NCBI RefSeq assembly: GCF_000876015.1
Contig: NZ_BBQM01000019.1
Span: forward strand, 248,001-312,000
Length of the DNA stretch: 64,000 nt
Origin: Cupriavidus basilensis
GTDB lineage: Bacteria > Pseudomonadota > Gammaproteobacteria > Burkholderiales > Burkholderiaceae
Reading direction: 5' to 3'
The notes beneath the pieces are model-generated. The model worked only from the letters and a program-made list of their open reading frames with translations. It was not told where the DNA came from and ran no database searches. How positions within the stretch are numbered: position 1 is the stretch's first letter; each line of letters begins with the position of its first letter. Below, piece after piece: positions 1-64,000 of the stretch. Both the position numbers and the translations under genes were made by a program.

Positions 1-1
1 C

Positions 2-1309
<1,308 letters not shown>

Positions 1310-1328
1310 CACGCCTGCCGCCACGCCT

Positions 1329-1354
1329 GGCCGGTCCGGCGCACCGGGCCGGCC
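1329..1354. terminator. GC-rich hairpin between convergent fumC and marR
   Basis: An 11-bp stem (GGCCGGTCCGG / CCGGGCCGGCC, one G-T pair) with a CGCA loop sits between the two convergent stop codons. There is no T-run on either side, so it may only weakly terminate or simply protect 3' ends. Confidence 0.45.
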
Positions 1355-1360
1355 GCGCCG

Positions 1361-1843
1361 CTAGGCGCCGGCCGGCGCGAACGGCGTGCGCGCGCGCGGC
1401 TCCAGCGACGTCACCACGCGCTGCAGCAGCGCGATGAACTGGCGCCGCTCGGCCGCGTCGAACGGCGCCATCAGCGCGTCGTAGGCGGCGTCGGCCATTT
1501 CCATCGAGCGCGACAGCGCCTTGCGGCCCTTGGCCGAGAGCGCGAGCTGGCGCTGGCGGCGGTCGTCGGCCGAGGTCTCGCGCGTGACCCAGCCGCGCTC
1601 CTCCAGGCTCTGCGCCACCTGCGAGACACTGACCTTGTTCACGCCGAGCGCGCGCGCCACGTCGTTCTGGCTGGCGCGCTCGATGTTGTGGAGCGCGATC
1701 AGCACGGCGTATTGCGACGGTGTCAGCTCCAGCGCGGCGAAGCTGTCCTCGAAGATGGCGACGGAGATCTGGTGCGCGCGCCGCAGCAGGAAGCCGGGAC
1801 GGGAATAGAGTTGGGACAGGCGCTCGACCTCGGTGGTGGACAT
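1361..1843 (-). CDS. MarR-family transcriptional regulator
   Basis: A 160-residue winged-helix repressor of usual MarR length. The DNA-binding part spans about residues 40-105: TPSQYAVLIAL helix, the recognition region QNDVARALGVNKVSVSQV, then the wing with DDRRQRQLALSAKG, the family's DxRxxxxxLT/S-x-G motif. N- and C-terminal helices would form the dimer interface. It lies 29 bases downstream of the MFS transporter gene on the same strand, so the two are probably one transcript, a common layout in which the regulator controls an efflux pump and itself in response to a phenolic or drug-like ligand. A likely operator is at 3401-3416 upstream of the transporter. The ATG at 1843 was chosen because homology begins there. 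The ligand is unknown. Confidence 0.9.
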   Translation of the reverse strand: MSTTEVERLSQLYSRPGFLLRRAHQISVAIFEDSFAALELTPSQYAVLIALHNIERASQNDVARALGVNKVSVSQVAQSLEERGWVTRETSADDRRQRQLALSAKGRKALSRSMEMADAAYDALMAPFDAAERRQFIALLQRVVTSLEPRARTPFAPAGA

Positions 1844-1872
1844 AGGGATGCGAAAGTGGGTGGAATGGGGTG

Positions 1873-3306
1873 TCACGCGGCCTGGTGGCCGCTGAGCTCC
1901 TCGCCGGCGCGCCGGGGCAGCGCCCGGTAGCGCGGCAGCGCGGCGCAGGCGAACAGCGCCACCGCCACGAACGCGAGCGAGAAGTCGGCGCCGGCGGGCT
2001 CGGCGCGGCCGCCGAGCCGGGCCGACCACTGCACGGCCAGCGCCGACAGCGAAATACCCAGCATGATAGCGAGTTGCCAGCCCATCGTGTTCAGCGTGGT
2101 CGCCGCGGCCACCTTCGCCGGCGGCAGGTCGGCATAGGCGAGCGCGGTCAGCGCGTTGAACTGCACGGCGCGGAAGAAGCCCGCCAGCGACACCACCGCG
2201 CCGATTCCCAGCAGGTTCCAGCGCGGCAACGCGAACAGCGCGCAGGCCGCCAGCGCGAGCGCGCACATCAGCCCGTTCCACAGCAGCACGCGGCGAAAGC
2301 CCCAGCGCCGCAGCATGGCCGTGGTGCGGGTCTTGGTGAAGAACGCGACCACGCCGCTGGCCAGCAGCACCACCCCGCTGTGCAGCGCGCTGAAGCCGAG
2401 CCCGATCTGCAGCATCAGCGGCAGCAGGAACGGCAGCGCGCCATACCCCACGCGCACCAGCGCGCCGGCCCAGAAGCCGGTCGAGAAGGTGCCGACCGAA
2501 AGCAGGCGGAAGTCCAGCATGGGCCGCGCCAGCCGGCGGAACTGGCGCGCGTGCAGCCAGGCCAGCAGCGCCAGCAGCGCCGCCAGCGCGGCCAGCAGCG
2601 GCGCGTCGAACGCATGGCGCGCGCGCTCCAGCATGACCACCGCGAGCGTCAGCACGGCGGCGGCCAGCAGCCATTCGCGCGGGTGGAACACGGCGTCGGT
2701 GCGCTCGCGCAGTTGCGGCATCGCGCGCCGCGAGGCCAGCAGGCCCAGCAGCCCGACCGGCACGTTGATCAGGAACACCCAGTGCCACGACAGCCATGCG
2801 CACAACAGGCCGCCGAGCGGCGGCCCCAGCATCGGGCCGAGCATGGCCGGCGTGATCATCCACGCCAGTGCCTCCACCAGTTGCGCCTTGCCGACCAGGT
2901 GCACGATGGCGGTGCGCCCGACCGGCACCATCATCGCCGCGGCGCTGCCCTGCAGCGCGCGCGCCAGCGTCAGCGCCGGCAGGCTCGGCGCCAGCGCGCA
3001 CGCGGCCGAGCTGGCCGCGAACAGCGCCACGGCGGCCTGGAACACGGTGCGCGTGCCGTGGCGCGCGGCCAGCAGCCCGCTGAGCGGGATGAAGATCAGC
3101 GAGCACAGCAGGTAGACCGTCATGGTCAGGTTGAGGCTGAGCGGATCGACGCCGAACGCGCGCGCGATGTCGGGAATCGCCGGGCTGACGATGGTGGCGT
3201 CGAGCTGCTCCATGAAGAAGGCCATGCCGACCAGGATGGACAGCGGGCGGAAGTCGGCCTGCGCGGCTTTGGCGGCTGTGGCGGTCGAAGCGTGCTGGGA
3301 TGGCAT
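1873..3306 (-). CDS. MFS drug efflux transporter, DHA2/EmrB-like
   Basis: A 477-residue inner-membrane transporter with many hydrophobic segments, fitting the DHA2 family of proton/drug antiporters. Helix 1 contains FMEQLDATIVSPAIPDI, the DHA2 motif with the conserved LDxTIVNxALP-like core. The loop between helices 2 and 3 has GLLAARHGTRTVF, corresponding to MFS motif A (GxLxDrxGrrxxl). It probably exports hydrophobic or phenolic compounds; the substrate cannot be told from sequence. It is the first gene of a leftward pair with marR and is divergent from the sulfurtransferase operon. The start at 3306 precedes a polar N terminus of about 20 residues before helix 1. Confidence 0.9.
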   Translation of the reverse strand: MPSQHASTATAAKAAQADFRPLSILVGMAFFMEQLDATIVSPAIPDIARAFGVDPLSLNLTMTVYLLCSLIFIPLSGLLAARHGTRTVFQAAVALFAASSAACALAPSLPALTLARALQGSAAAMMVPVGRTAIVHLVGKAQLVEALAWMITPAMLGPMLGPPLGGLLCAWLSWHWVFLINVPVGLLGLLASRRAMPQLRERTDAVFHPREWLLAAAVLTLAVVMLERARHAFDAPLLAALAALLALLAWLHARQFRRLARPMLDFRLLSVGTFSTGFWAGALVRVGYGALPFLLPLMLQIGLGFSALHSGVVLLASGVVAFFTKTRTTAMLRRWGFRRVLLWNGLMCALALAACALFALPRWNLLGIGAVVSLAGFFRAVQFNALTALAYADLPPAKVAAATTLNTMGWQLAIMLGISLSALAVQWSARLGGRAEPAGADFSLAFVAVALFACAALPRYRALPRRAGEELSGHQAA

Positions 3307-3400
3307 GAGCGGGGAAACGGAAACCGGGGAGGAAAAGGCAACGGGCCGGACCAGGCCGGACCCCGATTCTCGGCGCTGCGCGGGCGCAATGGAAATGCGA

Positions 3401-3416
3401 TTAGTAAATATGCTAA
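3401..3416. promoter_or_regulatory. candidate MarR operator (TTAG-N8-CTAA)
   Basis: TTAGTAAATATGCTAA is AT-rich in a GC-rich setting and is an imperfect palindrome (12 of 16 positions symmetrical, TTAG/CTAA arms). It lies in the divergent region 95 bases upstream of the MFS gene start. MarR proteins typically bind 16-20 bp palindromes of this type. Assignment to the adjacent MarR is inference. Confidence 0.45.
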
Positions 3417-3529
3417 CTATTAATCGGTCGTTGGTTGGCCGGCGCGCTGCCTATACGATGCGATCCATTCCTTGCAGCCGGCGCGCTCGCGCGCCGGCCC
3501 ATCACCACAGAAGACACGGAGCGACACCG

Positions 3530-4360
3530 ATGGCGGTATTCGAACTCGTCAGCGCCGACTGGCTGGCACAACACGCAGGCGCCGCGGGCGTGGCCGTCAT
3601 CGACAGCCGCCCGCAGGCCGACTACTGGGAAGGGCACATCCCGCACGCGCGCCATCTCGATGGCGCGCTGCTGTCGCTGCCGCGCACCGACGCGCCCGCG
3701 CTGGCGCGCTTCCACACGCTGCTGGGCTGGACGCTGTCCGCGCTGGGCATCGCGGCGGACACGCACGTGGTGGTGGCCGGCGCGCAGAACGAGGTCAATG
3801 CCGCGCGCGTGGCCTGGGCGCTGGCCTATGCCGGCGTGGCGCGCATCGCGCTGCTCGACGGCGGGCTGAAGGCGTGGGGCGGCGCGCTCGACCGTGCCGC
3901 GCCGGCGGTGCGGGCCACGCGCTTCGTGCCGCAGCCGCGGGCCGCCTATCTCGCCACCGCCGAGGAAGTGCTGGCGGCCACGCAAGGCGGCGCGCGCGTG
4001 ATCGACGCGCGCGAGCACGACGAATACGCGGGCCTGCGCAGCAACGCCCGCCGCAACGGCCGCGTGCCGGGCGCGCGCTTCTGGGACACGCGCCAGGAAC
4101 TCGGCGCCGACGGCCGCTTCGCGCCGCGCGCGCAGCTTGCCGCGGCGCTGGCGCAGGTCGCCGCGCCCGGCGAGCGCGCCATCGTCTACTGCGGCGGCGG
4201 CGGGCGCGCCGCGCGCGCCTTCGTGGCACTGCAGCTTGCCGGCCACGCGGACGCGGCGGTCTATCCGGCCTCCTGGAACGAGTGGGGCAACCTCGACCAG
4301 TACCCGGTCGACGCAAGCGCCATCGCCATCCCCGCCGCCGCCACCGCGCCCGCGGCCTGA
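3530..4360 (+). CDS. two-domain rhodanese-type sulfurtransferase
   Basis: A 276-residue protein with tandem rhodanese domains (about 5-120 and 140-262), the SseA/TST layout. The C-terminal domain carries the catalytic cysteine C221 in the loop CGGGGR; the N-terminal domain has alanine at the equivalent position (VVAGAQNE) and is structural, as usual. The loop differs from the classic CRKGVT (thiosulfate) and CGSGVT (mercaptopyruvate) loops, so the donor is unclear. The ATG at 3530 starts the first rhodanese motif region (VIDSRPQADYWEGHIPHA). It heads an apparent operon with a TauD-like dioxygenase and an SsuABC-like transporter. A role in handling the sulfite or sulfane sulfur released from organosulfonates is a reasonable inference. 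Confidence 0.88.
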   Translation: MAVFELVSADWLAQHAGAAGVAVIDSRPQADYWEGHIPHARHLDGALLSLPRTDAPALARFHTLLGWTLSALGIAADTHVVVAGAQNEVNAARVAWALAYAGVARIALLDGGLKAWGGALDRAAPAVRATRFVPQPRAAYLATAEEVLAATQGGARVIDAREHDEYAGLRSNARRNGRVPGARFWDTRQELGADGRFAPRAQLAAALAQVAAPGERAIVYCGGGGRAARAFVALQLAGHADAAVYPASWNEWGNLDQYPVDASAIAIPAAATAPAA

Positions 4361-4411
4361 ACCGGCACGCGGCCCGCCCTCCTCTCTCGCACCACCTTTC
4401 CCGATCACATC

Positions 4412-5326
4412 ATGAACGGCATCTTCGTCGACGACGAAAAACTGGACCGGATCCAGTCCAGGGTCCTGGACATGCGCCGCTACCACGGCGCGCCCGCCAC
4501 CTTCGAGGGCGTCACGCTGACGCCCTATTCCGCCACCGTGGGCGCGCGCGTCACCGGCCTGCGCATCGGCCCGCATGCCGAGCCCGGCGCGGCGCTGCGC
4601 CGCTTCCTCTACGACGGCATCCTGCGTCACGGCTTCCTGAGCTTCGCGCCGGGCACGGTGGCGCTGGAGAACTTCGAGCAACTGGTCGCGCTGTTCGGCA
4701 CGGCCAGGCTGATGAACACGCCGTACACGCCGGAGACCGGCAAGGACGGCCAGCTCAACGCGATCGACTCGTCGATCAAGAAGACCCGCATGAACTACAT
4801 CTGGCACATGGACCAGGTGTTCCAGCCGACACCGCCGCCCTTCACCGCGCTGTTCGCGCAGGCCGCGCCGCAGGTCGGCGGCGACACGCTGTTCGCCAAC
4901 GCGACCGCCGCCTACGACCTGCTCGACCCGCTGTTCGCCGCCTACCTGGAGACGCTGAGCGCGGTGCATGACGTGGAGGCCCAGGGTTTCCTCACGCTGG
5001 CCTACCACGACCTCGCGCAGCGCGCGGCGCAGCGCGAGAAGCATCCGCCCATCGAGGTGCCGCTGGTGCGCACGCACCCGGAGACCGGCCGCAAGCAGAT
5101 CTTCGCCAACGAGCTCTATACGCAGCGCATCCTCGGCGTCACGCGCCGCACCAGCCAGGCGCTGCTCGACGTGCTGTTCGACGCGCTGGGCGCGCCCGAG
5201 GTGCAGACGCGCCACCGCTGGGAAGACGGCACGGCGCTGATCTGGGACAACCGCACCGTGCAGCACCGCGGCGTGGCGGACTTCGGCCAGGGCCGGCGCG
5301 TGCTGCACCGCGCGCTGGTGGTGTGA
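4412..5326 (+). CDS. TauD/TfdA-family Fe(II)/2-oxoglutarate dioxygenase
   Basis: A 304-residue cytosolic oxygenase. The facial triad is visible: H132 and D134 in WHMDQVF and H285 in QHRGVADF. R300 (RRVLHRALV) sits 15 residues after the distal histidine, as the 2-oxoglutarate-binding arginine does in E. coli TauD. Family members hydroxylate the carbon next to a sulfonate or an aryloxy group, releasing sulfite or a phenol. The gene follows the sulfurtransferase by 51 bases and precedes an SsuA-like binding protein by 50, so the substrate is probably an imported sulfonate or sulfate ester. TauD and TfdA-type substrates cannot be separated from sequence alone. Confidence 0.9.
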   Translation: MNGIFVDDEKLDRIQSRVLDMRRYHGAPATFEGVTLTPYSATVGARVTGLRIGPHAEPGAALRRFLYDGILRHGFLSFAPGTVALENFEQLVALFGTARLMNTPYTPETGKDGQLNAIDSSIKKTRMNYIWHMDQVFQPTPPPFTALFAQAAPQVGGDTLFANATAAYDLLDPLFAAYLETLSAVHDVEAQGFLTLAYHDLAQRAAQREKHPPIEVPLVRTHPETGRKQIFANELYTQRILGVTRRTSQALLDVLFDALGAPEVQTRHRWEDGTALIWDNRTVQHRGVADFGQGRRVLHRALVV

Positions 5327-5376
5327 GTGCGCTTGCGCCGCGCCAGCCTCACGCGCCTTTGACCAACAGGACATCC

Positions 5377-6333
5377 ATGCAACGCAGGCAATTCCTCCTT
5401 ACCCTCGGCGCCGGCCTGGCGCCGCTCGCGGCCTTCGCGCAGGCGTCCGGCGTGCGCATCACGCTGCCTTCGCCAGGCAGCGCGGGCTCGGTGTGGCGCC
5501 CGCTGATCGACCGCTACAAGCTCAACACGGACCCGGCCCTCAAGCTCGACTGGGTCACGGCCGATCCCGGCAAGATGCAGGTGCAGCTCAGCGCCGGCTC
5601 GCTCGACGTGGGCGTGTTCGGCGCGGTCGGGCTGGCCACGCTGGCCAACCGCGGCAGCGACATCGTGCTGTTCGGCCCCGCGCTGAACAACCACGGCCGC
5701 TGGCTGGTGCGCGGCGACAGCGGCCTGCGCGCGCCGAAGGAACTGGTGGGCAAGCGCATCGCCACCACCGCCGAGACCAGCGAGACCTACCAGCAGGCAC
5801 GCATCGCCGCCTCGCTGATCGGCATCGACCTCAAGAAGGACGTCAAGGTCATCCACGGTTCCCCGACCGCCAACCTCGCGCTGTTCGAGCGCGGCGACGT
5901 CGACGCGATCATCACGCTGGAGCCGACCGCGACGCGGCTGGTGGCGCGCGGCGCGCGCGAGATCGCGCGCGTGGCCGACATCTGGAAGCAGGCCACCGGC
6001 CAGCAGGAAGACCCGATCCTGGTCGGGCTGGCCGCGAGCCGGAGCTGGTACGAGAGCAACACCGCCACCGCGGCCAAGCTCGGCGCGCTGTTCCAGCGCG
6101 TGAGCGGCTCGTTGCGGCAGAACCCGGCGCAGCTGCGCGAGATCGCGCCCGAGATCGGCTTCAAGGCCGACGAGGCGCGCGCCATCGAGCTGCTGCCGTC
6201 GCGGCTGGCGCCCGCCTACGCGACCCGGTGGGACGCCAGCGTGTTCGCCACCATCGACAAGCAGATCGAGGTGGCGGTCAAGCTCGGCGTGCTCGACCGC
6301 GCCCCGGCGCGCAAGATCTACGTGCAGGCCTGA
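5377..6333 (+). CDS. ABC transporter substrate-binding protein, SsuA-like
   Basis: A 318-residue periplasmic binding protein. The start at 5377 is favoured over an upstream in-frame one because AACAGGA lies just before it and because it begins an export signal: MQRRQFLLTLGAGLAPLAAFAQA, with a twin-arginine-like RRQFL motif and an AFA-QA cleavage region. The mature part has the nitrate/sulfonate/taurine-type fold signature (VQLSAGSLDVGVFGAVGL, then the GKRIATTAETSETYQQAR lobe). It is translationally coupled to the permease through a TGATG overlap. Ligand is inferred to be a sulfonate from the neighbouring TauD-like gene. Confidence 0.88.
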   Translation: MQRRQFLLTLGAGLAPLAAFAQASGVRITLPSPGSAGSVWRPLIDRYKLNTDPALKLDWVTADPGKMQVQLSAGSLDVGVFGAVGLATLANRGSDIVLFGPALNNHGRWLVRGDSGLRAPKELVGKRIATTAETSETYQQARIAASLIGIDLKKDVKVIHGSPTANLALFERGDVDAIITLEPTATRLVARGAREIARVADIWKQATGQQEDPILVGLAASRSWYESNTATAAKLGALFQRVSGSLRQNPAQLREIAPEIGFKADEARAIELLPSRLAPAYATRWDASVFATIDKQIEVAVKLGVLDRAPARKIYVQA

Positions 6334-7169
6334 TGAATACCGATCACATCATTCTCGAGCGCCCCGCCGCGCCGCCCGGCCGGCGCGGCGCGCTGGCGCT
6401 GCGCCTGCGCGCGGCGGCCGCGCGCTTCGGCCCGCAGGCGCTGTTCTTCGTGCTGCTGGCGGCCGGCTGGGAAGGCATGGCGCGCGTGTTGCACTCGCCG
6501 CTGGTGCCGGGCACCGCGGCCATCGCGCGCGAGCTGGTGGCGATCAGCGTGAGCGGCTTCGCCTTCAGCGAGATCGGCGTGACCTTCCTGCGCATGTCGC
6601 TGGGCTTCCTGCTGGCGCTGGTGTTCGCGCTGCCGATCGGCATCGCGTCGGCGGTGTCGCGCTTCGCCGAGCGCTTCTTCGAGCCCGGCATCATCCTCGG
6701 CCTGACCGTGCCCGGCCTGGTGTGGGCGCTGCTGTGCGTGATCTGGTTCGGCGTCTCGCTGACCTCGCCGGTGGTGGCGGTGGCGCTGGGCGTGCTGCCC
6801 TCGCTGGTGATCTCGGTGCAGCAGGGCGTGCGCTCGCTCGACCACGAGATCGTGGAGATGGTCCGCGTGTTCCGCCTGCCGGGCGCCACGGTATTGCGCA
6901 AGGTGTGGCTGCCGCTGCTGTACAGCTTCATCGTGTCGGGCTGCCGCGTGGGCTTCTCGATCGCGTGGAAGGTCATCGTGCTGGTCGAGATCTTCGGCAT
7001 GTCCAACGGCGTGGGCTACCAGCTCAACGCGCAGTTCAGCACGCAGAACGTCGAGGGCGTGATCGCCTGGACCATCGCCTTCTGGGCGGCGATGATCGTG
7101 GTCGAGCACGGCGTGTTCCGCACGCTCGAGGCGCATGCGAACCGCTGGAAACGGGGCGGCGCATCATGA
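6333..7169 (+). CDS. ABC transporter permease, SsuC-like
   Basis: A 278-residue inner-membrane permease with about six hydrophobic segments, of the BPD_transp_1 family used by sulfonate, nitrate and taurine importers. The cytoplasmic EAA-like loop that contacts the ATPase is at about residues 167-190 (LDHEIVEMVRVFRLPGATVLRKVWLP), matching the family's EAAxxxGAsxxxxxxxVxlP pattern. Its ATG overlaps the stop of the binding protein (TGATG) and its own stop overlaps the ATPase start (ATGA), so the three subunits are translationally coupled. Confidence 0.9.
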   Translation: MNTDHIILERPAAPPGRRGALALRLRAAAARFGPQALFFVLLAAGWEGMARVLHSPLVPGTAAIARELVAISVSGFAFSEIGVTFLRMSLGFLLALVFALPIGIASAVSRFAERFFEPGIILGLTVPGLVWALLCVIWFGVSLTSPVVAVALGVLPSLVISVQQGVRSLDHEIVEMVRVFRLPGATVLRKVWLPLLYSFIVSGCRVGFSIAWKVIVLVEIFGMSNGVGYQLNAQFSTQNVEGVIAWTIAFWAAMIVVEHGVFRTLEAHANRWKRGGAS

Positions 7170-7918
7170 GCAGCGACATCCGCATCGAAGGCGTGGCCAA
7201 GCGCTTCGCGCCGCGCGGCACCGACGCCGCGCGCACCATCCTCAGCCAGGTGGACCTGACCGTGCGCGCCGGCGAGCTGGTGGCGCTGGTGGGGCCGTCG
7301 GGCTGCGGCAAGTCGACGCTGCTGAACCTGATCGCGGGCCTCGACCGGCCCAGCCAGGGCCGCGTGGCCTTCGACCGCAGCCAGGACGCGATCAGCCTGA
7401 GCGTGGTGTTCCAGCAGCCGCGGCTGCTGGACTGGCTCAGCGTCGAGGAGAACATCGGCATCGTGTTCGAGGGACGCGCCGTCGACGCCGCCGAGCGGCC
7501 GCGCGTGGTGCGCGAACTGCTGCGCAAGGTCGAGCTCTCCGAGCACGGGCGGGCCTATCCGCAATTCCTCTCGGGCGGGCAGAAGCAGCGCGTGTCCATC
7601 GCCCGGGCATTTGCCGTGCAGCCGGACGTGCTGCTGCTCGACGAGCCGTTCAGCGCGCTGGACGAGCTGACCGCGCGCCGGCTGCGCAGCCTGCTGCAAT
7701 CGTTGTGGCTGGACGAAAGCCGGCCGCGCCCCACGGGCGTGCTGGTCACGCACAACATGCTCGAAGCGGCCTTCCTCGCCGACCGCATCGCCGTGATGGG
7801 CGGCAGCCCGGCCGGCGTGCAGCAGGTGATCGAGGTGGACGTGCCGCGCCCGCGCCATCCCGACGACCCGGCGCTGTTCGAGGTCCACCGCAAAGTGATG
7901 GAAGCGCTCCAGGGCTGA
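7166..7918 (+). CDS. ABC transporter ATP-binding protein, SsuB-like
   Basis: A 250-residue ATPase that energises the importer. Walker A is GPSGCGKST (43-51), the Q-loop is at 83-84 (VFQQPRLLDW, the FQQP-LLPW form typical of the SsuB/TauB/NrtD group), the signature is LSGGQ (135-139), Walker B is LLLDE (156-160) and the H-loop is in VLVTHN. It begins with an ATGA overlap with the permease. It is the last gene of the five-gene operon and is convergent with the DksA-like gene. Confidence 0.93.
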   Translation: MSSDIRIEGVAKRFAPRGTDAARTILSQVDLTVRAGELVALVGPSGCGKSTLLNLIAGLDRPSQGRVAFDRSQDAISLSVVFQQPRLLDWLSVEENIGIVFEGRAVDAAERPRVVRELLRKVELSEHGRAYPQFLSGGQKQRVSIARAFAVQPDVLLLDEPFSALDELTARRLRSLLQSLWLDESRPRPTGVLVTHNMLEAAFLADRIAVMGGSPAGVQQVIEVDVPRPRHPDDPALFEVHRKVMEALQG

Positions 7919-7942
7919 AGCGCGCCGCGCGGACGACGAAAC

Positions 7943-7977
7943 GGGGCCGGGCCTGGACGAACGGCCCGGGCGGCCCC
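7943..7977. terminator. GC-rich inverted repeat between convergent genes
   Basis: GGGGCCGGGCC pairs imperfectly with GGCCCGGGCGGCCCC across a short loop, 25 bases after the ATPase stop and 6 bases from the DksA-like stop. No T-run is present, so efficiency as an intrinsic terminator is doubtful. Confidence 0.4.
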
Positions 7978-7982
7978 GCCGA

Positions 7983-8360
7983 TCAGGCGCCGCCGGCCGA
8001 ACGCGCCTGCTCGTGCCCGCGCTGGCACGGCATGCAGCGCTTGGCGGTCGGGTAGGCCTGCAGGCGCTCGTACGGGATGGGCGCCCCGCACTCCACGCAC
8101 ACGCCATAGGTATGCCCGGCCAGCCGGACGCGCGCGGCGGCGATGTCGGCCAGCTCCACGCGGTGGCGCGCCACCATCGCCTGGTCCGCGTCGTCTTCCT
8201 CGGCGATGTCGGACGCATCGCCCGGCTCGGGCCGCGTGGCGACGACGCGGGCGGCCTGCGCCGCCTCGATCTGCCCGCGCAGTTGTTTTTCCCGGCCATC
8301 CAGCACCAGGGCCAGGCCGTTGCGTTGCTCGTCGGTCAGTGCAGTCAGTGCCGCCATCAT
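7983..8360 (-). CDS. DksA/TraR-family C4 zinc-finger protein
   Basis: A 125-residue protein. The C-terminal zinc finger has four cysteines, C88 and C91 (CVEC) and C109 and C112 (CMPC), in the DksA/TraR arrangement with the YERLQAYPTAKRC spacer. The preceding helices (about 10-75) would form the coiled coil that enters the RNA polymerase secondary channel, with an acidic tip around DASDIAEEDDAD. Shorter than DksA (about 150), nearer the TraR/YbiI group. Of two adjacent ATGs, 8360 was chosen because GGAGA lies 5-6 bases upstream; an upstream in-frame ATG at 8402 lacks a site. Divergent from ftsH; an FNR-like box lies between them. A stress-linked role at promoters is inferred. Confidence 0.85.
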   Translation of the reverse strand: MMAALTALTDEQRNGLALVLDGREKQLRGQIEAAQAARVVATRPEPGDASDIAEEDDADQAMVARHRVELADIAAARVRLAGHTYGVCVECGAPIPYERLQAYPTAKRCMPCQRGHEQARSAGGA

Positions 8361-8420
8361 GGGTCTCCGCTCGCGCCGATGCGCGTTCACTCCATTCTGC
8401 AACGTCGTCCGCCATCGGAT

Positions 8421-8434
8421 TTGCGCTGCATCAA
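8421..8434. promoter_or_regulatory. FNR/ANR-like box between dksA-like gene and ftsH
   Basis: TTGCG-CTGC-ATCAA matches the FNR/ANR consensus TTGAT-N4-ATCAA at 8 of 10 positions. A candidate -10 for ftsH (AATACT, 8456-8461) and one for the leftward gene (CAGAAT on the minus strand, 8394-8399) are each centred exactly 31 bp from the box centre, which is the class II activator geometry (box near -41.5). Both -10 hexamers are only 4/6 matches. Confidence 0.5.
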
Positions 8435-8566
8435 GCGCCGTGGCGGCACGTGGCCAATACTGCGGTTAGCGTCATCCACGGCGCCCGCCCGGCGGCGACG
8501 CCGCGTGCCGGGCGCGTCTCCGGGCACCCGCACGGGCACGGACCGGACTCATCTGGCAAGGACAGC

Positions 8567-10489
8567 ATGGAACAACGGCACCGACAATTCTCCCTGGTCT
8601 ACCTGCTGGCGGCCCTGCTGCTGATGGCGGCCATGCAGACCCTGCTGCGCACCGGCGCCGAGCAAAGCCTGGCGTACAGCGACTTCAAGGTCCTGCTCAA
8701 GGCCGGCAAGCTGCACGACCTGGTGGTCGGCGAGCGGGAAATCCGCGGCACGGTGGACACCCGCGACCTCGGCACCATCCTGGCCGGCCCGCAGGCCGAC
8801 GCGCTGCGCGGCGCGGGCGGCGACGAGCGCCGCTTCACCACGGTCCGGGTCGGCGACCCGGCGCTGACGCAGGACCTGGAGGCGGCGAAGATCCGCTTCG
8901 TCGGCGACGTCGACAGCCAGTGGCTGGGCACCCTGCTCTCCTGGGTGCTGCCCGCGCTGATCTTCGTCGCCATCTGGGGCTATTTCCTGCGGCGCATGGG
9001 CTCCGCCACCGGCGGCCTGCTGGAGATCGGCAAGAGCCGGGCGCGCATCTACATGCAGACCGACACCGGGGTCACGTTCGCGGACGTGGCCGGCATCGAC
9101 GAGGCCAAGGCCGAGCTGATGGAGATCGTGGAATACCTGAAGGCGCCGGAGCGCTTTCGCCGGCTCGGCGGCAAGCTGCCCAAGGGCGTGCTGCTGCTGG
9201 GCGCGCCGGGCACCGGCAAGACCCTGCTGGCGCGGGCCGTGGCGGGCGAGGCGGGCGTGCCGTTCTTCAGCATCAGCGGCGCCAGCTTCGTCGAGATGTT
9301 CGTCGGCGTGGGCGCGGCCCGCGTGCGCGACCTGTTCACGCAGGCCGAGGCCAAGGCGCCCTGCATCATCTTCATCGACGAGCTCGACGCGCTCGGCAAG
9401 GCGCGCGGCTTCGGCATGGCCGGCGGCAACGACGAGCGCGAGCAGACCCTGAACCAGCTGCTGGTGCAGATGGACGGCTTCGACACCAACAAGGGCGTCA
9501 TCATCATGGCCGCCACCAACCGCCCGGAGATCCTCGACCCGGCCCTGCTGCGCGCCGGCCGCTTCGACCGGCACGTGCCGCTGGACCGGCCCGACCTGCG
9601 CGGGCGCGAGCAGATACTGCAGGTGCACGTGCGCGGCGTGCGGCTCGCGCCCGGCACGCAGATCGCGCAGATCGCCGCGCGCACGCCGGGCTTCGCCGGC
9701 GCCGACCTCGCCAACCTGGTCAACGAGGCGGCCTTGCTGGCCGCGCGCCGCGGCAAGGACGCGGTCGACATGGCCGATTTCGACGATGCGCTGGAGCGGA
9801 TCGTGGGCGGCCTGGAGAAAAAGAACCGCGTGATGAATCCGCTCGAGAAGCGCATCATCGCCTACCACGAGGCCGGGCACGCGCTGGTCGCCGAGAACCG
9901 CCCGTATGCCGACAAGGTGTCGCGGATCTCGATCATTCCGCGCGGGATCGCGGCGCTGGGCTATACCCGGCAGACGCCGTCCGAGGACCGCTACGTGCTG
10001 CGCAAGAGCGAGCTGCTCGACCGCCTGGACGTGCTGCTGGGCGGGCGCCTCGCCGAGGAACTGGTGTTCGGCGATGCCTCCACCGGCGCCCAGGACGACC
10101 TGCAGCGCGCGACCGACATGGCGCGCCAGATGGTCACGCGCTACGGCATGGGCGAGAAGCTCGGCTTTGCCACCTACGAGCGCCTGGCCAGCCCGCTCGA
10201 GCCCGATCCCGCGGCGGCGCCGCGCGAGCCGCGCGACTACAGCGAGCGCACCGCCGAGGCGATCGACGACGAGGTGCGGCACCTGCTGGCCGACGCCGGC
10301 GAGCGCGTGCGGCAGACCTTGCAGACCCGGCGCGCCGAGCTGGCGGCGCTGGCGGACCTGCTGCTGGCCACCGAGGTGGTCGACCGCGCGGCCCTCGACG
10401 CCTTGCTGCATGCGCCGCCGGCGCAGACGCCAACGACGCCGCAGACGCTGCCGGCCGCGCAGCCCGGCGCGGTCGCGCACGCCTCCTGA
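8567..10489 (+). CDS. ftsH: FtsH-type ATP-dependent zinc metalloprotease
   Basis: A 640-residue membrane-anchored AAA protease. Two N-terminal hydrophobic segments (about 10-26 and 120-141) flank a periplasmic domain. The AAA module has Walker A GAPGTGKT (212-219), Walker [10 protein letters not shown] (267-275) and the SRH region ending RAGRFDRH. The zinc site is HEAGH (434-438), with the third ligand expected in the [12 protein letters not shown] helix. The start at 8567 begins the first membrane segment. FtsH degrades misfolded membrane proteins and short-lived regulators. The gene is isolated, not beside rlmE/folP as the housekeeping copy usually is in beta-proteobacteria, and its pore-side loop reads [13 protein letters not shown], so it is probably an additional, stress-related paralogue. 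The FNR-like box upstream supports conditional expression. Confidence 0.93.
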
Positions 10490-10565
10490 CGCCCGGCGCC
10501 CGGCGCCGCCGGCCCTCCGGCCGGGAAGCGCGGGCCTGCCGATTGCCAATTGCCGATCGCCGGTT

Positions 10566-10805
10566 CTAGGCCGCGTCCACCCGCCGGCAGACCGCCGGCC
10601 GCCCGTCTCCGGCGACGCGAAGATCGCCTCCCGCCCCGGCGCCGGCCGGCATCACCGCCGCCGCGCCGGCCTTGGGCCGCGGCGGGCGCCACCAGTCCGG
10701 CCCCGACGCGCATCCCGCGCAAAGCAGCGCGGCCAGTCCCGCGGCGCCGCACCAGGCGCGCGCGCGGGCGCCGCCGCCAATCCGGACCGCCGTTTTCGTC
10801 GTCAT
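10566..10805 (-). CDS. small predicted lipoprotein
   Basis: A 79-residue protein. The ATG at 10805 has a strong GGAGGA site 7 bases upstream. Residues 1-31 form a lipoprotein signal with the lipobox LLCAGC (cleavage before C). The remainder (SGPDWWRPPRPKAGAAAV then Gly/Ala/Arg-rich) has no recognised domain. It lies 61 bases downstream of the beta-lactamase/NamZ fusion gene on the same strand and is probably the last gene of that operon. A TAG at 10566-10568 ends it. Function unknown; a short lipoprotein might tether or stabilise the other exported enzymes, but this is only a guess. Confidence 0.6.
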   Translation of the reverse strand: MTTKTAVRIGGGARARAWCGAAGLAALLCAGCASGPDWWRPPRPKAGAAAVMPAGAGAGGDLRVAGDGRPAVCRRVDAA

Positions 10806-10866
10806 TCGCTGTTCCTCCGTCGATGCCCGTGCGGGCGTTGCCATCGCGGCCGGCGCGCCGGCCGCG

Positions 10867-13236
10867 TCAGTACATCAGGAAGCGCGCGCGCTGCGCGGCG
10901 AAGCCGGCGCCCTGCGCCGACACCGCCCGCTCGACCTCGGCCAGCGGCGCGTGCGCGTCGATCAGGCGCCAGGCCTCGGCCGAGCCCAGCGACGCGCGGA
11001 TCGCGGGCAGGTCGAACTGCTTTGCGTGGAGCGCGTGCAGCGCGATCGCCAGCGCCAGCCCGAGCCGGCCCGGCGGCCTCGGCGCCGCGCCGGGCCGGAT
11101 CGACACGCCCTGGCACAGGCGGCCGCGATAGCGGCCTTCGGTCGGCACGAAGCTGGTGGCCTCGAAGCGCGCGCCGGCATCCAGCGCGTTCAGGTAGGCG
11201 GCCAGTTCCCGCGCGGCGATCCACGGCGCGCCCACCAGCGCGAACGGCGTCGGCGTGCCGCGCCCCACGCTGACGTTCGCGCCCTCGATCAGGCCGACGT
11301 CGGCATACAGGTCCAGTTGCGCCGCGTCGCGCAGGTTCGGCGAGAGCGGCACCCAGCCCAGGCCGGTGTCGGCGAAGCGCATGCCGCGCGTGTAGCCCTG
11401 CATGGCGACGACGCGCAGGTCGGCGCCGATGCCCAGCTCGCCGTTGAACATCCGGGCCAGCTCGCCCACGGTCATGCCGTGCAGCAGCGGCAGCGGGAAG
11501 TAGCCGGTAAACGACGCCTGCCCGGGGTCCTGCGGCGGGCCGCCGAAGCGGTCGGCGCCGAGCGGATTGGGCCGGTCCAGCACGAAGGCCGGCACGCCGC
11601 GCGCGGCGGCGGCCTCCAGCATGTAGCCGAGCGTGGTGATGTAGGTGAAGAAGCGCACGCCGGCGTCCTGCACGTCGAATACCAGCGCGTCCACGCCCGC
11701 CAGCGTCGCCGGCGCGAAGCGCCGGTGCGCGCCGTACAGGCTGTGGACCGGCACGCCGGTGCCCGCGTCGACCGCATCGCCGAGCGGCGCGTCGACATCG
11801 CTGCCCAGGCCGTGCTCGGGCGCGAACAGCGCCGCCAGCGTGACGCCGGGCGCGCGCGCCAGCACGTCCGCGGTGCGCGCGCCGCTGCCGTCGAAGCCGC
11901 TGCGGTTGGTGACAAGCCCCACGCGCAGGCCCGCCAGCGGCGCGAACGCCTGTGCCTCCAGCACGTCGATGCCGCTGCGCACCGGCCCCGCGGCCGGCGG
12001 CAGGCGCATGCTCCACGCCAGCGCCGCGGCGGTGCCCGGCACGGCGGCGCCGATCGCCCGCGCGGCCAGCGGCGGCGTCTCGCTGGCCAGCAGCGCCAGC
12101 ACCTGCTGCCGCAGCGGCGCGGCGTTGCCCTGGTCGCCGGGATGCAGGCGGCTGCTCAGGATCACGGCGAAACGCCCGCTCACCATGTCGATCCACACGC
12201 CGGTGCCGGTGTAGCCGGTCTGCTCCAGCATCCCCAGCGGCGGCAGGCGGTCGCGGTTGGCCGCGAGCGGCGCGGCCAGCGCCCAGCCCAGGCCGCGCCA
12301 CGCGCCGGCGGCCAGCGGCGTGGCCGGCGCCGCCAGCAGCGCGACGCTCTCGGGCCGCAGCACGCGGGTGCCGCCGGCCTGCCCGCCGTTGAGGAGCATC
12401 TGCGCGAACCGCGCCAGGTCCGCCGCGGTGGAAAACAGGCCGGCATTGCCGGCCACGCCGCCCAGGCGCGCCGCGGTGGGGTCATGGACGAGGCCGCGCA
12501 GCATCCGGCCGCCGCGCGGCGCCGTCGGCGCGGTCCGGGCCACGGTCTGCGGGCCGGGCAGGAAGCCCGTGTCGCGCATGCCCAGGGGCGCGAAGACGTG
12601 GTCGCGGCACCATGCGTCCAGCGGCTGTCCGGCCACGCGCCGGACCAGTTCGCCGAGCACGACGAAATTGACGTCGCTGTAGATGACGCGCTCGCCGGGC
12701 GGCGCCACCGGCGCCAGGTTCATCGCCTCGCGCAAGGCGTCGCCGTCGCCCGCGCGCCGGCGCGGCGGCAACCCGGCGGGCAGGCCCGAGGTATGCGCGA
12801 GCAGTTCGCGCACGGTGATGGACTCCTTGCCGGCGGCGCCGAACGCCGGCAGGTAGCGGACCACCGGCGCGTCCAGCGAGACCGCGCCGCGCTCGCTCAG
12901 TTGCAGCACGGCGGTGGTGGTGGCGATCACCTTGGTGACGGAGGCGAGGTCGAACACGGTATCGGCGCTCATCGCCTCGCTCGCCGGCAGGACCGCGCGC
13001 CGGCCGGCGGCCAGCTGGTAGCGGATGTGCCCGGCGTCGCCGGCCAGCACGACCGCGCCGGGAATGTTGCCGGCGCCGATCTGGCCCTCGACGATGGCGC
13101 GCAGCTGTTCGCGCGCGGCGGCCGTCGCCGGCTCCGCGGGCTGGGCCGCGGCCGGTGCCGCGGTCTGCCCCCGCGCCAGCGCGCAGGCGAGCAGCAGCAC
13201 GGCGGACAGCGCGCGGCGCGCGGCGCGATGGTTCAT
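10867..13236 (-). CDS. serine beta-lactamase-like / NamZ (DUF1343) fusion hydrolase
   Basis: A 789-residue exported protein with two enzymes. A signal (1-24) with a possible lipobox (LLLAC at 14-18) is followed by a class C beta-lactamase/penicillin-binding-like domain (about 40-385) with catalytic SVTK at 99-102 and YSDVN at 186-190. From about 420 to the end is a DUF1343/YbbC domain (GLVTNRSG at 440-447, PEHG at 473-476, DVQDAGVRFFTYITT), the family of the exo-beta-N-acetylmuramidase NamZ. In Bacillus subtilis the separate genes ybbE (beta-lactamase-like) and ybbC (namZ) are neighbours in a MurNAc-recovery operon, so the fusion makes functional sense in cell-wall recycling. It starts with an ATGA overlap with the glycosidase-like gene upstream. 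Domain calls are strong; the substrate is inferred. Confidence 0.88.
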   Translation of the reverse strand: MNHRAARRALSAVLLLACALARGQTAAPAAAQPAEPATAAAREQLRAIVEGQIGAGNIPGAVVLAGDAGHIRYQLAAGRRAVLPASEAMSADTVFDLASVTKVIATTTAVLQLSERGAVSLDAPVVRYLPAFGAAGKESITVRELLAHTSGLPAGLPPRRRAGDGDALREAMNLAPVAPPGERVIYSDVNFVVLGELVRRVAGQPLDAWCRDHVFAPLGMRDTGFLPGPQTVARTAPTAPRGGRMLRGLVHDPTAARLGGVAGNAGLFSTAADLARFAQMLLNGGQAGGTRVLRPESVALLAAPATPLAAGAWRGLGWALAAPLAANRDRLPPLGMLEQTGYTGTGVWIDMVSGRFAVILSSRLHPGDQGNAAPLRQQVLALLASETPPLAARAIGAAVPGTAAALAWSMRLPPAAGPVRSGIDVLEAQAFAPLAGLRVGLVTNRSGFDGSGARTADVLARAPGVTLAALFAPEHGLGSDVDAPLGDAVDAGTGVPVHSLYGAHRRFAPATLAGVDALVFDVQDAGVRFFTYITTLGYMLEAAAARGVPAFVLDRPNPLGADRFGGPPQDPGQASFTGYFPLPLLHGMTVGELARMFNGELGIGADLRVVAMQGYTRGMRFADTGLGWVPLSPNLRDAAQLDLYADVGLIEGANVSVGRGTPTPFALVGAPWIAARELAAYLNALDAGARFEATSFVPTEGRYRGRLCQGVSIRPGAAPRPPGRLGLALAIALHALHAKQFDLPAIRASLGSAEAWRLIDAHAPLAEVERAVSAQGAGFAAQRARFLMY

Positions 13237-14564
13237 CTGGCCGGGGGCGCTGCCTGCGCCGGTTGCGCTGGCAGCCCCGCTTGCGGCAACTGCGGCAACT
13301 GCGCCGGATCGTAGCGGTTGCGCGGATTCCACAGCATCCACCCGTCGGTCTGCTCGGCGTCCGCGGCCTGCGTCTGCGCGCGGATCTCGTCGGCGTCGAA
13401 CTCGCGGTGGTCGAAGGCGTAGTCGCGGAAGGCCTGCAGCCACGGGCGGAAGCGCACGCCCGGCAGGCCGGTGCGCTTCCTGGCCTCGGCCAGCGAGCGC
13501 GCCACGATTTCGCCGGCGTGCTCCACCGGCCGGGTGCAGCCCGGCAGGCCCCAGGTGAAGCCCGAGGGATAGAGCATGGGCGAGATATAGTCCAGCGCCG
13601 CGCCGAGCGATTCGAGCTGCTGGCCGATCGCCGTGTCGTCGAGGTTCCAGCACACGTAGCCGAAGATGTCCGCCGCGATGTACACGTTGTAGCGGGCCAG
13701 CCGCGCGCGCGCCGCGCGCAGGAAGCCGGTGATGGCGGCCACCCGGTTGTCCTGCGTGTTGGGCCGCGAAAAGCGCAGCCCGCCGGCATCCGGGAAACGC
13801 AGGTAGTCGAACTGGATCTCGTCGAAGCCCATGCGCGCCGCCTCCTCCGCCAGGTCGAGGTTGTGCTGCCAGGCTTCGGTCTCGAAGGGATCGATCCAGC
13901 GCAGGTCCTCGCGGTCGCGCCACACCGCGCCCTGGCCGTCGCGCACGGTCCAGTCCGGGTGCGCGGCGGCCAGCGGCTCGTCCTTGAAGACCACGATGCG
14001 CGCGATCAGGTACAGCCCGCGCGCATGCAGCCCGGCCAGCAAGGCCGGGAAATCCCGCACCAGCGGCGCCGGCGCCTTGACCTGCGCGCTGGCGCCGATG
14101 GCGTCGCGCGCCGCGCTCCGGTAAGGCGTCATGCCGCGGTCGCCCTTGACGTCGATCACCAGCGCGTTGATGGCGCTGGCCTGCGGCAGCGCCACGGCGG
14201 CGTCGCGCAGTGCCGCGCTGCCGATGCCGAACACCGAGAGGTAGACCGCGCGGGGCCGTACCGGCGTCAGCGCCAGCCGCACCGGCGCGCCGCCGGTGGC
14301 CGTGGCGAGCGCGCGGCCATAACCGGGAGCCCTAGCGCCGATGCCGATGCCCGCGCCCGGCGGCGGCGCGGCCAGCGCGAAGCCGCCGTCCGCGCCGGTC
14401 TGGGCGGACGCGGCGGCATCGTCCATCACCACCACCGTGGCCCCGGCCAGGGGCGCGCCGGTGTGCGCATCGACGACGGTGCCGGTGACGGTGTCCGCCG
14501 CCGCGCCATGCCACGCGGCCAGCGCCAGCGCGAAGCCGCACAGGCGGCGCGCGAGGGCGCTCAT
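13233..14564 (-). CDS. exported putative glycoside hydrolase (DUF4015-like) with CarboxypepD-like N domain
   Basis: A 443-residue exported protein: signal peptide 1-23 (AAA-DT cleavage region), a carboxypeptidase regulatory-like beta-sandwich at about 24-100 (TVTGTVVDAHTGAPLAGATV), then a TIM-barrel-like region to about 420. Barrel motifs typical of DUF4015 proteins are present: NALVIDVKGDRG, the strand GFDEIQFDYLRFP with acidic residues suited to catalysis, YIAADIFGYV, and DYISPMLYPS. It overlaps both neighbours by ATGA junctions. The combination of a deacetylase gene followed by this barrel resembles, as separate proteins, the deacetylase plus hydrolase layout of PgaB. Substrate unknown; peptidoglycan or an amino-sugar exopolysaccharide are the likely options. 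Confidence 0.8.
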   Translation of the reverse strand: MSALARRLCGFALALAAWHGAAADTVTGTVVDAHTGAPLAGATVVVMDDAAASAQTGADGGFALAAPPPGAGIGIGARAPGYGRALATATGGAPVRLALTPVRPRAVYLSVFGIGSAALRDAAVALPQASAINALVIDVKGDRGMTPYRSAARDAIGASAQVKAPAPLVRDFPALLAGLHARGLYLIARIVVFKDEPLAAAHPDWTVRDGQGAVWRDREDLRWIDPFETEAWQHNLDLAEEAARMGFDEIQFDYLRFPDAGGLRFSRPNTQDNRVAAITGFLRAARARLARYNVYIAADIFGYVCWNLDDTAIGQQLESLGAALDYISPMLYPSGFTWGLPGCTRPVEHAGEIVARSLAEARKRTGLPGVRFRPWLQAFRDYAFDHREFDADEIRAQTQAADAEQTDGWMLWNPRNRYDPAQLPQLPQAGLPAQPAQAAPPAR

Positions 14565-15445
14565 TGCGCGGCTCCGGCCCGCGGCCGGGATGCGTGCGGC
14601 GGGGATGTCTGCGACCGGGACACGGCGGGCGAGGCCGGCGCGGTTGCCTGCGCCAGCATCCGCGCCAGGCAGCCGTCGCCACAGGCGTCGGTCATCAGGA
14701 AGCGCGGCAGCGCCAGCCGCGGCGACGCCAGCGTGACCGCGCTGCCTTGCAGCGAGAAGGCCGCCTCCACGCCCTCGCTGGCGGCGATCGCCATCAGTTC
14801 CTCGTCATGGATGCCGAACGGCCACGCCAGCCACCGCACCGGGCCGCCCAGCTCCTGCTCCAGCCGCTCGCGCGCGCGGCGCAGCTGCATGTGCGCGAAC
14901 GCGCGGAACGCCTCGGGCGCGAGGCGCCTGCGTTCCGTGTTGAAGTTCGGGTGCCAGTAGCTGTGCGACTGCACCGCGAACAGGCCGGTCTCCTTGAGCG
15001 CGCGCAACTGATCCCAGGTCAGCGCATAGGCGGCATTCGAAATCGCCGAGGGATAGATGAACAGCGTGACCGGGACATGCTCGCGCCGCGCGATCGGCAG
15101 CATCACGTCGAACACCGAGCGATGGCCGTCGTCCGCCGTGATCGCCACGGCCCGCTCCGGCAGCGCATCCGGCCCGCCCTGCTGCCACCGCACCACGTCG
15201 GCCAGCGGCACGACGTGGTAGCCCTGCGCGGCAAGCATGCGCAGGTGCGCCTCGAACGTGGCCGTGCGCACCGTCATGCTGTCCGCGGCCACCGGGCCGA
15301 AGCGGTGATAGACCAGCACGGGAACCCCGCGCTGCGCGCCAGGCGCCTGCGCGCCGGCCGACAGCGCGGCGAGCGCCAGCGCCGGCAGCAGCACGGCCCG
15401 GCACAGAAGACGGCACCACCTGCCCTGCTGCTGCTTCCGATGCAT
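14561..15445 (-). CDS. exported polysaccharide deacetylase (CE4/PgaB N-domain-like)
   Basis: A 294-residue protein with a signal peptide (1-33, SAGAQA cleavage). The NodB-type fold is indicated by VPVLVYHRFG, the metal/catalytic aspartate pair in AITADDGHRSVF (D105, D106) and the metal-binding histidines in SHSYWHPNF (H161, H165). A late WPFGIHDEELM segment matches the family's arginine/tryptophan-region motif. CE4 enzymes remove N-acetyl groups from peptidoglycan, chitin-like or PNAG polymers. The ATG at 15445 was chosen for GGAGA 7 bases upstream and the signal peptide; an upstream extension would be out of character. It is the first gene of the four-gene leftward operon, coupled to the glycosidase by an ATGA overlap. 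Confidence 0.87.
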   Translation of the reverse strand: MHRKQQQGRWCRLLCRAVLLPALALAALSAGAQAPGAQRGVPVLVYHRFGPVAADSMTVRTATFEAHLRMLAAQGYHVVPLADVVRWQQGGPDALPERAVAITADDGHRSVFDVMLPIARREHVPVTLFIYPSAISNAAYALTWDQLRALKETGLFAVQSHSYWHPNFNTERRRLAPEAFRAFAHMQLRRARERLEQELGGPVRWLAWPFGIHDEELMAIAASEGVEAAFSLQGSAVTLASPRLALPRFLMTDACGDGCLARMLAQATAPASPAVSRSQTSPPHASRPRAGAAQ

Positions 15446-15542
15446 CGCATTCTCCGTGTGATTCCCGCGCCCTCTCCCGGGCCGCTCCGGCTGGCGGCAT
15501 GGCGGCGCGCGCGTATCCATTCTGGATGCCGCGGCCCGGCGG

Positions 15543-15556
15543 GACATGACGCACGT
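15543..15556. promoter_or_regulatory. weak FNR-like half match
   Basis: ATGAC-GCAC-GTCAA matches the FNR consensus at 7 of 10 positions (same in reverse). It lies upstream of the deacetylase gene, but no convincing -10 is found 31 bp away on either strand. Listed only because a better box lies 60 bp to the right. Confidence 0.2.
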
Positions 15557-15602
15557 CAAGCCCGGGCCTCTGACGGCGCATGTCCGCGCATTGCCGCGGC
15601 GG

Positions 15603-15616
15603 CTGACCGGGATCAA
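15603..15616 (+). promoter_or_regulatory. FNR/ANR-like box with class II spacing
   Basis: CTGAC-CGGG-ATCAA matches TTGAT-N4-ATCAA at 8 of 10 positions. TACGAT (15638-15643), a 4/6 -10 hexamer, is centred 31 bp from the box centre, the same distance as at the ftsH and usp boxes. The predicted start near 15650 would give a leader of about 65 bases for the gene at 15715. Confidence 0.5.
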
Positions 15617-15714
15617 TGCCGAAGCGCCGGCATTGCCTACGATGCAGGGACGGATCGCCGGCGGCGCCGGCGCGCTGGCGGCGCCCGCGCCTCATGGACA
15701 CCAGGAGCCCGACC

Positions 15715-16230
15715 ATGCCATGTCACCGCCCTTTTCCCGCGCCGTGGAAGCACGCGCTTGCCGCCCTGCTGGTCTGCCTGCACGCCGCGGCCGCGCCGGC
15801 GGCGACCGCGCCGCCGGCCACGCCGCTGGGCCCGAACCCGCCGCGGGTGGAGCAGCGCGACGGCATCGCCTACCTGTCCGGCGGGATCGGCGCGGACGAA
15901 GCCGCGCGGATGCGCTCGATGCGCGCCGCGTTCAACGTCCAGATGCAGTTCGCCGACGCCCGCACCGGCGAATGGCTGTCCGACGTGGCGGTGGCGCTCG
16001 CCGACGCGCGGGGCAAGCCGGTGTTCTCGCTGGTCACGTCCGGGCCGTTTCTCTACGTGAAGCTGCCGCCCGGCAGCTACCGCGCGCGCATCACTTACCA
16101 GGGCGTCTCGCAGACCCGGAAGTTCACCGCCGGCCGCAAGCCGGCGGCGCTGGACTTCCGCATCGCGGTCAACGACGCGGAGCGCTCCTGGCTCTACTGC
16201 GGCGGCGGCTGCAAGCCGGCCGGGCGATAG
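15715..16230 (+). CDS. exported protein with carboxypeptidase regulatory-like region
   Basis: A 171-residue protein I do not recognise as a named family. The ATG at 15715 follows AGGAG by 8 bases and starts a signal peptide (PWKHALAALLVCLHAAAAPAATA). The mature part holds a segment resembling a small beta-sandwich: WLSDVAVALADARGKPVF then LPPGSYRARITYQGVSQTRKF, the pattern of carboxypeptidase regulatory-like domains found in periplasmic proteins. Two cysteines occur close to the end (LYCGGGCKPAGR). It is divergent from the deacetylase operon, and an FNR-like box with good spacing lies upstream. An in-frame ATG at 15694 is a less likely start. Confidence 0.75.
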   Translation: MPCHRPFPAPWKHALAALLVCLHAAAAPAATAPPATPLGPNPPRVEQRDGIAYLSGGIGADEAARMRSMRAAFNVQMQFADARTGEWLSDVAVALADARGKPVFSLVTSGPFLYVKLPPGSYRARITYQGVSQTRKFTAGRKPAALDFRIAVNDAERSWLYCGGGCKPAGR

Positions 16231-16289
16231 GCGGGCCAGGAGCCGACGATGAGCACGCGATGAGCACGCGGAAGCACCGGCGCCAACGC

Positions 16290-16303
16290 TTGATATGCGT
16301 CAA
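16290..16303 (+). promoter_or_regulatory. FNR/ANR-like box upstream of usp
   Basis: TTGAT-ATGC-GTCAA matches the FNR/ANR consensus at 9 of 10 positions and is the best in the window. TATGCT (16325-16330) is a 4/6 -10 hexamer centred 31 bp downstream of the box centre, as expected for class II activation at about -41.5. Universal stress proteins are frequent members of FNR/ANR regulons. Confidence 0.65.
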
Positions 16304-16389
16304 GCACCCGCCGCCGCCGTCACCTATGCTGCAAGAAGGACGCGCGCCCTCGCCGGGCGCGCCATGACAACGTTGAAAGGAGACCCGCC

Positions 16390-16845
16390 ATGTACCAGAA
16401 AATCCTGCTTGCCGTGGATGGCAGCCATTCTTCCGACCTCGCCATCAGCCAGGCGATCATCATCGCCAAGGCGACCGGCAGCGAGGTGGAGGCGCTGTTC
16501 GTGGCGGACGACAGCGACGCCTTCTTCCCGGTCGGCGCCTACGACCCCAACAAGCTGGTGGAAAGCATCCTCACCCTGGGCCGCGAAGCGCTGGCCACGG
16601 CCGCCAGGCGGCTCGCGGAAGCCGGCATCCGCCACACCACCCAGCTGATCGAGAAACCCGTCTCTCCCGGGCAGATCTCCAGCACCATCGTGGCCGAAGC
16701 GGACCGCCAGAACGCGGACCTGATCGTGCTCGGCACGCATGGCCGGCGCGGCCTGCGGCGCCTGGTGATGGGCAGCGTGTCGGAAGGCGTGCTGCAGAAG
16801 AGCCACAAGCCGGTCCTGCTGGTGCGCAGCGAGACCGAGCGCTGA
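16390..16845 (+). CDS. universal stress protein (UspA family)
   Basis: A 151-residue single-domain Usp. It begins YQKILLAVDGSHSSDLAI and ends with the ATP-binding motif GTHGRRGLRRLVMGSVSEGV (G-2X-G-9X-G-S form, about residues 117-136), then PVLLVRSE. Such proteins form dimers and act in survival under starvation or low oxygen. AAAGGAG lies about 7 bases before the ATG. The upstream FNR-like box suggests oxygen-responsive expression. Confidence 0.95.
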   Translation: MYQKILLAVDGSHSSDLAISQAIIIAKATGSEVEALFVADDSDAFFPVGAYDPNKLVESILTLGREALATAARRLAEAGIRHTTQLIEKPVSPGQISSTIVAEADRQNADLIVLGTHGRRGLRRLVMGSVSEGVLQKSHKPVLLVRSETER

Positions 16846-16858
16846 CCGCGCCCGAGCG

Positions 16859-16885
16859 CGCTCGGAACGCTCGGAGCGCTCGGAA
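16859..16885. repeat. three tandem 9-bp units
   Basis: CGCTCGGAA, CGCTCGGAG and CGCTCGGAA follow one another exactly. On the minus strand they begin at the last phenylalanine codon of the porin relic, where the stop codon would be expected. Confidence 0.8.
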
Positions 16886-17023
16886 CTTGTGCCGGATGCC
16901 GACGCCTGCCGTCATGCCGCTGCCCTGGTTGCCCAGCTTGTCGTACAGCGCGTTGGCGTGGAGATCCGTGCGCCTGGACATCGCGTACAGGTAGCCGATG
17001 CCCGCGTCGCGGCGGCGCACGTC
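16883..17023 (-). pseudogene. 3' remnant of a Burkholderiales-type porin gene
   Basis: On the minus strand this segment encodes about 47 residues that look like the end of a Gram-negative trimeric porin: GIGYLYAMSRRTDLHANALY (the last-but-one strand, with the very conserved SKRTDLYA-like motif), DKLGNQGSG, then MTAGVGIRHKF, a final strand ending in the required terminal phenylalanine. There is no stop after that F; the frame runs on into the 9-bp repeats, and nothing upstream resembles the rest of a porin. It is therefore a decayed fragment left beside the usp gene. The rest of 16846-17254 shows no other gene. Confidence 0.6.
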
Positions 17024-17254
17024 GGGCTGGGCGTCGGCGCGGATACCCACACCCGCCCCTTCCGCGCCGGCCCCCGGTTGCGCTGCCCGGACCGGGGCGG
17101 AAGGCGGCTTGCCGAGCGCGCCGCCTGAAGCCGACGACCCGACGATCCGTCTTGCCCCCTCGCGCGCCGGCCGCCGGCGCCGCATCCCTTCCAGAATCCA
17201 GAAAGCGGAACACGGCGCGCCCGCGCGTCAGGGTAAATCCCACCCCCTGCTCTC

Positions 17255-17283
17255 TTGGTCCGGCCAGGCATCCTCCCTATAAT
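17255..17283 (+). promoter_or_regulatory. sigma-70 type promoter of the VOC-monooxygenase operon
   Basis: TTGGTC (17255-17260), a 17-base spacer and a perfect TATAAT (17278-17283). Transcription would start near 17290, inside the adjoining palindrome, so a repressor bound there would block the polymerase. Confidence 0.75.
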
Positions 17284-17312
17284 TTATCAATCGATCACTG
17301 ATCGAACGATAA
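17284..17312. promoter_or_regulatory. 29-bp palindromic operator
   Basis: The core TCGATCACTGATCGA (17291-17305) is a perfect 7-1-7 palindrome, and outer arms TTATC (17284-17288) and GATAA (17308-17312) are also reverse complements about the same centre (17298). It abuts the -10 box and ends just before AAAGGAG of the first gene. The likely ligand-responsive protein is the TetR-family regulator encoded at 21189, but this is inference. Confidence 0.7.
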
Positions 17313-17328
17313 CTTGAAAGGAGCAGCG

Positions 17329-17808
17329 ATGGCGCTGGGCAAGCTCGCACATTTTTCCATCCGCACGACCGACCTGGAGCGGTCGTGCGCGTTCTACGAA
17401 CGTGTTCTCGGGTTCCGGCGCGGGTATCGCCCGCCGTTCGCGTTTCCCGGCGCGTGGCTCTACATGGGCGGCGACGAGGGTAGCTACGGCACCGTGCACA
17501 TCATCGGCATCGACCCCGACGACCCGGCCGGCCTGACCGCCTATCTTGGGGACAAGCCGGTGTCCGAGCCCGGCACCGGCACGCTCGACCACATCGCCTT
17601 CCTGGCCACCGGCGTCGCGCAGATGTGGCAGACGCTGCGCGCGGAGGGCATCGCGTGGCGCGACCGCACGGTGCCGAGCCTCGGCCTGCACCAGGTCTTC
17701 ATCGAGGATCCCTCGGGCGTGACGATCGAACTCAACTACCCGGCCGGGGAAGTGGCGGGCCTGGAACTGCCCGTAGAGGCGCAGGCACGGACTGGAGCAC
17801 TGGCATGA
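17329..17808 (+). CDS. VOC-superfamily (glyoxalase/dioxygenase-like) protein
   Basis: A 159-residue vicinal-oxygen-chelate protein. It starts at ATG 17329 after AAAGGAG and begins [29 protein letters not shown], the first beta-alpha-beta unit with a metal-ligand histidine (H8 or nearby). The second module begins [15 protein letters not shown] (second histidine) and ends [14 protein letters not shown], with the glutamate that usually completes the metal site. The family includes glyoxalases, ring-cleavage dioxygenases and fosfomycin-resistance enzymes. Coupling to the FAD monooxygenase (ATGA overlap) suggests a ring-cleaving or isomerising step in the same small pathway. The exact reaction is unknown. 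Confidence 0.85.
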
Positions 17809-19025
17809 ATCCCGCGCAGCACACGCAACCCAGGGCGATCGTCGTCGGCGGCTCGCTGGGCGGACTGTTTGCCGCCAATCTGCTTGCGCGCAACGGCTGG
17901 GACGTCGAGGTCTTCGAGCGCACGCCGGAGGCATTGACCGGCCGCGGCGCGGGCATCGTCACGCATCCGGAGTTGTTCGAGGCGCTGGCGGCGGCCGGCG
18001 TGGCGGTCGACGACGGCATCGGCGTGCGCGTCGATACCCGCGTCACGCTGGCGCGCGACGGCACCACGGTGTCCGCGCGCGAGTTGCCGCAGACGCTGAC
18101 GGCCTGGGGCAAGATGTACGACGTGCTGGGCCGCGCGTTCCCCGGCGTCTACCGCACCGGCGCCGCCGTGAGCGCGGTCGAGTCGCATGCGGACCACGCC
18201 ACGGTCACGCTGCAGGACGGATCGACGCACCGCGCCGACCTCGTCGTCGCCGCCGACGGTTTCCGCTCGGGCCTGCGCGAGCAGTTGCTGCCTTCGGCGC
18301 GGCTCGAGTACGCGGGTTATATCGCCTGGCGCGGCCTGGTCGACGAGGCCCGGCTGTCGCCGGCCACGCACGCGGCCATCTTCGGCAAGTTTGCCTTCTG
18401 CCTGCCGCCCCGCGAGCAGATCCTCGGCTATCCGGTCGCCGGCGACGGCAACAGCATCGCGCCGGGCCAGCGCCGCTACAACTTCGTCTGGTATCGCGCC
18501 ACACCCGACGACGCGCTGGCCGACCTGCTGACCGACGCCAGCGGCAAGTGCTGGCGCGCCGGCATCCCGCCGGGCCTGATCCGCGCCGACGTGCTCGCCG
18601 ACATGGAGAGCGCCGCCGCCACGCTGCTGGCGCCGCAGTTCGCCGAGGTGGTGGCGCGCACCGCCCAGCCGCTGTTCCAGCCGATCTACGACCTGACCGT
18701 GCAGCGCATGGCCTTCGGCCGCATCGCGCTGCTCGGCGACGCCGCGTTCGTGGCGCGCCCGCATTGCGGCATGGGCGTCACCAAGGCGGCGGGCGACGCG
18801 GTGGCGCTGGCCCGCGCGCTGGCGGCGCACCGGCCCGTCGAGGCGGCGCTGCGGGCGTACAGCGCCGAGCGCGTCCAGGTCGGGCAGGCGGTCGTCGAGC
18901 ACGCGCGCCATCTCGGCGCCTACATGCAGGCGCAGCTCAGGAGCGAGCAGGACCGCGCGATGGCGGAGCGCTACCGCACGCCCGAGGCGGTGATGCGGGA
19001 GACCGCCGTGTCGCGGCAATTCTGA
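17805..19025 (+). CDS. FAD-dependent aromatic monooxygenase
   Basis: A 406-residue flavoprotein of the p-hydroxybenzoate hydroxylase type. The N-terminal dinucleotide motif is [20 protein letters not shown] with the acidic residue in VEVFER; the DG motif is [12 protein letters not shown]; the second FAD motif is [18 protein letters not shown] followed by [14 protein letters not shown]. The ARPHxxxGxxKAAGDA form and overall length resemble 2,6-dihydroxypyridine 3-hydroxylase-type enzymes from nicotine breakdown, so a hydroxylated N-heterocycle or phenol is a plausible substrate. ATG 17805 overlaps the VOC stop. The next gene starts 36 bases downstream, so the operon probably continues into the symporter genes. 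Confidence 0.87.
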
Positions 19026-19061
19026 ACCATCACGGACAACATCCATTCGGAGACAACAACC

Positions 19062-19421
19062 ATGCCCCAAGCCGCCCCCTATCCGGCGCATCTCGATCTC
19101 GCCGGGACCGATGCCCCGGTCATACCGCACGCCATGCTGGGCCAGCCGGCCTTCGAGCGCCTGCAGCGCGCGCGCCGGCGCTTCTCGTGGACGCTGACCG
19201 CGGCCATGCTGCTGGTCTATTTCGGCTTCATCCTCACGCTGGCGTTCCGCCCCGACCTGCTGGCCCGGCAACTGGTGGCGGGCCAGCCGATGAGCGTCGG
19301 CATCCCGGTCGGCTTCGGCATGTTCGCGTTCACGTTCGCGCTCGTGGCCATCTACGTGCATCGCACCAACACCGTCTACGACGGCATGATCGCGGACATC
19401 CGCAAGGGAGCGCAGTCATGA
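19062..19421 (+). CDS. DUF485 inner-membrane protein
   Basis: A 119-residue membrane protein of the DUF485/YjcH family. The conserved [28 protein letters not shown] segment (about 31-58) leads into the first helix and [24 protein letters not shown] (about 86-109) is the second. DUF485 proteins are nearly always encoded just before ActP-type solute symporters and probably assist them. The stop overlaps the symporter start by ATGA. Confidence 0.88.
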
Positions 19422-21055
19422 ACCGCATGCTGACCGCACTCACTGCGCTGACCGCGGCCGGCCCCGCCCTGGCGGCGACGTCGCCGGTGGGCCAGGGCAT
19501 GAGCATGATCGCCATCGCGATGTTCGTGGCGTTCGTCGCCGCCACGCTCGCCGTCACGCGCTGGGCCGCCAGGCGCAACCACAGCGTGGCCGATCACTAC
19601 GCCGCCGGCGGCAGGATCACCGCCATGCAGAACGGCTGGGCGATCGCCGGCGACTACATGTCCGCCGCCTCGCTGCTGGGCATTTCCGCGCTGGTCTTCA
19701 CCAGCGGCTACGATGGCCTGATCTATTCGATCGGGTTCCTGGCAAGCTGGCCGATCATCCTGTTCCTGATCGCCGAGCCGCTGCGCAACCTGGGGCGCTA
19801 CACGCTCGCCGACGTGCTCTCCTATCGCCTCCGGCAGCGCCCGATCCGGGCGTTCTCGGCCTCGAGCTCGATGGTGATCGTGCTGCTGTATCTGGTGTCG
19901 CAGATGGTGGGCGCCGGCAAGCTGGTGGAACTGCTGTTCGGCTTCGACTACACCTCGGCGGTGGTGCTGGTCGGCGTGCTGATGGTGGTGTACGTGTTCT
20001 TCGGCGGCATGCTGGCCACCACGTGGATCCAGATCATCAAGGCGGCGATGCTGCTGGCCGGCTGCGCGTTCATGGCGTTCATGGTCATGAGCCGCTTCGG
20101 CTTCAGCCTGAACAGCCTGTTCGAGCACGCCATCGCGGCGCACGGCAGGCACGACGCCATCATGCGTCCCGGCGGCCTGGTCTCGGACCCGGTGTCGGCG
20201 GTCTCGCTCGGGCTGGCGCTGATCTTCGGCACGGCCGGCCTGCCGCACATCCTGATGCGCTTCTTCACGGTCGGCAACGTCAAGGCCGCGCGCAAGAGCG
20301 TGCTCTACGCCACCGGCATCGTCGGCACCGGCTACGCGCTGATCATCGTGATCGGCTTCGGCACCATCGCGCTGGTGGCCCGCGAGCCGCTGTACCACGA
20401 CGGCGCCGGCGCCGTGATCGGCGGGGTCAACATGGTGGCGGTGCACCTGGCGCACGCGGTGGGCGGCAACGTGTTCCTGGGCTTCATCTGCGCGGTGGCG
20501 TTCTCGACCATCCTCGCCGTGGTGGCCGGGCTGACGCTGGCGGGCTCCTCCGCGATCTCGCACGACCTCTACGCCACGGTGCTGCGCCAGGGCAAGGCGA
20601 CCGACCGGGAAGAGATGCGCGTGTCGCGCGTCACCACGCTGGTGCTGGGCGTGCTGTCGATCCTGCTCGCCATCCTGTTCGAGAAGCAGACCATCGCCTT
20701 CATCGTCAGCCTGACGTTCTCGATCGCCGCCAGCTCCAACTTCCCGGTGCTGCTGCTCTCGGTCTACTGGCGCGGCCTGACCACGCGCGGCGCCGTGGCC
20801 GGCGGCACGCTCGGGCTCGTCACCGCGGTCGTCCTCACGATCCTGAGCCCGACGGTGTGGGTGCAGGTGCTGGGGCACGCCGCGGCCATCTATCCGTACG
20901 AGTATCCGGCGCTGTTCTCGATGCTGGTGGCGTTCGCCGGCATCTATGCGTTCTCGGTGACGGACCGCTCCGCGCGCGGCGCCTGGGAGCGCGATGCCTA
21001 CCAGAACCAGCGCGTGGACTGCGAACTCGGCATCGCCGGCAAACCCGGCGCCTGA
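19418..21055 (+). CDS. ActP-like sodium:solute symporter
   Basis: A 545-residue transporter of the SSS family with about 13 hydrophobic segments and an N-terminal signal-like stretch ([16 protein letters not shown]), as in cation/acetate symporter ActP. Family motifs include [47 protein letters not shown] and the C-terminal [17 protein letters not shown]. ActP moves acetate and other short carboxylates. Here it is linked to an aromatic monooxygenase, so it may import the pathway substrate, possibly an aromatic or small organic acid. It is translationally coupled to the DUF485 gene. Confidence 0.88.
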
Positions 21056-21188
21056 CCCGGGCGGCATGGCGCAAGGCGGGGGGCAAGGCGGGGGACAGAC
21101 AGGCGAACACGCTCCCCGCCTTCTCGTTTATCGGGCGATTGGTAGAATCCGGACATCGTCCGCATGCCGGAAGCCGAGAGAGACAGTC

Positions 21189-21857
21189 ATGGAGCCACCC
21201 GCCACCCCCACTCCGGACGAGACCGCCAGCAAGGGCACGCGGCGGTTGCTGCCCGAGGAACGGGAACAGCAGATCGTCGAGAAGGCCATCGAGCACTTCA
21301 CGCGCAACGGCTTCGGCGGCAGCACGCGCGAGCTGGCCCGCCAGATCGGCGTCACCCAGCCGCTGCTCTATCGCTATTTCGAGAGCAAGGAAGCGCTCAT
21401 CGACCGGGTCTACCACGAGGTGTTCCAGTGGCGCCCCGACTGGGACCGCCAGATCGCCGACCGCGCGAAGCCGCTGGCCGAGCGGCTCCAGGCGTTCTAC
21501 CTCGACTATGCCTCGGTGATTCTGCGCGAGGAATGGATCCGCCTGTTCATCTTCGCCGGCCTGACCCACGAGGGCATCAACAACAAATACCTCAGCAAGC
21601 TGCGCAGCAAGGTGTTCCTGCCCGTGCTGGCCGAGGTCCGGGAAGCCTTCGGCATCGCCGCCCCGCGCAACGCGGCGGAAACCGAGGCCGAGATCGAGAT
21701 GATCTGGAGCCTGCATGCGGCCATCTTCTATATCGGCGTGCGCAAGTGGGTCTACGGCCTGAAGGTGCCGGCCAACGTGGACGCGGTCATCCGCCAGCAG
21801 GTCGACATGTTCCTGCACGGCGCGCCGGCGGCGATCCGGGCGCTGCGGGCGGGCTGA
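21189..21857 (+). CDS. TetR-family transcriptional regulator
   Basis: A 222-residue repressor of usual TetR size. The helix-turn-helix spans about residues 22-66: QQIVEKAIEHFTRNGFGGSTRELARQIGVTQPLLYRYFESKEALI, ending with the family's YRYFxSKEAL core. The C-terminal helical part binds an unknown ligand. The ATG at 21189 follows GAGAGA. It lies 133 bases after the symporter and on the same strand, so it may share the operon or have its own promoter. The palindrome at 17284-17312 is its most likely target. Confidence 0.9.
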   Translation: MEPPATPTPDETASKGTRRLLPEEREQQIVEKAIEHFTRNGFGGSTRELARQIGVTQPLLYRYFESKEALIDRVYHEVFQWRPDWDRQIADRAKPLAERLQAFYLDYASVILREEWIRLFIFAGLTHEGINNKYLSKLRSKVFLPVLAEVREAFGIAAPRNAAETEAEIEMIWSLHAAIFYIGVRKWVYGLKVPANVDAVIRQQVDMFLHGAPAAIRALRAG

Positions 21858-22228
21858 CCCGCGGGCCGGGCCCGCGCCGGCCGCCCTTTCATCACCTCGC
21901 GCAAATCCCGAACCCGCGGGCACGGCCCGCCCGGTGTTTCCACGCGCCTGCCGGCTTCGCTCCGCGCGGCCACCAGGCCGGCGCCCTTCCCCGCGCCGCC
22001 GCGCCGCACGGCACTGTCATGCGCACCGTCATGGCGCACCGCCGGCAAGCCGCGCGCGTTCCCGCCAGCCATGAGGTTGTAAATTAGTCACATACGCAAA
22101 TCCGCTTCACGCCCTGTCAACCACGTGCTGTATCAAACGTGAACTACCTGTAGGCCGAGCGCGATTATTTCGCTTATTTCAGGTATAAATAACGTTTAAT
22201 TCTGGCAATATTGGCGCGCCAGACGGTT
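21858..22228. other. intergenic region with AT-rich half
   Basis: The left part (to about 22070) is GC-rich with no gene-like reading frame and contains a GCGGGC/GCCCGC hairpin just after the tetR stop. From about 22076 to 22215 composition shifts abruptly to AT-rich. CACGT and ACGTG arms flank GCTGTATCAA near 22115-22140. No RNA gene was recognised. Confidence 0.6.
22184..22189 (+). promoter_or_regulatory. candidate -10 element TATAAA
   Basis: TATAAA in the AT-rich stretch lies about 40 bases before the proposed start of the next gene. No good -35 hexamer is present at 16-18 bases upstream, so the promoter may need an activator. Confidence 0.3.
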
Positions 22229-22894
22229 ATGGAAATCAATATGGAACAGGTCGTGCACGCGGTCATGCCGGAAGTCTTCAGGGGAACAAGCAACAGGATG
22301 CGGCATGCGGTGGCGGTGTTGCGCGGCACGTCCCACGTGGGCATCGTCGCGTTCGGGGAGCGGGCCGGGCAGCCCAGCGCGTTCGTCTACCTGGACGACG
22401 CCGGCGGCGCCACCGAGTACGTGCCGTTCGATGGCGTGACGCGGCCCGTGGAGATCTCGGTGGCATGCCTGTCCCCGGGCGACCTGCGACTGCGCATCAG
22501 CCGGGATGGCGCGGACGACGAATTGTTCGTGCTCAGCTCGGTCGACACGCCGGACCTCCCGCGCGAGACGCCGGCGGGCCAGTACGCGGGCCGCGTCGAG
22601 GCCTGCCAGGAGGCGGGGCCGCTGAAGGTGTCGATCACCGCCGGCGAGATGCCTGGCGCCGGCTGGCAGCTCTCGGCCCGGGTGCCCGGCAACTGCTCGG
22701 TGCAGGCCAGCGTCGATCCGTGCGACGCGCCCGGATGCCATGCCGTCGCGGTGCGGGTCGCCGGCCCGCGCGGCTGCTCGCTCAACGGGCGGACGCTGAA
22801 CGGCGAGCTCGCGATGGTCGGCGGGCAGGTGCTGCTGACCGTGCGCAACGACACCGGCGGCCTGCTGTACATGGGAGCGCGCACTCCGGCCTGA
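22229..22894 (+). CDS. hypothetical protein
   Basis: A 221-residue protein I do not recognise. It lacks a signal peptide and clear membrane segments. The middle has a beta-rich pattern (GIVAFGERAGQPSAFVYLDDAGG, FDGVTRPVEISVACLSPGDLRLRISRDG), and the second half contains five cysteines, including QASVDPCDAPGCH. Start choice is weak: TTG 22211, ATG 22229 and ATG 22241 are all possible; the last has GGAA 7 bases upstream. It is preceded by an AT-rich stretch unlike the flanks and is convergent with the ybjN-like gene, six bases apart. It may be a recently acquired or lineage-specific gene. Confidence 0.55.
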   Translation: MEINMEQVVHAVMPEVFRGTSNRMRHAVAVLRGTSHVGIVAFGERAGQPSAFVYLDDAGGATEYVPFDGVTRPVEISVACLSPGDLRLRISRDGADDELFVLSSVDTPDLPRETPAGQYAGRVEACQEAGPLKVSITAGEMPGAGWQLSARVPGNCSVQASVDPCDAPGCHAVAVRVAGPRGCSLNGRTLNGELAMVGGQVLLTVRNDTGGLLYMGARTPA

Positions 22895-22900
22895 CGGCGC

Positions 22901-23344
22901 TCAGGACACGCCCGCGGGGTCGGCCTGCGCCGCCGTGTTGCGCAGGTGGATGAGGAATTCGCCGGTCATCATCACCCACAGCCGCAGCATGGCCTCTAGA
23001 TGGGCCTGGGTCACGCCGCCGGCGAGCACCACATCCATCTCGAGCACGATCAGCTCGCCGTGCGTGGCCAGCCGCGCGAAGCGCTTGCCGCGCTGCCAGC
23101 CGTCCAGCAGCGCGCGCGGCACCTCGCCGCCGCTGACGCGCAGCGCGCAGCTCAGCGTGAAATCGACGTGGCCGCCGGTCTCCGCGGCATTGCCCCACAG
23201 CACCTGGAAGCCCACGCCCTGGCTGGCGCTGTGCAACTGGGTCTTGCCATCGCGCTCGGTCGTGGTCACGGCGCAGCCGGCCGCGCGGATGGCGGCGGCC
23301 AGTTCGTCCGCATCGACGGCGGACAGTATCCTGATATCGTTCAT
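22901..23344 (-). CDS. YbjN-domain protein
   Basis: A 147-residue protein resembling the YbjN family (bacterial sensory-transduction-regulator fold): LSAVDADELAAAIRAAG at the start, a central hydrophobic strand FQVLWGN and FTLSCALRVSG, then ARLATHGELIVLEMDVVLAGG with the typical long C-terminal helix. YbjN proteins share the fold of type III secretion chaperones and are thought to bind partner proteins. It is the last gene of the eight-gene leftward operon that starts with the peptidyl-prolyl isomerase, 13 bases after the coiled-coil gene. Its role there may be chaperone-like, which is only inferred. Confidence 0.72.
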   Translation of the reverse strand: MNDIRILSAVDADELAAAIRAAGCAVTTTERDGKTQLHSASQGVGFQVLWGNAAETGGHVDFTLSCALRVSGGEVPRALLDGWQRGKRFARLATHGELIVLEMDVVLAGGVTQAHLEAMLRLWVMMTGEFLIHLRNTAAQADPAGVS

Positions 23345-23357
23345 GACGTGTCCCGGA

Positions 23358-24098
23358 TCAGTGGGCGGCGCCGGCAGCGGATGGCGCGGACGGCGCGGCG
23401 GGTGATGCGGCGGATGGCGCGGCGGATGGCGCGGACAGCGCCGCCACGCCGCGCGGATCGAACTTGTTCTCGTACAGCGCATCGCCGTAGGCCTGGGCCT
23501 GCGTCTCCAGCTTCACGCGCGCGCCCGCCGCGAAGGGATGGCGAAAGGCGACCGCGTCGGCCACGTCGAAATGCTCGTAGGCATCGAGGATTTCCTTGCC
23601 GATGGATTGCAGCCGCGCGTTCATCGCGCCGCAGCGCTCCAGTTGCGCGTCGCGTTCGCGCTGCGCGTCGAGCGCGCGGCCGCGCTCCTGCGTCATCGCC
23701 GCAAGCTGCTGCTGCAGCCCGCGCGCCGCCCGCTGCTGCTCGTCGCGCGCGGCATCGGCCTGGCGCGTCCGCTCGGCGGCGCTCTCCTCCACCTGGCGCT
23801 GCCTCGCCGCCAGCCCCTGCGCCCGGCCGCGGCTGGCTTCCAGCTCGGCCCGCGCTTCGGCCAGCTCCCTGGCCGCCGCCGCCTTGCCTTCCTCGGCCGC
23901 GCGCAGCGTCGCCTGCAGCGTGGCGCGCTCCGCCTGCATCTGCTGGTTCTGCGCGTTGAGCGCGCGCAGCTGCGTGCGCAGGCGGTCTTCCAGCGTGCCC
24001 TGCGGCTGCGCCTGGGCACCGGCCGGCGCGGGCACGGCAAGCAGCCATGCCGCGACGGCCACGCCCAGCGCCCCGTTCCTCATCCGTGATTGCAGCAT
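23358..24098 (-). CDS. exported coiled-coil protein
   Basis: A 246-residue periplasmic protein: signal peptide 1-28 (AVAAWLLAVPAPAGAQA), then a long Ala/Arg/Glu/Gln-rich helix with heptad character from about 36 to 160, a short more folded segment (CGAMNARLQSIGKEILDAYEHFD) and a low-complexity Ala-Pro-Ser tail of about 30 residues. No enzymatic motif is seen. It lies 8 bases after the putative porin gene, in the TpsB/TonB operon. A spacer or scaffold role across the periplasm is possible. The tail is encoded by a repetitive stretch that could vary in length between strains. Confidence 0.75.
   Translation of the reverse strand: MLQSRMRNGALGVAVAAWLLAVPAPAGAQAQPQGTLEDRLRTQLRALNAQNQQMQAERATLQATLRAAEEGKAAAARELAEARAELEASRGRAQGLAARQRQVEESAAERTRQADAARDEQQRAARGLQQQLAAMTQERGRALDAQRERDAQLERCGAMNARLQSIGKEILDAYEHFDVADAVAFRHPFAAGARVKLETQAQAYGDALYENKFDPRGVAALSAPSAAPSAASPAAPSAPSAAGAAH
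23376..23441. repeat. GCGGATGGCGCG-type imperfect repeats
   Basis: Several near-identical 12-15 bp units in the 3' end of the coiled-coil gene encode the Ala-Pro-Ser tail. Such tracts can expand or contract by slippage. Confidence 0.55.
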
Positions 24099-24106
24099 GG
24101 TCTACC

Positions 24107-25900
24107 TCAGAACTTGGCGTTCAGTTCGAGCATCAGCACGTTGATGGACAACGGGTCGCCATAGACCTCGCGCCCGCTCAGCCAGCGCGCCTGCAGCCAG
24201 GCGTTCTTGTCGATGCCGTAGGCCGCCCCCAGGAAATAGCCGCGCGCGTTGGTGCCGCCCAGGCGGAAATCCGGGTCGGTGTAGCCGTCCGGCACCGCAT
24301 CGGGCTCCAGGTACTTGTAGCCCATCATGAAATTCCACTGCCCGCGCGCCGACACCGCCTGGTTGCCGAAGATGGCCCGCACCAGGTAGCCGTTCGGGCC
24401 GCTGCGCCACTTGTCCTTGTACTCGCTCAGCGGCGTCGATCCGTCCACGCCTTCGTAGTGGTTGGCCGGGTAGGAGCGCGGGTCGGAGAACGGGCGGTCC
24501 TTGTTGTACGCCAGGTTGCGCACGTAGCTGGCCTGGAAGCTGAACGGCAGCCCGCCGAACACATGCGTGTCCCACTGCCCCGTTATGTTGAGCGGGCGGA
24601 AGTTCTGGGTCAGCCCGAAGAACTGCGGGTTCGAGGTGTCGTTCACGTCCACCGGCACGTTGTTGCGCAGCCCGAACAGCGTGTTGCCCTTCTGCATGAA
24701 CGCCGGGCGCGAATTGTCGGTGTCGCAGGAAGGCGAGGACGTCAGGCACGGCTGCGAGAACTGGCCGCGCATGTCGGTGAAGTGGTAATACGCCACCGCG
24801 CCCTTGAAGCGGTCCCCGCCGGCCAGCTTCCATTCCGCGCCGGCCTGCAGCGCGAACAGCCACTGGTTGCGGCTGTCCGACTTTTCCTGCGCGTTCGAGG
24901 GGAAATTGTCGTCGCTGTAGTTGACCGGGAACGCGCCGCCGGTCACGAACGCCGTGACGCCGCGCGTGCCGACGGACTTGCGCCAGGCGCCGGCAATCCC
25001 GTCGAAGTTCAGGTCGTTGGAGAACACCAGGTCGTTGTTGTCCAGGCCATAGAACGGGTTGCCGAAGCGGCCGGCGGTGACGTGGAACGCATCGGTGAAA
25101 CGGTAGTCCAGATAACCCTGGTCCAGCCAGATGCTCTTCTTGGCAAAACCGCCGCCGAGCGTCTGCGTGGTCGACACCGGCCCGTTGCTGCTGCCGGTGC
25201 CGATGCGGATGCCCGCGGTCAGGTCGTCGGAGACTGCGGCGGTGACGCCCAGCCGCGCGCGCAGGCGCAGCAGGTCGGTGCGGTTCTTGTCGGTGTTGAG
25301 CAGCGGCGGCAGCGAGTTGGCCGAGGGGCCGAAGTCAACCGGGCCGTTGGCGTTGACGGCCGCGTAGTCGACGGTCGGCGCATTGCCGCCGCCGTACAGG
25401 TTGGCCTGGTAGCGCACGCGCACGTCGCCGGACAGGGTGATGCGCGAGACCCAGTCGGGGAACGTGTTGGGCGTGGCCCAGTGTTCCTCCTTCGCCTGCG
25501 CGATGACCTCTTCCTTGACCTCGTCGCGGATCTGCTGGCGCACGCGCGGCGAGACATAGGGCACGCGCACGTCGCCCGGCTGCGCGCCGCCGGCCGCGGC
25601 GGCCACGGTCGCGGCCCCCGCTCCCGCCGCCACGCCCGCCGCCACACCTGCGGCCCCCGGCCCGGCCGCGGCCGGCGGCTGCGCCGCCGCGCGGGCCTGC
25701 GCCAGCAGCGTTTCGCCTTCCTCCCGGGTCAGCGTCCCGCGCATGACCAGGATGCGGATCAGGTTCTGCGTGACGTCCGCCGATGCCGGGGGCACGGTGC
25801 CCTGCGCATGGCCCTGCTGGCAGCACGCCGCAAGCGTCAGGGCGGCGGCCAGCGGCCGCAGCACCGGATGGCGAAGGCGCGATGCCTTGCACTGATTCAT
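24107..25900 (-). CDS. putative outer-membrane porin (Porin_5-like)
   Basis: A 597-residue outer-membrane protein. ATG 25900 has GAGGAGAG upstream and starts a signal peptide ending near GHAQG. Residues about 35-60 (VTQNLIRILVMRGTLTREEGETLLAQA) are the short helical element characteristic of the 'putative porin' family, followed by an Ala/Gly-rich linker. From about 150 the sequence alternates as a beta-barrel (SGDVRVRYQANLY, GRFGNPFYGLDNNDLVFSNDL, DFRLGGTNARGYFLGAAYG) and ends LELNAKF with the terminal phenylalanine needed for Bam-mediated insertion. It is 52 bases downstream of tonB. TonB-ExbBD plus a non-receptor porin is unusual; no plug domain or TonB box is evident. Confidence 0.82.
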   Translation of the reverse strand: MNQCKASRLRHPVLRPLAAALTLAACCQQGHAQGTVPPASADVTQNLIRILVMRGTLTREEGETLLAQARAAAQPPAAAGPGAAGVAAGVAAGAGAATVAAAAGGAQPGDVRVPYVSPRVRQQIRDEVKEEVIAQAKEEHWATPNTFPDWVSRITLSGDVRVRYQANLYGGGNAPTVDYAAVNANGPVDFGPSANSLPPLLNTDKNRTDLLRLRARLGVTAAVSDDLTAGIRIGTGSSNGPVSTTQTLGGGFAKKSIWLDQGYLDYRFTDAFHVTAGRFGNPFYGLDNNDLVFSNDLNFDGIAGAWRKSVGTRGVTAFVTGGAFPVNYSDDNFPSNAQEKSDSRNQWLFALQAGAEWKLAGGDRFKGAVAYYHFTDMRGQFSQPCLTSSPSCDTDNSRPAFMQKGNTLFGLRNNVPVDVNDTSNPQFFGLTQNFRPLNITGQWDTHVFGGLPFSFQASYVRNLAYNKDRPFSDPRSYPANHYEGVDGSTPLSEYKDKWRSGPNGYLVRAIFGNQAVSARGQWNFMMGYKYLEPDAVPDGYTDPDFRLGGTNARGYFLGAAYGIDKNAWLQARWLSGREVYGDPLSINVLMLELNAKF

Positions 25901-25952
25901 TGCTCTCTCCTCAAGGATCTCTCTCATGTCCGGCCCGGGTCCCGGCGGCGCG

Positions 25953-26648
25953 TCACGGGCGCCGCGCCTGCATCACCACGCGGGCCGGGAAGCTCAGGCC
26001 CGCCGGCGGCCGCTCGTCCACGCGGCCCAGCGCGCGCAGCGCCGCCAGCAGCGCTTCGTCGGTGGCCGCACTGCCCGTCGAGCGCACCAGCTCCACGCGC
26101 GTGATGCGCCCGCTCTCGTCCATCCACATGTTCACCATCACCTGCGGAAACGCGAGCCGCGCGGTGGCCGGGTTCTGCTGCACGGCGCGCTGCAGCGCGT
26201 AGGCCAGGTACTGGCCATACGTCGCGTTGCCCGCGCGGCCGGCGCCGCCGCTGCCCATGCCGTCGCCGCTGCCGACCTGGATGCCGCCCGCGCCGGCCTG
26301 CGCGTCGGCGTTCATGGTCACGCTCTGCGCCGCGTCGTTGGCCGGCCTGGGCGCTTCCGCGGGCCTGGGTGCCGGCTCCATCGGCTTGGGATCCGGCGTG
26401 CGGATGCGTTCTTGCTTGACCGGCTCCGGCGGCTTCTGCTCGGGCGGGGGCGGAGGCGGCGGGGGCGGCAGCGAGACCATCGGCGGCAGCCGCGGCGCCT
26501 CCTTTCTCGCGGACGCGGTATCGCCCGCCCATTTCCAGAGCGCCCAGCCGGCCAGCGCCAGCGCCAGCGCTGCCGCGGCGCCGGCCAGCGGTCCGCGCCA
26601 GCGCCGCCGTGGCGCGGCCTCGCGATCGTCGTACGGCTGCTGTTCCAT
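25953..26648 (-). CDS. TonB-family energy transducer
   Basis: A 231-residue protein with one N-terminal membrane anchor (about 18-42, LAGAAAALALALAGWALWKW), a proline-rich periplasmic spacer (MVSLPPPPPPPPPEQKPPEPVK at about 57-78, with Pro-Lys/Pro-Glu content typical of TonB) and a C-terminal domain (about 145-231) of TonB_C type: YALQRAVQQNPATARLAFPQVMVNMWMDESGRITRVELVRSTG. It transmits ExbB-ExbD energy to an outer-membrane partner. The gene is 8 bases after exbD. The natural partner in this operon is either the porin or the TpsB transporter, which is not normally TonB-dependent. Confidence 0.88.
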   Translation of the reverse strand: MEQQPYDDREAAPRRRWRGPLAGAAAALALALAGWALWKWAGDTASARKEAPRLPPMVSLPPPPPPPPPEQKPPEPVKQERIRTPDPKPMEPAPRPAEAPRPANDAAQSVTMNADAQAGAGGIQVGSGDGMGSGGAGRAGNATYGQYLAYALQRAVQQNPATARLAFPQVMVNMWMDESGRITRVELVRSTGSAATDEALLAALRALGRVDERPPAGLSFPARVVMQARRP

Positions 26649-26656
26649 GACGCGGC

Positions 26657-27064
26657 CTAGTTGGCTGGCTTGCCTGTCACCAGGCCCACCTGCTGCAGCT
26701 CCAGCCGCCGCAGCAGGTCCAGGACCTCGATGACCTTGCGGTACTGCACCGCGGCGTCACCCTTGACGATGACCGGGAAGTCCGGCGTCTGGGCGCGCTG
26801 CGCGCGCAGCCGGTCCTCCAGCTCCGCCAGCGTGACCGGAAACGCGTCCAGGTAGACCTGGCCCGAGTCGGTCACGGTGATGGCCTTGATCTTCTGCTCG
26901 GACAGGCTGGCGGAGGCGCTCGCCTTGGGCAGGTCCACCTTGATGCCCTGCACCGCGGCCGTGGTCATCAGGATGAAAATGATCAGCAGCACGAACGCCA
27001 GGTCCAGCAGCGGCGTGATGTTGATGTCGTCGTAGGGCTTGTCGTCGTCGTGCGTGGCGGCCAT
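26657..27064 (-). CDS. exbD: ExbD/TolR biopolymer transporter
   Basis: A 135-residue ExbD. The single membrane helix follows the motif DDINITPLLDLAFVLLIIFIL (about 12-32) with the proton-carrying aspartate in PLLD. The periplasmic domain (about 45-130) ends with YRKVIEVLDLLRRLELQQVGLVTG. It works with the ExbB-like channel encoded 12 bases upstream and TonB encoded 8 bases downstream. Confidence 0.92.
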   Translation of the reverse strand: MAATHDDDKPYDDINITPLLDLAFVLLIIFILMTTAAVQGIKVDLPKASASASLSEQKIKAITVTDSGQVYLDAFPVTLAELEDRLRAQRAQTPDFPVIVKGDAAVQYRKVIEVLDLLRRLELQQVGLVTGKPAN

Positions 27065-27076
27065 GATGGGTTCCCC

Positions 27077-28990
27077 TCAGAGCGCGCCGGCACCGGGGCC
27101 GCGCTCGCCGGCGCGGGCGGACGGGGCCATGCCCACGCCGCCCGCCCCCGCCTGCCGGGCCGGCACCAGGCCCGCTTCCGCGAAGCGGCGCATCAGCTCG
27201 CCCACGAGGCGGTCCATGTGGCCGCCGGCCTCGGCCTGCGCCACCTCGCTCTCGCTGCCCGCATGGAGCTCGGCCAGGCGCGTGACGAATTCGTCCACGA
27301 ACACGTCCATGTCCGCGCTCACGTTCTTGTTGCGCGTGAGCAGGTAGTTGTACGAGAACAGCGCCGGAATGGCGACGAACAGGCCCACCACGGTAGCCAC
27401 CAGCGCGGCCGCGATGCCGGGCGCGATGGCGTTGATGTTGACCTCGCCCGCCAGCGCCACCGCCGCGAACACCAGGATGATGCCGACCACCGTGCCCAGC
27501 AGGCCCAGGTACGGCCCGCCCGAGATCGAGATGGTCAGCAGCACCAGGCCGCGGTTCAGGCGCTGGTTCTCGCGCACGCGCGTGGCGTCCATCGACGCGC
27601 GGATGGCCTCGATGGTCTCGGCGGCCACGGCCTTGTTGCCGTCCTGCTCGCGCCGGCTGCGCAGCTCGCCCACGGCCACCTGGTACAGCCGGTACAGCGT
27701 GGAATCGGCCAGCCGCCGGGACAGGCCCGGGTTGGCCGGCACCGATTCCGCCAGCGCTTCGAGCCGGTGGCCGACCTTGCGGAACTGCGCCATGAATTCG
27801 TCATTGGCGCGCGACACGCGGCTCACGTAGGTGGCCTTGACGTAGGTGACCCACCACGACAGCACGGCCATGACGGCCAGCAGCCCGATCACGACCCATG
27901 CGTCCACCGGCACGTTGGTCAGGATGAAGCCGATCTCGCCGAAGCCGCTGCCGGCCTGCTTTTCGTCGGGGCCGTAGGCGAGCAGCTTCGAGTCGCTGCC
28001 CTGCATCGCGGCCTCCGCGGCCAGCAGCGCCGCGGGCCGCGCCACGCGCGAGATGCGCACCTCGTCGAGCTGGCCCGCGAAGCCCGGCAACTCGCCCGCG
28101 GGGTCGGCGCCGATCATGGCCGCGCCGGCAAACGCCGGCAGCGCGGCAGCCACCTTCGCCACCTCGCGGCCGTTGACCAGCAGCGCGACCTGCCCGCCGC
28201 CCGCGGTCATCGCCACGTGGGTCCACTGCTGCGCGCCCAGCGGCTCGCTGGCCGCGGCCTGCTGCTGGCCCACGCGCACATAGGGCACGCCGTTGGCCAG
28301 GCCCACCAGCAGCGCGTTGCCGGCCTCGCGGCGCGCGTACAGCACGCCGTTCGCGGCGGCGTCCGCGCGCACCCACGCGCCAAACGTCATGGCGCCGCCG
28401 GCGGCCACGCGCAGCGAATCGCTGGCGGGCAGGGCGATGCCCGCCTTGCCGTCCAGCTTCGCCGCCTGGCCGATCAGGCCCTCGCCCACCGGCACGCCGG
28501 CCTGCGCGTTGTTGTGGTACGCCGTGGCGTCGGCCGGCGCCGTGCCCGCTGCGCCGTCGAAGTGATAGACCGCCGTGTAGTCGGCGTCGAACGGCGACGC
28601 GCCGCCGGCCTGCGGGGCCTTGGCGTTGCCGTAGTACATCCAGATGTCCTGGCGCGCGCCGCCGGGCACCGCCGGCATATCCACCCAGACCAGCCCCATG
28701 CCCAGCAGGGAATCGAACTGCTCGACCTGGTGCGCGAGCGGGGTCTTGTCGTCGGCCGCGACGAAGCGCAGGTCGCCGCCCTTGTCCTGCACGGCGTCGA
28801 ACTGGAAGTTGCCCGCGTGCAGGCGCACCAGCACCGGCATGCGTCCGAGCGGCTCCGCGATGTTGGCGCCCTTGGGCGTGGTATCGACCGAGACCGGCTT
28901 GCGGAAGGACCAGTCCTGTTGCCACCAGGCTTGTGCCACCTGCGGCAGACAGGCACCGAGCATGGCGAGGGATAGCAGCAATTTACGCAT
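27077..28990 (-). CDS. ExbB/MotA-type proton channel with N-terminal DUF2341 and LamG-like domains
   Basis: A 637-residue fusion. A signal peptide (1-21, ending VAQA-WW) leads to a DUF2341 domain (about 22-145: WWQQDWSFRKPVSVDTT, PVLVRLHAGNF, DIWMYYGNAKAP), a concanavalin/LamG-like sandwich (about 150-330: AVYHFDG, AKLDGKAGIALP, MTFGAWVRAD, QQWTHVAMT, LLVNGREVA, GQLDEVRISRVAR), a membrane helix (about 354-386) and a MotA/TolQ/ExbB channel (about 390-575: SGGPYLGLLGTVVGIILVF, GIAAALVATVVGLFVAIPALF). The sandwich should face the periplasm. ExbB proteins are usually about 240 residues, so about 350 extra residues form a possible carbohydrate- or protein-binding sensor. It lies between tpsB (32 bases) and exbD (12 bases). 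Domain calls are firm; the coupling is inferred. Confidence 0.88.
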   Translation of the reverse strand: MRKLLLSLAMLGACLPQVAQAWWQQDWSFRKPVSVDTTPKGANIAEPLGRMPVLVRLHAGNFQFDAVQDKGGDLRFVAADDKTPLAHQVEQFDSLLGMGLVWVDMPAVPGGARQDIWMYYGNAKAPQAGGASPFDADYTAVYHFDGAAGTAPADATAYHNNAQAGVPVGEGLIGQAAKLDGKAGIALPASDSLRVAAGGAMTFGAWVRADAAANGVLYARREAGNALLVGLANGVPYVRVGQQQAAASEPLGAQQWTHVAMTAGGGQVALLVNGREVAKVAAALPAFAGAAMIGADPAGELPGFAGQLDEVRISRVARPAALLAAEAAMQGSDSKLLAYGPDEKQAGSGFGEIGFILTNVPVDAWVVIGLLAVMAVLSWWVTYVKATYVSRVSRANDEFMAQFRKVGHRLEALAESVPANPGLSRRLADSTLYRLYQVAVGELRSRREQDGNKAVAAETIEAIRASMDATRVRENQRLNRGLVLLTISISGGPYLGLLGTVVGIILVFAAVALAGEVNINAIAPGIAAALVATVVGLFVAIPALFSYNYLLTRNKNVSADMDVFVDEFVTRLAELHAGSESEVAQAEAGGHMDRLVGELMRRFAEAGLVPARQAGAGGVGMAPSARAGERGPGAGAL

Positions 28991-29022
28991 AACAGTGCTC
29001 CGTTGGGTGCGCGCCGGCCCCA

Positions 29023-30678
29023 TCAAAAAGTAGTGCGAAGGTTGAAGTTGACGGTCGGGGAACCCGCCTCGGTACGCTGCGCGTCGCGCAACGGCCAGCC
29101 CACGTCGAGCTTGCCGGTGACGTTCCGGAAGAGCCGGATGCTGGAGCCGAAGCCCACGCCGAGCAGCGTGTAGCTGCGGCGCTGCTCCGGCAGCGGGTCG
29201 CGCAGCTTCAGCGTGGCGGCGTCGAAGAAGCCGTAGACGCGCCATTCGTCGACACCGGGCCACAGCCAGTCCGCGTACGACGGCGAGCGCACCTCCAGCG
29301 AGGCGAGCAGGCCATCGTCCGCGGTGGCCTCCGCCGAGTAATAGCCGCGCACGCTGGTCGCGCCGCCGGCGGCGAACTGCTCGCCCGAGACCAGCGCGCC
29401 GGATGCCACCTGGAAGGCGCCGCGCGCATAGAGCTCCACGCCGCCCTTGAGCGTCTGCGTGTGCGTGCCGTCGCCCTTGAGGTAGATGAAGTCCGGCGAG
29501 GCGCGGTAGCGCTTGGCGCCGTACTCGGCCCACCCGCTGCCCACGCCGAAGCCGTTGAAGCCGCCTGTCAGCGCAAGCGCGGCCGAGCTCTGCGAGCGCT
29601 CGCCGAAGCGGTACGCATTGAACGACAGCGTCAGCGGCAGGTAGCGCAGCGGCACGTTGGACGCGGCCCCGCCCAGCGACACCGCCTCGTCCATGTCCTT
29701 GAAGTCGATGCCGAGCCCGAGCGAGCCGGACCAGTCGCCCGCGGGCGGCAGCGCGTAGTTGCCCTGGATGCCGAACACCTTGCCCTTGCCCAGCACGCTG
29801 GTGCCGCCCGTGGTGGCCACGTTGCTGTCCGAGACATAGCCGGTGGCCTGCACGCTGTACGGCGTGCCCGCGAACGGCGCGAGATAGCTGAACGACCACA
29901 CGCGCGCCTCGTTCAGGTCCTGCGGCGCGCCAAAGAACGTCACCGACGCCTGGTGCCCCATCTGCCAGAGGTTGTCATGGCCGATGGTGGCCGAGGCGCG
30001 CAGCGCATGCGTGTCGACGCTGTGGTCGTTGTTGAGCATCACGCTGCCGCTGAGCGGCCGGTGGTCCTCCACCTTCAGCTCCACGTCCACGGTCTGCGGC
30101 AGCGAGCCCGGGCGCACCATCGGCACGACCTGGCGGTTGGGCGAGGCGTTGAGCGCGGTCAGCTCTTTCTGCGCGGCATTGAAGTCAGGCACCTTGCCCT
30201 CGGCCAGCGACGGCACCGCGTCGCGCACCGCGGCCGGGGAATAGTGCTCGGCGCCGACCACGCGCAGGCGTCCCACGCGCGTCTCGCCGACCTGCAGCAG
30301 CACCACGCCGCCGGCCACGCGCTGCTCGGGCAGTTCCACCACCACGGACTGGTAGCCGCGCTTCTGGTAGCGCAATTCCAGCGCGGCGCGCGCGCCTTCG
30401 ACATCGTCGGCGGTGCGCGACGGCCCCAGGAACGGCGCCACCGCGTCCTCGATGTCGCCCTCGTCGAGCATGGTGTTGCCGCGCACCACGTATTCGTTGA
30501 CGTCGAACCGGCGCGGCTCGCTCGCGGCCGGTTGTGCGCCCGGTTGTGCGGCCGGTTGTGCGCCCGGCTGTGCCGCGGCCGCGGCCTGCGCGGCCGCCGC
30601 GGCGAGCGCCAGCAGCACCGCCCCCGCCCTGCGTCGGCGCGCGCGGGCCCCGATCCCGTGTGTCCGGGATGTCTTCAT
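29023..30678 (-). CDS. TpsB two-partner secretion transporter (ShlB/FhaC/HecB family)
   Basis: A 551-residue outer-membrane pore for a TpsA exoprotein. ATG 30678 (AGGGG upstream) begins a signal peptide (about 1-37); a short AQPG/AQPA repeat follows; POTRA domains lie at about 65-215 (VNEYVVRGNTML, RYQKRGYQSVVVELPEQ, VGRLRVVGAEHYSP, QVVPMVRPGSLPQTVDVELKV); and the Omp85-type barrel covers the rest, with the conserved lid-loop motif SVRGYYS and a terminal strand ending NFNLRTTF. The whole frame upstream to 31710 is open but overlaps the isomerase gene and is rejected. It is the second gene in the operon. Its cargo is probably the giant TpsA at 48476-60574, 18 kb away, the only TPS-domain protein in the window. 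Confidence 0.9.
   Translation of the reverse strand: MKTSRTHGIGARARRRRAGAVLLALAAAAAQAAAAAQPGAQPAAQPGAQPAASEPRRFDVNEYVVRGNTMLDEGDIEDAVAPFLGPSRTADDVEGARAALELRYQKRGYQSVVVELPEQRVAGGVVLLQVGETRVGRLRVVGAEHYSPAAVRDAVPSLAEGKVPDFNAAQKELTALNASPNRQVVPMVRPGSLPQTVDVELKVEDHRPLSGSVMLNNDHSVDTHALRASATIGHDNLWQMGHQASVTFFGAPQDLNEARVWSFSYLAPFAGTPYSVQATGYVSDSNVATTGGTSVLGKGKVFGIQGNYALPPAGDWSGSLGLGIDFKDMDEAVSLGGAASNVPLRYLPLTLSFNAYRFGERSQSSAALALTGGFNGFGVGSGWAEYGAKRYRASPDFIYLKGDGTHTQTLKGGVELYARGAFQVASGALVSGEQFAAGGATSVRGYYSAEATADDGLLASLEVRSPSYADWLWPGVDEWRVYGFFDAATLKLRDPLPEQRRSYTLLGVGFGSSIRLFRNVTGKLDVGWPLRDAQRTEAGSPTVNFNLRTTF
30528..30575. repeat. four tandem 12-bp units in tpsB
   Basis: CCGGTTGTGCGC-type units (one with a GG end, the last diverged) encode the Ala-Gln-Pro-Gly/Ala repeat just after the signal peptide of TpsB. 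Confidence 0.85.
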
Positions 30679-30767
30679 ACCCCTACCCTTTTTTGTTGTC
30701 CGGCAACGCCGGCAGGCTGGCGGCTGGCCGCCCTGGCATGGCCGGCCCCCGCCGGCCCGTCCCGCGT

Positions 30768-31679
30768 TCAGCGCACCGCCGAGATGACGCTGTCCAGCGC
30801 GGACTGGTCCACGCTGGCGGCCGACGCCGCGGTCTGCTGCTTGAGGTAGGCCTGCGCGGCGTCGCTCTGGTATTGCTGGCGCAGCTTCGCGCGCAGCGGC
30901 TCCCTGACTTCGTCGAGCGGGCGCAGCCCGGCCTCGCGCACCGCGATCAGCTTCAGCACGTGCAGGCCGGTGGGCGAACGCACCGGCTCGGATACCGCGC
31001 CCGGCTTCAGCGCCACCACCGCGGCGCGGATCTCGGGCAGCATCTCCGTCTCCGGCAGCCAGCCGGTATCGCCGCCGTTCGCGGCCGAGCGCGGCTCCTG
31101 CGAGCGCGCCCTGGCCAGCGCCGCGAAATCGGCGCCGGCGCCGCGCGCCTGGCGCGCGATGCTCTCGGCCTCCTTGCGCGCGTTGGCGCGCGCCGCCTCG
31201 TCGCCCTCGGCCGCCACGTAGATCTGCGCCACGTGGTACAGCTTCGGCGCGGTGAAGGCGGCGGGACTGGCGTCGTACGCCGCCTTGATCTCGGTGTCCG
31301 ACGGATACCCCTGCGGCGGCTGCGTCACCGATTCCAGATAGCTGCGCACGATGACCGACTGCTCCGCGTCGAGCACCATCGCGGCGACTTCCGGGCGCCT
31401 GGCCCAGCCCTTGGATTCGGCTTCGGCCAGCACGCTCTTCTGCGCCAGGCGGCTCTGCACCAGCCGCTCCAGCGTCGGCTTGTCCGCCGCGAGCCGGGCG
31501 CGCGACGGCGCGTCCAGCGCGCGCAGGAACGTCTCCAGCTCCGCCTGCGTGACACTGGCCTTGCCGCTCTGCGCGACGATCTTGTCGGCGGCCACGACGG
31601 TGCCGGGTGCCACGGCAAGTACCGAGAACAGCGCCGCGCCGGCAATGGCACGGGGAACAACGAAGATCAGCTTGCGCAT
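30768..31679 (-). CDS. periplasmic parvulin-type peptidyl-prolyl isomerase
   Basis: A 303-residue SurA/PpiC-like chaperone. Signal peptide about 1-31 (ending VVAA-DK), an N-terminal helical chaperone region (about 40-130, VTQAELETFLRALD, LVQSRLAQKSVLAEAE), a parvulin domain at about 143-245 (YHVAQIYVA, FAALARARSQEPRSAANGGDTGWLP, SEPVRSPTGLHVLKLI) and a C-terminal helix. ATG 31679 has AGGAGG 9 bases upstream; a GTG three bases earlier is also possible. It heads the TpsB operon, 89 bases upstream of tpsB. Bordetella pertussis Par27, a parvulin chaperone that helps FhaB reach FhaC, is a direct precedent for a PPIase dedicated to two-partner secretion. Confidence 0.9.
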   Translation of the reverse strand: MRKLIFVVPRAIAGAALFSVLAVAPGTVVAADKIVAQSGKASVTQAELETFLRALDAPSRARLAADKPTLERLVQSRLAQKSVLAEAESKGWARRPEVAAMVLDAEQSVIVRSYLESVTQPPQGYPSDTEIKAAYDASPAAFTAPKLYHVAQIYVAAEGDEAARANARKEAESIARQARGAGADFAALARARSQEPRSAANGGDTGWLPETEMLPEIRAAVVALKPGAVSEPVRSPTGLHVLKLIAVREAGLRPLDEVREPLRAKLRQQYQSDAAQAYLKQQTAASAASVDQSALDSVISAVR

Positions 31680-31781
31680 CACGGTGGACCTCCTGTAGCG
31701 TTTCTCTCAACGACGGTCCACGGCGGCCGGCGGGTGCCGATACTCAGGCAATCCAGCCAGGAAATTTCTGGGAGCGCAGCG

Positions 31782-32174
31782 TTGAAACGACTTCATGCAT
31801 TTGCGATTGCGGCGATTCTTACGGCGCACGGTGACGTGGTTGTTGCGGAATCTGGGCAGATTTCCGGCGCGCCGCGGCCGGCGGAAGACACCGTGCCATG
31901 CGTCAGCGTCGAGGTGAACGGCCAGCGCGCGCCCGCGCTGGCATGCCTGAACGACAGGCTCGAGCAGGCGGCAAGAGGCGGCGCCAGGGGCGGCAACAAG
32001 CCGGCCGCGGGCGCACTGAGCGAACAGCTCGCGGGCCTGCCATCGAACCAGGCAGGCATGTTCAATTACTCGGCCACCGCCAACCGGATGGGCAATACCT
32101 TCGGCTCGTCGGTCAATGCGCAGCGTCCGCCGCAACGGCCCGTCTACCTGCCCGCGCTCGGGCGCCGCCCCTGA
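31782..32174 (+). CDS. small exported protein, TTG start
   Basis: A 130-residue protein I do not recognise. The TTG at 31782 is preceded by GGGAG at 7 bases and starts a convincing signal peptide (MKRLHAFAIAAILTAHGDVVVA). The mature part has two cysteines (C40 and C55, in DTVPCVSVEVNG and ALACLNDRL), likely disulfide-bonded, then a Gly/Asn/Ser-rich low-complexity tail (MFNYSATANRMGNTFGSSVN). It is divergent from the isomerase-TpsB operon, with about 100 bases between starts, so the two may be co-regulated. No enzyme motif. Confidence 0.68.
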   Translation: MKRLHAFAIAAILTAHGDVVVAESGQISGAPRPAEDTVPCVSVEVNGQRAPALACLNDRLEQAARGGARGGNKPAAGALSEQLAGLPSNQAGMFNYSATANRMGNTFGSSVNAQRPPQRPVYLPALGRRP

Positions 32175-32628
32175 CGCTGCCGCTGGCGTTGCCCGCCACG
32201 CTGCCTATCGCGCTGCCCATCGCGCGACGCATCGCGCTACCCCCCTCCCATTGGGGGGAGACGCGCGGCCACGCCACGTGGCGACAACGCGCGCGCGCAT
32301 TGGGAACGATATATGGCACCGTCTAAGAAGAATGTGTAACGATTCCGACATAGGGCTCGCATAGCATGATCCGTGATCTGTGCAATGCAGCAGCAATGCG
32401 CCGCCTCGATTCGCCGGGAGCCACTGGCAACGCATTATCGCTGTGCTTGCCGGGGGTCTTTCCCGCGAGTCGGCGCAAGCCCATATCCTCAGGCGCGAAC
32501 ACGTGAATCGGCAATGAGACGGGGCAATTCAGCATATCGCCGGTCATCGCCTTCCGTTTTCCGGACTCCATTCACCGCTGCCGCTACAAGCGGCCGCGGT
32601 TTCGTCTTGATAAAAATAGGGAAAAAGC
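32175..32628. other. intergenic region, right half AT-rich
   Basis: Up to about 32265 there are short repeats of an ATCGCGC-type unit and a hairpin CCCCCC...GGGGGG (about 32239-32261) that may end transcription of the small exported gene. From about 32305 to 32628 composition is much lower in G+C than the flanks. Short open frames exist on both strands but none shows coding character. GCCGC-TACAA-GCGGC is a small hairpin near 32578-32592; GATAAAAAT at about 32609 could be a -10 for the antitoxin gene. Confidence 0.5.
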
Positions 32629-32862
32629 ATGACGGAAAATCAGTGGGTCATTAATGTCACCAAATTCAGCGCCAATCCATCGCGGGCCCTGCAGGCCGCG
32701 CAAGAGCAGCCGGTGCTGGTGGTCAAGCACCAGCGCCCGCATGCCTACCTGGTGTCCGCCTCGTGGTGGCGGGAAGTCATGACCCTGCTCGCGGAAAACC
32801 GCGCCCACGAAGCGGAGCGGCCCGCGCCATCGCCGTGCGGCAACGAGAACGGCAACGCCTGA
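32629..32862 (+). CDS. Phd/YefM-family antitoxin-like protein, orphan
   Basis: A 77-residue protein. Residues 8-58 (INVTKFSANPSRALQAAQEQPVLVVKHQRPHAYLVSASWWREVM) follow the Phd/YefM pattern: a short strand, the helix that contacts DNA, then the strand pair with V-K-H-x-R-P-x-A-Y-L-V-S in place of the usual ItrxGkpxAvLvs. GGGAAAAAG precedes the ATG. The tail is short and poorly conserved. No toxin (RelE, YoeB, Doc or PIN type) is encoded on either side, so it is an orphan antitoxin or a repurposed DNA-binding protein. It sits at the edge of an AT-rich stretch, in keeping with acquisition. Confidence 0.65.
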   Translation: MTENQWVINVTKFSANPSRALQAAQEQPVLVVKHQRPHAYLVSASWWREVMTLLAENRAHEAERPAPSPCGNENGNA

Positions 32863-33143
32863 TGCCGTAGCGCGCGGCCCGCTTCCCGGCGCCACCGCGC
32901 GGGAAAAGATTTCCACATCGCACTCTCGCTTCAAACGCCGCGGCGGGCGGCGGCACGCGCGTCGTGATGACTTCATGACAGAACCTTCCCCGACGCCGCC
33001 ACGGTTGTGCCGCAATGCGCCGATACCTTAGGCGATGCACCGCGCCCCGAGGTATCCGCAAGCAGTTTCGTGCGGTCCCCGGGGCGCCCGATTCACGCCG
33101 GCCGGGCGCATAGCAGGCGCGTTACGGCAATCCGCTACCGACC

Positions 33144-35498
33144 ATGCCGCTCGCCCGCATCCCCTCGCGCCACGTGTTGCCGCTCGCCACCGCGCTGCTG
33201 TTGAGCGCCGCCATGCCCGCGGCGCAGGCCGCCGCCCGCCAGGTCACGCTGGACTTCGACAACGCGGACATCTCGCAGGTGGTGCAGGCCATCGCCAGCG
33301 CGGACGGCAAGACCGTGTTCGTCGATCCGCGCGTCAAGGGCACCGTCAGCCTGTCCTCGGACCAGCCGCTCGGCACCGCGGACGCCATGCGCATGCTGCA
33401 GTCGGCATTGCGGCTGCAGGGCTATGCGATGGTGGCGGACGGCAGGACCGTCAAGGTCCTGCCGGAGGCGGACGCGAAGCTGCAGGGCATGCCCATCGTC
33501 ACCGGCGCCGGCGGCGGCGACGCGGAGGCGAGCGGCGGCCAGGTCATCACGCGCGTGTTCCGCCTGTCCCGCGAATCGGCCACCAGCCTCGTGCCCGTGC
33601 TGCGGCCGCTGATCTCCGCCAACAACACCATCAACGCCTACGCCAACAACAACACCATCGTCGTGACCGACTACGCCGACAACGTCAGGCGCATCGGCGG
33701 CATCATCGCGGCGGTGGACCGCGGCACGCCCGCCGGCGAGGTGGAGGTGGTGGCGCTGGAAAACGCCGTGGCCAGCGACGTGGCCGTGCTGCTGCAGCGC
33801 ATGCTCGACGGCGGCAGCGGCGGCGGCACCGGTGGCAGCGCCGGGTCGGCAAGCAACTCGGGCGGCTCCGGCGGCGAAGGCGGCGCGCCACGCATTGCCG
33901 TGGTGGCGGAGCCGCGCAGCAACACGCTGCTGATCCGCGCGCCCAGCCCCGAGCGCATGCGGCAGGCGAAGGCGCTGGTGGAACGGCTGGACCGCCGCTC
34001 CACGCGGCCCGGCAACATGTACATGGTGCCGCTGAAGAACGCCAGCGCGGTCACGCTGGCGCAAACGCTGCGCGCGCTGGTGGCGGCGGACGCCACGCTC
34101 TCCATGCAGTCGTCCGGGGCCGGCGGCGGCCAGGGCGCGGCCGCGCCCGCCACGGCCCTGCAGGCGTCGTATCCGTCGATGCCGCCCCTGCCCTCCGGCA
34201 CGAGCAGCTCGTCGTCCGGCCTGGGCTCGTCGGGTGGCCTCGGCACATCGGGCACATCGGGAGGATCGGGCAGCGCCAGCGGGCTCGGCAGCGGCAGCTT
34301 CAACAGCGGCGGCAACGCCAGCCAGTCCACCACGGGCGGCACCATCCAGGCCGACCCGGCCACCAACTCGCTGCTGATCACCGCGTCCGAGCCGGTGTAC
34401 CGCAACCTGCGCGCGCTGATCGACGAGCTCGACACCCGCCGCGCGCAGGTCTACGTGGAATCGATGATCGTGGAGATCACCTCCGACAACGCCGCCGAGC
34501 TGGGCATCCAGTGGCAGGCGCAGAACGGCCGCGCGTTCGGCGGCACGAACTTCGGCAGCGGCGGCCAGAACATCGTCAACGTGGGCGCCGACACGGCCGC
34601 GGGCGGCGGCATCCTGGCCGGCCTGGCGTCGAGCCTGCCGGGCGCGGGCGGCCTCAACATCGGCGTGCTCAGCAGCAAGCTGGGCCTGAACGTGCTGCTG
34701 CGCGCGCTCTCGAAGCAGAGCGGCGTCAATATCCTGTCCACGCCCAACCTGATGGTGATGGACAACGAGGAGGCCCACATCATCGTCGGCCAGAACCTGC
34801 CCTTCGTCACCGGGTCCTACGCGCAGACCGGCTCGTCCGCCTCCGTCACGCCGTTCCAGACCATCGAGCGGCAGGACGTGGGCCTGACGCTGCGCGTGCG
34901 CCCGCAGATCACCGACGGCGACAGCGTCAGGATGCAGATCTACCAGGAGACCTCGGACGTGATCGATCCGGGCGGCGTCAACGGCCCCACCACCAACAAG
35001 CGCGCGCTGGAAACGGCGGTGATGGTCGATGCCGGGGACGTCATCGTGCTCGGCGGCCTGATGCAGGACAGCTACAACGAAGGCGTGCAGAAGGTGCCCG
35101 GGCTGGGCGACATCCCGCTGATCGGCGGCCTGTTCCGCTACGAGAACAAGCAGCGCAGGAAGACCAACCTGATGGTGTTCCTGCGGCCCGTGATCATGCG
35201 CTCGCCGCAGGCCGCGCGCGACGTGGTGATGACCCGCTACGACTACATGCGCGGCGAAGGCGCGCGCGCGCCCACCGACAACTGGTTCGTGCGCGACGAC
35301 GACACGCCGCGGCTGCCGCAGGCCGACGGCATGCCGCCGACCTCGCCGCTGGAGCTCGGCAATAGGCGCACGCCGGTGCCCGCGCGGCCGCAGGCCACCG
35401 ATTCGTCGCTGATGCTGCCGCCGCCGCGCGAGCATGAGGCACCGGCCGCGCCATCCCCGGCCGCGCCGGATGCCGCGCGCCCCGGAGACAACGGATGA
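33144..35498 (+). CDS. gspD: type II secretion secretin
   Basis: A 784-residue outer-membrane secretin that forms the exit channel of the T2SS. Signal peptide 1-31 (ending AAQAA), N0 domain about 33-110 ([22 protein letters not shown]), N1-N3 about 130-430 ([57 protein letters not shown]), and the secretin core about 435-700 with the [14 protein letters not shown] signature. Two unusually long Gly/Ser-rich inserts lie in N2 (about 223-248) and N3 (about 350-400). A Pro/Ala-rich tail follows (about 715-784). No clear ribosome-binding site before the ATG. It overlaps gspE by ATGA. Confidence 0.96.
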
Positions 35499-36967
35499 AC
35501 GCCACCGCCGTCGAGCCCGACCTCACCCCGCCCACCCTGCCCGCCGGCGTGTCGGCGCGCCTGGTGCCCTATGGCTGGGCGCGCGCCGCGCGGCTGCTGC
35601 TGATCGCGCGCGCGGAAGGCCCGCCCACCGCGTGGGTGTGCGAGGAAACGCCGCCCGAGGCGATCGCCGAGGCGGCCCGCACCTTCGGCGTCGAAGACTG
35701 GGTCACGGTCGCGGCCGAGCACCTGCGCCAGGCGCTGTCGCAGGCGTATGCCGGCAACGAAGGCTCCGCCGCGCAGGTGGTCGGCGAGGTCGAGGGCGAA
35801 GTGGATCTGTCGCGCCTGATGCAGGAACTGCCGGCCGTGGAAGACCTGCTGGAAGCGGAGGACGACGCGCCGGTGATCCGCATGATCAACGCGCTGCTGA
35901 CCCAGGCCGCGCGCGAAGGCGCGTCGGACATCCATATCGAGGCCTTCGAGCAAAGCTCCGTCGTGCGGCTGCGCGTGGACGGCGCCATGCGCGACATCGT
36001 CAAGCCCAAGAAGGCGCTGCACGGCGCGCTGATCTCGCGCATCAAGATCATGGCGCAGCTGGACATCGCCGAAAAACGCCTGCCGCAGGATGGCCGCATC
36101 ACGCTGCGCGTGGCGGGCCGCCCGGTGGACGTGCGGGTCTCCACGCTGCCCACCACGCACGGCGAGCGCGCCGTGCTGCGCCTGCTGGACAAGGAAGCGG
36201 GCCGGCTCGACCTGGCGCGCCTGGGCATGGGCGCCGCCACGCTGCAGCGCTTCGACCGCCTGATCGGCCAGCCGCACGGCATCGTGCTGGTGACGGGCCC
36301 GACCGGCTCCGGCAAGACCACCACGCTCTACGCCGCGCTGTCGCGGCTGGACGCCGGCACCACCAACATCATGACGGTGGAAGACCCGGTCGAATACGAC
36401 CTCGACGGCATTGGCCAGACCCAGGTCGGCGAGCGCATCGGCATGACCTTCGGCAAGGCCTTGCGCGCGATCCTGCGCCAGGACCCGGACGTCATCATGA
36501 TCGGCGAGATCCGCGACCTGGAGACCGCGCAGATCGCGGTGCAGGCGTCGCTGACCGGCCACCTGGTGCTGGCCACGCTGCACACCAACGACGCGGCGTC
36601 CGCGGTCACGCGGCTGACGGACATGGGCGTGGAGCCCTACCTGCTGTCGTCGTCATTGCTGGGCGTGCTGGCGCAGCGTCTGGTGCGGCGGCTGTGCCCG
36701 GCGTGCCGGCGGCTGGAAGACGGACGCTGGCGGCCGGTGGGCTGCGACCGCTGCGGCCCCACCGGCTTCCAGGGGCGCTCGGGCGTCTACGAATTGCTGG
36801 TGGTGGACGACGCGGTGCGCCGCCAGGTTCACCAGCAGGCCGCGGACGCCGACATCCGCGCCGCGGCCGTGGCCGGCGGCATGCTGACCATGCGCGAGGA
36901 CGGCCAGCGCTGGATCGACGCCGGCGACACCACGCTCGAGGAAGTGCTGCGCGTGACCAAGGACTGA
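35495..36967 (+). CDS. gspE: type II secretion ATPase
   Basis: A 490-residue cytoplasmic hexameric ATPase that powers pseudopilus assembly. Walker A GPTGSGKT (268-275), the aspartate box (DIHIEAFEQ near 145-153), Walker B region [12 protein letters not shown] (330-341), the histidine box [12 protein letters not shown], and the GspE-type zinc module C401/C404 and C417/C420 (CPAC and CDRC). ATG 35495 overlaps the gspD stop. The next gene starts 13 bases after its stop. Confidence 0.97.
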
Positions 36968-36980
36968 CAAGGAGGGCGCC

Positions 36981-38192
36981 ATGCCCGCTTTTCGTTACGA
37001 AGCCGTGGACTTTGGCGGCAAGCTCCATCGCGGCGTGCTGGAGGCCGAGGGATCCAAGGCCGCGCGCGGCCAGCTGCGCACGCGCGGCCTGACGCCGCTG
37101 AAAGTGCTGCCGGTGACGGCCGCGGCCAACGGGGGCGGCGTCACGCTGTTCGGCGGCAGGCTGGGCGCGCAGGAACAGGCCCTGTTCACGCGCCAGCTGT
37201 CCAGCCTGCTGAGCGCCGGCCTGCCGCTGAACGAAGCGCTGTCCGCGCTCGCGGACCAGGCCGAGCGCGCCTACGTGCGCCACCTGGTCAGCGCCATCCG
37301 CGCCGACGTGGTGTCCGGCCAGTCGCTCTCCGGCGCGCTCTCGCAGCATCCGCGCGATTTTCCCGACATCTACCGCGCGCTGGTGTCCGCCGGCGAGCAC
37401 AGCGGCAAGCTGCACCTGGTGCTGACGCGGCTGGCGGACTACGTCGAGAGCCGCAACGCGCTCACGCAGAAGATCAAGCTGGCGTTCACCTACCCCGCCG
37501 TCGTCACCGTGGTGGCCTTCGGCATCGTGGTGTTCCTGCTGACCTACGTGGTGCCGCAGGTGGTGGGCGTGTTCACCACCACCAAACAGAAGCTGCCGAT
37601 GATCACCGAGGTCATGCTCGCGTGCAGCGACTTCGCGCGCGCGTGGGGATGGCTGGCCGCCATCGGCCTGGTGCTGCTGGGCTGGCTGATACGGCGCATC
37701 CTGGCGCAGCCCGGTCCGCGCCATCACTGGCACAGCTGGCTGCTGACCGCGCCGCTGCTGGGCAAGCTGGTCAGCGGCTACAACACCGCGCGCTTCGCCA
37801 GCACGCTGGCCATCCTGACCAGCGCCGGGGTGCCCATCCTGCGCGCGCTGCAGGCCGCCGGCGAGACGCTCAACAACGTCGCGCTGCGCGCCACCGTGGA
37901 AGACGCCATCTCGCGCGTGCGCGAGGGCACGTCGCTGGCGCGCTCGCTGGCCTCGGCCAACCAGTTCCCGCCGGTGCTGATCCATTTGATCCGCTCGGGC
38001 GAGGCCACCGGCAGCCTGCCCGAGATGCTCGAGCGCGCGGCGCAGGGAGAGGCCAGCCAGCTGGAACGCCGGACCATGTTCATCACCGGCCTGCTGGAAC
38101 CGGCGCTGATCCTGGGCATGGGGCTGATGGTGCTGATGATCGTGCTGGCGGTGCTGATGCCGATCCTGGAGATCAACCAGATGGTGCGGTAG
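36981..38192 (+). CDS. gspF: type II secretion inner-membrane platform protein
   Basis: A 403-residue GspF with two repeated T2SSF domains (about 70-192 and 270-395) and three membrane helices (near 170-190, 220-240, 370-395). Motifs: LFTRQLSSLLSAGLPLNEALSAL in the first and RFASTLAILTSAGVPILRALQAAGETL in the second repeat, ending with LMVLMIVLAVLMPILEINQMVR. AAGGAGGG precedes the ATG. It is the last gene of gspDEF and is convergent with gspC. Confidence 0.96.
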   Translation: MPAFRYEAVDFGGKLHRGVLEAEGSKAARGQLRTRGLTPLKVLPVTAAANGGGVTLFGGRLGAQEQALFTRQLSSLLSAGLPLNEALSALADQAERAYVRHLVSAIRADVVSGQSLSGALSQHPRDFPDIYRALVSAGEHSGKLHLVLTRLADYVESRNALTQKIKLAFTYPAVVTVVAFGIVVFLLTYVVPQVVGVFTTTKQKLPMITEVMLACSDFARAWGWLAAIGLVLLGWLIRRILAQPGPRHHWHSWLLTAPLLGKLVSGYNTARFASTLAILTSAGVPILRALQAAGETLNNVALRATVEDAISRVREGTSLARSLASANQFPPVLIHLIRSGEATGSLPEMLERAAQGEASQLERRTMFITGLLEPALILGMGLMVLMIVLAVLMPILEINQMVR

Positions 38193-38242
38193 TTGCCGCT
38201 GGCGACGCGGCAGGACACGGCCCTGCACGCGCCGCCGGCAGG

Positions 38243-38785
38243 TCATCGGCCGGCGCGGGGGATATTGCTCACCAATGCCGGGCCGGGCGGGACGTCGCCG
38301 CTCGTCGCCGCCGCCAGCACCGGCAGCACGCGCTGCGGCGCCATCGCCACCTCCTGCGCGACGCCGCCCCGCTTCAGCACCACCGAGCGCGCGCGCACCT
38401 CGGACAGCACCAGCCCGGGCGCCGCTTCCCGGCCCGCGTGCACGAGCCGTGGCGCGGCGCCGGCGATGGAGAGCACCGCCGCCCCGTCGTCCCGCCCGAG
38501 CGGCCGGATCACGCCACCGACCGTCACCTTCAGTCCCTGCGCCTGCGCCGGCCCGGCGCCGAACAGCTCGCCGCCCGCGCCGGCGCGCGCCGGGGCCGCG
38601 GCGACCTTTTCCGCCCCCGGCGTCATCTCCGGCGTCGCGGCGATCTGCAGTCCCCAATAGACCACGACCGCCACGCAAGCCACGCCGCCGGCCACCGTGG
38701 CCGCGGGCACGGCCAGTTCCCCCGGCGAACGCCGGCACCACTCGCCCCATCGCGCCAACCTCTGCAACGTCAGCAGCCTCGTCAT
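38243..38785 (-). CDS. gspC: type II secretion GspC, short form
   Basis: A 180-residue GspC on the strand opposite to the other gsp genes, between gspF and gspG, as is usual in Burkholderiales. It has a cytoplasmic N terminus, one membrane helix (about 28-52, LAVPAATVAGGVACVAVVVYWG) and a homology-region domain (about 90-165: LFGAGPAQAQGLKVTVGGVIRPL, AAVLSIAG, GLVLSEVRARSVVLKRGG) that contacts the secretin N0 domain. There is no PDZ or coiled-coil domain after it. AGGAGGG precedes ATG 38785. Divergent from gspG. Confidence 0.85.
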   Translation of the reverse strand: MTRLLTLQRLARWGEWCRRSPGELAVPAATVAGGVACVAVVVYWGLQIAATPEMTPGAEKVAAAPARAGAGGELFGAGPAQAQGLKVTVGGVIRPLGRDDGAAVLSIAGAAPRLVHAGREAAPGLVLSEVRARSVVLKRGGVAQEVAMAPQRVLPVLAAATSGDVPPGPALVSNIPRAGR

Positions 38786-38949
38786 CGCAACGGCCCTCCT
38801 GGCATGAACTTTCGGTGTCGGAAACCGCGCAGAAAGTGTCACCACTTTGCCCCTCGCGCTGGCCAGAATCATTTGGCCCGCCCTGGTAGCGCGACCCCGG
38901 CGACTGTGTTGTATCGCGCGATCATGACAACCCTCTTGCGGAACCTGCG

Positions 38950-39393
38950 ATGACCCCGACACGACACCGACGCAAACGGCCGGCCAGCGGCTTCACCCTG
39001 ATCGAGATCATGGTGGTCATCGTGATCCTCGGGGTGCTGGCCGCGCTGGTGGTGCCCAAGATCATGAGCCGCCCCGACGAGGCCCGCATCGTGGCCGCGC
39101 GCCAGGACATCGCCTCGATCATGCAGGCGCTCAAGCTCTACCGCCTGGACAACAGCCGCTATCCGTCGACCGACCAGGGGCTCGTCGCGCTGGTGTCCAG
39201 GCCGACCACCGAGCCGGTGCCCAACAACTGGAAAGGCGGCGGCTACCTGGAAAAACTCCCCAAGGATCCCTGGGGCCACCCGTACCAGTACCTGAACCCG
39301 GGCGTGCACGGCGAGATCGACATCTTCAGCCTGGGCGTGGACGGGCAGGCCGGCGGGAGCGGCAATGATGCCGACATCGGTTCCTGGGAATAG
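38950..39393 (+). CDS. gspG: type II secretion major pseudopilin
   Basis: A 147-residue major pseudopilin. The prepilin cleavage site is SG-FTLIEIMVVIVILGVLAALVVP with E at position +5 of the mature protein. The globular part has the GspG markers ALKLYRLDNSRYPSTDQGLVAL and GGYLEKLPKDPWGHPYQYLNPG, plus the calcium-site region DIFSLGVDGQAGGSGNDADIGSW. Its 3' end overlaps gspH by 29 bases. Confidence 0.97.
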   Translation: MTPTRHRRKRPASGFTLIEIMVVIVILGVLAALVVPKIMSRPDEARIVAARQDIASIMQALKLYRLDNSRYPSTDQGLVALVSRPTTEPVPNNWKGGGYLEKLPKDPWGHPYQYLNPGVHGEIDIFSLGVDGQAGGSGNDADIGSWE

Positions 39394-39865
39394 CGGCCCG
39401 CGCGCCGCGGCCGGCGCCGGCTTCACGCTGCTGGAGATGCTGGTGGTCATCGTGATCATCGGCATCGTCAGCGGCCTGGTCGCGGTCAACGCCCAGCCCA
39501 GCCCGCGCCAGTTGCTGGCGCAGCAGGCGCAGCGGCTGGTGTGGCTGCTGCAGGGCGCGCACGACGAGGCCCGGCTGCGCGGCGAGCTGATTGCGTGGGA
39601 GGCCACGCCGCAGGCGTTCCGCTTCGTGATCCGCGAGGGCGGCCGCTGGCTGCCGCTGCGCGACGACGTGCTGCGCCCGGGCAACTGGGGCGGCCCGCTG
39701 GCCGCGCTGAGCGTGGCCCAGCCGGACCAGCCCGCGCAGGCCGGCAATGCGCGCGTGCTGTTCGGGCGCGAGGCGGTGGAGCCCACGCTGGAAATCGTGC
39801 TGCAGCGAGACGGCGCCGCCGTGCGCATCGTCACGCTGGCACCCGGCCGCTATGTCGTGCAATAG
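39365..39865 (+). CDS. gspH: type II secretion minor pseudopilin GspH
   Basis: A 166-residue minor pseudopilin. Prepilin site AG-FTLLEMLVVIVIIGIVSGLVAV (E+5). The remainder contains LLAQQAQRLVWLLQGAHDEARLRGELIAWE and WLPLRDDVLRP, typical of GspH. GGGAG precedes the tandem ATGs at 39365/39368. It starts inside gspG and ends 14 bases inside gspI. Confidence 0.9.
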   Translation: MMPTSVPGNSGPRAAAGAGFTLLEMLVVIVIIGIVSGLVAVNAQPSPRQLLAQQAQRLVWLLQGAHDEARLRGELIAWEATPQAFRFVIREGGRWLPLRDDVLRPGNWGGPLAALSVAQPDQPAQAGNARVLFGREAVEPTLEIVLQRDGAAVRIVTLAPGRYVVQ

Positions 39866-40271
39866 CGCCACGCGCCGCCGCGCGGCCGGCTGCACGCACG
39901 GCTTCACGCGCGACCGCAAGCACGGCTTCACCATGATCGAGGTGCTGGTGGCGCTGGTCATCGTGGCCGTCGCGCTGGGCGCCTGCCTGCGCGCGTCCGG
40001 CATGATGGCCGACAGCAGCGACAGCCTGCGCGCGCGCACGGTGGCCGGCTGGAGCGCCGCCAACCGGCTGGCCGAGCTGCGGCTGGCCGGGCGCTGGCCC
40101 GAGCCCGGCACGCGCCGCTTTGGCTGTGACCAGGGACCGGTGGCGCTGCTGTGCGAGGAAGTGGTGTCGCAGACCGGCGACGCGCGCCTGCGGCTGGTCA
40201 CGGTATCGGTCTATCGCCCCACGGACCCCGGCGCGCGCCTGGCGCAACTGGCGCAGGTGATGGCGCAATGA
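39852..40271 (+). CDS. gspI: type II secretion minor pseudopilin GspI
   Basis: A 139-residue minor pseudopilin. The prepilin site HG-FTMIEVLVALVIVAVALGACLRA lies at about residue 26, after an unusually long, basic leader (CNSATRRRAAGCTHGFTRDRK). The short globular part (NRLAELRLAGRWPEPG, LRLVTVSVYRP) fits GspI. ATG 39852 overlaps the end of gspH; the stop overlaps gspJ by ATGA. Confidence 0.9.
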   Translation: MSCNSATRRRAAGCTHGFTRDRKHGFTMIEVLVALVIVAVALGACLRASGMMADSSDSLRARTVAGWSAANRLAELRLAGRWPEPGTRRFGCDQGPVALLCEEVVSQTGDARLRLVTVSVYRPTDPGARLAQLAQVMAQ

Positions 40272-40927
40272 CACGCGCGCAGCGCCGCCGCGGCGGCTTC
40301 ACGCTGATCGAGATGGTGATCGCCATCGCGCTGCTGGCCATCGTCGCGCTGATGTCGTGGCGGTCCCTGACCGGCATCATCCGCGGCCAGCAGGGCGTCA
40401 TCGAGACCATGACGGACCTGCGCGAGGTGGACCGGATGTTCGACCAGATGTCGATCGACCTGGCCGACGCGGTGCCCGACAACGACCTTGGCGACGGCGC
40501 CATCGCGTTCGATGGCAGCCGGCTGCGCATCGTGCGCACCGTGCTGGCGCCGGGCCAGCCGACGCGCTGGCAGGTGGTGCGCTATCGCAGCGCCGACGGC
40601 GTGCTGTGGCGCGAGCTGTCGGCCCCCCTGGCCACGCGCGCGGCCGCGCTGGCGGCGCGGACCGCCCCGCCGGCGCAGCGCCAGGCATTGATCGGGCGCG
40701 CCGGCGCGATCCGGCTGCGCGGCTGGCTCAACGCCACCGGAGCGGGCGCCATGCCCGGCGGCACCCCGGAAGGCTGGGCCCAGACCGATGGCGGCCGAAA
40801 ACCGCCGCCGCTGCCGCCCGGCACGCCCCCGCCGCTGCCGCAGCACGCGGTCGGCGGCATCGAGGTCGTCGTCCTGGCCGGCTCGCCGCCTTCCGCCTAC
40901 CGGCGCGTGCTGACCAGCGGCCCGTAG
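40268..40927 (+). CDS. gspJ: type II secretion minor pseudopilin GspJ
   Basis: A 219-residue minor pseudopilin. Prepilin site GG-FTLIEMVIAIALLAIVALMSWR (E+5). Globular part with REVDRMFDQMSIDLADAVPDND and RWQVVRYRSADGVLWRELS, typical of GspJ. A Pro-rich stretch (KPPPLPPGTPPPLP) near the C terminus is a species-level feature. After its stop there are 72 non-coding bases where gspK is normally found. Confidence 0.92.
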   Translation: MTRAQRRRGGFTLIEMVIAIALLAIVALMSWRSLTGIIRGQQGVIETMTDLREVDRMFDQMSIDLADAVPDNDLGDGAIAFDGSRLRIVRTVLAPGQPTRWQVVRYRSADGVLWRELSAPLATRAAALAARTAPPAQRQALIGRAGAIRLRGWLNATGAGAMPGGTPEGWAQTDGGRKPPPLPPGTPPPLPQHAVGGIEVVVLAGSPPSAYRRVLTSGP

Positions 40928-40999
40928 CACGCGGCGACTGCGCGGCGATCGCGCCCCACCTCCAGCAACGCACTCTTGCACTCTTGCCCACTTGCTCCC

Positions 41000-42217
41000 A
41001 TGCCCACGCCAGAACTCTTTGCCAGCTGTTTCGTCCGCCTGCCGGCGCGTCCCGTGCGGCTGCCCAGGGACCGCTGGGACGCCGCGCTGCTCCAGGCATT
41101 GCCGTTTGCGCTGACCGACGGCGAGGGCGGCATCCTGCGCAGCGGCCATGCCGATGCCGGCGCGCTGCCGGCCGCGCGCGACACGGTGCTGATCGTGGAT
41201 GCCCGCGACGTGCTGCTGCTGCGCGTGCCACTGCCGGCCGTCAACGGCGCGCGCCTGCGCGAGGCGCTGCCGGGCCTGCTGGAAGAGCGCCTGCTGGGGG
41301 ACCCCGAACACAGCCATATCGCCGTGCTGGCCCGCCACGACGGCGGCGACGCCACGCTCGCCGCCGTGGACCGCGAATGGCTGCGCTTCGTGCTCGACGC
41401 CTTCGGCCGCCGGCGCGCGCGGCTGCTGCCCGCGGCACTGTGCGTGCCCCTGGCCAAGGACCGCGCGACCGTGGTGGTGGACGTCCTGTCCGACGGCGCG
41501 GACGCCGGCTGCTGGCGCCTGACCGTGCGCACCTCGGTCGACGTGGGCTATGGCATCGCCATCAACGCCGCGCTGGCACCGGGCTGGCTCGCCACGCGCC
41601 TGCCCGTGGCCGCCTGCCACGCGGACGACGCCGCGCGGCCGCTGCTGGGCGACGCCGCGGCGCCGGCGGGCTGGCCACTGTGGATCCGCGGCGCCCGCGC
41701 GCTTGGCGGCATGGACCTGTGTCAATTCGAACTGGCGCACGCGCGCCGCCGCGCCGCCCGCCAGGACGGCGCGGCGCGCTGGCGCTGGCCCGCCCTGCTC
41801 AGCGTCGCCGCGGCGCTGCTCGGCATGGCCGGCATCAACGCGCAATGGTGGTGGCTGGCACGCCAGCAGGCCGAGGTGCGGGCCGGCTCGGAAGCCCTGG
41901 TGCGCCGGCACTTTCCGCGCGTCGGCCCGATCGTCGATGCGCCGGTGCAGATGCGCCAGCAACTGGACGCGCTGGCGCGCGCCAAGGGGCAGCCGGCCAC
42001 CGGAGACATCGCCGACCTGTCCGAGCGCCTGGCCCAGGCGCTCGGGCCCGTGGCGCCGGATGCGCTGACCGAGCTCTCTTACCGCGACCAGACGCTGCGC
42101 GCCCGCCTGGCGGATTCGGCCAAAGTGGACGCCGACGCCTTTCGCCAGCGGCTGGAGGCCGCCGGCCTCTCCGCGCGGATCGAGGATGGCCGGTGGCTGA
42201 TCAGGATCCGCTCATGA
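41000..42217 (+). CDS. gspL: type II secretion GspL
   Basis: A 405-residue inner-membrane protein that links GspE to the pseudopilus. A large cytoplasmic actin-like part (about 1-245) leads to one membrane helix (about 268-292, WPALLSVAAALLGMAGINAQWWW) and a small periplasmic ferredoxin-like domain. The ATG at 41000 was chosen over an upstream TTG; neither has a strong ribosome-binding site. It overlaps gspM by ATGA. Confidence 0.9.
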   Translation: MPTPELFASCFVRLPARPVRLPRDRWDAALLQALPFALTDGEGGILRSGHADAGALPAARDTVLIVDARDVLLLRVPLPAVNGARLREALPGLLEERLLGDPEHSHIAVLARHDGGDATLAAVDREWLRFVLDAFGRRRARLLPAALCVPLAKDRATVVVDVLSDGADAGCWRLTVRTSVDVGYGIAINAALAPGWLATRLPVAACHADDAARPLLGDAAAPAGWPLWIRGARALGGMDLCQFELAHARRRAARQDGAARWRWPALLSVAAALLGMAGINAQWWWLARQQAEVRAGSEALVRRHFPRVGPIVDAPVQMRQQLDALARAKGQPATGDIADLSERLAQALGPVAPDALTELSYRDQTLRARLADSAKVDADAFRQRLEAAGLSARIEDGRWLIRIRS

Positions 42218-42789
42218 ACGCGCCGCTCGACGAAGCCTTGCTGGTGCCCGCGGCACCAGCCGCCGCGCCGCGCCGGAGATGGCCGCTGCCACCCGCCGTC
42301 ACGCGCGGCCTGCATGCCTGGCGGGCCATGCCGCCGCGCGACCGCCGCGCGGTGAGCGCCTGCGTCGCGGCGATTGCCGTCGCCTGCGGCTGGCTGGTTG
42401 GCTGGGAACCCGCCGCCAGCGCGATACCGCGCCTGCAACGCGAGATCCCGCGCGACCGCGCGCAGTGGCTGCAATTGCAGTCGCTGGCGAAACAGGCGCA
42501 GACACTGCGGGCGCTGCCCGACATCCCCCGGCGCGCCGGCGCCGCGCTGCGCGACGAAGTGGCCAGGTCGCTGGACGCGGCCGGTATCACCGGCACAGTG
42601 GTCGAAGCCACGGACGACGGCGTGCGCGTGCGGATCGACAAGGTGTCGTTCTACACGTGGATGCAGTGGCTGGCCGGCGCGCGGCAGGCGTTCGGGCTGG
42701 GCGTGCTGGACATGGAGGCGAAGAAGGCCGAGGGCGGCGAGCGCGGCACGGTGACGGTCGGCGCGGCGCTGGGGTTGCCGGTGCCGTAG
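42214..42789 (+). CDS. gspM: type II secretion GspM
   Basis: A 191-residue partner of GspL. A short cytoplasmic N terminus, one membrane helix (about 46-62, AVSACVAAIAVACGWLVGW) and a periplasmic ferredoxin-like domain (about 100-191) with the GspM pattern VRIDKVSFYTWMQWLAGARQAFGLGVLDM. It is the last gsp gene on this strand; the gspN gene found next in many beta-proteobacterial clusters is absent. Confidence 0.9.
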   Translation: MNAPLDEALLVPAAPAAAPRRRWPLPPAVTRGLHAWRAMPPRDRRAVSACVAAIAVACGWLVGWEPAASAIPRLQREIPRDRAQWLQLQSLAKQAQTLRALPDIPRRAGAALRDEVARSLDAAGITGTVVEATDDGVRVRIDKVSFYTWMQWLAGARQAFGLGVLDMEAKKAEGGERGTVTVGAALGLPVP

Positions 42790-42815
42790 CGCCAGCGTCG
42801 AGGCGGGAGCCCGAT

Positions 42816-42842
42816 CGCCGGGACGGCGATGACGTCCCGGCG
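42816..42842. terminator. perfect 9-bp stem between convergent gspM and lytic transglycosylase genes
   Basis: CGCCGGGAC and GTCCCGGCG pair exactly around a 9-base loop, midway between the two stop codons. No T-run on either strand, so it may act as a weak bidirectional terminator. Confidence 0.5.
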
Positions 42843-42844
42843 CA

Positions 42845-43300
42845 TCAGTCCGTGCCGCCGCGGGGCCGCTGCCAGTCGCGCAGGATTGCCGCGATGTCCT
42901 TCGCATAGCGGTCCCGCAGCACGGGTGTCTCCGAGTGATACGCGCCGACCGCTTCCCAGGTATTGCCGTACTTGTTCATCTTGCGCCGAAGATGCCAGGC
43001 GCCGACGTAGACGCTGACGCAGCCCGACTGCAGCGCCTTGCCGTCGACGCCATAGCGCTTCAGCTCCGCCAGGTGAATCGAGTTGATCTGCATGAGGCCC
43101 ATGTCGACCGTGCGATTGTCGTTCCGGTGCAGCGCATCGACCCGGAAGCGCGACTCCTGCCACGCGATGGCGCGCAGGATCATCGGATGCACGGCGTGGT
43201 AGCGGCCGGCATCGTCGAAACAGTCGGCATGCGCCTGCGCGGCGACCGCCACTGTGGCGAGCCCGGCCATCACGCGCCACCTCTCCCGCCTGCGTGTCAT
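42845..43300 (-). CDS. exported lytic transglycosylase (IagB/VirB1-like)
   Basis: A 151-residue SLT-type peptidoglycan lyase. Signal peptide 1-26 (ending AHADC), catalytic glutamate E49 in AIAWQESRFRVDA, the GLMQINS motif, and the AYHSET segment typical of small transglycosylases that open the cell wall for secretion machines. It overlaps gspK by ATGA, so the two are translationally coupled, suggesting it makes room for this T2SS. Confidence 0.9.
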   Translation of the reverse strand: MTRRRERWRVMAGLATVAVAAQAHADCFDDAGRYHAVHPMILRAIAWQESRFRVDALHRNDNRTVDMGLMQINSIHLAELKRYGVDGKALQSGCVSVYVGAWHLRRKMNKYGNTWEAVGAYHSETPVLRDRYAKDIAAILRDWQRPRGGTD

Positions 43301-44265
43301 GGCAGGTCCTCCGGGTCCTGCTCCCGCACCCAGACCACGCGCGTGCGCAGGCTTGCGCCGATGCCCTCACGGTAGATCAGCGCGCTGGTCCGGCGCAGCG
43401 AACGGCCACCGCGCACCTCACCGTGCACGATGAAGTACCGGCTGCGCGCATCGATCATCAGTCCCTGCGGCTCCGGGGCCGCCGGGGCCAGTGCCTTGAG
43501 CCGCAGGGACAGGTCCCCGAGGTCCCGCCAGTACGCCCGGTCGCGGTCGGCGATCATGGTCCTGGCCTGCGACACGGTAACGCCCGGAATGAATGCCGCC
43601 AGGACCTCGGGCCCCACTGTGTTCATGTTGACCGTGGTCGGCATCGGCAGCACCACCACGAATGGCGCCAGTTTTTCCACCGCTTCGCGCGTATAGCCGG
43701 GAACGGCCAGCAGGTCGAGCACGCGCGTGAGCGGCAGCGGGCCATTCGGCCGCAAGCTGCGCAGGACATAGGCGGCGGTAGGCGCCGCCAGCGCGCTGTC
43801 CAGCGACAGCGTGGACAACAGCCTCCTGTAGGCGGACACGCCGACATCGCTGACACCGGGCGGCTGGGTACGGTCGCCAGTGCTGACAAGGGTCATCAGG
43901 TTCAGGCGCGCCTGCGCATCCTCGATGGCGCCGCCAAGCGTCACCACATCGCCGCCCTGCGCGAATGTCGCGCCAGACGCCGCGTCCGCACCGATCCAGG
44001 CCGACAGCGGCGCCAGCTGGCGCGGCTGCGCCCAGGGCTGGCGCAGATGATCGATCGACGACCGCGCGCCGTTGTCCTGGAGCATGACGACGGCCCACGC
44101 GGTGATGACCCCCTGCAGGGATTCACCCTGCGCGCGCAGGCGCCGTGACTCCACCGCGCGCGTGGACGCCTGCTGCTGGACGAACATCGTCGTCACCAGC
44201 GTCACGCACAGCGCCACCACCAGCAACGCCGTCACCACGGCCGCGCCCCGCTGCCGGCGCCTCAT
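43297..44265 (-). CDS. gspK: type II secretion minor pseudopilin GspK, displaced
   Basis: A 322-residue GspK on the strand opposite to gspG-M. The N terminus QRG-AAVVTALLVVALCVTLVTTM is a prepilin signal without the +5 glutamate, as in other GspK proteins. Characteristic segments follow: IDHLRQPWAQP, GGAIEDAQARLNLMTLV, YRRLLSTL, and a helix-hairpin-helix region VNMNTVGPEVLAAFIPGVTVSQARTMI. Normally gspK lies between gspJ and gspL. Here it is the middle gene of a three-gene leftward operon, overlapping the zinc-ribbon gene and the transglycosylase gene by ATGA at each end. It probably supplies the K subunit for the adjacent cluster. Confidence 0.88.
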   Translation of the reverse strand: MRRRQRGAAVVTALLVVALCVTLVTTMFVQQQASTRAVESRRLRAQGESLQGVITAWAVVMLQDNGARSSIDHLRQPWAQPRQLAPLSAWIGADAASGATFAQGGDVVTLGGAIEDAQARLNLMTLVSTGDRTQPPGVSDVGVSAYRRLLSTLSLDSALAAPTAAYVLRSLRPNGPLPLTRVLDLLAVPGYTREAVEKLAPFVVVLPMPTTVNMNTVGPEVLAAFIPGVTVSQARTMIADRDRAYWRDLGDLSLRLKALAPAAPEPQGLMIDARSRYFIVHGEVRGGRSLRRTSALIYREGIGASLRTRVVWVREQDPEDLP

Positions 44266-45011
44266 GATCGCTGCACCGGCAGCCACGCCCAGCACGCCTG
44301 CACCTCGGCCGCGTCCACCCGGGGCGGCGGGCCGGACAGGAACGCCGCGTCCAGCTTCACCTCGTCCAGGTGATACAGGTGCTGCTGCTGCGGTGCGCGC
44401 GCGTCGCGCGGCCGCACGTAGTGCGCCTTGTAGAAGCGTGGCGCCGGGTCGCGCGCCGCGTGCAGGTCCGCGACGCCGCGCACCGGCGCATCGAACCAGA
44501 AGCGGATCCAGCTCCCGCCGCTGCGATACCCGCGTTCCCCCGGCAGGAAGCCGGCCAGCGCCAGCTGGATATACGGCACCAGGGCCGGGTTCAGGCCGGC
44601 ATAGCCCCACAGGCCGCGCCGCGCCGCGAGCTCCGCCAGGCCCAGGAAGCGGCCTATGGTCATCGACGGCACCAGCTCTGGCCGGCGCATCAAGGTCAGG
44701 TGCCATTGCCAGCGGGCCAGGTAGGCGTCGCGCTGCGCGAGCGCCAGGCGGACATCCGTCATTTCGCCCATGACAAGCTCCTCGGGCAGGTCCCCGTGGC
44801 GCATCAACGGACAGCGCGCGCGGGCGCGCGAGCCGTGGCTGAAGCGAGGCCGTATCTGCGTGCTGCGCGCGCCGATCAGCAACAACGCGCGATGGCACAA
44901 CGGACAGCGCGGTGGCGGCGCGCCGCCGTGCAACGCCGCCGCGCCAAACTCGGCCAGGTAAGCCTGGACCGTGATCAGACGAGCGTCGACCGGATGCAAT
45001 GCAAGTCTCAT
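44262..45011 (-). CDS. zinc-ribbon protein of unknown function
   Basis: A 249-residue protein I do not recognise with certainty. The N-terminal part has CPLCHRALLLIG followed about 20 residues later by RFSHGSRARARCPL. The C-x2-C then F-x-H pattern resembles the N-terminal zinc-binding region of CoiA-like competence proteins. The middle has SMTIGRFLGLAELAARRGLWGYAGLNPALVPYIQLAL and GGSWIRFWFDAPVRGVADL. No signal peptide or membrane helix. It is the first gene of the operon with gspK and the transglycosylase, coupled by an ATGA overlap. ATG 45011 was chosen because the upstream extension has no coding character. Confidence 0.65.
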   Translation of the reverse strand: MRLALHPVDARLITVQAYLAEFGAAALHGGAPPPRCPLCHRALLLIGARSTQIRPRFSHGSRARARCPLMRHGDLPEELVMGEMTDVRLALAQRDAYLARWQWHLTLMRRPELVPSMTIGRFLGLAELAARRGLWGYAGLNPALVPYIQLALAGFLPGERGYRSGGSWIRFWFDAPVRGVADLHAARDPAPRFYKAHYVRPRDARAPQQQHLYHLDEVKLDAAFLSGPPPRVDAAEVQACWAWLPVQRS

Positions 45012-45540
45012 GGCGTGGACAGGTTGAATGTTGAATGCCCACAGCCGCTCCCCAACAAGCCTTTCTCTGCGTCGACGCTCCACGCGGATGCCCGCGATGG
45101 GTGAACCACACGGCGTGAACTTTCGCGCCATCACCCGCGTCTATGTCGTCGATCGTTGCGTTCGCGACAAATTGCTCGCGACGTCCCTCAAGTTACAAAG
45201 CGGCATTTGCACGGCAGTGACCAAATCTGCGAATATCGTGCAATCAGACAGACCCGGCTTGGTCATATCGCGCGACGCTTCTCGCGCTGCAAGCCACCCT
45301 GCGGTCTTCCTCTCTGCCACATGCTCAACGCCGCGTCTTGCCGCGGCACGTCATAACAAAAGAGCATGAGCCAGATTCGCCATCTCTTCACGATTCCATC
45401 CGCTCGTTTTCACGCGCGCCGCCAAGAATCCTTTCTGCGGGCAACGACAGCACACACGCTTTCCACACGGTGCCCGCAGGAAGTGAAGTCATGCATCAAA
45501 CCACATCAATGCTTTCCACCCAATCAACGGGAGTTGCACT
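45012..45540. other. divergent intergenic region, AT-richer than flanks
   Basis: It separates the leftward gspK operon from the rightward phosphate-binding-like gene. From about 45150 composition is less GC-rich. No RNA gene, palindrome or strong promoter pair was seen. A GTCATAACA segment near 45349 only partly resembles half of a Pho box. Confidence 0.5.
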
Positions 45541-46722
45541 GTGAAACTGAAGCACGCACTGATCCAGGCGGCCTGCGCGGCCGTCGCCTTCTCGGCCACC
45601 GCGGCCATGGCCCAGAACGTCGTTGGCGGCGGCGCCTCGCTGCCCGAGTTCCTGTACAAGGCCGAAATCACCGCCTTCGCACCGAACTACGCCCCCTATG
45701 CCTCCACGGGCAGCGGCGCCGGCAAGACGGCCCTGCTCACCAACGCCCCCGCCGCCTTCAACGCGGTGACCGGCCGCACCGACACCGTGGTGCACTATGC
45801 CGGCAGCGACTCGATCCTGTCGCCGTCGGAAATCTCGACGTACAACGCCAACCGTGCCGCCACGGAAGGCGCCGCGATCCAGATGCCGTCGGTCGCCACT
45901 GCCGTCGGTATCGCCTTCAAGGCCGCCCCGGCGAACATCACGCTGACCACCGACCAGCTCTGCGGCGTGTTCTCGGGCAAGATCACCGACTGGAGCGCCA
46001 TCTCCGGCATCTCGGGCCCGATCCGCGTGGTCTATCGCAGCGACAGCAGCGGCACGACGGAAATCTTCACCCGTCACCTGAGCGCGGTCTGCTCGGTCGC
46101 CAGCGGCAACTCGAACGTGAACTTCACCACCACGACCACGTTCGCCAACAACTTCCCGAGCGGCGTGCCGTCGAACTTCGTGGGCGCGGCACTGAGCGCC
46201 GGCGTTCGCGACAGCATCGACGTGGGCAATTCCATCGGCTACCTGAGCCCGGACTACATCAACACGACCCTGGCTCCCGCTTCGACGGCAGCCACCAAGA
46301 GCCTGAAGGCCGCGTTCCTGCGCAACAAGAACATCACGACCGGGACGGCCACCTTCCAGCCGACCGCGGCCGCGACGACTACCGCGCTTGCCAACCTCAC
46401 CATCAGCGGCACGCTGTCCGACCAGAACAGCTGGGCGCCGCTGGCGGCTGACCCGGCTGCCGGCTATCCCATCTCCGGCTTCACGTATCTCGACCATGTC
46501 CAGTGCTACAGCAACGCCACCGTCAAGACCGACGTGCTGGCATTCCTGAACAAGCACTACGACTACGCGGATACCGCTCAAGTGAACCGCATCCAGGGTA
46601 ATGGCTTTGCCCTGCTGCCGAGCGCGATCGTCACGAAGATCAAGGACGAATTCCTGACCGGCACGGCAAACAACCTGAACATCGGCAACGCCGTCGCCTG
46701 CAGCGGCAAGGCCGGCCGTTAA
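45541..46722 (+). CDS. exported PstS-like (DING-type) substrate-binding protein
   Basis: A 393-residue exported protein starting at GTG 45541 with GGGAG about 7 bases upstream. Signal peptide 1-24 (ending AMA-QN). The mature part begins VVGGGASLPEFLYK and has the PstS-type phosphate-binding elements STGSGAGKTALL (about 55-66), AGSD (87-90) and RSDSSGTTEIFTRHL (about 166-180). A GGGA(S/T)LP N terminus is shared with PstS and DING-type proteins. No pstCAB genes follow, and a strong terminator ends the unit, so it is not part of a Pst importer here. Some pseudomonads secrete phosphate-binding proteins of this group through the T2SS, so it may be a substrate of the neighbouring system (inference). 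Confidence 0.82.
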   Translation: MKLKHALIQAACAAVAFSATAAMAQNVVGGGASLPEFLYKAEITAFAPNYAPYASTGSGAGKTALLTNAPAAFNAVTGRTDTVVHYAGSDSILSPSEISTYNANRAATEGAAIQMPSVATAVGIAFKAAPANITLTTDQLCGVFSGKITDWSAISGISGPIRVVYRSDSSGTTEIFTRHLSAVCSVASGNSNVNFTTTTTFANNFPSGVPSNFVGAALSAGVRDSIDVGNSIGYLSPDYINTTLAPASTAATKSLKAAFLRNKNITTGTATFQPTAAATTTALANLTISGTLSDQNSWAPLAADPAAGYPISGFTYLDHVQCYSNATVKTDVLAFLNKHYDYADTAQVNRIQGNGFALLPSAIVTKIKDEFLTGTANNLNIGNAVACSGKAGR

Positions 46723-46774
46723 TTCGACGGCAAGGCGGTAGCGGCCAGGGAGGGCAACCATCCTGGCCGGCGGG

Positions 46775-46804
46775 AAGGCCCACTTTGCGTGGGCCTTCTT
46801 TTTT
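46775..46804 (+). terminator. intrinsic terminator of the PstS-like gene
   Basis: AAGGCCCAC and GTGGGCCTT form a perfect 9-bp stem with a TTTGC loop, followed by CTTTTTT. This is the clearest rho-independent terminator in the window. Confidence 0.93.
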
Positions 46805-46911
46805 CCCCGGCCGGTCCGCTAGAGATCGGCGCTTTTGCGCGGGGCCATATGCACGGGGAGAGCGGCTGCGCCCCTGGCAAGACGGCGCTCGCGGCCGACT
46901 CGCCCGAAAGA

Positions 46912-46939
46912 ACCGGGGGCCCCGCACGGGGCCCCCGGT
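46912..46939 (-). terminator. intrinsic terminator of the tpsA-Hint unit
   Basis: ACCGGGGGCCCCG pairs perfectly (13 bp) with CGGGGCCCCCGGT around a 2-base spacer. Read on the minus strand it is followed by TCTTTC, 28 bases after the stop of the Hint gene. Confidence 0.8.
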
Positions 46940-46967
46940 CTTGCAGCATCGAATCAGACGCGGATGC

Positions 46968-48422
46968 TCAGGCGGCCAGTTCCATCGGCAGCGCCGGCGC
47001 CTGCCACGACACCATCTGCATCACCGTGGTCACCTCCACCATCACCGGCGCGGCGCCGGTCTCGATGCGCAGCATTGCCTGCCCGTCGGTCCAGCGCCAC
47101 GGCGTCGCACCCTGCGTCTCCAGCGGATGGAAACCAGCCGCCAGCGCATCGCCGTCGAGCGCGAGCGGCTGGCCGTCCACCCGGATGTCGCTGACACAGA
47201 CGCCCAGCAGCCGGCCGTCCTGCTGGTCCGCGTACAGGTGCGCCAGCACGCCGCTACGCGAGACCAGGCCGATCTCGGCCGCGCCGGCCGGCACCATGAA
47301 CCAGCGGCGCTGGCCTTGCGCGTGCACCGCGTCGATACGCTTGCCGTTCACGACCAGGTGCGCGTCCGCGTCTTCCACGCGCCGATACCCGAGCGCCAGC
47401 GCGCGGTCGAGCAGTTGCTGACGAACCTCCAGCAACTGCGGGCCCGCCATCACGCACGGCGCGCAGGCGTTTTCCCAGCTCTGCGGGTCCAGGCGGCCAT
47501 GCAGCGCCACATGCTCGCCGGCATTGGAAAAACCCTGGCGATTGCCATCGTCCAGATAGCTCTCGCACGGCAGCCCCTCGGCCAGCAGCACGTCATGGCT
47601 GTCGAGTTCGATGTGGAAGTACTGCACCGCGATCACCGGTTCCTGCACGATCGTCGCGCCGTTGAGCAGGCAGCCAGCGGGAATCAGCACGCCGGCGACA
47701 AAGACCGCATGCCCGGGGGAAACCAGCAGGTCGCGCAGCGGCAGCCCGCGGCCGAACGCATCCGCCCGGATGCGAACGGGCATGACTTCCCACGGGCGGG
47801 GATGGCTCGCGCCATGCACGCGGCTATGGCCGATCCAGCGAACGGCGCGCTGCGCGCCGGACGCCGTGACGACGAGATCGCCTTCGCGCAGGGCTTCCAC
47901 GGCGACGTAGCCCGAAGACGTGGCGATCCTGGTGCCGGCGGCAAAACAGGGCGCCTGCGGGAAGGTCGGTGCCGCCGCGTTGTCTAGCAGCGGGTTGTTG
48001 AGCTGTATGCCGTCGTCGGTGGCCCCAGTGGCATCGCGATAGTTGGCGTACATGTCCTCCTTCGTGATCACGAGGTAGTCGCCCCAGGGGTCTTTCAGCA
48101 CGATCGTTTCGCTATTGGTTCCCACCACGGTCCAGGGCGTCGCGGCGTCCGGCTCCAGTGTCCAGTTGGTGGTGGGGCGAGGCTCGCCCAGGTAATAGTT
48201 GCTGCCGACCCCGACGGTATAGGTACCGTTGCCGTTGTCCGTCACGAACAACTGGAACGGCTCGCTGTCTGCCCGCGCGGAGGGAATCAGCGACTGATAG
48301 CCGCTGTAGTCGCCGGGAAGCGACACCGTGCCATCCCCGTTATCGGTCACCGACCCGAAAACCCAGCCAACATTGCCGGCCCCCAGGGCGATACCGTTGT
48401 AATCATTCAGATCAATAGCCAC
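46968..48422 (-). CDS. Hint-domain (Hedgehog/intein-type) protein
   Basis: A 484-residue protein. Tandem GTGs exist; 48422 is preferred because GAGGAG lies 6 bases before it. Residues 1-150 are Gly/Asn/Asp-rich and beta-like (LNDYNGIALGAGNVGWVFGSVTDNGDG). A Hint_2 domain begins at about 159 with PCFAAGTRIATSSGYVAVEALREGDLVVT and VRWIGHSRVHG; C159 is the expected nucleophile for self-processing, and SPGHAVFVAG the block F/histidine region. About 200 further residues follow. No signal peptide. It begins 53 bases after the tpsA stop, on the same strand, and ends in a strong terminator, so it is co-transcribed with tpsA. Hint domains usually sit inside the exoprotein; here it is a separate gene. 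Function in maturation or anchoring of TpsA is inferred. Confidence 0.83.
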   Translation of the reverse strand: MAIDLNDYNGIALGAGNVGWVFGSVTDNGDGTVSLPGDYSGYQSLIPSARADSEPFQLFVTDNGNGTYTVGVGSNYYLGEPRPTTNWTLEPDAATPWTVVGTNSETIVLKDPWGDYLVITKEDMYANYRDATGATDDGIQLNNPLLDNAAAPTFPQAPCFAAGTRIATSSGYVAVEALREGDLVVTASGAQRAVRWIGHSRVHGASHPRPWEVMPVRIRADAFGRGLPLRDLLVSPGHAVFVAGVLIPAGCLLNGATIVQEPVIAVQYFHIELDSHDVLLAEGLPCESYLDDGNRQGFSNAGEHVALHGRLDPQSWENACAPCVMAGPQLLEVRQQLLDRALALGYRRVEDADAHLVVNGKRIDAVHAQGQRRWFMVPAGAAEIGLVSRSGVLAHLYADQQDGRLLGVCVSDIRVDGQPLALDGDALAAGFHPLETQGATPWRWTDGQAMLRIETGAAPVMVEVTTVMQMVSWQAPALPMELAA

Positions 48423-48475
48423 CACCTACTCCTCGATTGGGTATGTAAGACAGGGAGCGCCCTGCCAGCGAACCA

Positions 48476-51400
48476 TCACTGCCCGGCGTCGCCAAAGCCG
48501 AGTACCTGCACCGACACCACCGACGGCATGCGGTCCCGGGCGTTGGTCGCCTGCTGGCGCGCCAGGTCCTCCGCCGCCTGGGTGACCGCGCTGGCCGCGG
48601 CGCTGGCCGAGGTCAACGCCCCCACATTGACGCTTGCCAGCGCGGGCAGCCCGGTCGCCTTGCCCTGTACCTGGACATTGGCGGCGTTGACCACCTGCAG
48701 CGCGGCAAGGTTGACGTTGCCGGAAACGCGAATGCCCGCCTCGCCCGCGTCGATGGTCCCGAGCGGCGCGATCAGGTCGATGTCGCCGGGCGGAATCTCC
48801 GGAATCGGGTTGAGCGTTGCAATGCCCGCGCCGGTGCTGGGTACGGTGGGGGAAAGCGTGACATTGCCCACGTCGTCATAGAGCCGGCGCGGCGGCGAGA
48901 ACAGCACGGTGGTCTTGGCGCCGCGGCCCGCGTTGATATCGCCGGTGGCCGACCACGCGGTGATGCCGCCGCCAAACGTGGTGAAGATCCGCGACAGCCC
49001 CAGCAGGATGCTGTCACGCGCGTACATGTTGATGTCGCCCGAGCCCTGCGTGAGCAGCCCCGACGACGGCGGCGGCACCTTCCCTTCCACGCCGATCAGC
49101 GTGCGCCCGCCCGGCGTCAGCGTCTCGATGCTGCCGCCGAAATCCGTCCTGATGCCGGAGGGCCCGAACAGCGTGATGTCGCCGCCGTAGGCAATGGCGT
49201 TGTCCTGCGCGTCGTGGTCCGGAAACAGCGTGGCGATGGCCGCGCGTCCGCGCGCATAGCTTCCGGCGCGACGGCTGCCGGGGTCGTTGAACTCCCGCCC
49301 GCTCGTGCGCAGTTCCGCAAAATAGACCTCGCGCGCAAAGATGCCCTGCTCGGCGGGGCTGAGCGCCAGGAACGCCGCCAGCGCATCGGCCGGCCCGCCG
49401 GCATAACCGTAGCGCGCGGCAAGCCATGCGACCAGCTCGTTCTCATAGGTCCTGGCGACCTTCCCCGCGTTGGCCGCGTCGTCAAGGCCCGCCGCGGGAT
49501 TGGCGGCGTTGCCCGCCGAGAAATAGCGCCTGGCGAACGCGGCGTAATCCGGACCGCTGGCGCCAACGCCGGCCAGGGCCACGATCGATGCGCCGCCGGA
49601 CCGATTACCCGGGTCCACATTGACAATGGCGCCCAGGCTCTCCAGCGATCCCTTGTCGCCCTGGTAAAGATTGCGTCCGGCGCTGACCTCGAGCAGGCCC
49701 GGGCCCGCCACATCGAAGCTGGACTGCAGGATGTCCCGGCCGGCGGCGACCACGGAGATGTCGCGCGGGTCGTTGTGGACGAAGAGGTTGCCGCTGGACT
49801 GCCCCTGGGCGCCGCCTCGCGCCGATGCCGTGGCGACACCCGGTGCCGTGCCCGCGCCGACGATGTCCCGCCCGGCCTGGACCCACACGGGACGGGAGCC
49901 GACATACCATGTCTGGCCCCTCAACGCGGGGGGCGCGGTCACTGCGTTGAAGTTCAGGATTTCTCCGGTGCGCAGTCCGACAATGTCGCCCTCCACGGCA
50001 TAGAAGCGCGCGGGCGGCGTGGGGCCGTCGAACAAGCCGCCGGCCGCGGTATCCGCCTGATAGGTAAAGAGCCAGTTGCGTCGCTCCCCCCCCTGGGTCG
50101 CGCCGCCTTCGCCCGTGACATTGCTCAGCGATGTGTCGCCGGCCGCGGCCTCGTAGGCGGGATGGCGCGGCGTTGGCAGCGCGGCGGGATCCGCGCCGGA
50201 GATGTCGACGGGATAGCCCTGGCCGCGGATGCTGTCGGCGGCCAGGAACTCGAGCTTGCCCAGCGGCGATGGCGCCAGCACCAGGGACCTGCTGGCGGTG
50301 CCGCCGCCGTAGAAAATGCTGCCGCTTGCCGCCGTGACGGAGAGACCCGGCGGATAGACATAGCTGCCGTCGGTCGACAGGCTGTTTGTCAACAGGCCGG
50401 TAGCAGGATGGCTGCTCTGCTGCGACGGCGTCACGTTGCCGCCACTGGAGAACAGCGCGATCGCGCTGCGGTCCGTCCACAACGTGAACCAGCTATACGC
50501 GTTGCCGGCATAGTCCAGGCCCTGGTAGCGGAACGGCATGGGGCTTGCCAGGTAGGAGCGCCCCGGATCCGCCGCCGCGTCGAGCACGAGGTCCCCGCGC
50601 GTCGACAGGCTTACGCCGCCATCGCCGGGCGCGACCAGCAGGCCACCCCCGATCTGCGGCCTGCGCAGGCTGTTGTCGGCGGCACCTTGCCAGCGCGGGT
50701 CATTCGGGTCGGCCGGCTGGCTCAGCGAGGGCGCGCCCGCGAGGTAGCCGATGGCGCCCGCGGTCAACGCCGTGTCGCCGCGCAGGTTGACCAGGGATCC
50801 GAACATGTCCGGCGTGGAGGCTCCCGGACTGAGGACACCCGCGGGATTGAACGCGCCGCCCACGCGGATGTCGAGATTGCCGCCGCCGGTCTGCGCGATG
50901 GTGCCGTCGGACGATACCCGCCCGCTGCCGCCGATCGCGATGTTCAGCCCGCTGCTGCGCGGCAGCGCGCTGTTGCCGCGGTCCGAGATCACGCCCGCGT
51001 TGCCGCCCACGTCCACGGCAACATTGCCGCCCCCGAGCGCGCCGATGCCGGTGAAGCCGATGACCTGCGCGCTCGCGCCCGCCAGCACATCGCGGTAGGG
51101 CACCGCGTAGGTGCCGAAGTTGATCCACCACGCGGCCGGCTGGCCAATGCCGTCGCCGCCCTGGCGCCACAGCCAGTTGCCGATCAGGTTGCTGCCCGCC
51201 AGGCCCGCCAGCGGACTGGCGGGCGACTGGCTGCCAAAGATGTCGCCGCTGAGGTTTCCCTGCGCGGCGATGACCACGTCTCCGCCCCGTTCCGGATACC
51301 ACGCCTGGTAGTTGCCGTTCCCTGTCAACGCCTCGTAGGCCGCGCCGGCACCGCTGCCCAGCACCATGCCGCTGCCGTCGTTGATGCCACGCCGCAGGTT

Positions 51401-54400
51401 GTACGGGTCGGCGCCATTCGGGCCGATGCCCGCGGCCTGCGTGCCGGCCGTATAGATGCCGAATGGCGTGGCTTGCGACAAGTCCCCACCCGCGAGCATG
51501 TCCAGATCGCCGGTGCCAGTCCGGATCACGCTGAAAACAGGCTGCCTGGTCGCGGCCTTGACCAGCGTGAAATGCGGGTCCGACAGGCGGATATCGCCGG
51601 CGCCGCCAAGCACGCCGGCGGCCTGCAGCGTGCGGGTATCGGCCGACTGCGTGTCGGCGCCGCCCGCCAGCCGCATGGACCACGAGTCCGAGCCGGCCGC
51701 CAGCATGGGCGCAATGGCCCAGAGACTACCCTGCCTGCCGCCGGCAACGGGGCGCAGGTCGATGCCGGCTACCGTGCCGGTGCCCGCGGCGTCGGCAAAC
51801 TGCAGATTGACGCCGGGCGGCAAGCGGGTGCCCGAGGGCACGCGCACATTGGCGGCCAGCGTTGCCACGCCCGAGAAGATCGACAGGGACACGCCAGCCG
51901 GTACCGTGAATGCCGCCACCTGGAGCGTCACCGGCACGATGGAGCCGGCGTCGAATTGCGCATTGCGCGGAATGCTGGCGGCTTGCGTCAGGACCGTGCC
52001 CGCCGGATACAGGACGTTGCCCGTGGCGTCGCGCACGGCGGCGCGCAGCACCGTGCCGGCCGGCAGCGTGGCGGCGGCGTTCAACGTGATCCGCGTGGGG
52101 ATCGTGACATTGGCCTTCAGCGACGTGGCCCGGACCGAAATCGGAAAGTCCAGCGCGGACGCGATGCCGCTGAAGGACGTCGCGGTACCCGTGGCCCCGC
52201 CCTTGAGCGTGATGGCGACGGGCAACACCAGTTCCCCGCGCATGGGATCGATGCCCGAGGCCAGTTTCCAGTTGGCGTCGTCCGGCGTGGCCGGCGGCGG
52301 CGCAAAGCCGTCCGAGATGCTGCCGAAGATGTCGAGGTCGCCGCCGGCGCGGATGACCAGCGCGCCGGGCTCACCGCTGCCGCGCACCGCCGTGGCATTG
52401 GGTCCGTAGCGATAGCCGGACAGGTCGATGTCTCCCTGCACGGTCAGGTTGCCGTTGGCCGTGCTGCTGACGATCTCCACGCCCGGCCGCAGGTGATAGG
52501 CATCGCCGTAGGCGCGCAGGCCCGCCAGCCTGGCCTGCAGGCTGGCATTGCCCGCCGCGCCCTGCATGAAGGCCTGGCTGTCCTGGTTCAGCGTGTCGAG
52601 CCAGGCCTGGGTAATGATCTGGTTGGTCCTGCCGTCCAGGGTCGGCTCGGGATCCGCCGGCGCGTTGTCGTAACGCCAGAAGCCCTGCACCGCGATGCTG
52701 GCGGCACCGTCGATCCGGACGGGACCCGAGACGTCGACGCGGACGTCGTTGGCCGTGGCCGAGCCGGCTCGGCCCGCGTCGAGGACCAGCCGCCCGCGCG
52801 CCACCGCGTCGGCGGAACGCATGTCGACGGCGGCCCCCGGCGCCAGCGTCAGCATGCCATTGGCGGCTGACAGCTCCACCGTGGCCCGGTTGGCCGCGTC
52901 GATCGGCTGGCCGTAGCTGTCCACCGCCAGCCGCGTACTGTGCGCGTCCAGCAGCGCCGCGCCGGCGAGTGTCAGGTTGTCGCGCGCGGCCAGGCGAATG
53001 CTGCCCGGCGCCAGCCCGCTGGCGTCCACCTTGCCGGTCACGGTGAGGCTGCCGCCGTCCACCGAGATCGTCACTGCGTGCGCGCGTACCTCGTCGCCCA
53101 CCACCATGTCGCCCTGCTTGAGCACGAAACTGCGCGACCCGACCACGCCGCCCTCATTGAGCCGCTGGTTGAGCCCTGTGAAGTCATCCAGCACCCGCGC
53201 GCGGATGTCGATGCCGCCGGCCTGCGCCGGATCATCCGCGCCGCCGCCGTCGATGCGGCCCGCCAGGGCCACGCGCCCGCCGGCATCGCCGGTGGCGGTG
53301 GCCTGGACGGTGCCGCCGGCCGCGTGCGGCGCCGAGACGTCGATGCGCGAGCCGGCCGCCTGCGTGATATTGCCCGTGGTGCTTTCCAGCACGACATCGC
53401 CGCCGGGGGTGCTGCGCGTCTGTTCGAAGAACGCCTTGCCGCGACCGGCCAGGTCGAGTTGGGCCGCATCCGTGAGCGTGATGTCGCGCTGCGCATTGAC
53501 CACCAGCCTGCCGCTGGGCAGCGCGACGCGCGTGGCCAGCACCACACTGTCGCCCTTGAGGTCGATCTCCGCGCCCAGCGCGCCGCTGCCCTCCGCTGGC
53601 GCCGCCTGCCCGGGCAATGGCGCGGCAACTATCGCGCCGCCCGCGACGAACTTCGTCACGGAACCGGCCTCGCCAGTCAGCAGCGGCGTATTGAGGCTCA
53701 GGTCGCCGCCGCCGTACGTGTAGCCCTGACCGGCGACGTAGGCGCCCTGGGACTGGTAAGCGGACAGCGTGCCGTGATAATTGCCCACGATACTGCCCGC
53801 CGCGGTCAGGTTGACCGTGGAGAACCCCAGCGCAAGCCGGTCCAGCACCAGGCGCGTATCGGGCGCGGCGTTGCTGGCATAGCCGAGAACGATGTCGTCC
53901 GCGACGAGGCTCAGCGTGCCACGGCCGGTTCCCGCCCCGCCCGGCAGGACCACGCCCGGCAAGGCACTCGATGCTTGCGAGCTGATGGTGTAGGCCACGC
54001 CGTCGCTAAGTCCGGTCCATACCAGCCGGCCAGCCGTCAACGTGGCTTTGTCATCGGCGCCGCCAAGCCCGTAGATCGCGGGCGTGCTGAGCACCAGTTC
54101 CCGCAGGCGGGACTTGCCCGTGGCCGGGTCCAGCGTGCTGAGGTCGACCGTGCCGAAGAAGTTGATGGAATCGCTGGCGCCGAGACGCAAGGACTCGAGA
54201 GCCGGCACGCCGGGCTCGTCGTTGCCTGTCAGCAGCCGGTTCATCAGCGCCTGGTCGAACTGCAGGCCGTCCGGCAATACGCGGTCGCGCGCCGCGGCGG
54301 CCAGCGCCGCGCCGCCGCCGATATTGATGCTCGATACCGCCAGGCTCAGTTCGCGCGCGCCGAAGCGCATGCCATCGTCCATCGTCAGGGCACCGGCGCC

Positions 54401-57400
54401 CTTGAGCGCGAGCACCAGCGAGCCTTCCGTGTAGAGCCGCGCGTCGCCAAGGTGGATGCCGCCGTTCGTCAGGCTGCCGCTGTTCGGCACGGTGACATCC
54501 AGCCAGTTGTTGGACACCGCCAGCAGGCTCATGCCCTGCGAACCGCCGTAGTTGCCGAGGCTGTAGAGGTAGCCGTCCGCCGAGCGATACGGTGTGGCGC
54601 TGCCTTGCCCGACGGTATCCAGGCGCGAGCCCGATTCCAGCGTGATGCCGCCTGGCCCGGCGGCAAGGAATACTTCCGGCGCCTGCAGCACCGCCCCGCC
54701 GCGGAGCACCGCGGCCGAGGTGTTCGAATTGATGACGAAGAGCCCGCCGGCCTGGCGCACCATGGTGCCGCCGATGGACAGCCGCGGCGCGTCCAGCGCG
54801 TTCAGGTCGCCGTCGCGGAACGACGCGTACCCGGCCGACGGTGCGGCGCCCGCGGCCAGAATCTCGATCGGGATGCCCGTCTGCGTGGCCCCATCGATCG
54901 ACACGCTGCCAGGATTGCCGCCCTCGGCCGCGCCAAATCGCGCGTTGCCGGCGAATCCGAACGCCAGGCCCGCGCCGTCCGGCCTGGACAGCCGCAGGGT
55001 CAGCGTCTTGCCGTCCTCGGGCAACGGCGGGGCCGGGTTGCCGAACGTCGCGGCATTCTGGCGTGCGAAGTCGGCGTAGCTGGTCTCGCCATATTGCGCG
55101 TAGCGGCGCACGACGTCGCCCGACGTCAGGATTGCGCGAGTCGCCTGCGCATCGCGCGCGCCGGTGTTGGCCACGCCCTGCACCGCGGCCACGGCGAAGG
55201 AGCCGTTCTTCATCGCCACCACGCCCTGCTGCCGCAGGTCTGCCATGCCGCCCAGCTCGACCCGGAACGCACCCGGCATCAGCGCATAACGGGCCGGCAT
55301 CAGCGTGTAGGTGCCGGCGGGCAGCCCTGGAACACCCGCGGGAATGGTGATCTGGCGGCCCATGCCGGGCGCCGTGCCGGCGCCCGCGTCCACCGGCGCG
55401 TAGGCCGGCTGGATGCCCGGCACGATCGCATAGACCGCGTTGCCGGCACTGCTGAACGTATTGGCCGGGCTGGCGTTGGCCAGCGCCGTCTGCAGGACGT
55501 CGACCGAACCGCCCCGGCCGCTGACGAATGCCGCGCCCAGCAGTTCGCCGCCACCGGACAGGTCCAGCGTGGCGCCGGCCTGCACGGCGCTGTGGCGGCC
55601 GTTGACGGTCACGCCGCTGGCGGCCAGGCGCTGCGCGAGGCCATTGGCGTCGGTCCCGGATACGTCAACGCCGTTGTAGCCGTAGGTGATGCCGTCCGCC
55701 GTGCCGCCGAACGGCACGCTCAGCCCGTCCGCGCTGACCGACGTCAGGCTGCCCGGCAGGAACGCCACGGTATCCGTGACGAAGGAAGTCGGCGTGGTCG
55801 GCGCATCGTCGCCCACGCCGATCGACAGCTTGCCCAGCGGCGCGCGCAGCACGGCGCCTTGCTCGATCTCGGGCGCGGCGATGGACAGACTGCCAAACAC
55901 CGATTGCGGCTGCCCCGGCATGTCGGCCGTGGTACGGTGCAGCGCGATGCGCTCGCTGGCGAACAGCGATGCCACGGCCAGCGTGACCGGGTAGATCTGG
56001 GCTGCGCCCAGGGTCAGTTCACGGTGGCCGCGCAGCGCGCCCTGCAGGCGGATGTCGCCGCGGCTCTCCAGGTCGGCGGTGCCAAAACCCGCGTGGGCAA
56101 CGGTGTGCGTGCCGCCGCCGTTGAAGTCGATGATGCCCGCGGCGCCGGTGAGGTCGAGCGTGCCGACATCGATCAGGTCCGCCTCGATGCGCAGGCCGGC
56201 GTCGCTGGCCAGCGGCGGCTGGACCGCGGTCTGGGGCCGCACGACAGGATAGGTCTGGAACGCGCTGGTGACAGTGGCGAGGGGCGCCGCGCCGAGCGAC
56301 ACGTACGGCGCGGCAAGGCGGACGTGGCTGGACGGCACGCCGTCACCGCCCGCGGCCAGATTGGCCGCGTCAAGCCAGCCCGCATTGATGCGCAGGCTTT
56401 GCCCTGTAGACAGGTCCACGTCCCCACGGAACCCGACCGCACCGACAGACACCAGCGACAGGTCGTCAAACCCGCCGGCCCGGATACGGTCCACACTGAC
56501 CGCACCCGTCCCGAACGTGTAAGGGACGATGTCCAGGTCATGCTGGCTGACCCAGAGTTCGCGCGGGATGCGGATGGCATCGGGCACAGTGAACGGCCTG
56601 CCGGCCTGCGGATAGAGCGGCGCCTGCAGCTCCAGCGCCAGCAGGCCGCCACGCGCGCCGGGACCGCCGCCCGCCGCGCGCATCTCGCCTTCCAGCGTGA
56701 AACCGCTGTACGAGCGCACCGCGATGGAGCCGCCGGCGCTGGCCGCGTCATAGGTGGCACGGAACAGCGGGTCGAGCGGGCTGACCGCCGCGCCGGTCGA
56801 CAGCGCCGCCGAGGCACCCGACACATCCAGCACTGCGCCGGGACGGACGATGACAAACGCGTCGGTGGAAATCGGTGAGTGCGTATCGTCGGACGTGGTC
56901 CCTCCCTCGCTGCCCAGCACGATGCTGCCGCCATCGGGCACGACCCCATAGGCGCGGCCGTACTGGTCCAGCGCAGTCACCGCGCGCGCCGCGGCGTCCA
57001 GCCGCGCGTTGCCGCCGATCAGCACGGCCAGGTCGCCCGGCGTGGCATCCGCCTTGCCCCCGCCTGGCGCGCGCGAATTGACGACGATGATCCTGCCGCC
57101 CGGCGCGGTCAGCGTGCCGTCCACCACCACCTGTTCTTTGCCATCCACCCGGATCGTCTGGCCCGGGTCGACCGTGATCGAACTGCCGCTCCCGACAGTC
57201 ACGTTGCCGCCGCCGAGATACGCGCCGTTGCTGTCGTAGATCGCGGCGGAGCGCAGCGTCAGGCTGGCGCCCTCGCGTTGGCCCAGCACGGCCGTGACGG
57301 GGTTTTCCTGGTAGAGCGGCGGCAGCCAGGCCGGCATGGCGACAGCCGGGTCGGTGCCGGTAGGCACGTAGCGAGCATTGCCGTCCAACCGATAAACCGC

Positions 57401-60400
57401 CGGCACCACGTCGATATGCGTGCCGTCGGCTACGGTCATCGAGCGCAAGCCGTTGATGTCGTAGTTCGAGAAGCCGCTCGCGAACAGCGATTCCGGCAGC
57501 ACCAGCTCGCCCGCGCCGGCCTGCCCGCCACCGATGCGCACCGTGCCGGCGGAGATGGACAGCGTGCCGCCCTGTCCGGCCCCATAGGCACGCACCTCGC
57601 CATCGAGACGCAACGTGGCGGCGGGATCGGCCACCATGCCCGGCGCGTTGGCGCCGGGGCCGTTGGCGGTCAGCGAAATCGCGCCGCCACGGCCACCGCG
57701 CAGCGAGCGGTCGGTCAACACGGCGCCGCCCGACGAGGCGTCGATGCGCGAACCCGCGGCGATCGTCACGTCATGCGTGGACTCGATGTCCACCGAGCCG
57801 CCGTCGACATAGGCCAGCGCACCCGCTTCGCTGCCGTCCAGGAAGGCATTGACCCATTTGCCGCGCACATCGAACACGGCGCCCGCGCCGATGTCGATGC
57901 GGGCCTTGCCGTCGATGCCCAGCACGGTATCGTTGAAGGTGCCGCTGGCGGCGATCGTGTTGCCAAGGCGGATGCCTCCGGCGCGTGCCGTGAGGTTCGC
58001 GTTGACAGTGATATCGGGCGCCACGAAGCGCAGACGGCCGCCATCGGCCAGCGTCAGGGCGCCGTCGACCAGGATCGACGAACCGGAATACACCTCGATG
58101 CCGCCGAACCCGAAGCCCGAGAACTTCGCGGCGTCGAACCATGCGGTGCCCGCGCGCGCGTCCGGCAGCGCGCCGTCGGCCGTCATGCCGCCGGTCACGG
58201 ACGGCTGGCCGTTGCCGAAGCGCACGTCCACCGGCGGCTGCGTCGGCAGCGCGGCATCGTTCTGGTAGTGGCCGAAGGCGAACTGCGCGGCGCGCGCCAC
58301 GGTGTTCTGCGTGGCCTTGTAGCCATCCGTGGCCGCGGGGTCGCGCGGCCGTCCCTGGCGCTCGCCCTGCAGCACGCCGGCGTTGACGTCGCCTTCCAGG
58401 ATCGCGGTGGGTGCGTCCACGATCAGGGCGCCGCCGTCGCGGCCGGTCACGAAACCCTTCTGCCAGCGGTAGACCGGCGCCAGCGCGACGTTGTAGAAGC
58501 GGTCGGTCACGCCCCAGCGCGCGTAGTCGTTCTCGTAGCCGTTGTACACGCCGTCGTACAGCTGGTCCCCCGGCGCATTGCCGGCGGTGTAGAGCAGCCC
58601 GTCGCTGCCGCGCAGCCAGCTCGTGCGCACAAAGCCGTCGGCGGTCACGATCGAGCCGCCGGCCAGGTTGATGCTCGATCCCTTCTGCGTGACCACCTCC
58701 TTGCCGGCCAGCCGCACCGAGCCGCCCACGGCGGCCCATTCGCCGATGGTGTGTCCCGTGGTGCCCAGGTAGCCCGAGACTTCCAGCAGGCCGCCGGGCG
58801 TGTAGTAGCGGTCCGTGGCGTAGCCGCCGGTGCCGGCCGGCATCAGCACCAGGTCGCGCACGTCCACCCAGACGTCGTTGCTGTTGAGGCTGCCGCGGTC
58901 GCGGCTGCCCGGCGCGTCGCGCTGCTCGTTGCCCTGCACGCTGATCTTGAGGCTGTTGCTCTCCATCGCCACCTTGACCGCGGGCGCGCCCGCGGCGTCA
59001 AGGCGCGCGCCGTCCGCGACGAACGCGCGGCCCGCGGCGCTGACCGCGATCTGGCCGCCGGTGGCCAGCGTCAGCGACTGGTTCTCGAAGTTGACGGTGC
59101 CGCCGCTGGTGATCTCCACGCGCGACTGGTCGCGGCGGTCCGGCAGGCGGGACAGGTTGTCGAACGCGGCGGGAATGGCGTTGGCGTCCGCGCGCGCCTT
59201 GTCCTGGTCCGCGGAATCCTTCAGCAGCGCGTCGCGCTGGCTGTCCAGCGCGGTCTCGGTGCTGTCCTCGATCAGCACCGAGGTCACGCTGCCGGCGGCC
59301 AGCGTGACCTTGCCGTCCGCGTCGGTTGCCGAGTTCAGCAGGTGGATGGTGCCGCGCTGGCTGACGGACGTGGTGGCCAGCGCCACGCCTTCCTGGCGCA
59401 CGTCGTGGCCGGCCAGCGTGATGTCGCCGCGCCCGGCCGTGATCACGCCGCTGTTGGAGACCAGCCCGGCGGCGCTGGCCGCCGCGCGCTGCACCGCGAC
59501 CTCGTTGCCGCGCGTGGTGGAGACCTGGTTGCCGTCCGAGCTGTAGCCGGGCCGCAGGATGAAGCTGTCGCCGGCGGCCAGTTCCGCCTGGCCGCGCGGC
59601 GTGTTGATCGTGCCGCCGTTCCTCACCTCGCTGCCCAGCAGCAGCGCGTAGCCGCCGCCTTCGGTCACGGACTGCGGCGCGCGCGTGTTGATGATGGCGC
59701 CGCCCTCCACGATCAGCTTGCCGCCGGCATCCGTGAAGCTGGGCGTGAAGCCGCTGGCGCCGGCCGCGGCGCTGTAGATGCCGTTGTCGCGGAACTGCGC
59801 ATCGCTCATCCGCGCCGCCGCCGCCACCAGATTGCCGGTGTCGACCTGGCTCGAGCCCGAGAACAGGACGCCGTTGCGGTTGAGCACCATGATCGTGCCC
59901 GCGCCGCTCATCCGGCCCAGGATCTGGCTCGGGCGCGAGGACGGATCGTTGACGCGGTTGAGCACGGCCCAGGTGCTTTGCTGATCGAACTGCAGCGACG
60001 TGTTGCGGCCGATGTTGAAGGTTTCCCAGTTCAGGATGGCGCGGTCCGCGGTCTGGCGGATGCCGACCAGGATCCGCCCGGTGGCGGGGTCGATGGCCTG
60101 CGTGGGCTTGTCCGCGCCGCTCCAGCCCGCCGTGGCGGGATTGGTGTCGACGCTCAGGCCGCCGGTGCCGAGGCCGTCCGGCACGCCGCCGCTGGCGAGC
60201 AGCGCGGCCTCGCGCGCCTTGCGCTGGGCTTCCATTGCCGCCGCGGCGGCCTGGGCCGCCTGGCCCAGGTTGGCGATGGACAGGCGGGTCTGCTCATTGA
60301 GCTGCTGCACCTGCTGCGCGGTCAGCGTGGCGCCGTAGGGCGTCATCGCGCCGATGCGCGCGGCGTTGGCCGTCGCCTGCTTGCCCGCCTGCTGCGCGAT

Positions 60401-60574
60401 CCAGGCGGCGTTGGTCGCCGGCCCCGCCGCGCTCGCGGCGGCGGACCATGCGGCCAGCGCCACGGCCACCGCGCTGGCAAGCGGATGCGGCGCCAGCTTC
60501 CGCGTTGCCGCGCGCATGCGAAACCGGACCGGCGGGTTGGCCTTGGGCAGCGCGCCCGGGTGCACCTGATTCAT
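48476..60574 (-). CDS. giant TpsA-type filamentous haemagglutinin (two-partner secretion)
   Basis: A 4032-residue exoprotein. ATG 60574 has AGGATC just upstream and begins an extended signal peptide (about 1-49, with basic RMRAATRK then PLASAVAVALAAWSAAASA) as in large TPS adhesins. The TPS domain (about 130-330) has ILVGIRQTADRAILNWETFNIG and NRNGVLFSGSSQVDTGNLVAAAA, where NRNG (232-235) replaces the usual NPNG. The rest is a long Gly/Ala/Asp-rich beta-helix with repeated strands like GGSIVTADG, GGDVVLEST and SGNVNLAAL and almost no cysteine; the late region resembles DUF3739 proteins. The end (ASVNVGALTSASAAAS ... VQVLGFGDAGQ) has no cell-wall or toxin domain. The cognate TpsB is probably the one at 29023. 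The Hint gene follows 53 bases downstream. Family is certain; host role (adhesion, biofilm) is inferred. Confidence 0.92.
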   Translation of the reverse strand: MNQVHPGALPKANPPVRFRMRAATRKLAPHPLASAVAVALAAWSAAASAAGPATNAAWIAQQAGKQATANAARIGAMTPYGATLTAQQVQQLNEQTRLSIANLGQAAQAAAAAMEAQRKAREAALLASGGVPDGLGTGGLSVDTNPATAGWSGADKPTQAIDPATGRILVGIRQTADRAILNWETFNIGRNTSLQFDQQSTWAVLNRVNDPSSRPSQILGRMSGAGTIMVLNRNGVLFSGSSQVDTGNLVAAAARMSDAQFRDNGIYSAAAGASGFTPSFTDAGGKLIVEGGAIINTRAPQSVTEGGGYALLLGSEVRNGGTINTPRGQAELAAGDSFILRPGYSSDGNQVSTTRGNEVAVQRAAASAAGLVSNSGVITAGRGDITLAGHDVRQEGVALATTSVSQRGTIHLLNSATDADGKVTLAAGSVTSVLIEDSTETALDSQRDALLKDSADQDKARADANAIPAAFDNLSRLPDRRDQSRVEITSGGTVNFENQSLTLATGGQIAVSAAGRAFVADGARLDAAGAPAVKVAMESNSLKISVQGNEQRDAPGSRDRGSLNSNDVWVDVRDLVLMPAGTGGYATDRYYTPGGLLEVSGYLGTTGHTIGEWAAVGGSVRLAGKEVVTQKGSSINLAGGSIVTADGFVRTSWLRGSDGLLYTAGNAPGDQLYDGVYNGYENDYARWGVTDRFYNVALAPVYRWQKGFVTGRDGGALIVDAPTAILEGDVNAGVLQGERQGRPRDPAATDGYKATQNTVARAAQFAFGHYQNDAALPTQPPVDVRFGNGQPSVTGGMTADGALPDARAGTAWFDAAKFSGFGFGGIEVYSGSSILVDGALTLADGGRLRFVAPDITVNANLTARAGGIRLGNTIAASGTFNDTVLGIDGKARIDIGAGAVFDVRGKWVNAFLDGSEAGALAYVDGGSVDIESTHDVTIAAGSRIDASSGGAVLTDRSLRGGRGGAISLTANGPGANAPGMVADPAATLRLDGEVRAYGAGQGGTLSISAGTVRIGGGQAGAGELVLPESLFASGFSNYDINGLRSMTVADGTHIDVVPAVYRLDGNARYVPTGTDPAVAMPAWLPPLYQENPVTAVLGQREGASLTLRSAAIYDSNGAYLGGGNVTVGSGSSITVDPGQTIRVDGKEQVVVDGTLTAPGGRIIVVNSRAPGGGKADATPGDLAVLIGGNARLDAAARAVTALDQYGRAYGVVPDGGSIVLGSEGGTTSDDTHSPISTDAFVIVRPGAVLDVSGASAALSTGAAVSPLDPLFRATYDAASAGGSIAVRSYSGFTLEGEMRAAGGGPGARGGLLALELQAPLYPQAGRPFTVPDAIRIPRELWVSQHDLDIVPYTFGTGAVSVDRIRAGGFDDLSLVSVGAVGFRGDVDLSTGQSLRINAGWLDAANLAAGGDGVPSSHVRLAAPYVSLGAAPLATVTSAFQTYPVVRPQTAVQPPLASDAGLRIEADLIDVGTLDLTGAAGIIDFNGGGTHTVAHAGFGTADLESRGDIRLQGALRGHRELTLGAAQIYPVTLAVASLFASERIALHRTTADMPGQPQSVFGSLSIAAPEIEQGAVLRAPLGKLSIGVGDDAPTTPTSFVTDTVAFLPGSLTSVSADGLSVPFGGTADGITYGYNGVDVSGTDANGLAQRLAASGVTVNGRHSAVQAGATLDLSGGGELLGAAFVSGRGGSVDVLQTALANASPANTFSSAGNAVYAIVPGIQPAYAPVDAGAGTAPGMGRQITIPAGVPGLPAGTYTLMPARYALMPGAFRVELGGMADLRQQGVVAMKNGSFAVAAVQGVANTGARDAQATRAILTSGDVVRRYAQYGETSYADFARQNAATFGNPAPPLPEDGKTLTLRLSRPDGAGLAFGFAGNARFGAAEGGNPGSVSIDGATQTGIPIEILAAGAAPSAGYASFRDGDLNALDAPRLSIGGTMVRQAGGLFVINSNTSAAVLRGGAVLQAPEVFLAAGPGGITLESGSRLDTVGQGSATPYRSADGYLYSLGNYGGSQGMSLLAVSNNWLDVTVPNSGSLTNGGIHLGDARLYTEGSLVLALKGAGALTMDDGMRFGARELSLAVSSINIGGGAALAAAARDRVLPDGLQFDQALMNRLLTGNDEPGVPALESLRLGASDSINFFGTVDLSTLDPATGKSRLRELVLSTPAIYGLGGADDKATLTAGRLVWTGLSDGVAYTISSQASSALPGVVLPGGAGTGRGTLSLVADDIVLGYASNAAPDTRLVLDRLALGFSTVNLTAAGSIVGNYHGTLSAYQSQGAYVAGQGYTYGGGDLSLNTPLLTGEAGSVTKFVAGGAIVAAPLPGQAAPAEGSGALGAEIDLKGDSVVLATRVALPSGRLVVNAQRDITLTDAAQLDLAGRGKAFFEQTRSTPGGDVVLESTTGNITQAAGSRIDVSAPHAAGGTVQATATGDAGGRVALAGRIDGGGADDPAQAGGIDIRARVLDDFTGLNQRLNEGGVVGSRSFVLKQGDMVVGDEVRAHAVTISVDGGSLTVTGKVDASGLAPGSIRLAARDNLTLAGAALLDAHSTRLAVDSYGQPIDAANRATVELSAANGMLTLAPGAAVDMRSADAVARGRLVLDAGRAGSATANDVRVDVSGPVRIDGAASIAVQGFWRYDNAPADPEPTLDGRTNQIITQAWLDTLNQDSQAFMQGAAGNASLQARLAGLRAYGDAYHLRPGVEIVSSTANGNLTVQGDIDLSGYRYGPNATAVRGSGEPGALVIRAGGDLDIFGSISDGFAPPPATPDDANWKLASGIDPMRGELVLPVAITLKGGATGTATSFSGIASALDFPISVRATSLKANVTIPTRITLNAAATLPAGTVLRAAVRDATGNVLYPAGTVLTQAASIPRNAQFDAGSIVPVTLQVAAFTVPAGVSLSIFSGVATLAANVRVPSGTRLPPGVNLQFADAAGTGTVAGIDLRPVAGGRQGSLWAIAPMLAAGSDSWSMRLAGGADTQSADTRTLQAAGVLGGAGDIRLSDPHFTLVKAATRQPVFSVIRTGTGDLDMLAGGDLSQATPFGIYTAGTQAAGIGPNGADPYNLRRGINDGSGMVLGSGAGAAYEALTGNGNYQAWYPERGGDVVIAAQGNLSGDIFGSQSPASPLAGLAGSNLIGNWLWRQGGDGIGQPAAWWINFGTYAVPYRDVLAGASAQVIGFTGIGALGGGNVAVDVGGNAGVISDRGNSALPRSSGLNIAIGGSGRVSSDGTIAQTGGGNLDIRVGGAFNPAGVLSPGASTPDMFGSLVNLRGDTALTAGAIGYLAGAPSLSQPADPNDPRWQGAADNSLRRPQIGGGLLVAPGDGGVSLSTRGDLVLDAAADPGRSYLASPMPFRYQGLDYAGNAYSWFTLWTDRSAIALFSSGGNVTPSQQSSHPATGLLTNSLSTDGSYVYPPGLSVTAASGSIFYGGGTASRSLVLAPSPLGKLEFLAADSIRGQGYPVDISGADPAALPTPRHPAYEAAAGDTSLSNVTGEGGATQGGERRNWLFTYQADTAAGGLFDGPTPPARFYAVEGDIVGLRTGEILNFNAVTAPPALRGQTWYVGSRPVWVQAGRDIVGAGTAPGVATASARGGAQGQSSGNLFVHNDPRDISVVAAGRDILQSSFDVAGPGLLEVSAGRNLYQGDKGSLESLGAIVNVDPGNRSGGASIVALAGVGASGPDYAAFARRYFSAGNAANPAAGLDDAANAGKVARTYENELVAWLAARYGYAGGPADALAAFLALSPAEQGIFAREVYFAELRTSGREFNDPGSRRAGSYARGRAAIATLFPDHDAQDNAIAYGGDITLFGPSGIRTDFGGSIETLTPGGRTLIGVEGKVPPPSSGLLTQGSGDINMYARDSILLGLSRIFTTFGGGITAWSATGDINAGRGAKTTVLFSPPRRLYDDVGNVTLSPTVPSTGAGIATLNPIPEIPPGDIDLIAPLGTIDAGEAGIRVSGNVNLAALQVVNAANVQVQGKATGLPALASVNVGALTSASAAASAVTQAAEDLARQQATNARDRMPSVVSVQVLGFGDAGQ

Positions 60575-60717
60575 GCTGGATCCTGTCGGCACATCACCAG
60601 TGCCGTTGCGATGGGTCATGGGAGCGCCCGTGGCCGCGCATCGGATGCGCAACGTGTTCCGGATGACGCGTGCCCTGAAGTCGCAGCAGATTGCAGACCA
60701 GAGGTGACGCGTTCGTG

Positions 60718-60737
60718 ACCGGAACTGCGCAGATTTC
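60718..60737 (+). repeat. direct repeat, copy 1 (upstream of tpsA)
   Basis: ACCGGAACTGCGCAGATTTC, 18 of 20 bases identical to copy 2, 144 bases upstream of the tpsA start. The core CGCAGATTTC is conserved. Confidence 0.7.
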
Positions 60738-60813
60738 CGCAAACCGTTGCCTGGCGCGGCGCGGCGGGCAACGCCCGGGTCCGCGCGGCGGCGCCAGGCG
60801 GCGGCGGGCCGCG

Positions 60814-60833
60814 ACCGGATCTACGCAGATTTC
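60814..60833 (+). repeat. direct repeat, copy 2 (upstream of kpsC)
   Basis: ACCGGATCTACGCAGATTTC lies 96 bp from copy 1 in the same orientation and 114 bases upstream of kpsC. The pair lies in the 372-base region between the divergent tpsA and kpsC genes, so it may be a binding site for one regulator of both surface structures. Nothing else was recognised in 60575-60946. Confidence 0.7.
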
Positions 60834-60946
60834 GCCATATCCGAGACGCGAAGCGTGCCTAGCATCCGTCTTCGCCCGATCGATGACGTGCCGCGGCATC
60901 GCGTCGCCGGCACCGCATCGAGAACAACCACGCCCTGTGCCCAACC

Positions 60947-62929
60947 ATGTCACCACGCCCATCGCCCGCGCAGGACACGCCTCCCCCGACCGCCGCCGCG
61001 CCGTCCGTGGCCGCGCCGGATGCCGGCGCCGCGCCCGACGCCGCGCCGCCGCGCCGTGGCCTGCGGCGCGTGCCCGGCGTGCTGGAGGCGCCGGACTTCG
61101 AATGGAAGGGGCCGCCACTCAGCGAGACCTGGCTAAGCCGGCCAGGCGAGCCCGCCAGCGGCTGGATCGACCGCGCGCTCGACGCCATGCCCGCACTGTC
61201 GGACGCCGACGCGTCCACCGACCCGCGCACCGGGCCGCATGCGCGCGCGCACGCGCTGGGCGAGGCCGTCGTGGCCGCGCGCATCGGCGGCGCGTTCTGG
61301 GGCAGCGACCCGGCGCTGGCGCTGGACGCGCTGGGCAGCCGCCCGTTCGCGCTGCTGCGCCCCCGCAACGCGCGGCAGGCCGGGCAGATGCTGGCGCTGG
61401 CGCGCGCGTGGCGACTGGCGCCGTGCATGGTCATGCCGGGCACCGCCCACTGGAAGACCACGCTGCGCGGCGTCGTGGAGTCCAGCGAGGGCCTGCTGTT
61501 CCACGATCCCGTCGACCCGTGGCCGCTGCTCGACCGCTGCCAGCGCGTGGCGGTGGATGGCAACGACACCGTCGGTTTCCTGGCGCTGCTGCGCGGCACG
61601 CCCGTCACGTGCGTGGCCGACGGCTACCTGTCGGGGCGCGGGCTCACGCACGACGTGGGCACGGTGGACGCCGACGCGAGCATCAAGCCCGCGCGCACGC
61701 TGGCCCAGCTGGCCGATGCCGTGCTGCTGCGGGGCGCCCGCTACGTCGACCCGTTCTCGGGCCAGGCCGCCGCATGCGAGGCCGTGGTGGAACTGCTGGT
61801 GTTCTGGCGCGAGCTCTGCCACCAGAACCGCGACGTGGCCTGCTGCACCGGCATGGCGTTGTGGAAGCGCCGGGACATCGCGCGCTTCTTCCACAGCGGC
61901 GCGCGGCAGGTCCCTTTCTTCGCCGGCGCGCGCCGGCCCGTGGCCTACGCCGCATCCCGCGGCGGCGCGGTGGCCGTGTGGGCATCGCGCGAGACCGACG
62001 AGCTGGCCGGTTATGCCAACACCGCCGGCGTGCCGCTGTACCGCGTGGAGGACGGTTTCATCCGCTCGCGCGGGCTTGGCAGCGATCTCTATCCGCCGAT
62101 GTCCATCGTGGTGGACCGGCGCGGCATCTACTACGATCCGGCCAGCGGCAGCGACCTGGAGACCCTGCTGGCGAACACCGTGTTCCCGGACGCGCTCCTG
62201 CGCCGCGCGCGCAACCTGCGGGCAATGCTGGTCACGCACGGCATCACCAAGTACGGCAGCGATGCCGGCCCCGCCATTGCGCCGCTGCCGGCGGGGCGCC
62301 GCTGCGTGCTGGTGCCGGGCCAGGTCACGGACGACGCTTCGCTGCGGCTCGGCGGCGCCGGCATCGACAGCAACCTGGAGCTGCTGCGGCGCGCGCGCGC
62401 CGCGGAGCCGGACGCCTACATCGTCTTCAAGCCGCACCCCGATGTGGAAGCCGGGCACCGCCCCGGCGCGCTGGCCGACGACCTGATCCTGCGCCATGCC
62501 GACGCCATCGTGCGCGGCACGCCGCTGCCGCCCCTGCTGGACGCGGTGGACGCCGTGCACACGCTGACCTCGCTGGCCGGGTTCGAAGCGCTGCTGCGCG
62601 GGCGCGAGGTGGTGGTGCATGGCCAGCCGTTCTACGCGGGCTGGGGACTGACGCGGGATCTCGCGCCGATGGCCTGGCGCCGCCGGCAGCTCGCGCTCGA
62701 CGAACTGGTGGCGGGCGTGCTGCTGCTGTATCCGCGCTACCTCGATCCGCAGACCGGCCTGCCCTGCCCACCCGAAGTGCTGGTGCGGCGCTTCACGCAG
62801 CGCCTGCGCGGGTCCGCGTCGCCGCTGACGCGCGTGCGCCGCCTGCAGGGCCAGTTCATGTGGGCATGGCACGCGCTGCGCGCCTGGCTCGGCCGCGGCC
62901 ACGCGTGGTCGCGCGGCGCCCGGCCATGA
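60947..62929 (+). CDS. kpsC: capsule beta-Kdo transferase KpsC-like, N-module degenerate
   Basis: A 660-residue cytoplasmic glycosyltransferase that adds beta-Kdo linker sugars to the capsule lipid anchor. The C-terminal module is intact: YRVEDGFIRSRGLGSDLYPP (365-384), DRRGIYYDP, KYGSD, VLVPGQVTDDASLR, YIVFKPHPDVEAG and GQPFYAGWGLT. The N-terminal module, which in KpsC normally has its own ExDGFxRS motif, is cut down: after about 90 Pro/Ala-rich residues it keeps only the latter half (PVTCVADGYLSGRGLTHDV and TLAQLADAVLLRGARYVDPFSGQ, then ALWKRRDIARFF). Its catalytic motif is missing, so only one of the two Kdo-transferase activities may remain. Coupled to kpsS by ATGA. Divergent from tpsA. 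Confidence 0.88.
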   Translation: MSPRPSPAQDTPPPTAAAPSVAAPDAGAAPDAAPPRRGLRRVPGVLEAPDFEWKGPPLSETWLSRPGEPASGWIDRALDAMPALSDADASTDPRTGPHARAHALGEAVVAARIGGAFWGSDPALALDALGSRPFALLRPRNARQAGQMLALARAWRLAPCMVMPGTAHWKTTLRGVVESSEGLLFHDPVDPWPLLDRCQRVAVDGNDTVGFLALLRGTPVTCVADGYLSGRGLTHDVGTVDADASIKPARTLAQLADAVLLRGARYVDPFSGQAAACEAVVELLVFWRELCHQNRDVACCTGMALWKRRDIARFFHSGARQVPFFAGARRPVAYAASRGGAVAVWASRETDELAGYANTAGVPLYRVEDGFIRSRGLGSDLYPPMSIVVDRRGIYYDPASGSDLETLLANTVFPDALLRRARNLRAMLVTHGITKYGSDAGPAIAPLPAGRRCVLVPGQVTDDASLRLGGAGIDSNLELLRRARAAEPDAYIVFKPHPDVEAGHRPGALADDLILRHADAIVRGTPLPPLLDAVDAVHTLTSLAGFEALLRGREVVVHGQPFYAGWGLTRDLAPMAWRRRQLALDELVAGVLLLYPRYLDPQTGLPCPPEVLVRRFTQRLRGSASPLTRVRRLQGQFMWAWHALRAWLGRGHAWSRGARP

Positions 62930-64000
62930 GGCGCGGCACCGGCATGCCCGGCCCCGGCCCGTGCGCGCGGCGCGCCTTCCTGTTCCTGCAGGGGCCGCCG
63001 GGGCTGTTCTTCAGCCGCCTGGGCGCGGCCCTGCGCGATGCCGGCCACGCGGTGCACCGCGTCAACTTCCACGGCGGCGACGTCATGGACTGGCGCGCCG
63101 GCGGCGCGCTGGCGTTCCGCGGGCGCCCGGGACGCTGGCCCGCGTGGCTGGAGACGCGCCTGCTCGCGCTGGGCATCACCGACCTCGTGGTGTTCGGCGA
63201 CTGCAGGCCAAGGCACCTGGCAGCAGCCGGCGTGGCGCGGCGCCACGGGATCCGGCTGCATGTGTTCGAGGAAGGCTACCTGCGGCCGGACTGGGTCACG
63301 CTCGAGCGCGACGGCGTCAACGGCCACTCCACGCTGCCGCGCGCGCCGCAGTGGTACCGCGAGCAGGCCGCGGCCCTGCCCGACCCGGCCCCGCACCGCG
63401 CCACACCGGGCCGCTTCGGCGAGCGCGCCCGCGCGGCGGTGCGCTACTACCTGGCCGGCAGCCTCTCATGGCCGCTGTTTCCGCACTATTGCACGCACCG
63501 GCGCTGGCATCCCGCGCGCGAAAGCGCGGGATGGATGATGCGCCTGCTGCGCCGGCGGGCCGCCGCGCGCGCCACGGCCGCCGCGGTGCGGCGGCTGGCG
63601 GCGCGCCCGTACTTCCTGTTTCCGCTGCAGCTGGATTCCGATTTCCAGCTGCGCGTGCATTCGCGCTTCGGCGGCCTCGGCCGCGCGCTGCTGCACGTGC
63701 TCGATAGCTTCGCCGCGCACGCGCCGCCCGACTGCCTGCTGGCCCTCAAGGCGCATCCGCTCGACAACGGGCTGACCGACTGGCGGCACATCGCGCTGCG
63801 CGCGGCGACGCGCCTGGCCGTGGCGGACCGCATCGTGTGGATCGACGGCGGCGACATCGCGGCGCTGTCGCGCGGCGCGCGCGGCATGGTCACGGTCAAC
63901 AGCACGAGCGGCACGCTGGCGCTGGCGGCCGGCGTGCCCGTGCTGACGCTGGGCACCGCGGTCTACGACCTGCCGGGCCTGACCGACCAGCAGGGCCTGG
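62926..64000 (+). CDS. kpsS: capsule polysaccharide biosynthesis protein KpsS-like, 3' end outside window
   Basis: The first 358 residues of a KpsS/LipB-type beta-Kdo transferase. ATG 62926 overlaps the kpsC stop. Features: FLQGPPGLFFSRLGAALRDAGH (GPxxxFFxxLAxxLxxxG motif), VFGDCRPRH, the hallmark EEGYLRP (115-121), FPLQLDSDFQLRVHS, LKAHPLDNG and VTVNSTSGTLALAAGVPVLTLG. KpsS acts just before or after KpsC in building the poly-Kdo linker of ABC-exported capsules. The presence of kpsC-kpsS suggests a group 2-type capsule locus continuing to the right. Confidence 0.92.
   Translation, partial: MRRGTGMPGPGPCARRAFLFLQGPPGLFFSRLGAALRDAGHAVHRVNFHGGDVMDWRAGGALAFRGRPGRWPAWLETRLLALGITDLVVFGDCRPRHLAAAGVARRHGIRLHVFEEGYLRPDWVTLERDGVNGHSTLPRAPQWYREQAAALPDPAPHRATPGRFGERARAAVRYYLAGSLSWPLFPHYCTHRRWHPARESAGWMMRLLRRRAAARATAAAVRRLAARPYFLFPLQLDSDFQLRVHSRFGGLGRALLHVLDSFAAHAPPDCLLALKAHPLDNGLTDWRHIALRAATRLAVADRIVWIDGGDIAALSRGARGMVTVNSTSGTLALAAGVPVLTLGTAVYDLPGLTDQQGL

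Follow-up and report, generated by a model that had tools for sequence, protein, structure and literature searches.

A DUF2341-ExbB motor, a Porin_5 porin and a giant DUF3739-class TpsA co-occur in a candidate energised two-partner secretion system of Cupriavidus basilensis

Type V secretion, whose two-partner form brings giant filament-like proteins to the cell surface, has been described as proceeding without an energy source, and a review that also mentions the H1 plug helix treats the force driving a TpsA exoprotein through its pore as an open question (PMC5422565). In the HxuABC system of Haemophilus influenzae, two-partner secretion (TPS) cooperates with a TonB-dependent outer-membrane protein, the transporter HxuC (PMC5422565). 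The gene set closest to the one considered here is the PUMA3/VreI regulon of Pseudomonas aeruginosa, published since 2009, which comprises pdtA, phdA, pdtB, exbB2, exbD2, tonB4 and PA0696-PA0699 (PMC2729926, PMC7035377). The 2009 paper reports homologues of the TPS, exbBD and PA0696 together in six other genomes and names P. fluorescens Pf5 and Pf01 as non-pathogenic soil strains with the cluster (PMC2729926), and the TonB system of PUMA3 was termed 'still uncharacterized' in 2020.

The window, that is, the whole 64,000-nucleotide stretch of Cupriavidus basilensis DNA that was analysed, holds an operon of eight minus-strand genes at 22901-31682, with intergenic gaps, from the YbjN side up to PpiC, of 13, 8, 25, 8, 12, 32 and 89 bases. 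Seven of the eight products have profile support, the exception being a coiled-coil protein. The original prediction, which had given these positions, of eight leftward genes with gaps of 8-89 bases and of their families is thereby confirmed, while its claim that the motor has no precedent was wrong, since this gene set is already known from the PUMA3 regulon (PMC2729926, PMC7035377). First in the operon is a PpiC-type peptidyl-prolyl isomerase or parvulin (30768..31682; PF00639 E 4.6e-22, PF13145 E 4.4e-20), probably exported, as read from an N-terminal signal or anchor. It is followed by a TpsB with POTRA domains and a ShlB-type barrel (29023..30678, ATG start checked; PF08479 E 1.7e-13, PF03865 E 5.6e-14, both above their cut-offs), whose sole match among solved structures is CdiB 6wim. 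The next gene encodes a DUF2341-LamG-ExbB fusion (27077..28990; PF10102 E 5.4e-16, PF13385 E 1.5e-16, PF01618 E 8e-29), in which a signal peptide and two lectin-like domains precede the ExbB/TolQ proton channel, and whose profile matches both TolQ/ExbB and LamG/pentraxin structures; a 2025 paper describes DUF2341 as a part of unknown function appended to the N-terminus of such ion-channel A subunits (PMC12505986). ExbD (26657..27064; PF02472 E 1.7e-30) carries the membrane aspartate, which a pattern search found in 100 of 102 family matches, and TonB (25953..26648; TIGR01352 36.2 bits against a cut-off of 27.1, PF13103 E 1.5e-6) has an N-terminal anchor, a Pro-rich spacer and a C-terminal domain. 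By these profiles the operon encodes a TonB-ExbB-ExbD motor, which shares the ExbB/TolQ channel, the ExbD aspartate and the TonB C-terminal domain with known TonB-ExbBD and Tol-Pal systems but differs in the fusion of ExbB to a large DUF2341-LamG region; a Pfam scan of the eight operon products found neither TolB nor Pal, and the operon was not classed as Tol-Pal. The remaining genes, also on the minus strand, encode a Porin_5 porin (24107..25927; PF16930 E 1.3e-179) consisting of an N-terminal helix, an Ala/Gly/Pro linker, a V-x-Y motif and a barrel, an exported coiled-coil protein without a Pfam family that is PA0697-like by position only (23358..24098), and a YbjN-family protein with no apparent signal peptide (22901..23344; PF10722 E 4.5e-11). 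Comparison of YbjN with solved structures gave weak matches only, mostly to ankyrin repeats and probably due to chance.

The window also contains a giant TpsA (48476..60619, minus strand, frame checked; PF05860 E 5.9e-22, PF12545 or DUF3739 E 4e-38), approximately 17 kb from the operon and beyond a set of type II secretion (T2SS) genes. Counted from a putative ATG start at 60619 (open frame 48479-60820), it comprises 4047 residues; the TPS domain lies close to its N-terminus, and DUF3739 forms the C-terminal end. Since the window holds this TpsA, the idea of an orphan TpsB was dropped; the pair has two marks of type Vb, a TpsA with an N-terminal TPS domain (PF05860) and a TpsB with POTRA domains and a barrel. 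Seven TPS-domain genes are present in the genome, and DUF3739 is found in this one only. Both the TpsA and the restriction of the motor to its DUF3739 subclass had been overlooked in the original prediction. Divergent from the operon lies a gene for a small secreted protein with two conserved cysteines and no Pfam family (31782..32174, plus strand), followed, at the position of PA0691 phdA, by one for a PhdA-like protein (32629..32862, plus strand; PF02604 E 1.3e-5, 25.3 bits, below the cut-off of 29.8). Among the 97 loci described below, which include the best 80 of 194 relatives, iterated HMM searches found homologues of the former in 32 and matches to the latter in 30, the window included in each case and the weakest PhdA matches probably due to chance. 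The T2SS genes (33144..39393, plus strand) are gspD at 33144, gspE at 35495, gspF at 36981 and gspG at 38950, of which gspE is identified by PF00437 (E 2.5e-146) and the others were named from sequence and order; a PstS-like binding protein accompanies them in the window. T2SS relatives occur near at least five of the 96 other loci (flanks of up to 10 kb; best 80 of 194 relatives included), which does not support T2SS as a core part, and these genes were taken as neighbours.

All eight operon families or descriptions (TpsB, ExbB, ExbD, TonB, putative porin, PA0697, YbjN and PpiC) have counterparts in PUMA3 as the cited papers describe it. The window further resembles PUMA3 in its TpsA, its nearby T2SS and its PhdA-like gene, the last being a weak part of the match because PF02604 falls below its cut-off. 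It differs in having PpiC first in the operon and TpsA some 17 kb off beyond the T2SS genes, and in that clustering of ORFs of at least 110 codons found no vreAIR genes in the window, where an HMM search likewise found no second TonB-like match. Classical TPS systems such as FhaB/FhaC and CdiA/CdiB share the TPS-domain exoprotein and the POTRA/barrel TpsB, whereas the present system has a co-occurring motor and porin, a C-terminal DUF3739 and, in most of its TpsBs, no apparent H1 plug. It differs from HxuABC with its TonB-dependent transporter in that its motor is dedicated and its porin lacks a plug domain.

Profile searches with E-value limits fixed in advance were made in 398 Pseudomonadota genomes. 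DUF3739 (E<=1e-8), the DUF2341-ExbB motor fusion (E<=1e-60) and full-length Porin_5 (best E<=3.9e-142; the split from partial matches was made after seeing the result) each occurred in 14, and these were the identical 14 genomes, from 11 genera and 7 families; the hypergeometric probability for one pair, with relatedness ignored, is 4e-26. A partial Porin_5 match (E ~1e-30) is present without TpsA or motor in five of the 398. In a sample of 125 genomes from the same family as the window, TpsA and the motor again share one set of 14 genomes, 13 of which have the porin; the porin-less genome is 70% complete, and its motor lies 36 bases from a contig end. The two positive sets have three genomes in common, giving 25 distinct positives. 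Within the genus, both TpsA and motor are found in three of 11 genomes and neither in the other eight. A role of the motor as a general TPS accessory is ruled out, because TPS domains are far commoner (91 of the 125 family genomes) than the motor (14 of 125). In both samples, then, the motor goes only with the DUF3739 subclass of TpsA, and always with it. Motor and porin keep a one-to-one ratio, with 15 matches each across the 14 positives of the phylum sample; TpsA, by contrast, is present in three or four copies in some genomes. The novelty here is the strictness and breadth of this motor-TpsA-porin association.

Gene order was compared across 97 loci, namely the window, 16 from an order search (long matches in 17 of 150 genomes, the window's own included) and the best 80 of 194 relatives. 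As the last were chosen by query similarity they give no frequency estimate, for which the genome samples serve; at least one pair among the 97 (L038 and L127, on contigs of equal length) looks like a single locus counted twice. In this set, with the best 80 of 194 relatives included, TpsB lies directly upstream of ExbB in 66 loci, TpsB or TpsA was found in 95, and 22 have no TpsB within the flank. The porin is present in 92, the downstream sequence being shorter than 1.6 kb in each of the five others, and members of the coiled-coil blast cluster occur in 68, window included, a count preferred to that of the noisy HMM (143 matches, 90 loci). PpiC comes first only in the window and lies downstream of ExbB in the 47 other PpiC-bearing loci. 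The order TpsB-ExbB-ExbD-TonB-porin-YbjN-PpiC, coiled coil aside, holds in all 21 named Pseudomonas loci among the best 80 of 194 relatives. A chance arrangement or gene-calling artefact is ruled out because most of the 97 loci, the best 80 of 194 relatives included, share the ExbB-ExbD-TonB-porin core accompanied by TpsB or TpsA. Alpha-, beta- and gammaproteobacteria show similar orders, as do Verrucomicrobia, the latter mostly metagenome assemblies. The original prediction had named an order confined to close relatives as what would refute it, and this test was run: conservation of the order extends across several classes and, where metagenome assemblies are counted, into a second phylum. 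Profiles and co-occurrence likewise support its view that the TPS is equipped with a TonB-ExbBD motor, a PPIase and a porin of its own.

In type Vb TpsB proteins, as in FhaC, the H1 plug helix stands before POTRA1. The N-terminus of the window TpsB is Ala/Pro/Gln-rich, and sequence comparison makes no H1 helix apparent in it. Over 72 motor-associated TpsBs the N-terminal spacer has a median of 19 residues, with 12 of the 72 having spacers of at least 38 and up to 67 residues, and the same rule gives 40 to 68 residues for five further TpsBs from the genome of the window; most of these TpsBs seem to have no H1 plug helix. The porin matches PF16930 over its full length (positions 3-535 of 535; 598.6 bits against a cut-off of 22). 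Alignment columns V113, Y115, P117 and V120 are kept in at least 90% of 65 sequences; these columns are preferred to a motif regex, which matched 76 of 92 porins and missed that of the window (V-P-Y-V-S), since it was run on stop-to-stop frames with some false N-terminal extensions. Pfam recognises no plug domain in the porin, which offers only the V-x-Y motif after the linker where a TonB-dependent transporter has an N-terminal plug and a TonB box; the protein was for this reason not filed as such a transporter. No solved structure matched it, even with the 65-sequence profile.

We consider it somewhat probable that the operon and the distant TpsA belong to a single energised machine, dedicated to two-partner secretion of giant TpsAs of the DUF3739 class. 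After export, PpiC, perhaps with the coiled-coil protein, would prevent TpsA from folding in the periplasm, and YbjN may work in the cytoplasm; TpsB would thread TpsA outward via its POTRA domains. The ExbB fusion and ExbD would form the proton channel driving TonB, and we infer that TonB would reach the outer membrane mainly via the dedicated porin, in preference to the TpsA tail or TpsB. The contact would most likely be a pairing of TonB with the conserved V-x-Y strand of the porin, a choice of strand that is a guess from sequence. The pull of TonB would then drive, gate or complete TpsA secretion and surface assembly. The broader claim of a distinct type V branch, in which a proton-driven TonB-ExbBD acting via a plug-less porin exports or assembles giant DUF3739 TpsAs, is put forward tentatively, at rather less than even chances; under it, DUF3739, DUF2341-ExbB and full-length Porin_5 would all belong to the same machine. 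Reports of other type V systems reconstituted in vitro without external energy count against energisation (PMC5422565). In P. aeruginosa with VreI overproduced, an insertion in tonB (PA0695) left virulence in zebrafish at the wild-type level, as did mutations in tpsA, tpsB and PA0696, in experiments where secretion was not the readout (PMC2729926). Also on the opposing side are the plug-less porin without a structure match, the 12 of 72 long TpsB spacers, the 22 of 97 loci (best 80 of 194 relatives included) with no flanking TpsB and the five genomes with a partial Porin_5.

The porin's weak similarity to the phosphate-selective OprP/O family (PF07396 E 7.5e-5), together with phosphate control in P. 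aeruginosa, also counts against the energised secretion machine in that both fit energised uptake, in which TpsA would capture at the surface and the porin would be a TonB-driven importer of a nutrient that may be rich in phosphate, much as HxuA/HxuB work with HxuC. HxuABC is itself a case of TPS coupled with TonB-dependent transport (PMC5422565), the P. aeruginosa cluster is phosphate-controlled and adjoins a phosphatase-secreting T2SS (PMC7035377, PMC4971064), and the window has both T2SS genes and a PstS-like protein. Such uptake is nevertheless unlikely: no inner-membrane importer was recognised in the recurrent flanking clusters (seven representatives named by profile), a Pfam scan found no plug-domain receptor among the operon products, and up to four TpsAs per porin would be odd if each bound its own ligand. 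Nor was a Pho box found near the operon, the three matches in the window to the consensus (1.88 expected) being no more than chance gives. The TpsA C-termini themselves offer another target for the motor, since the DUF3739 region is followed by a variable linker and a conserved short hydrophobic strand of the type PS-hydrophobic-x-V-x-V-hydrophobic-G (loose pattern in 37 of 42), and TonB C-domains bind strands of this type. TonB might thus act after secretion, pulling the tail of the surface TpsA to anchor, retract or release the adhesin; we regard this as decidedly improbable, as it does not account for the porin being just as strictly associated as the motor, and the tail could merely cap the solenoid.

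Were the genes hitch-hiking, moving and being regulated together as an island for separate processes, the patchy distribution within the genus would be accounted for. This is very unlikely given that the order is maintained over classes, that TpsA and motor never occur singly in either sample at the thresholds used, and that in some drafts the two co-occur even on separate contigs (for example G275, G407, G588 and G611), which contig breaks may partly explain. The motor might instead serve PUMA3-type sigma factor cell-surface signalling and adjoin the TPS only through a shared regulon. Over the 97 loci, best 80 of 194 relatives included, ECF sigma and FecR clusters (representatives checked) occur in 22 and 23, one or both of them in 30, and further TonB-like domains in 24 (HMM), some fused to STN as in VreA; yet 63 carry none of these genes within flanks of up to 10 kb, beyond which they may lie, and the same clustering found no sigma/FecR member in the window. 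This signalling reading has scant probability.

Because the motor was found only, and always, with one TpsA subclass in two samples, the energy question is directly testable in a soil Pseudomonas, and with the motor and porin pieces together in distant bacteria the role of the motor becomes testable as well. The association places DUF2341 on ExbB, Porin_5 and DUF3739 in one common setting, and offers a hypothesis to work from for the P. aeruginosa TonB4 system. If the energised branch is real, then in loci with VreA-like genes the second TonB-like domain might compete with the TonB of the motor for its partner in the outer membrane, thereby reporting the load on the machine.

The eight-gene operon was found on the minus strand at 22901–31682 with intergenic gaps of 8–89 bases, as the original prediction had described it, and seven of its eight products could be assigned by profile, the exception being the coiled-coil protein, for which the profile scan of the operon products returned no Pfam family. 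The same scan placed a signal peptide, DUF2341, a LamG-like domain and then an ExbB/TolQ channel in the ExbB fusion, and a profile of the whole fusion, compared with structures, resembled TolQ/ExbB in one half and LamG/pentraxin-like proteins in the other. By NCBIfam scores the fusion channel lies closer to TolQ than to ExbB, under both cut-offs, while the operon TonB scores above the cut-off for the TonB C-terminal domain. The sole DUF2341 match of the genome lies in this operon, and its sole DUF3739 match lies in the TpsA of the window. Since a pattern search recovers the membrane aspartate of ExbD in 100 of the 102 hits, the motor looks competent as judged from sequence.

The association of motor, porin and TpsA was examined in 398 Pseudomonadota genomes, searched three times with E-value limits fixed before each search. 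DUF3739 and the fusion were each detected in 14 genomes (in genome G422 the motor match is partial and lies at the edge of a contig), and Porin_5 in 19, of which 14 carried full-length matches (best E ≤3.9e-142 in each) and five, all in family f55, partial matches near 1e-30, a split made after the search result had been seen. The DUF3739, fusion and full-length Porin_5 sets are the same 14 genomes, representing 11 genera and seven families. Likewise, among 125 genomes of the family to which the window belongs, TpsA and motor were each found in 14, in identical sets, with the porin in 13; G559, the one without it, is a genome of 70% completeness in which the motor gene stops 36 bases short of a contig edge. 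Three positives are common to both samples, giving 25 distinct positive genomes, and at the limits used neither sample contained a genome discordant for TpsA versus motor. Within the genus, both occur in three of 11 genomes and neither in eight. As TPS domains are present in 91 of the 125 family genomes and the motor in 14, the motor tracks the DUF3739 subclass rather than TPS generally. Motor and porin are matched one to one (15 of each in the 14 genomes of the phylum sample), and DUF3739 copies reach three (G342, G511, G636) or four (G601). We consider it well supported, if not certain, that motor, porin and DUF3739 TpsA act in a single process.

Conservation of gene order beyond close relatives was followed by an order-level search of 150 genomes, 17 of which, including that of the window, had long fusion matches, and by a pattern scan with a 16-sequence alignment against a collection of 84,980 species, each represented by one genome, which yielded at least 194 relatives. 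The window, 16 order-search loci and the best 80 of these relatives make up 97 loci, scored with family models seeded with the window proteins: ExbD was found in 97, TonB in 95, the porin in 92, TpsB in 75, PpiC in 48 and YbjN in 47. TpsB lies immediately upstream of ExbB in 66 loci, and of the 22 loci whose flank lacks TpsB, 20 have a DUF3739 or TPS-domain frame upstream of ExbB, so that TpsB or TpsA is present in 95 of 97; the upstream sequence is limited to 43 bases in one of the two remaining loci and to 1 base in the other, and in the five porin-less loci less than 1.6 kb of sequence follows ExbB. The commonest order is (TpsA)-TpsB-ExbB-ExbD-TonB-porin-coiled coil-YbjN-PpiC; several Xanthomonadales, Sphingomonas and Verrucomicrobia loci carry a TPS-domain frame after the porin. 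With the coiled coil left out of account, TpsB-ExbB-ExbD-TonB-porin-YbjN-PpiC is preserved in all 21 named Pseudomonas loci. Similar orders recur from Pseudomonas and Burkholderia to Bradyrhizobium and Verrucomicrobia assemblies; the relatives also include Xanthomonadales, Sphingomonas, Acetobacteraceae and Methylosinus, among others. A tandem ExbD pair follows the fusion in loci L048, L049, L050, L117 and L133, and in L112 and L118 TPS-domain frames lie upstream of the motor on the opposite strand. In a Paraburkholderia assembly (L062:3–4660, plus strand), four frames upstream of TpsB, each with a DUF3739 match, resemble either an array of C-terminal TpsA modules or a TpsA that has decayed.

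The association as such had been described before. In the text consulted of PMC2729926, the P. aeruginosa ECF sigma factor VreI controls the Hxc T2SS, tpsA, tpsB, exbBD homologues, PA0696–PA0698 and a PpiC isomerase, and the gene list in PMC7035377 gives pdtA, phdA, pdtB, exbB2, exbD2, tonB4, PA0696 (putative porin), PA0697, PA0698 (YbjN-family) and the PpiC PA0699, in a TonB system described there as still uncharacterised. This PUMA3 set is also that of the window, which differs in having PpiC at the front, and its published order is that of the 21 Pseudomonas loci. The 2009 Discussion of PMC2729926 further places TPS, exbBD and PA0696 homologues next to PUMA3 in two genomes of P. fluorescens and in P. 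entomophila, B. vietnamiensis, R. palustris and Janthinobacterium; in R. palustris and Janthinobacterium three tpsA clusters accompany a single tpsB-exbBD-PA0696 cluster. The claim that a TPS motor lacked precedent is contradicted by this gene set. In the parts consulted, PMC2729926 read the association as a regulon and did not propose the motor as part of the secretion pathway; among the open-access papers listed, titles and abstract openings described neither the three-family association nor a powered TPS.

As our best reading of what the shared process may be, held with moderate confidence and ranked ahead of both alternatives, we favour energised secretion or surface assembly by way of the porin. 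In 72 motor-linked TpsBs the spacer from signal-peptide core to POTRA1 has a median of 19 residues (12 of 72 at 38 or more, up to 67), against a range from 40 to 68 for five further TpsBs of the window's own genome measured in the same way, which suggests that the H1 plug helix is absent in most of them. Ahead of the porin barrel come, in this order, a helix, a low-complexity linker and a motif whose V, Y, P and V are kept in at least 90% of 65 sequences; at a guess, this could be a TonB-pairing strand. Energised uptake, in which the motor would power import, seems rather unlikely. The TpsA end likewise has a linker followed by a short conserved strand (a loose pattern matching 37 of 42), a second candidate TonB contact, and action of the motor on the TpsA tail after secretion is less probable still. 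Energised secretion or assembly is neither favoured nor excluded by the zebrafish assays of PMC2729926, where mutating the tonB homologue PA0695 left virulence under VreI overproduction unchanged, since tpsA and tpsB mutants, in the text consulted, behaved alike.

Seven TPS-domain matches occur in the genome, one of them inside the window, in a TpsA frame at 48479–60820 (minus strand) of 4114 codons; counted from the ATG at 60619 the protein has 4047 residues, and it bears a TPS domain (E 5.9e-22) and, at its C-terminus, DUF3739 (E 4e-38). T2SS genes sit between operon and TpsA, as does a PBP_like_2 (PstS-like) protein at 45541–46722 (plus strand), located between these genes and TpsA, which brings to mind how phosphate controls the cluster in P. 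aeruginosa. The giant gene is followed directly, on its downstream side, by a Hint_2 domain protein (46971–48425, minus strand; E 9e-47), and a second TpsB and TPS-domain pair, without a DUF3739 match, lies about 47 kb outside the window (C44:358884–361399). Divergent from the operon and adjoining it on the plus strand are a PhdA-like gene (32629–32862), whose Pfam match is under the cut-off, and a small secreted protein with two conserved cysteines (31782–32174) of no Pfam family, possibly an unnamed component; among the 96 other motor loci, 31, from alpha-, beta- and gammaproteobacteria, have iterated-HMM homologues of it.

Besides the motor TonB, further TonB-like domains were detected by HMM in 24 of the 97 loci, including L055, L056, L060, L070, L100, L106, L110 and L120. 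Eight such proteins were scanned against Pfam: four contain an STN domain like that of VreA, and in three of them TonB_2 is matched as well (two over its cut-off); four are small exported proteins recognised by our HMM, only one of them with a TonB_2 match, sub-threshold. Speculatively, these domains and the motor TonB may compete for a shared outer-membrane partner.
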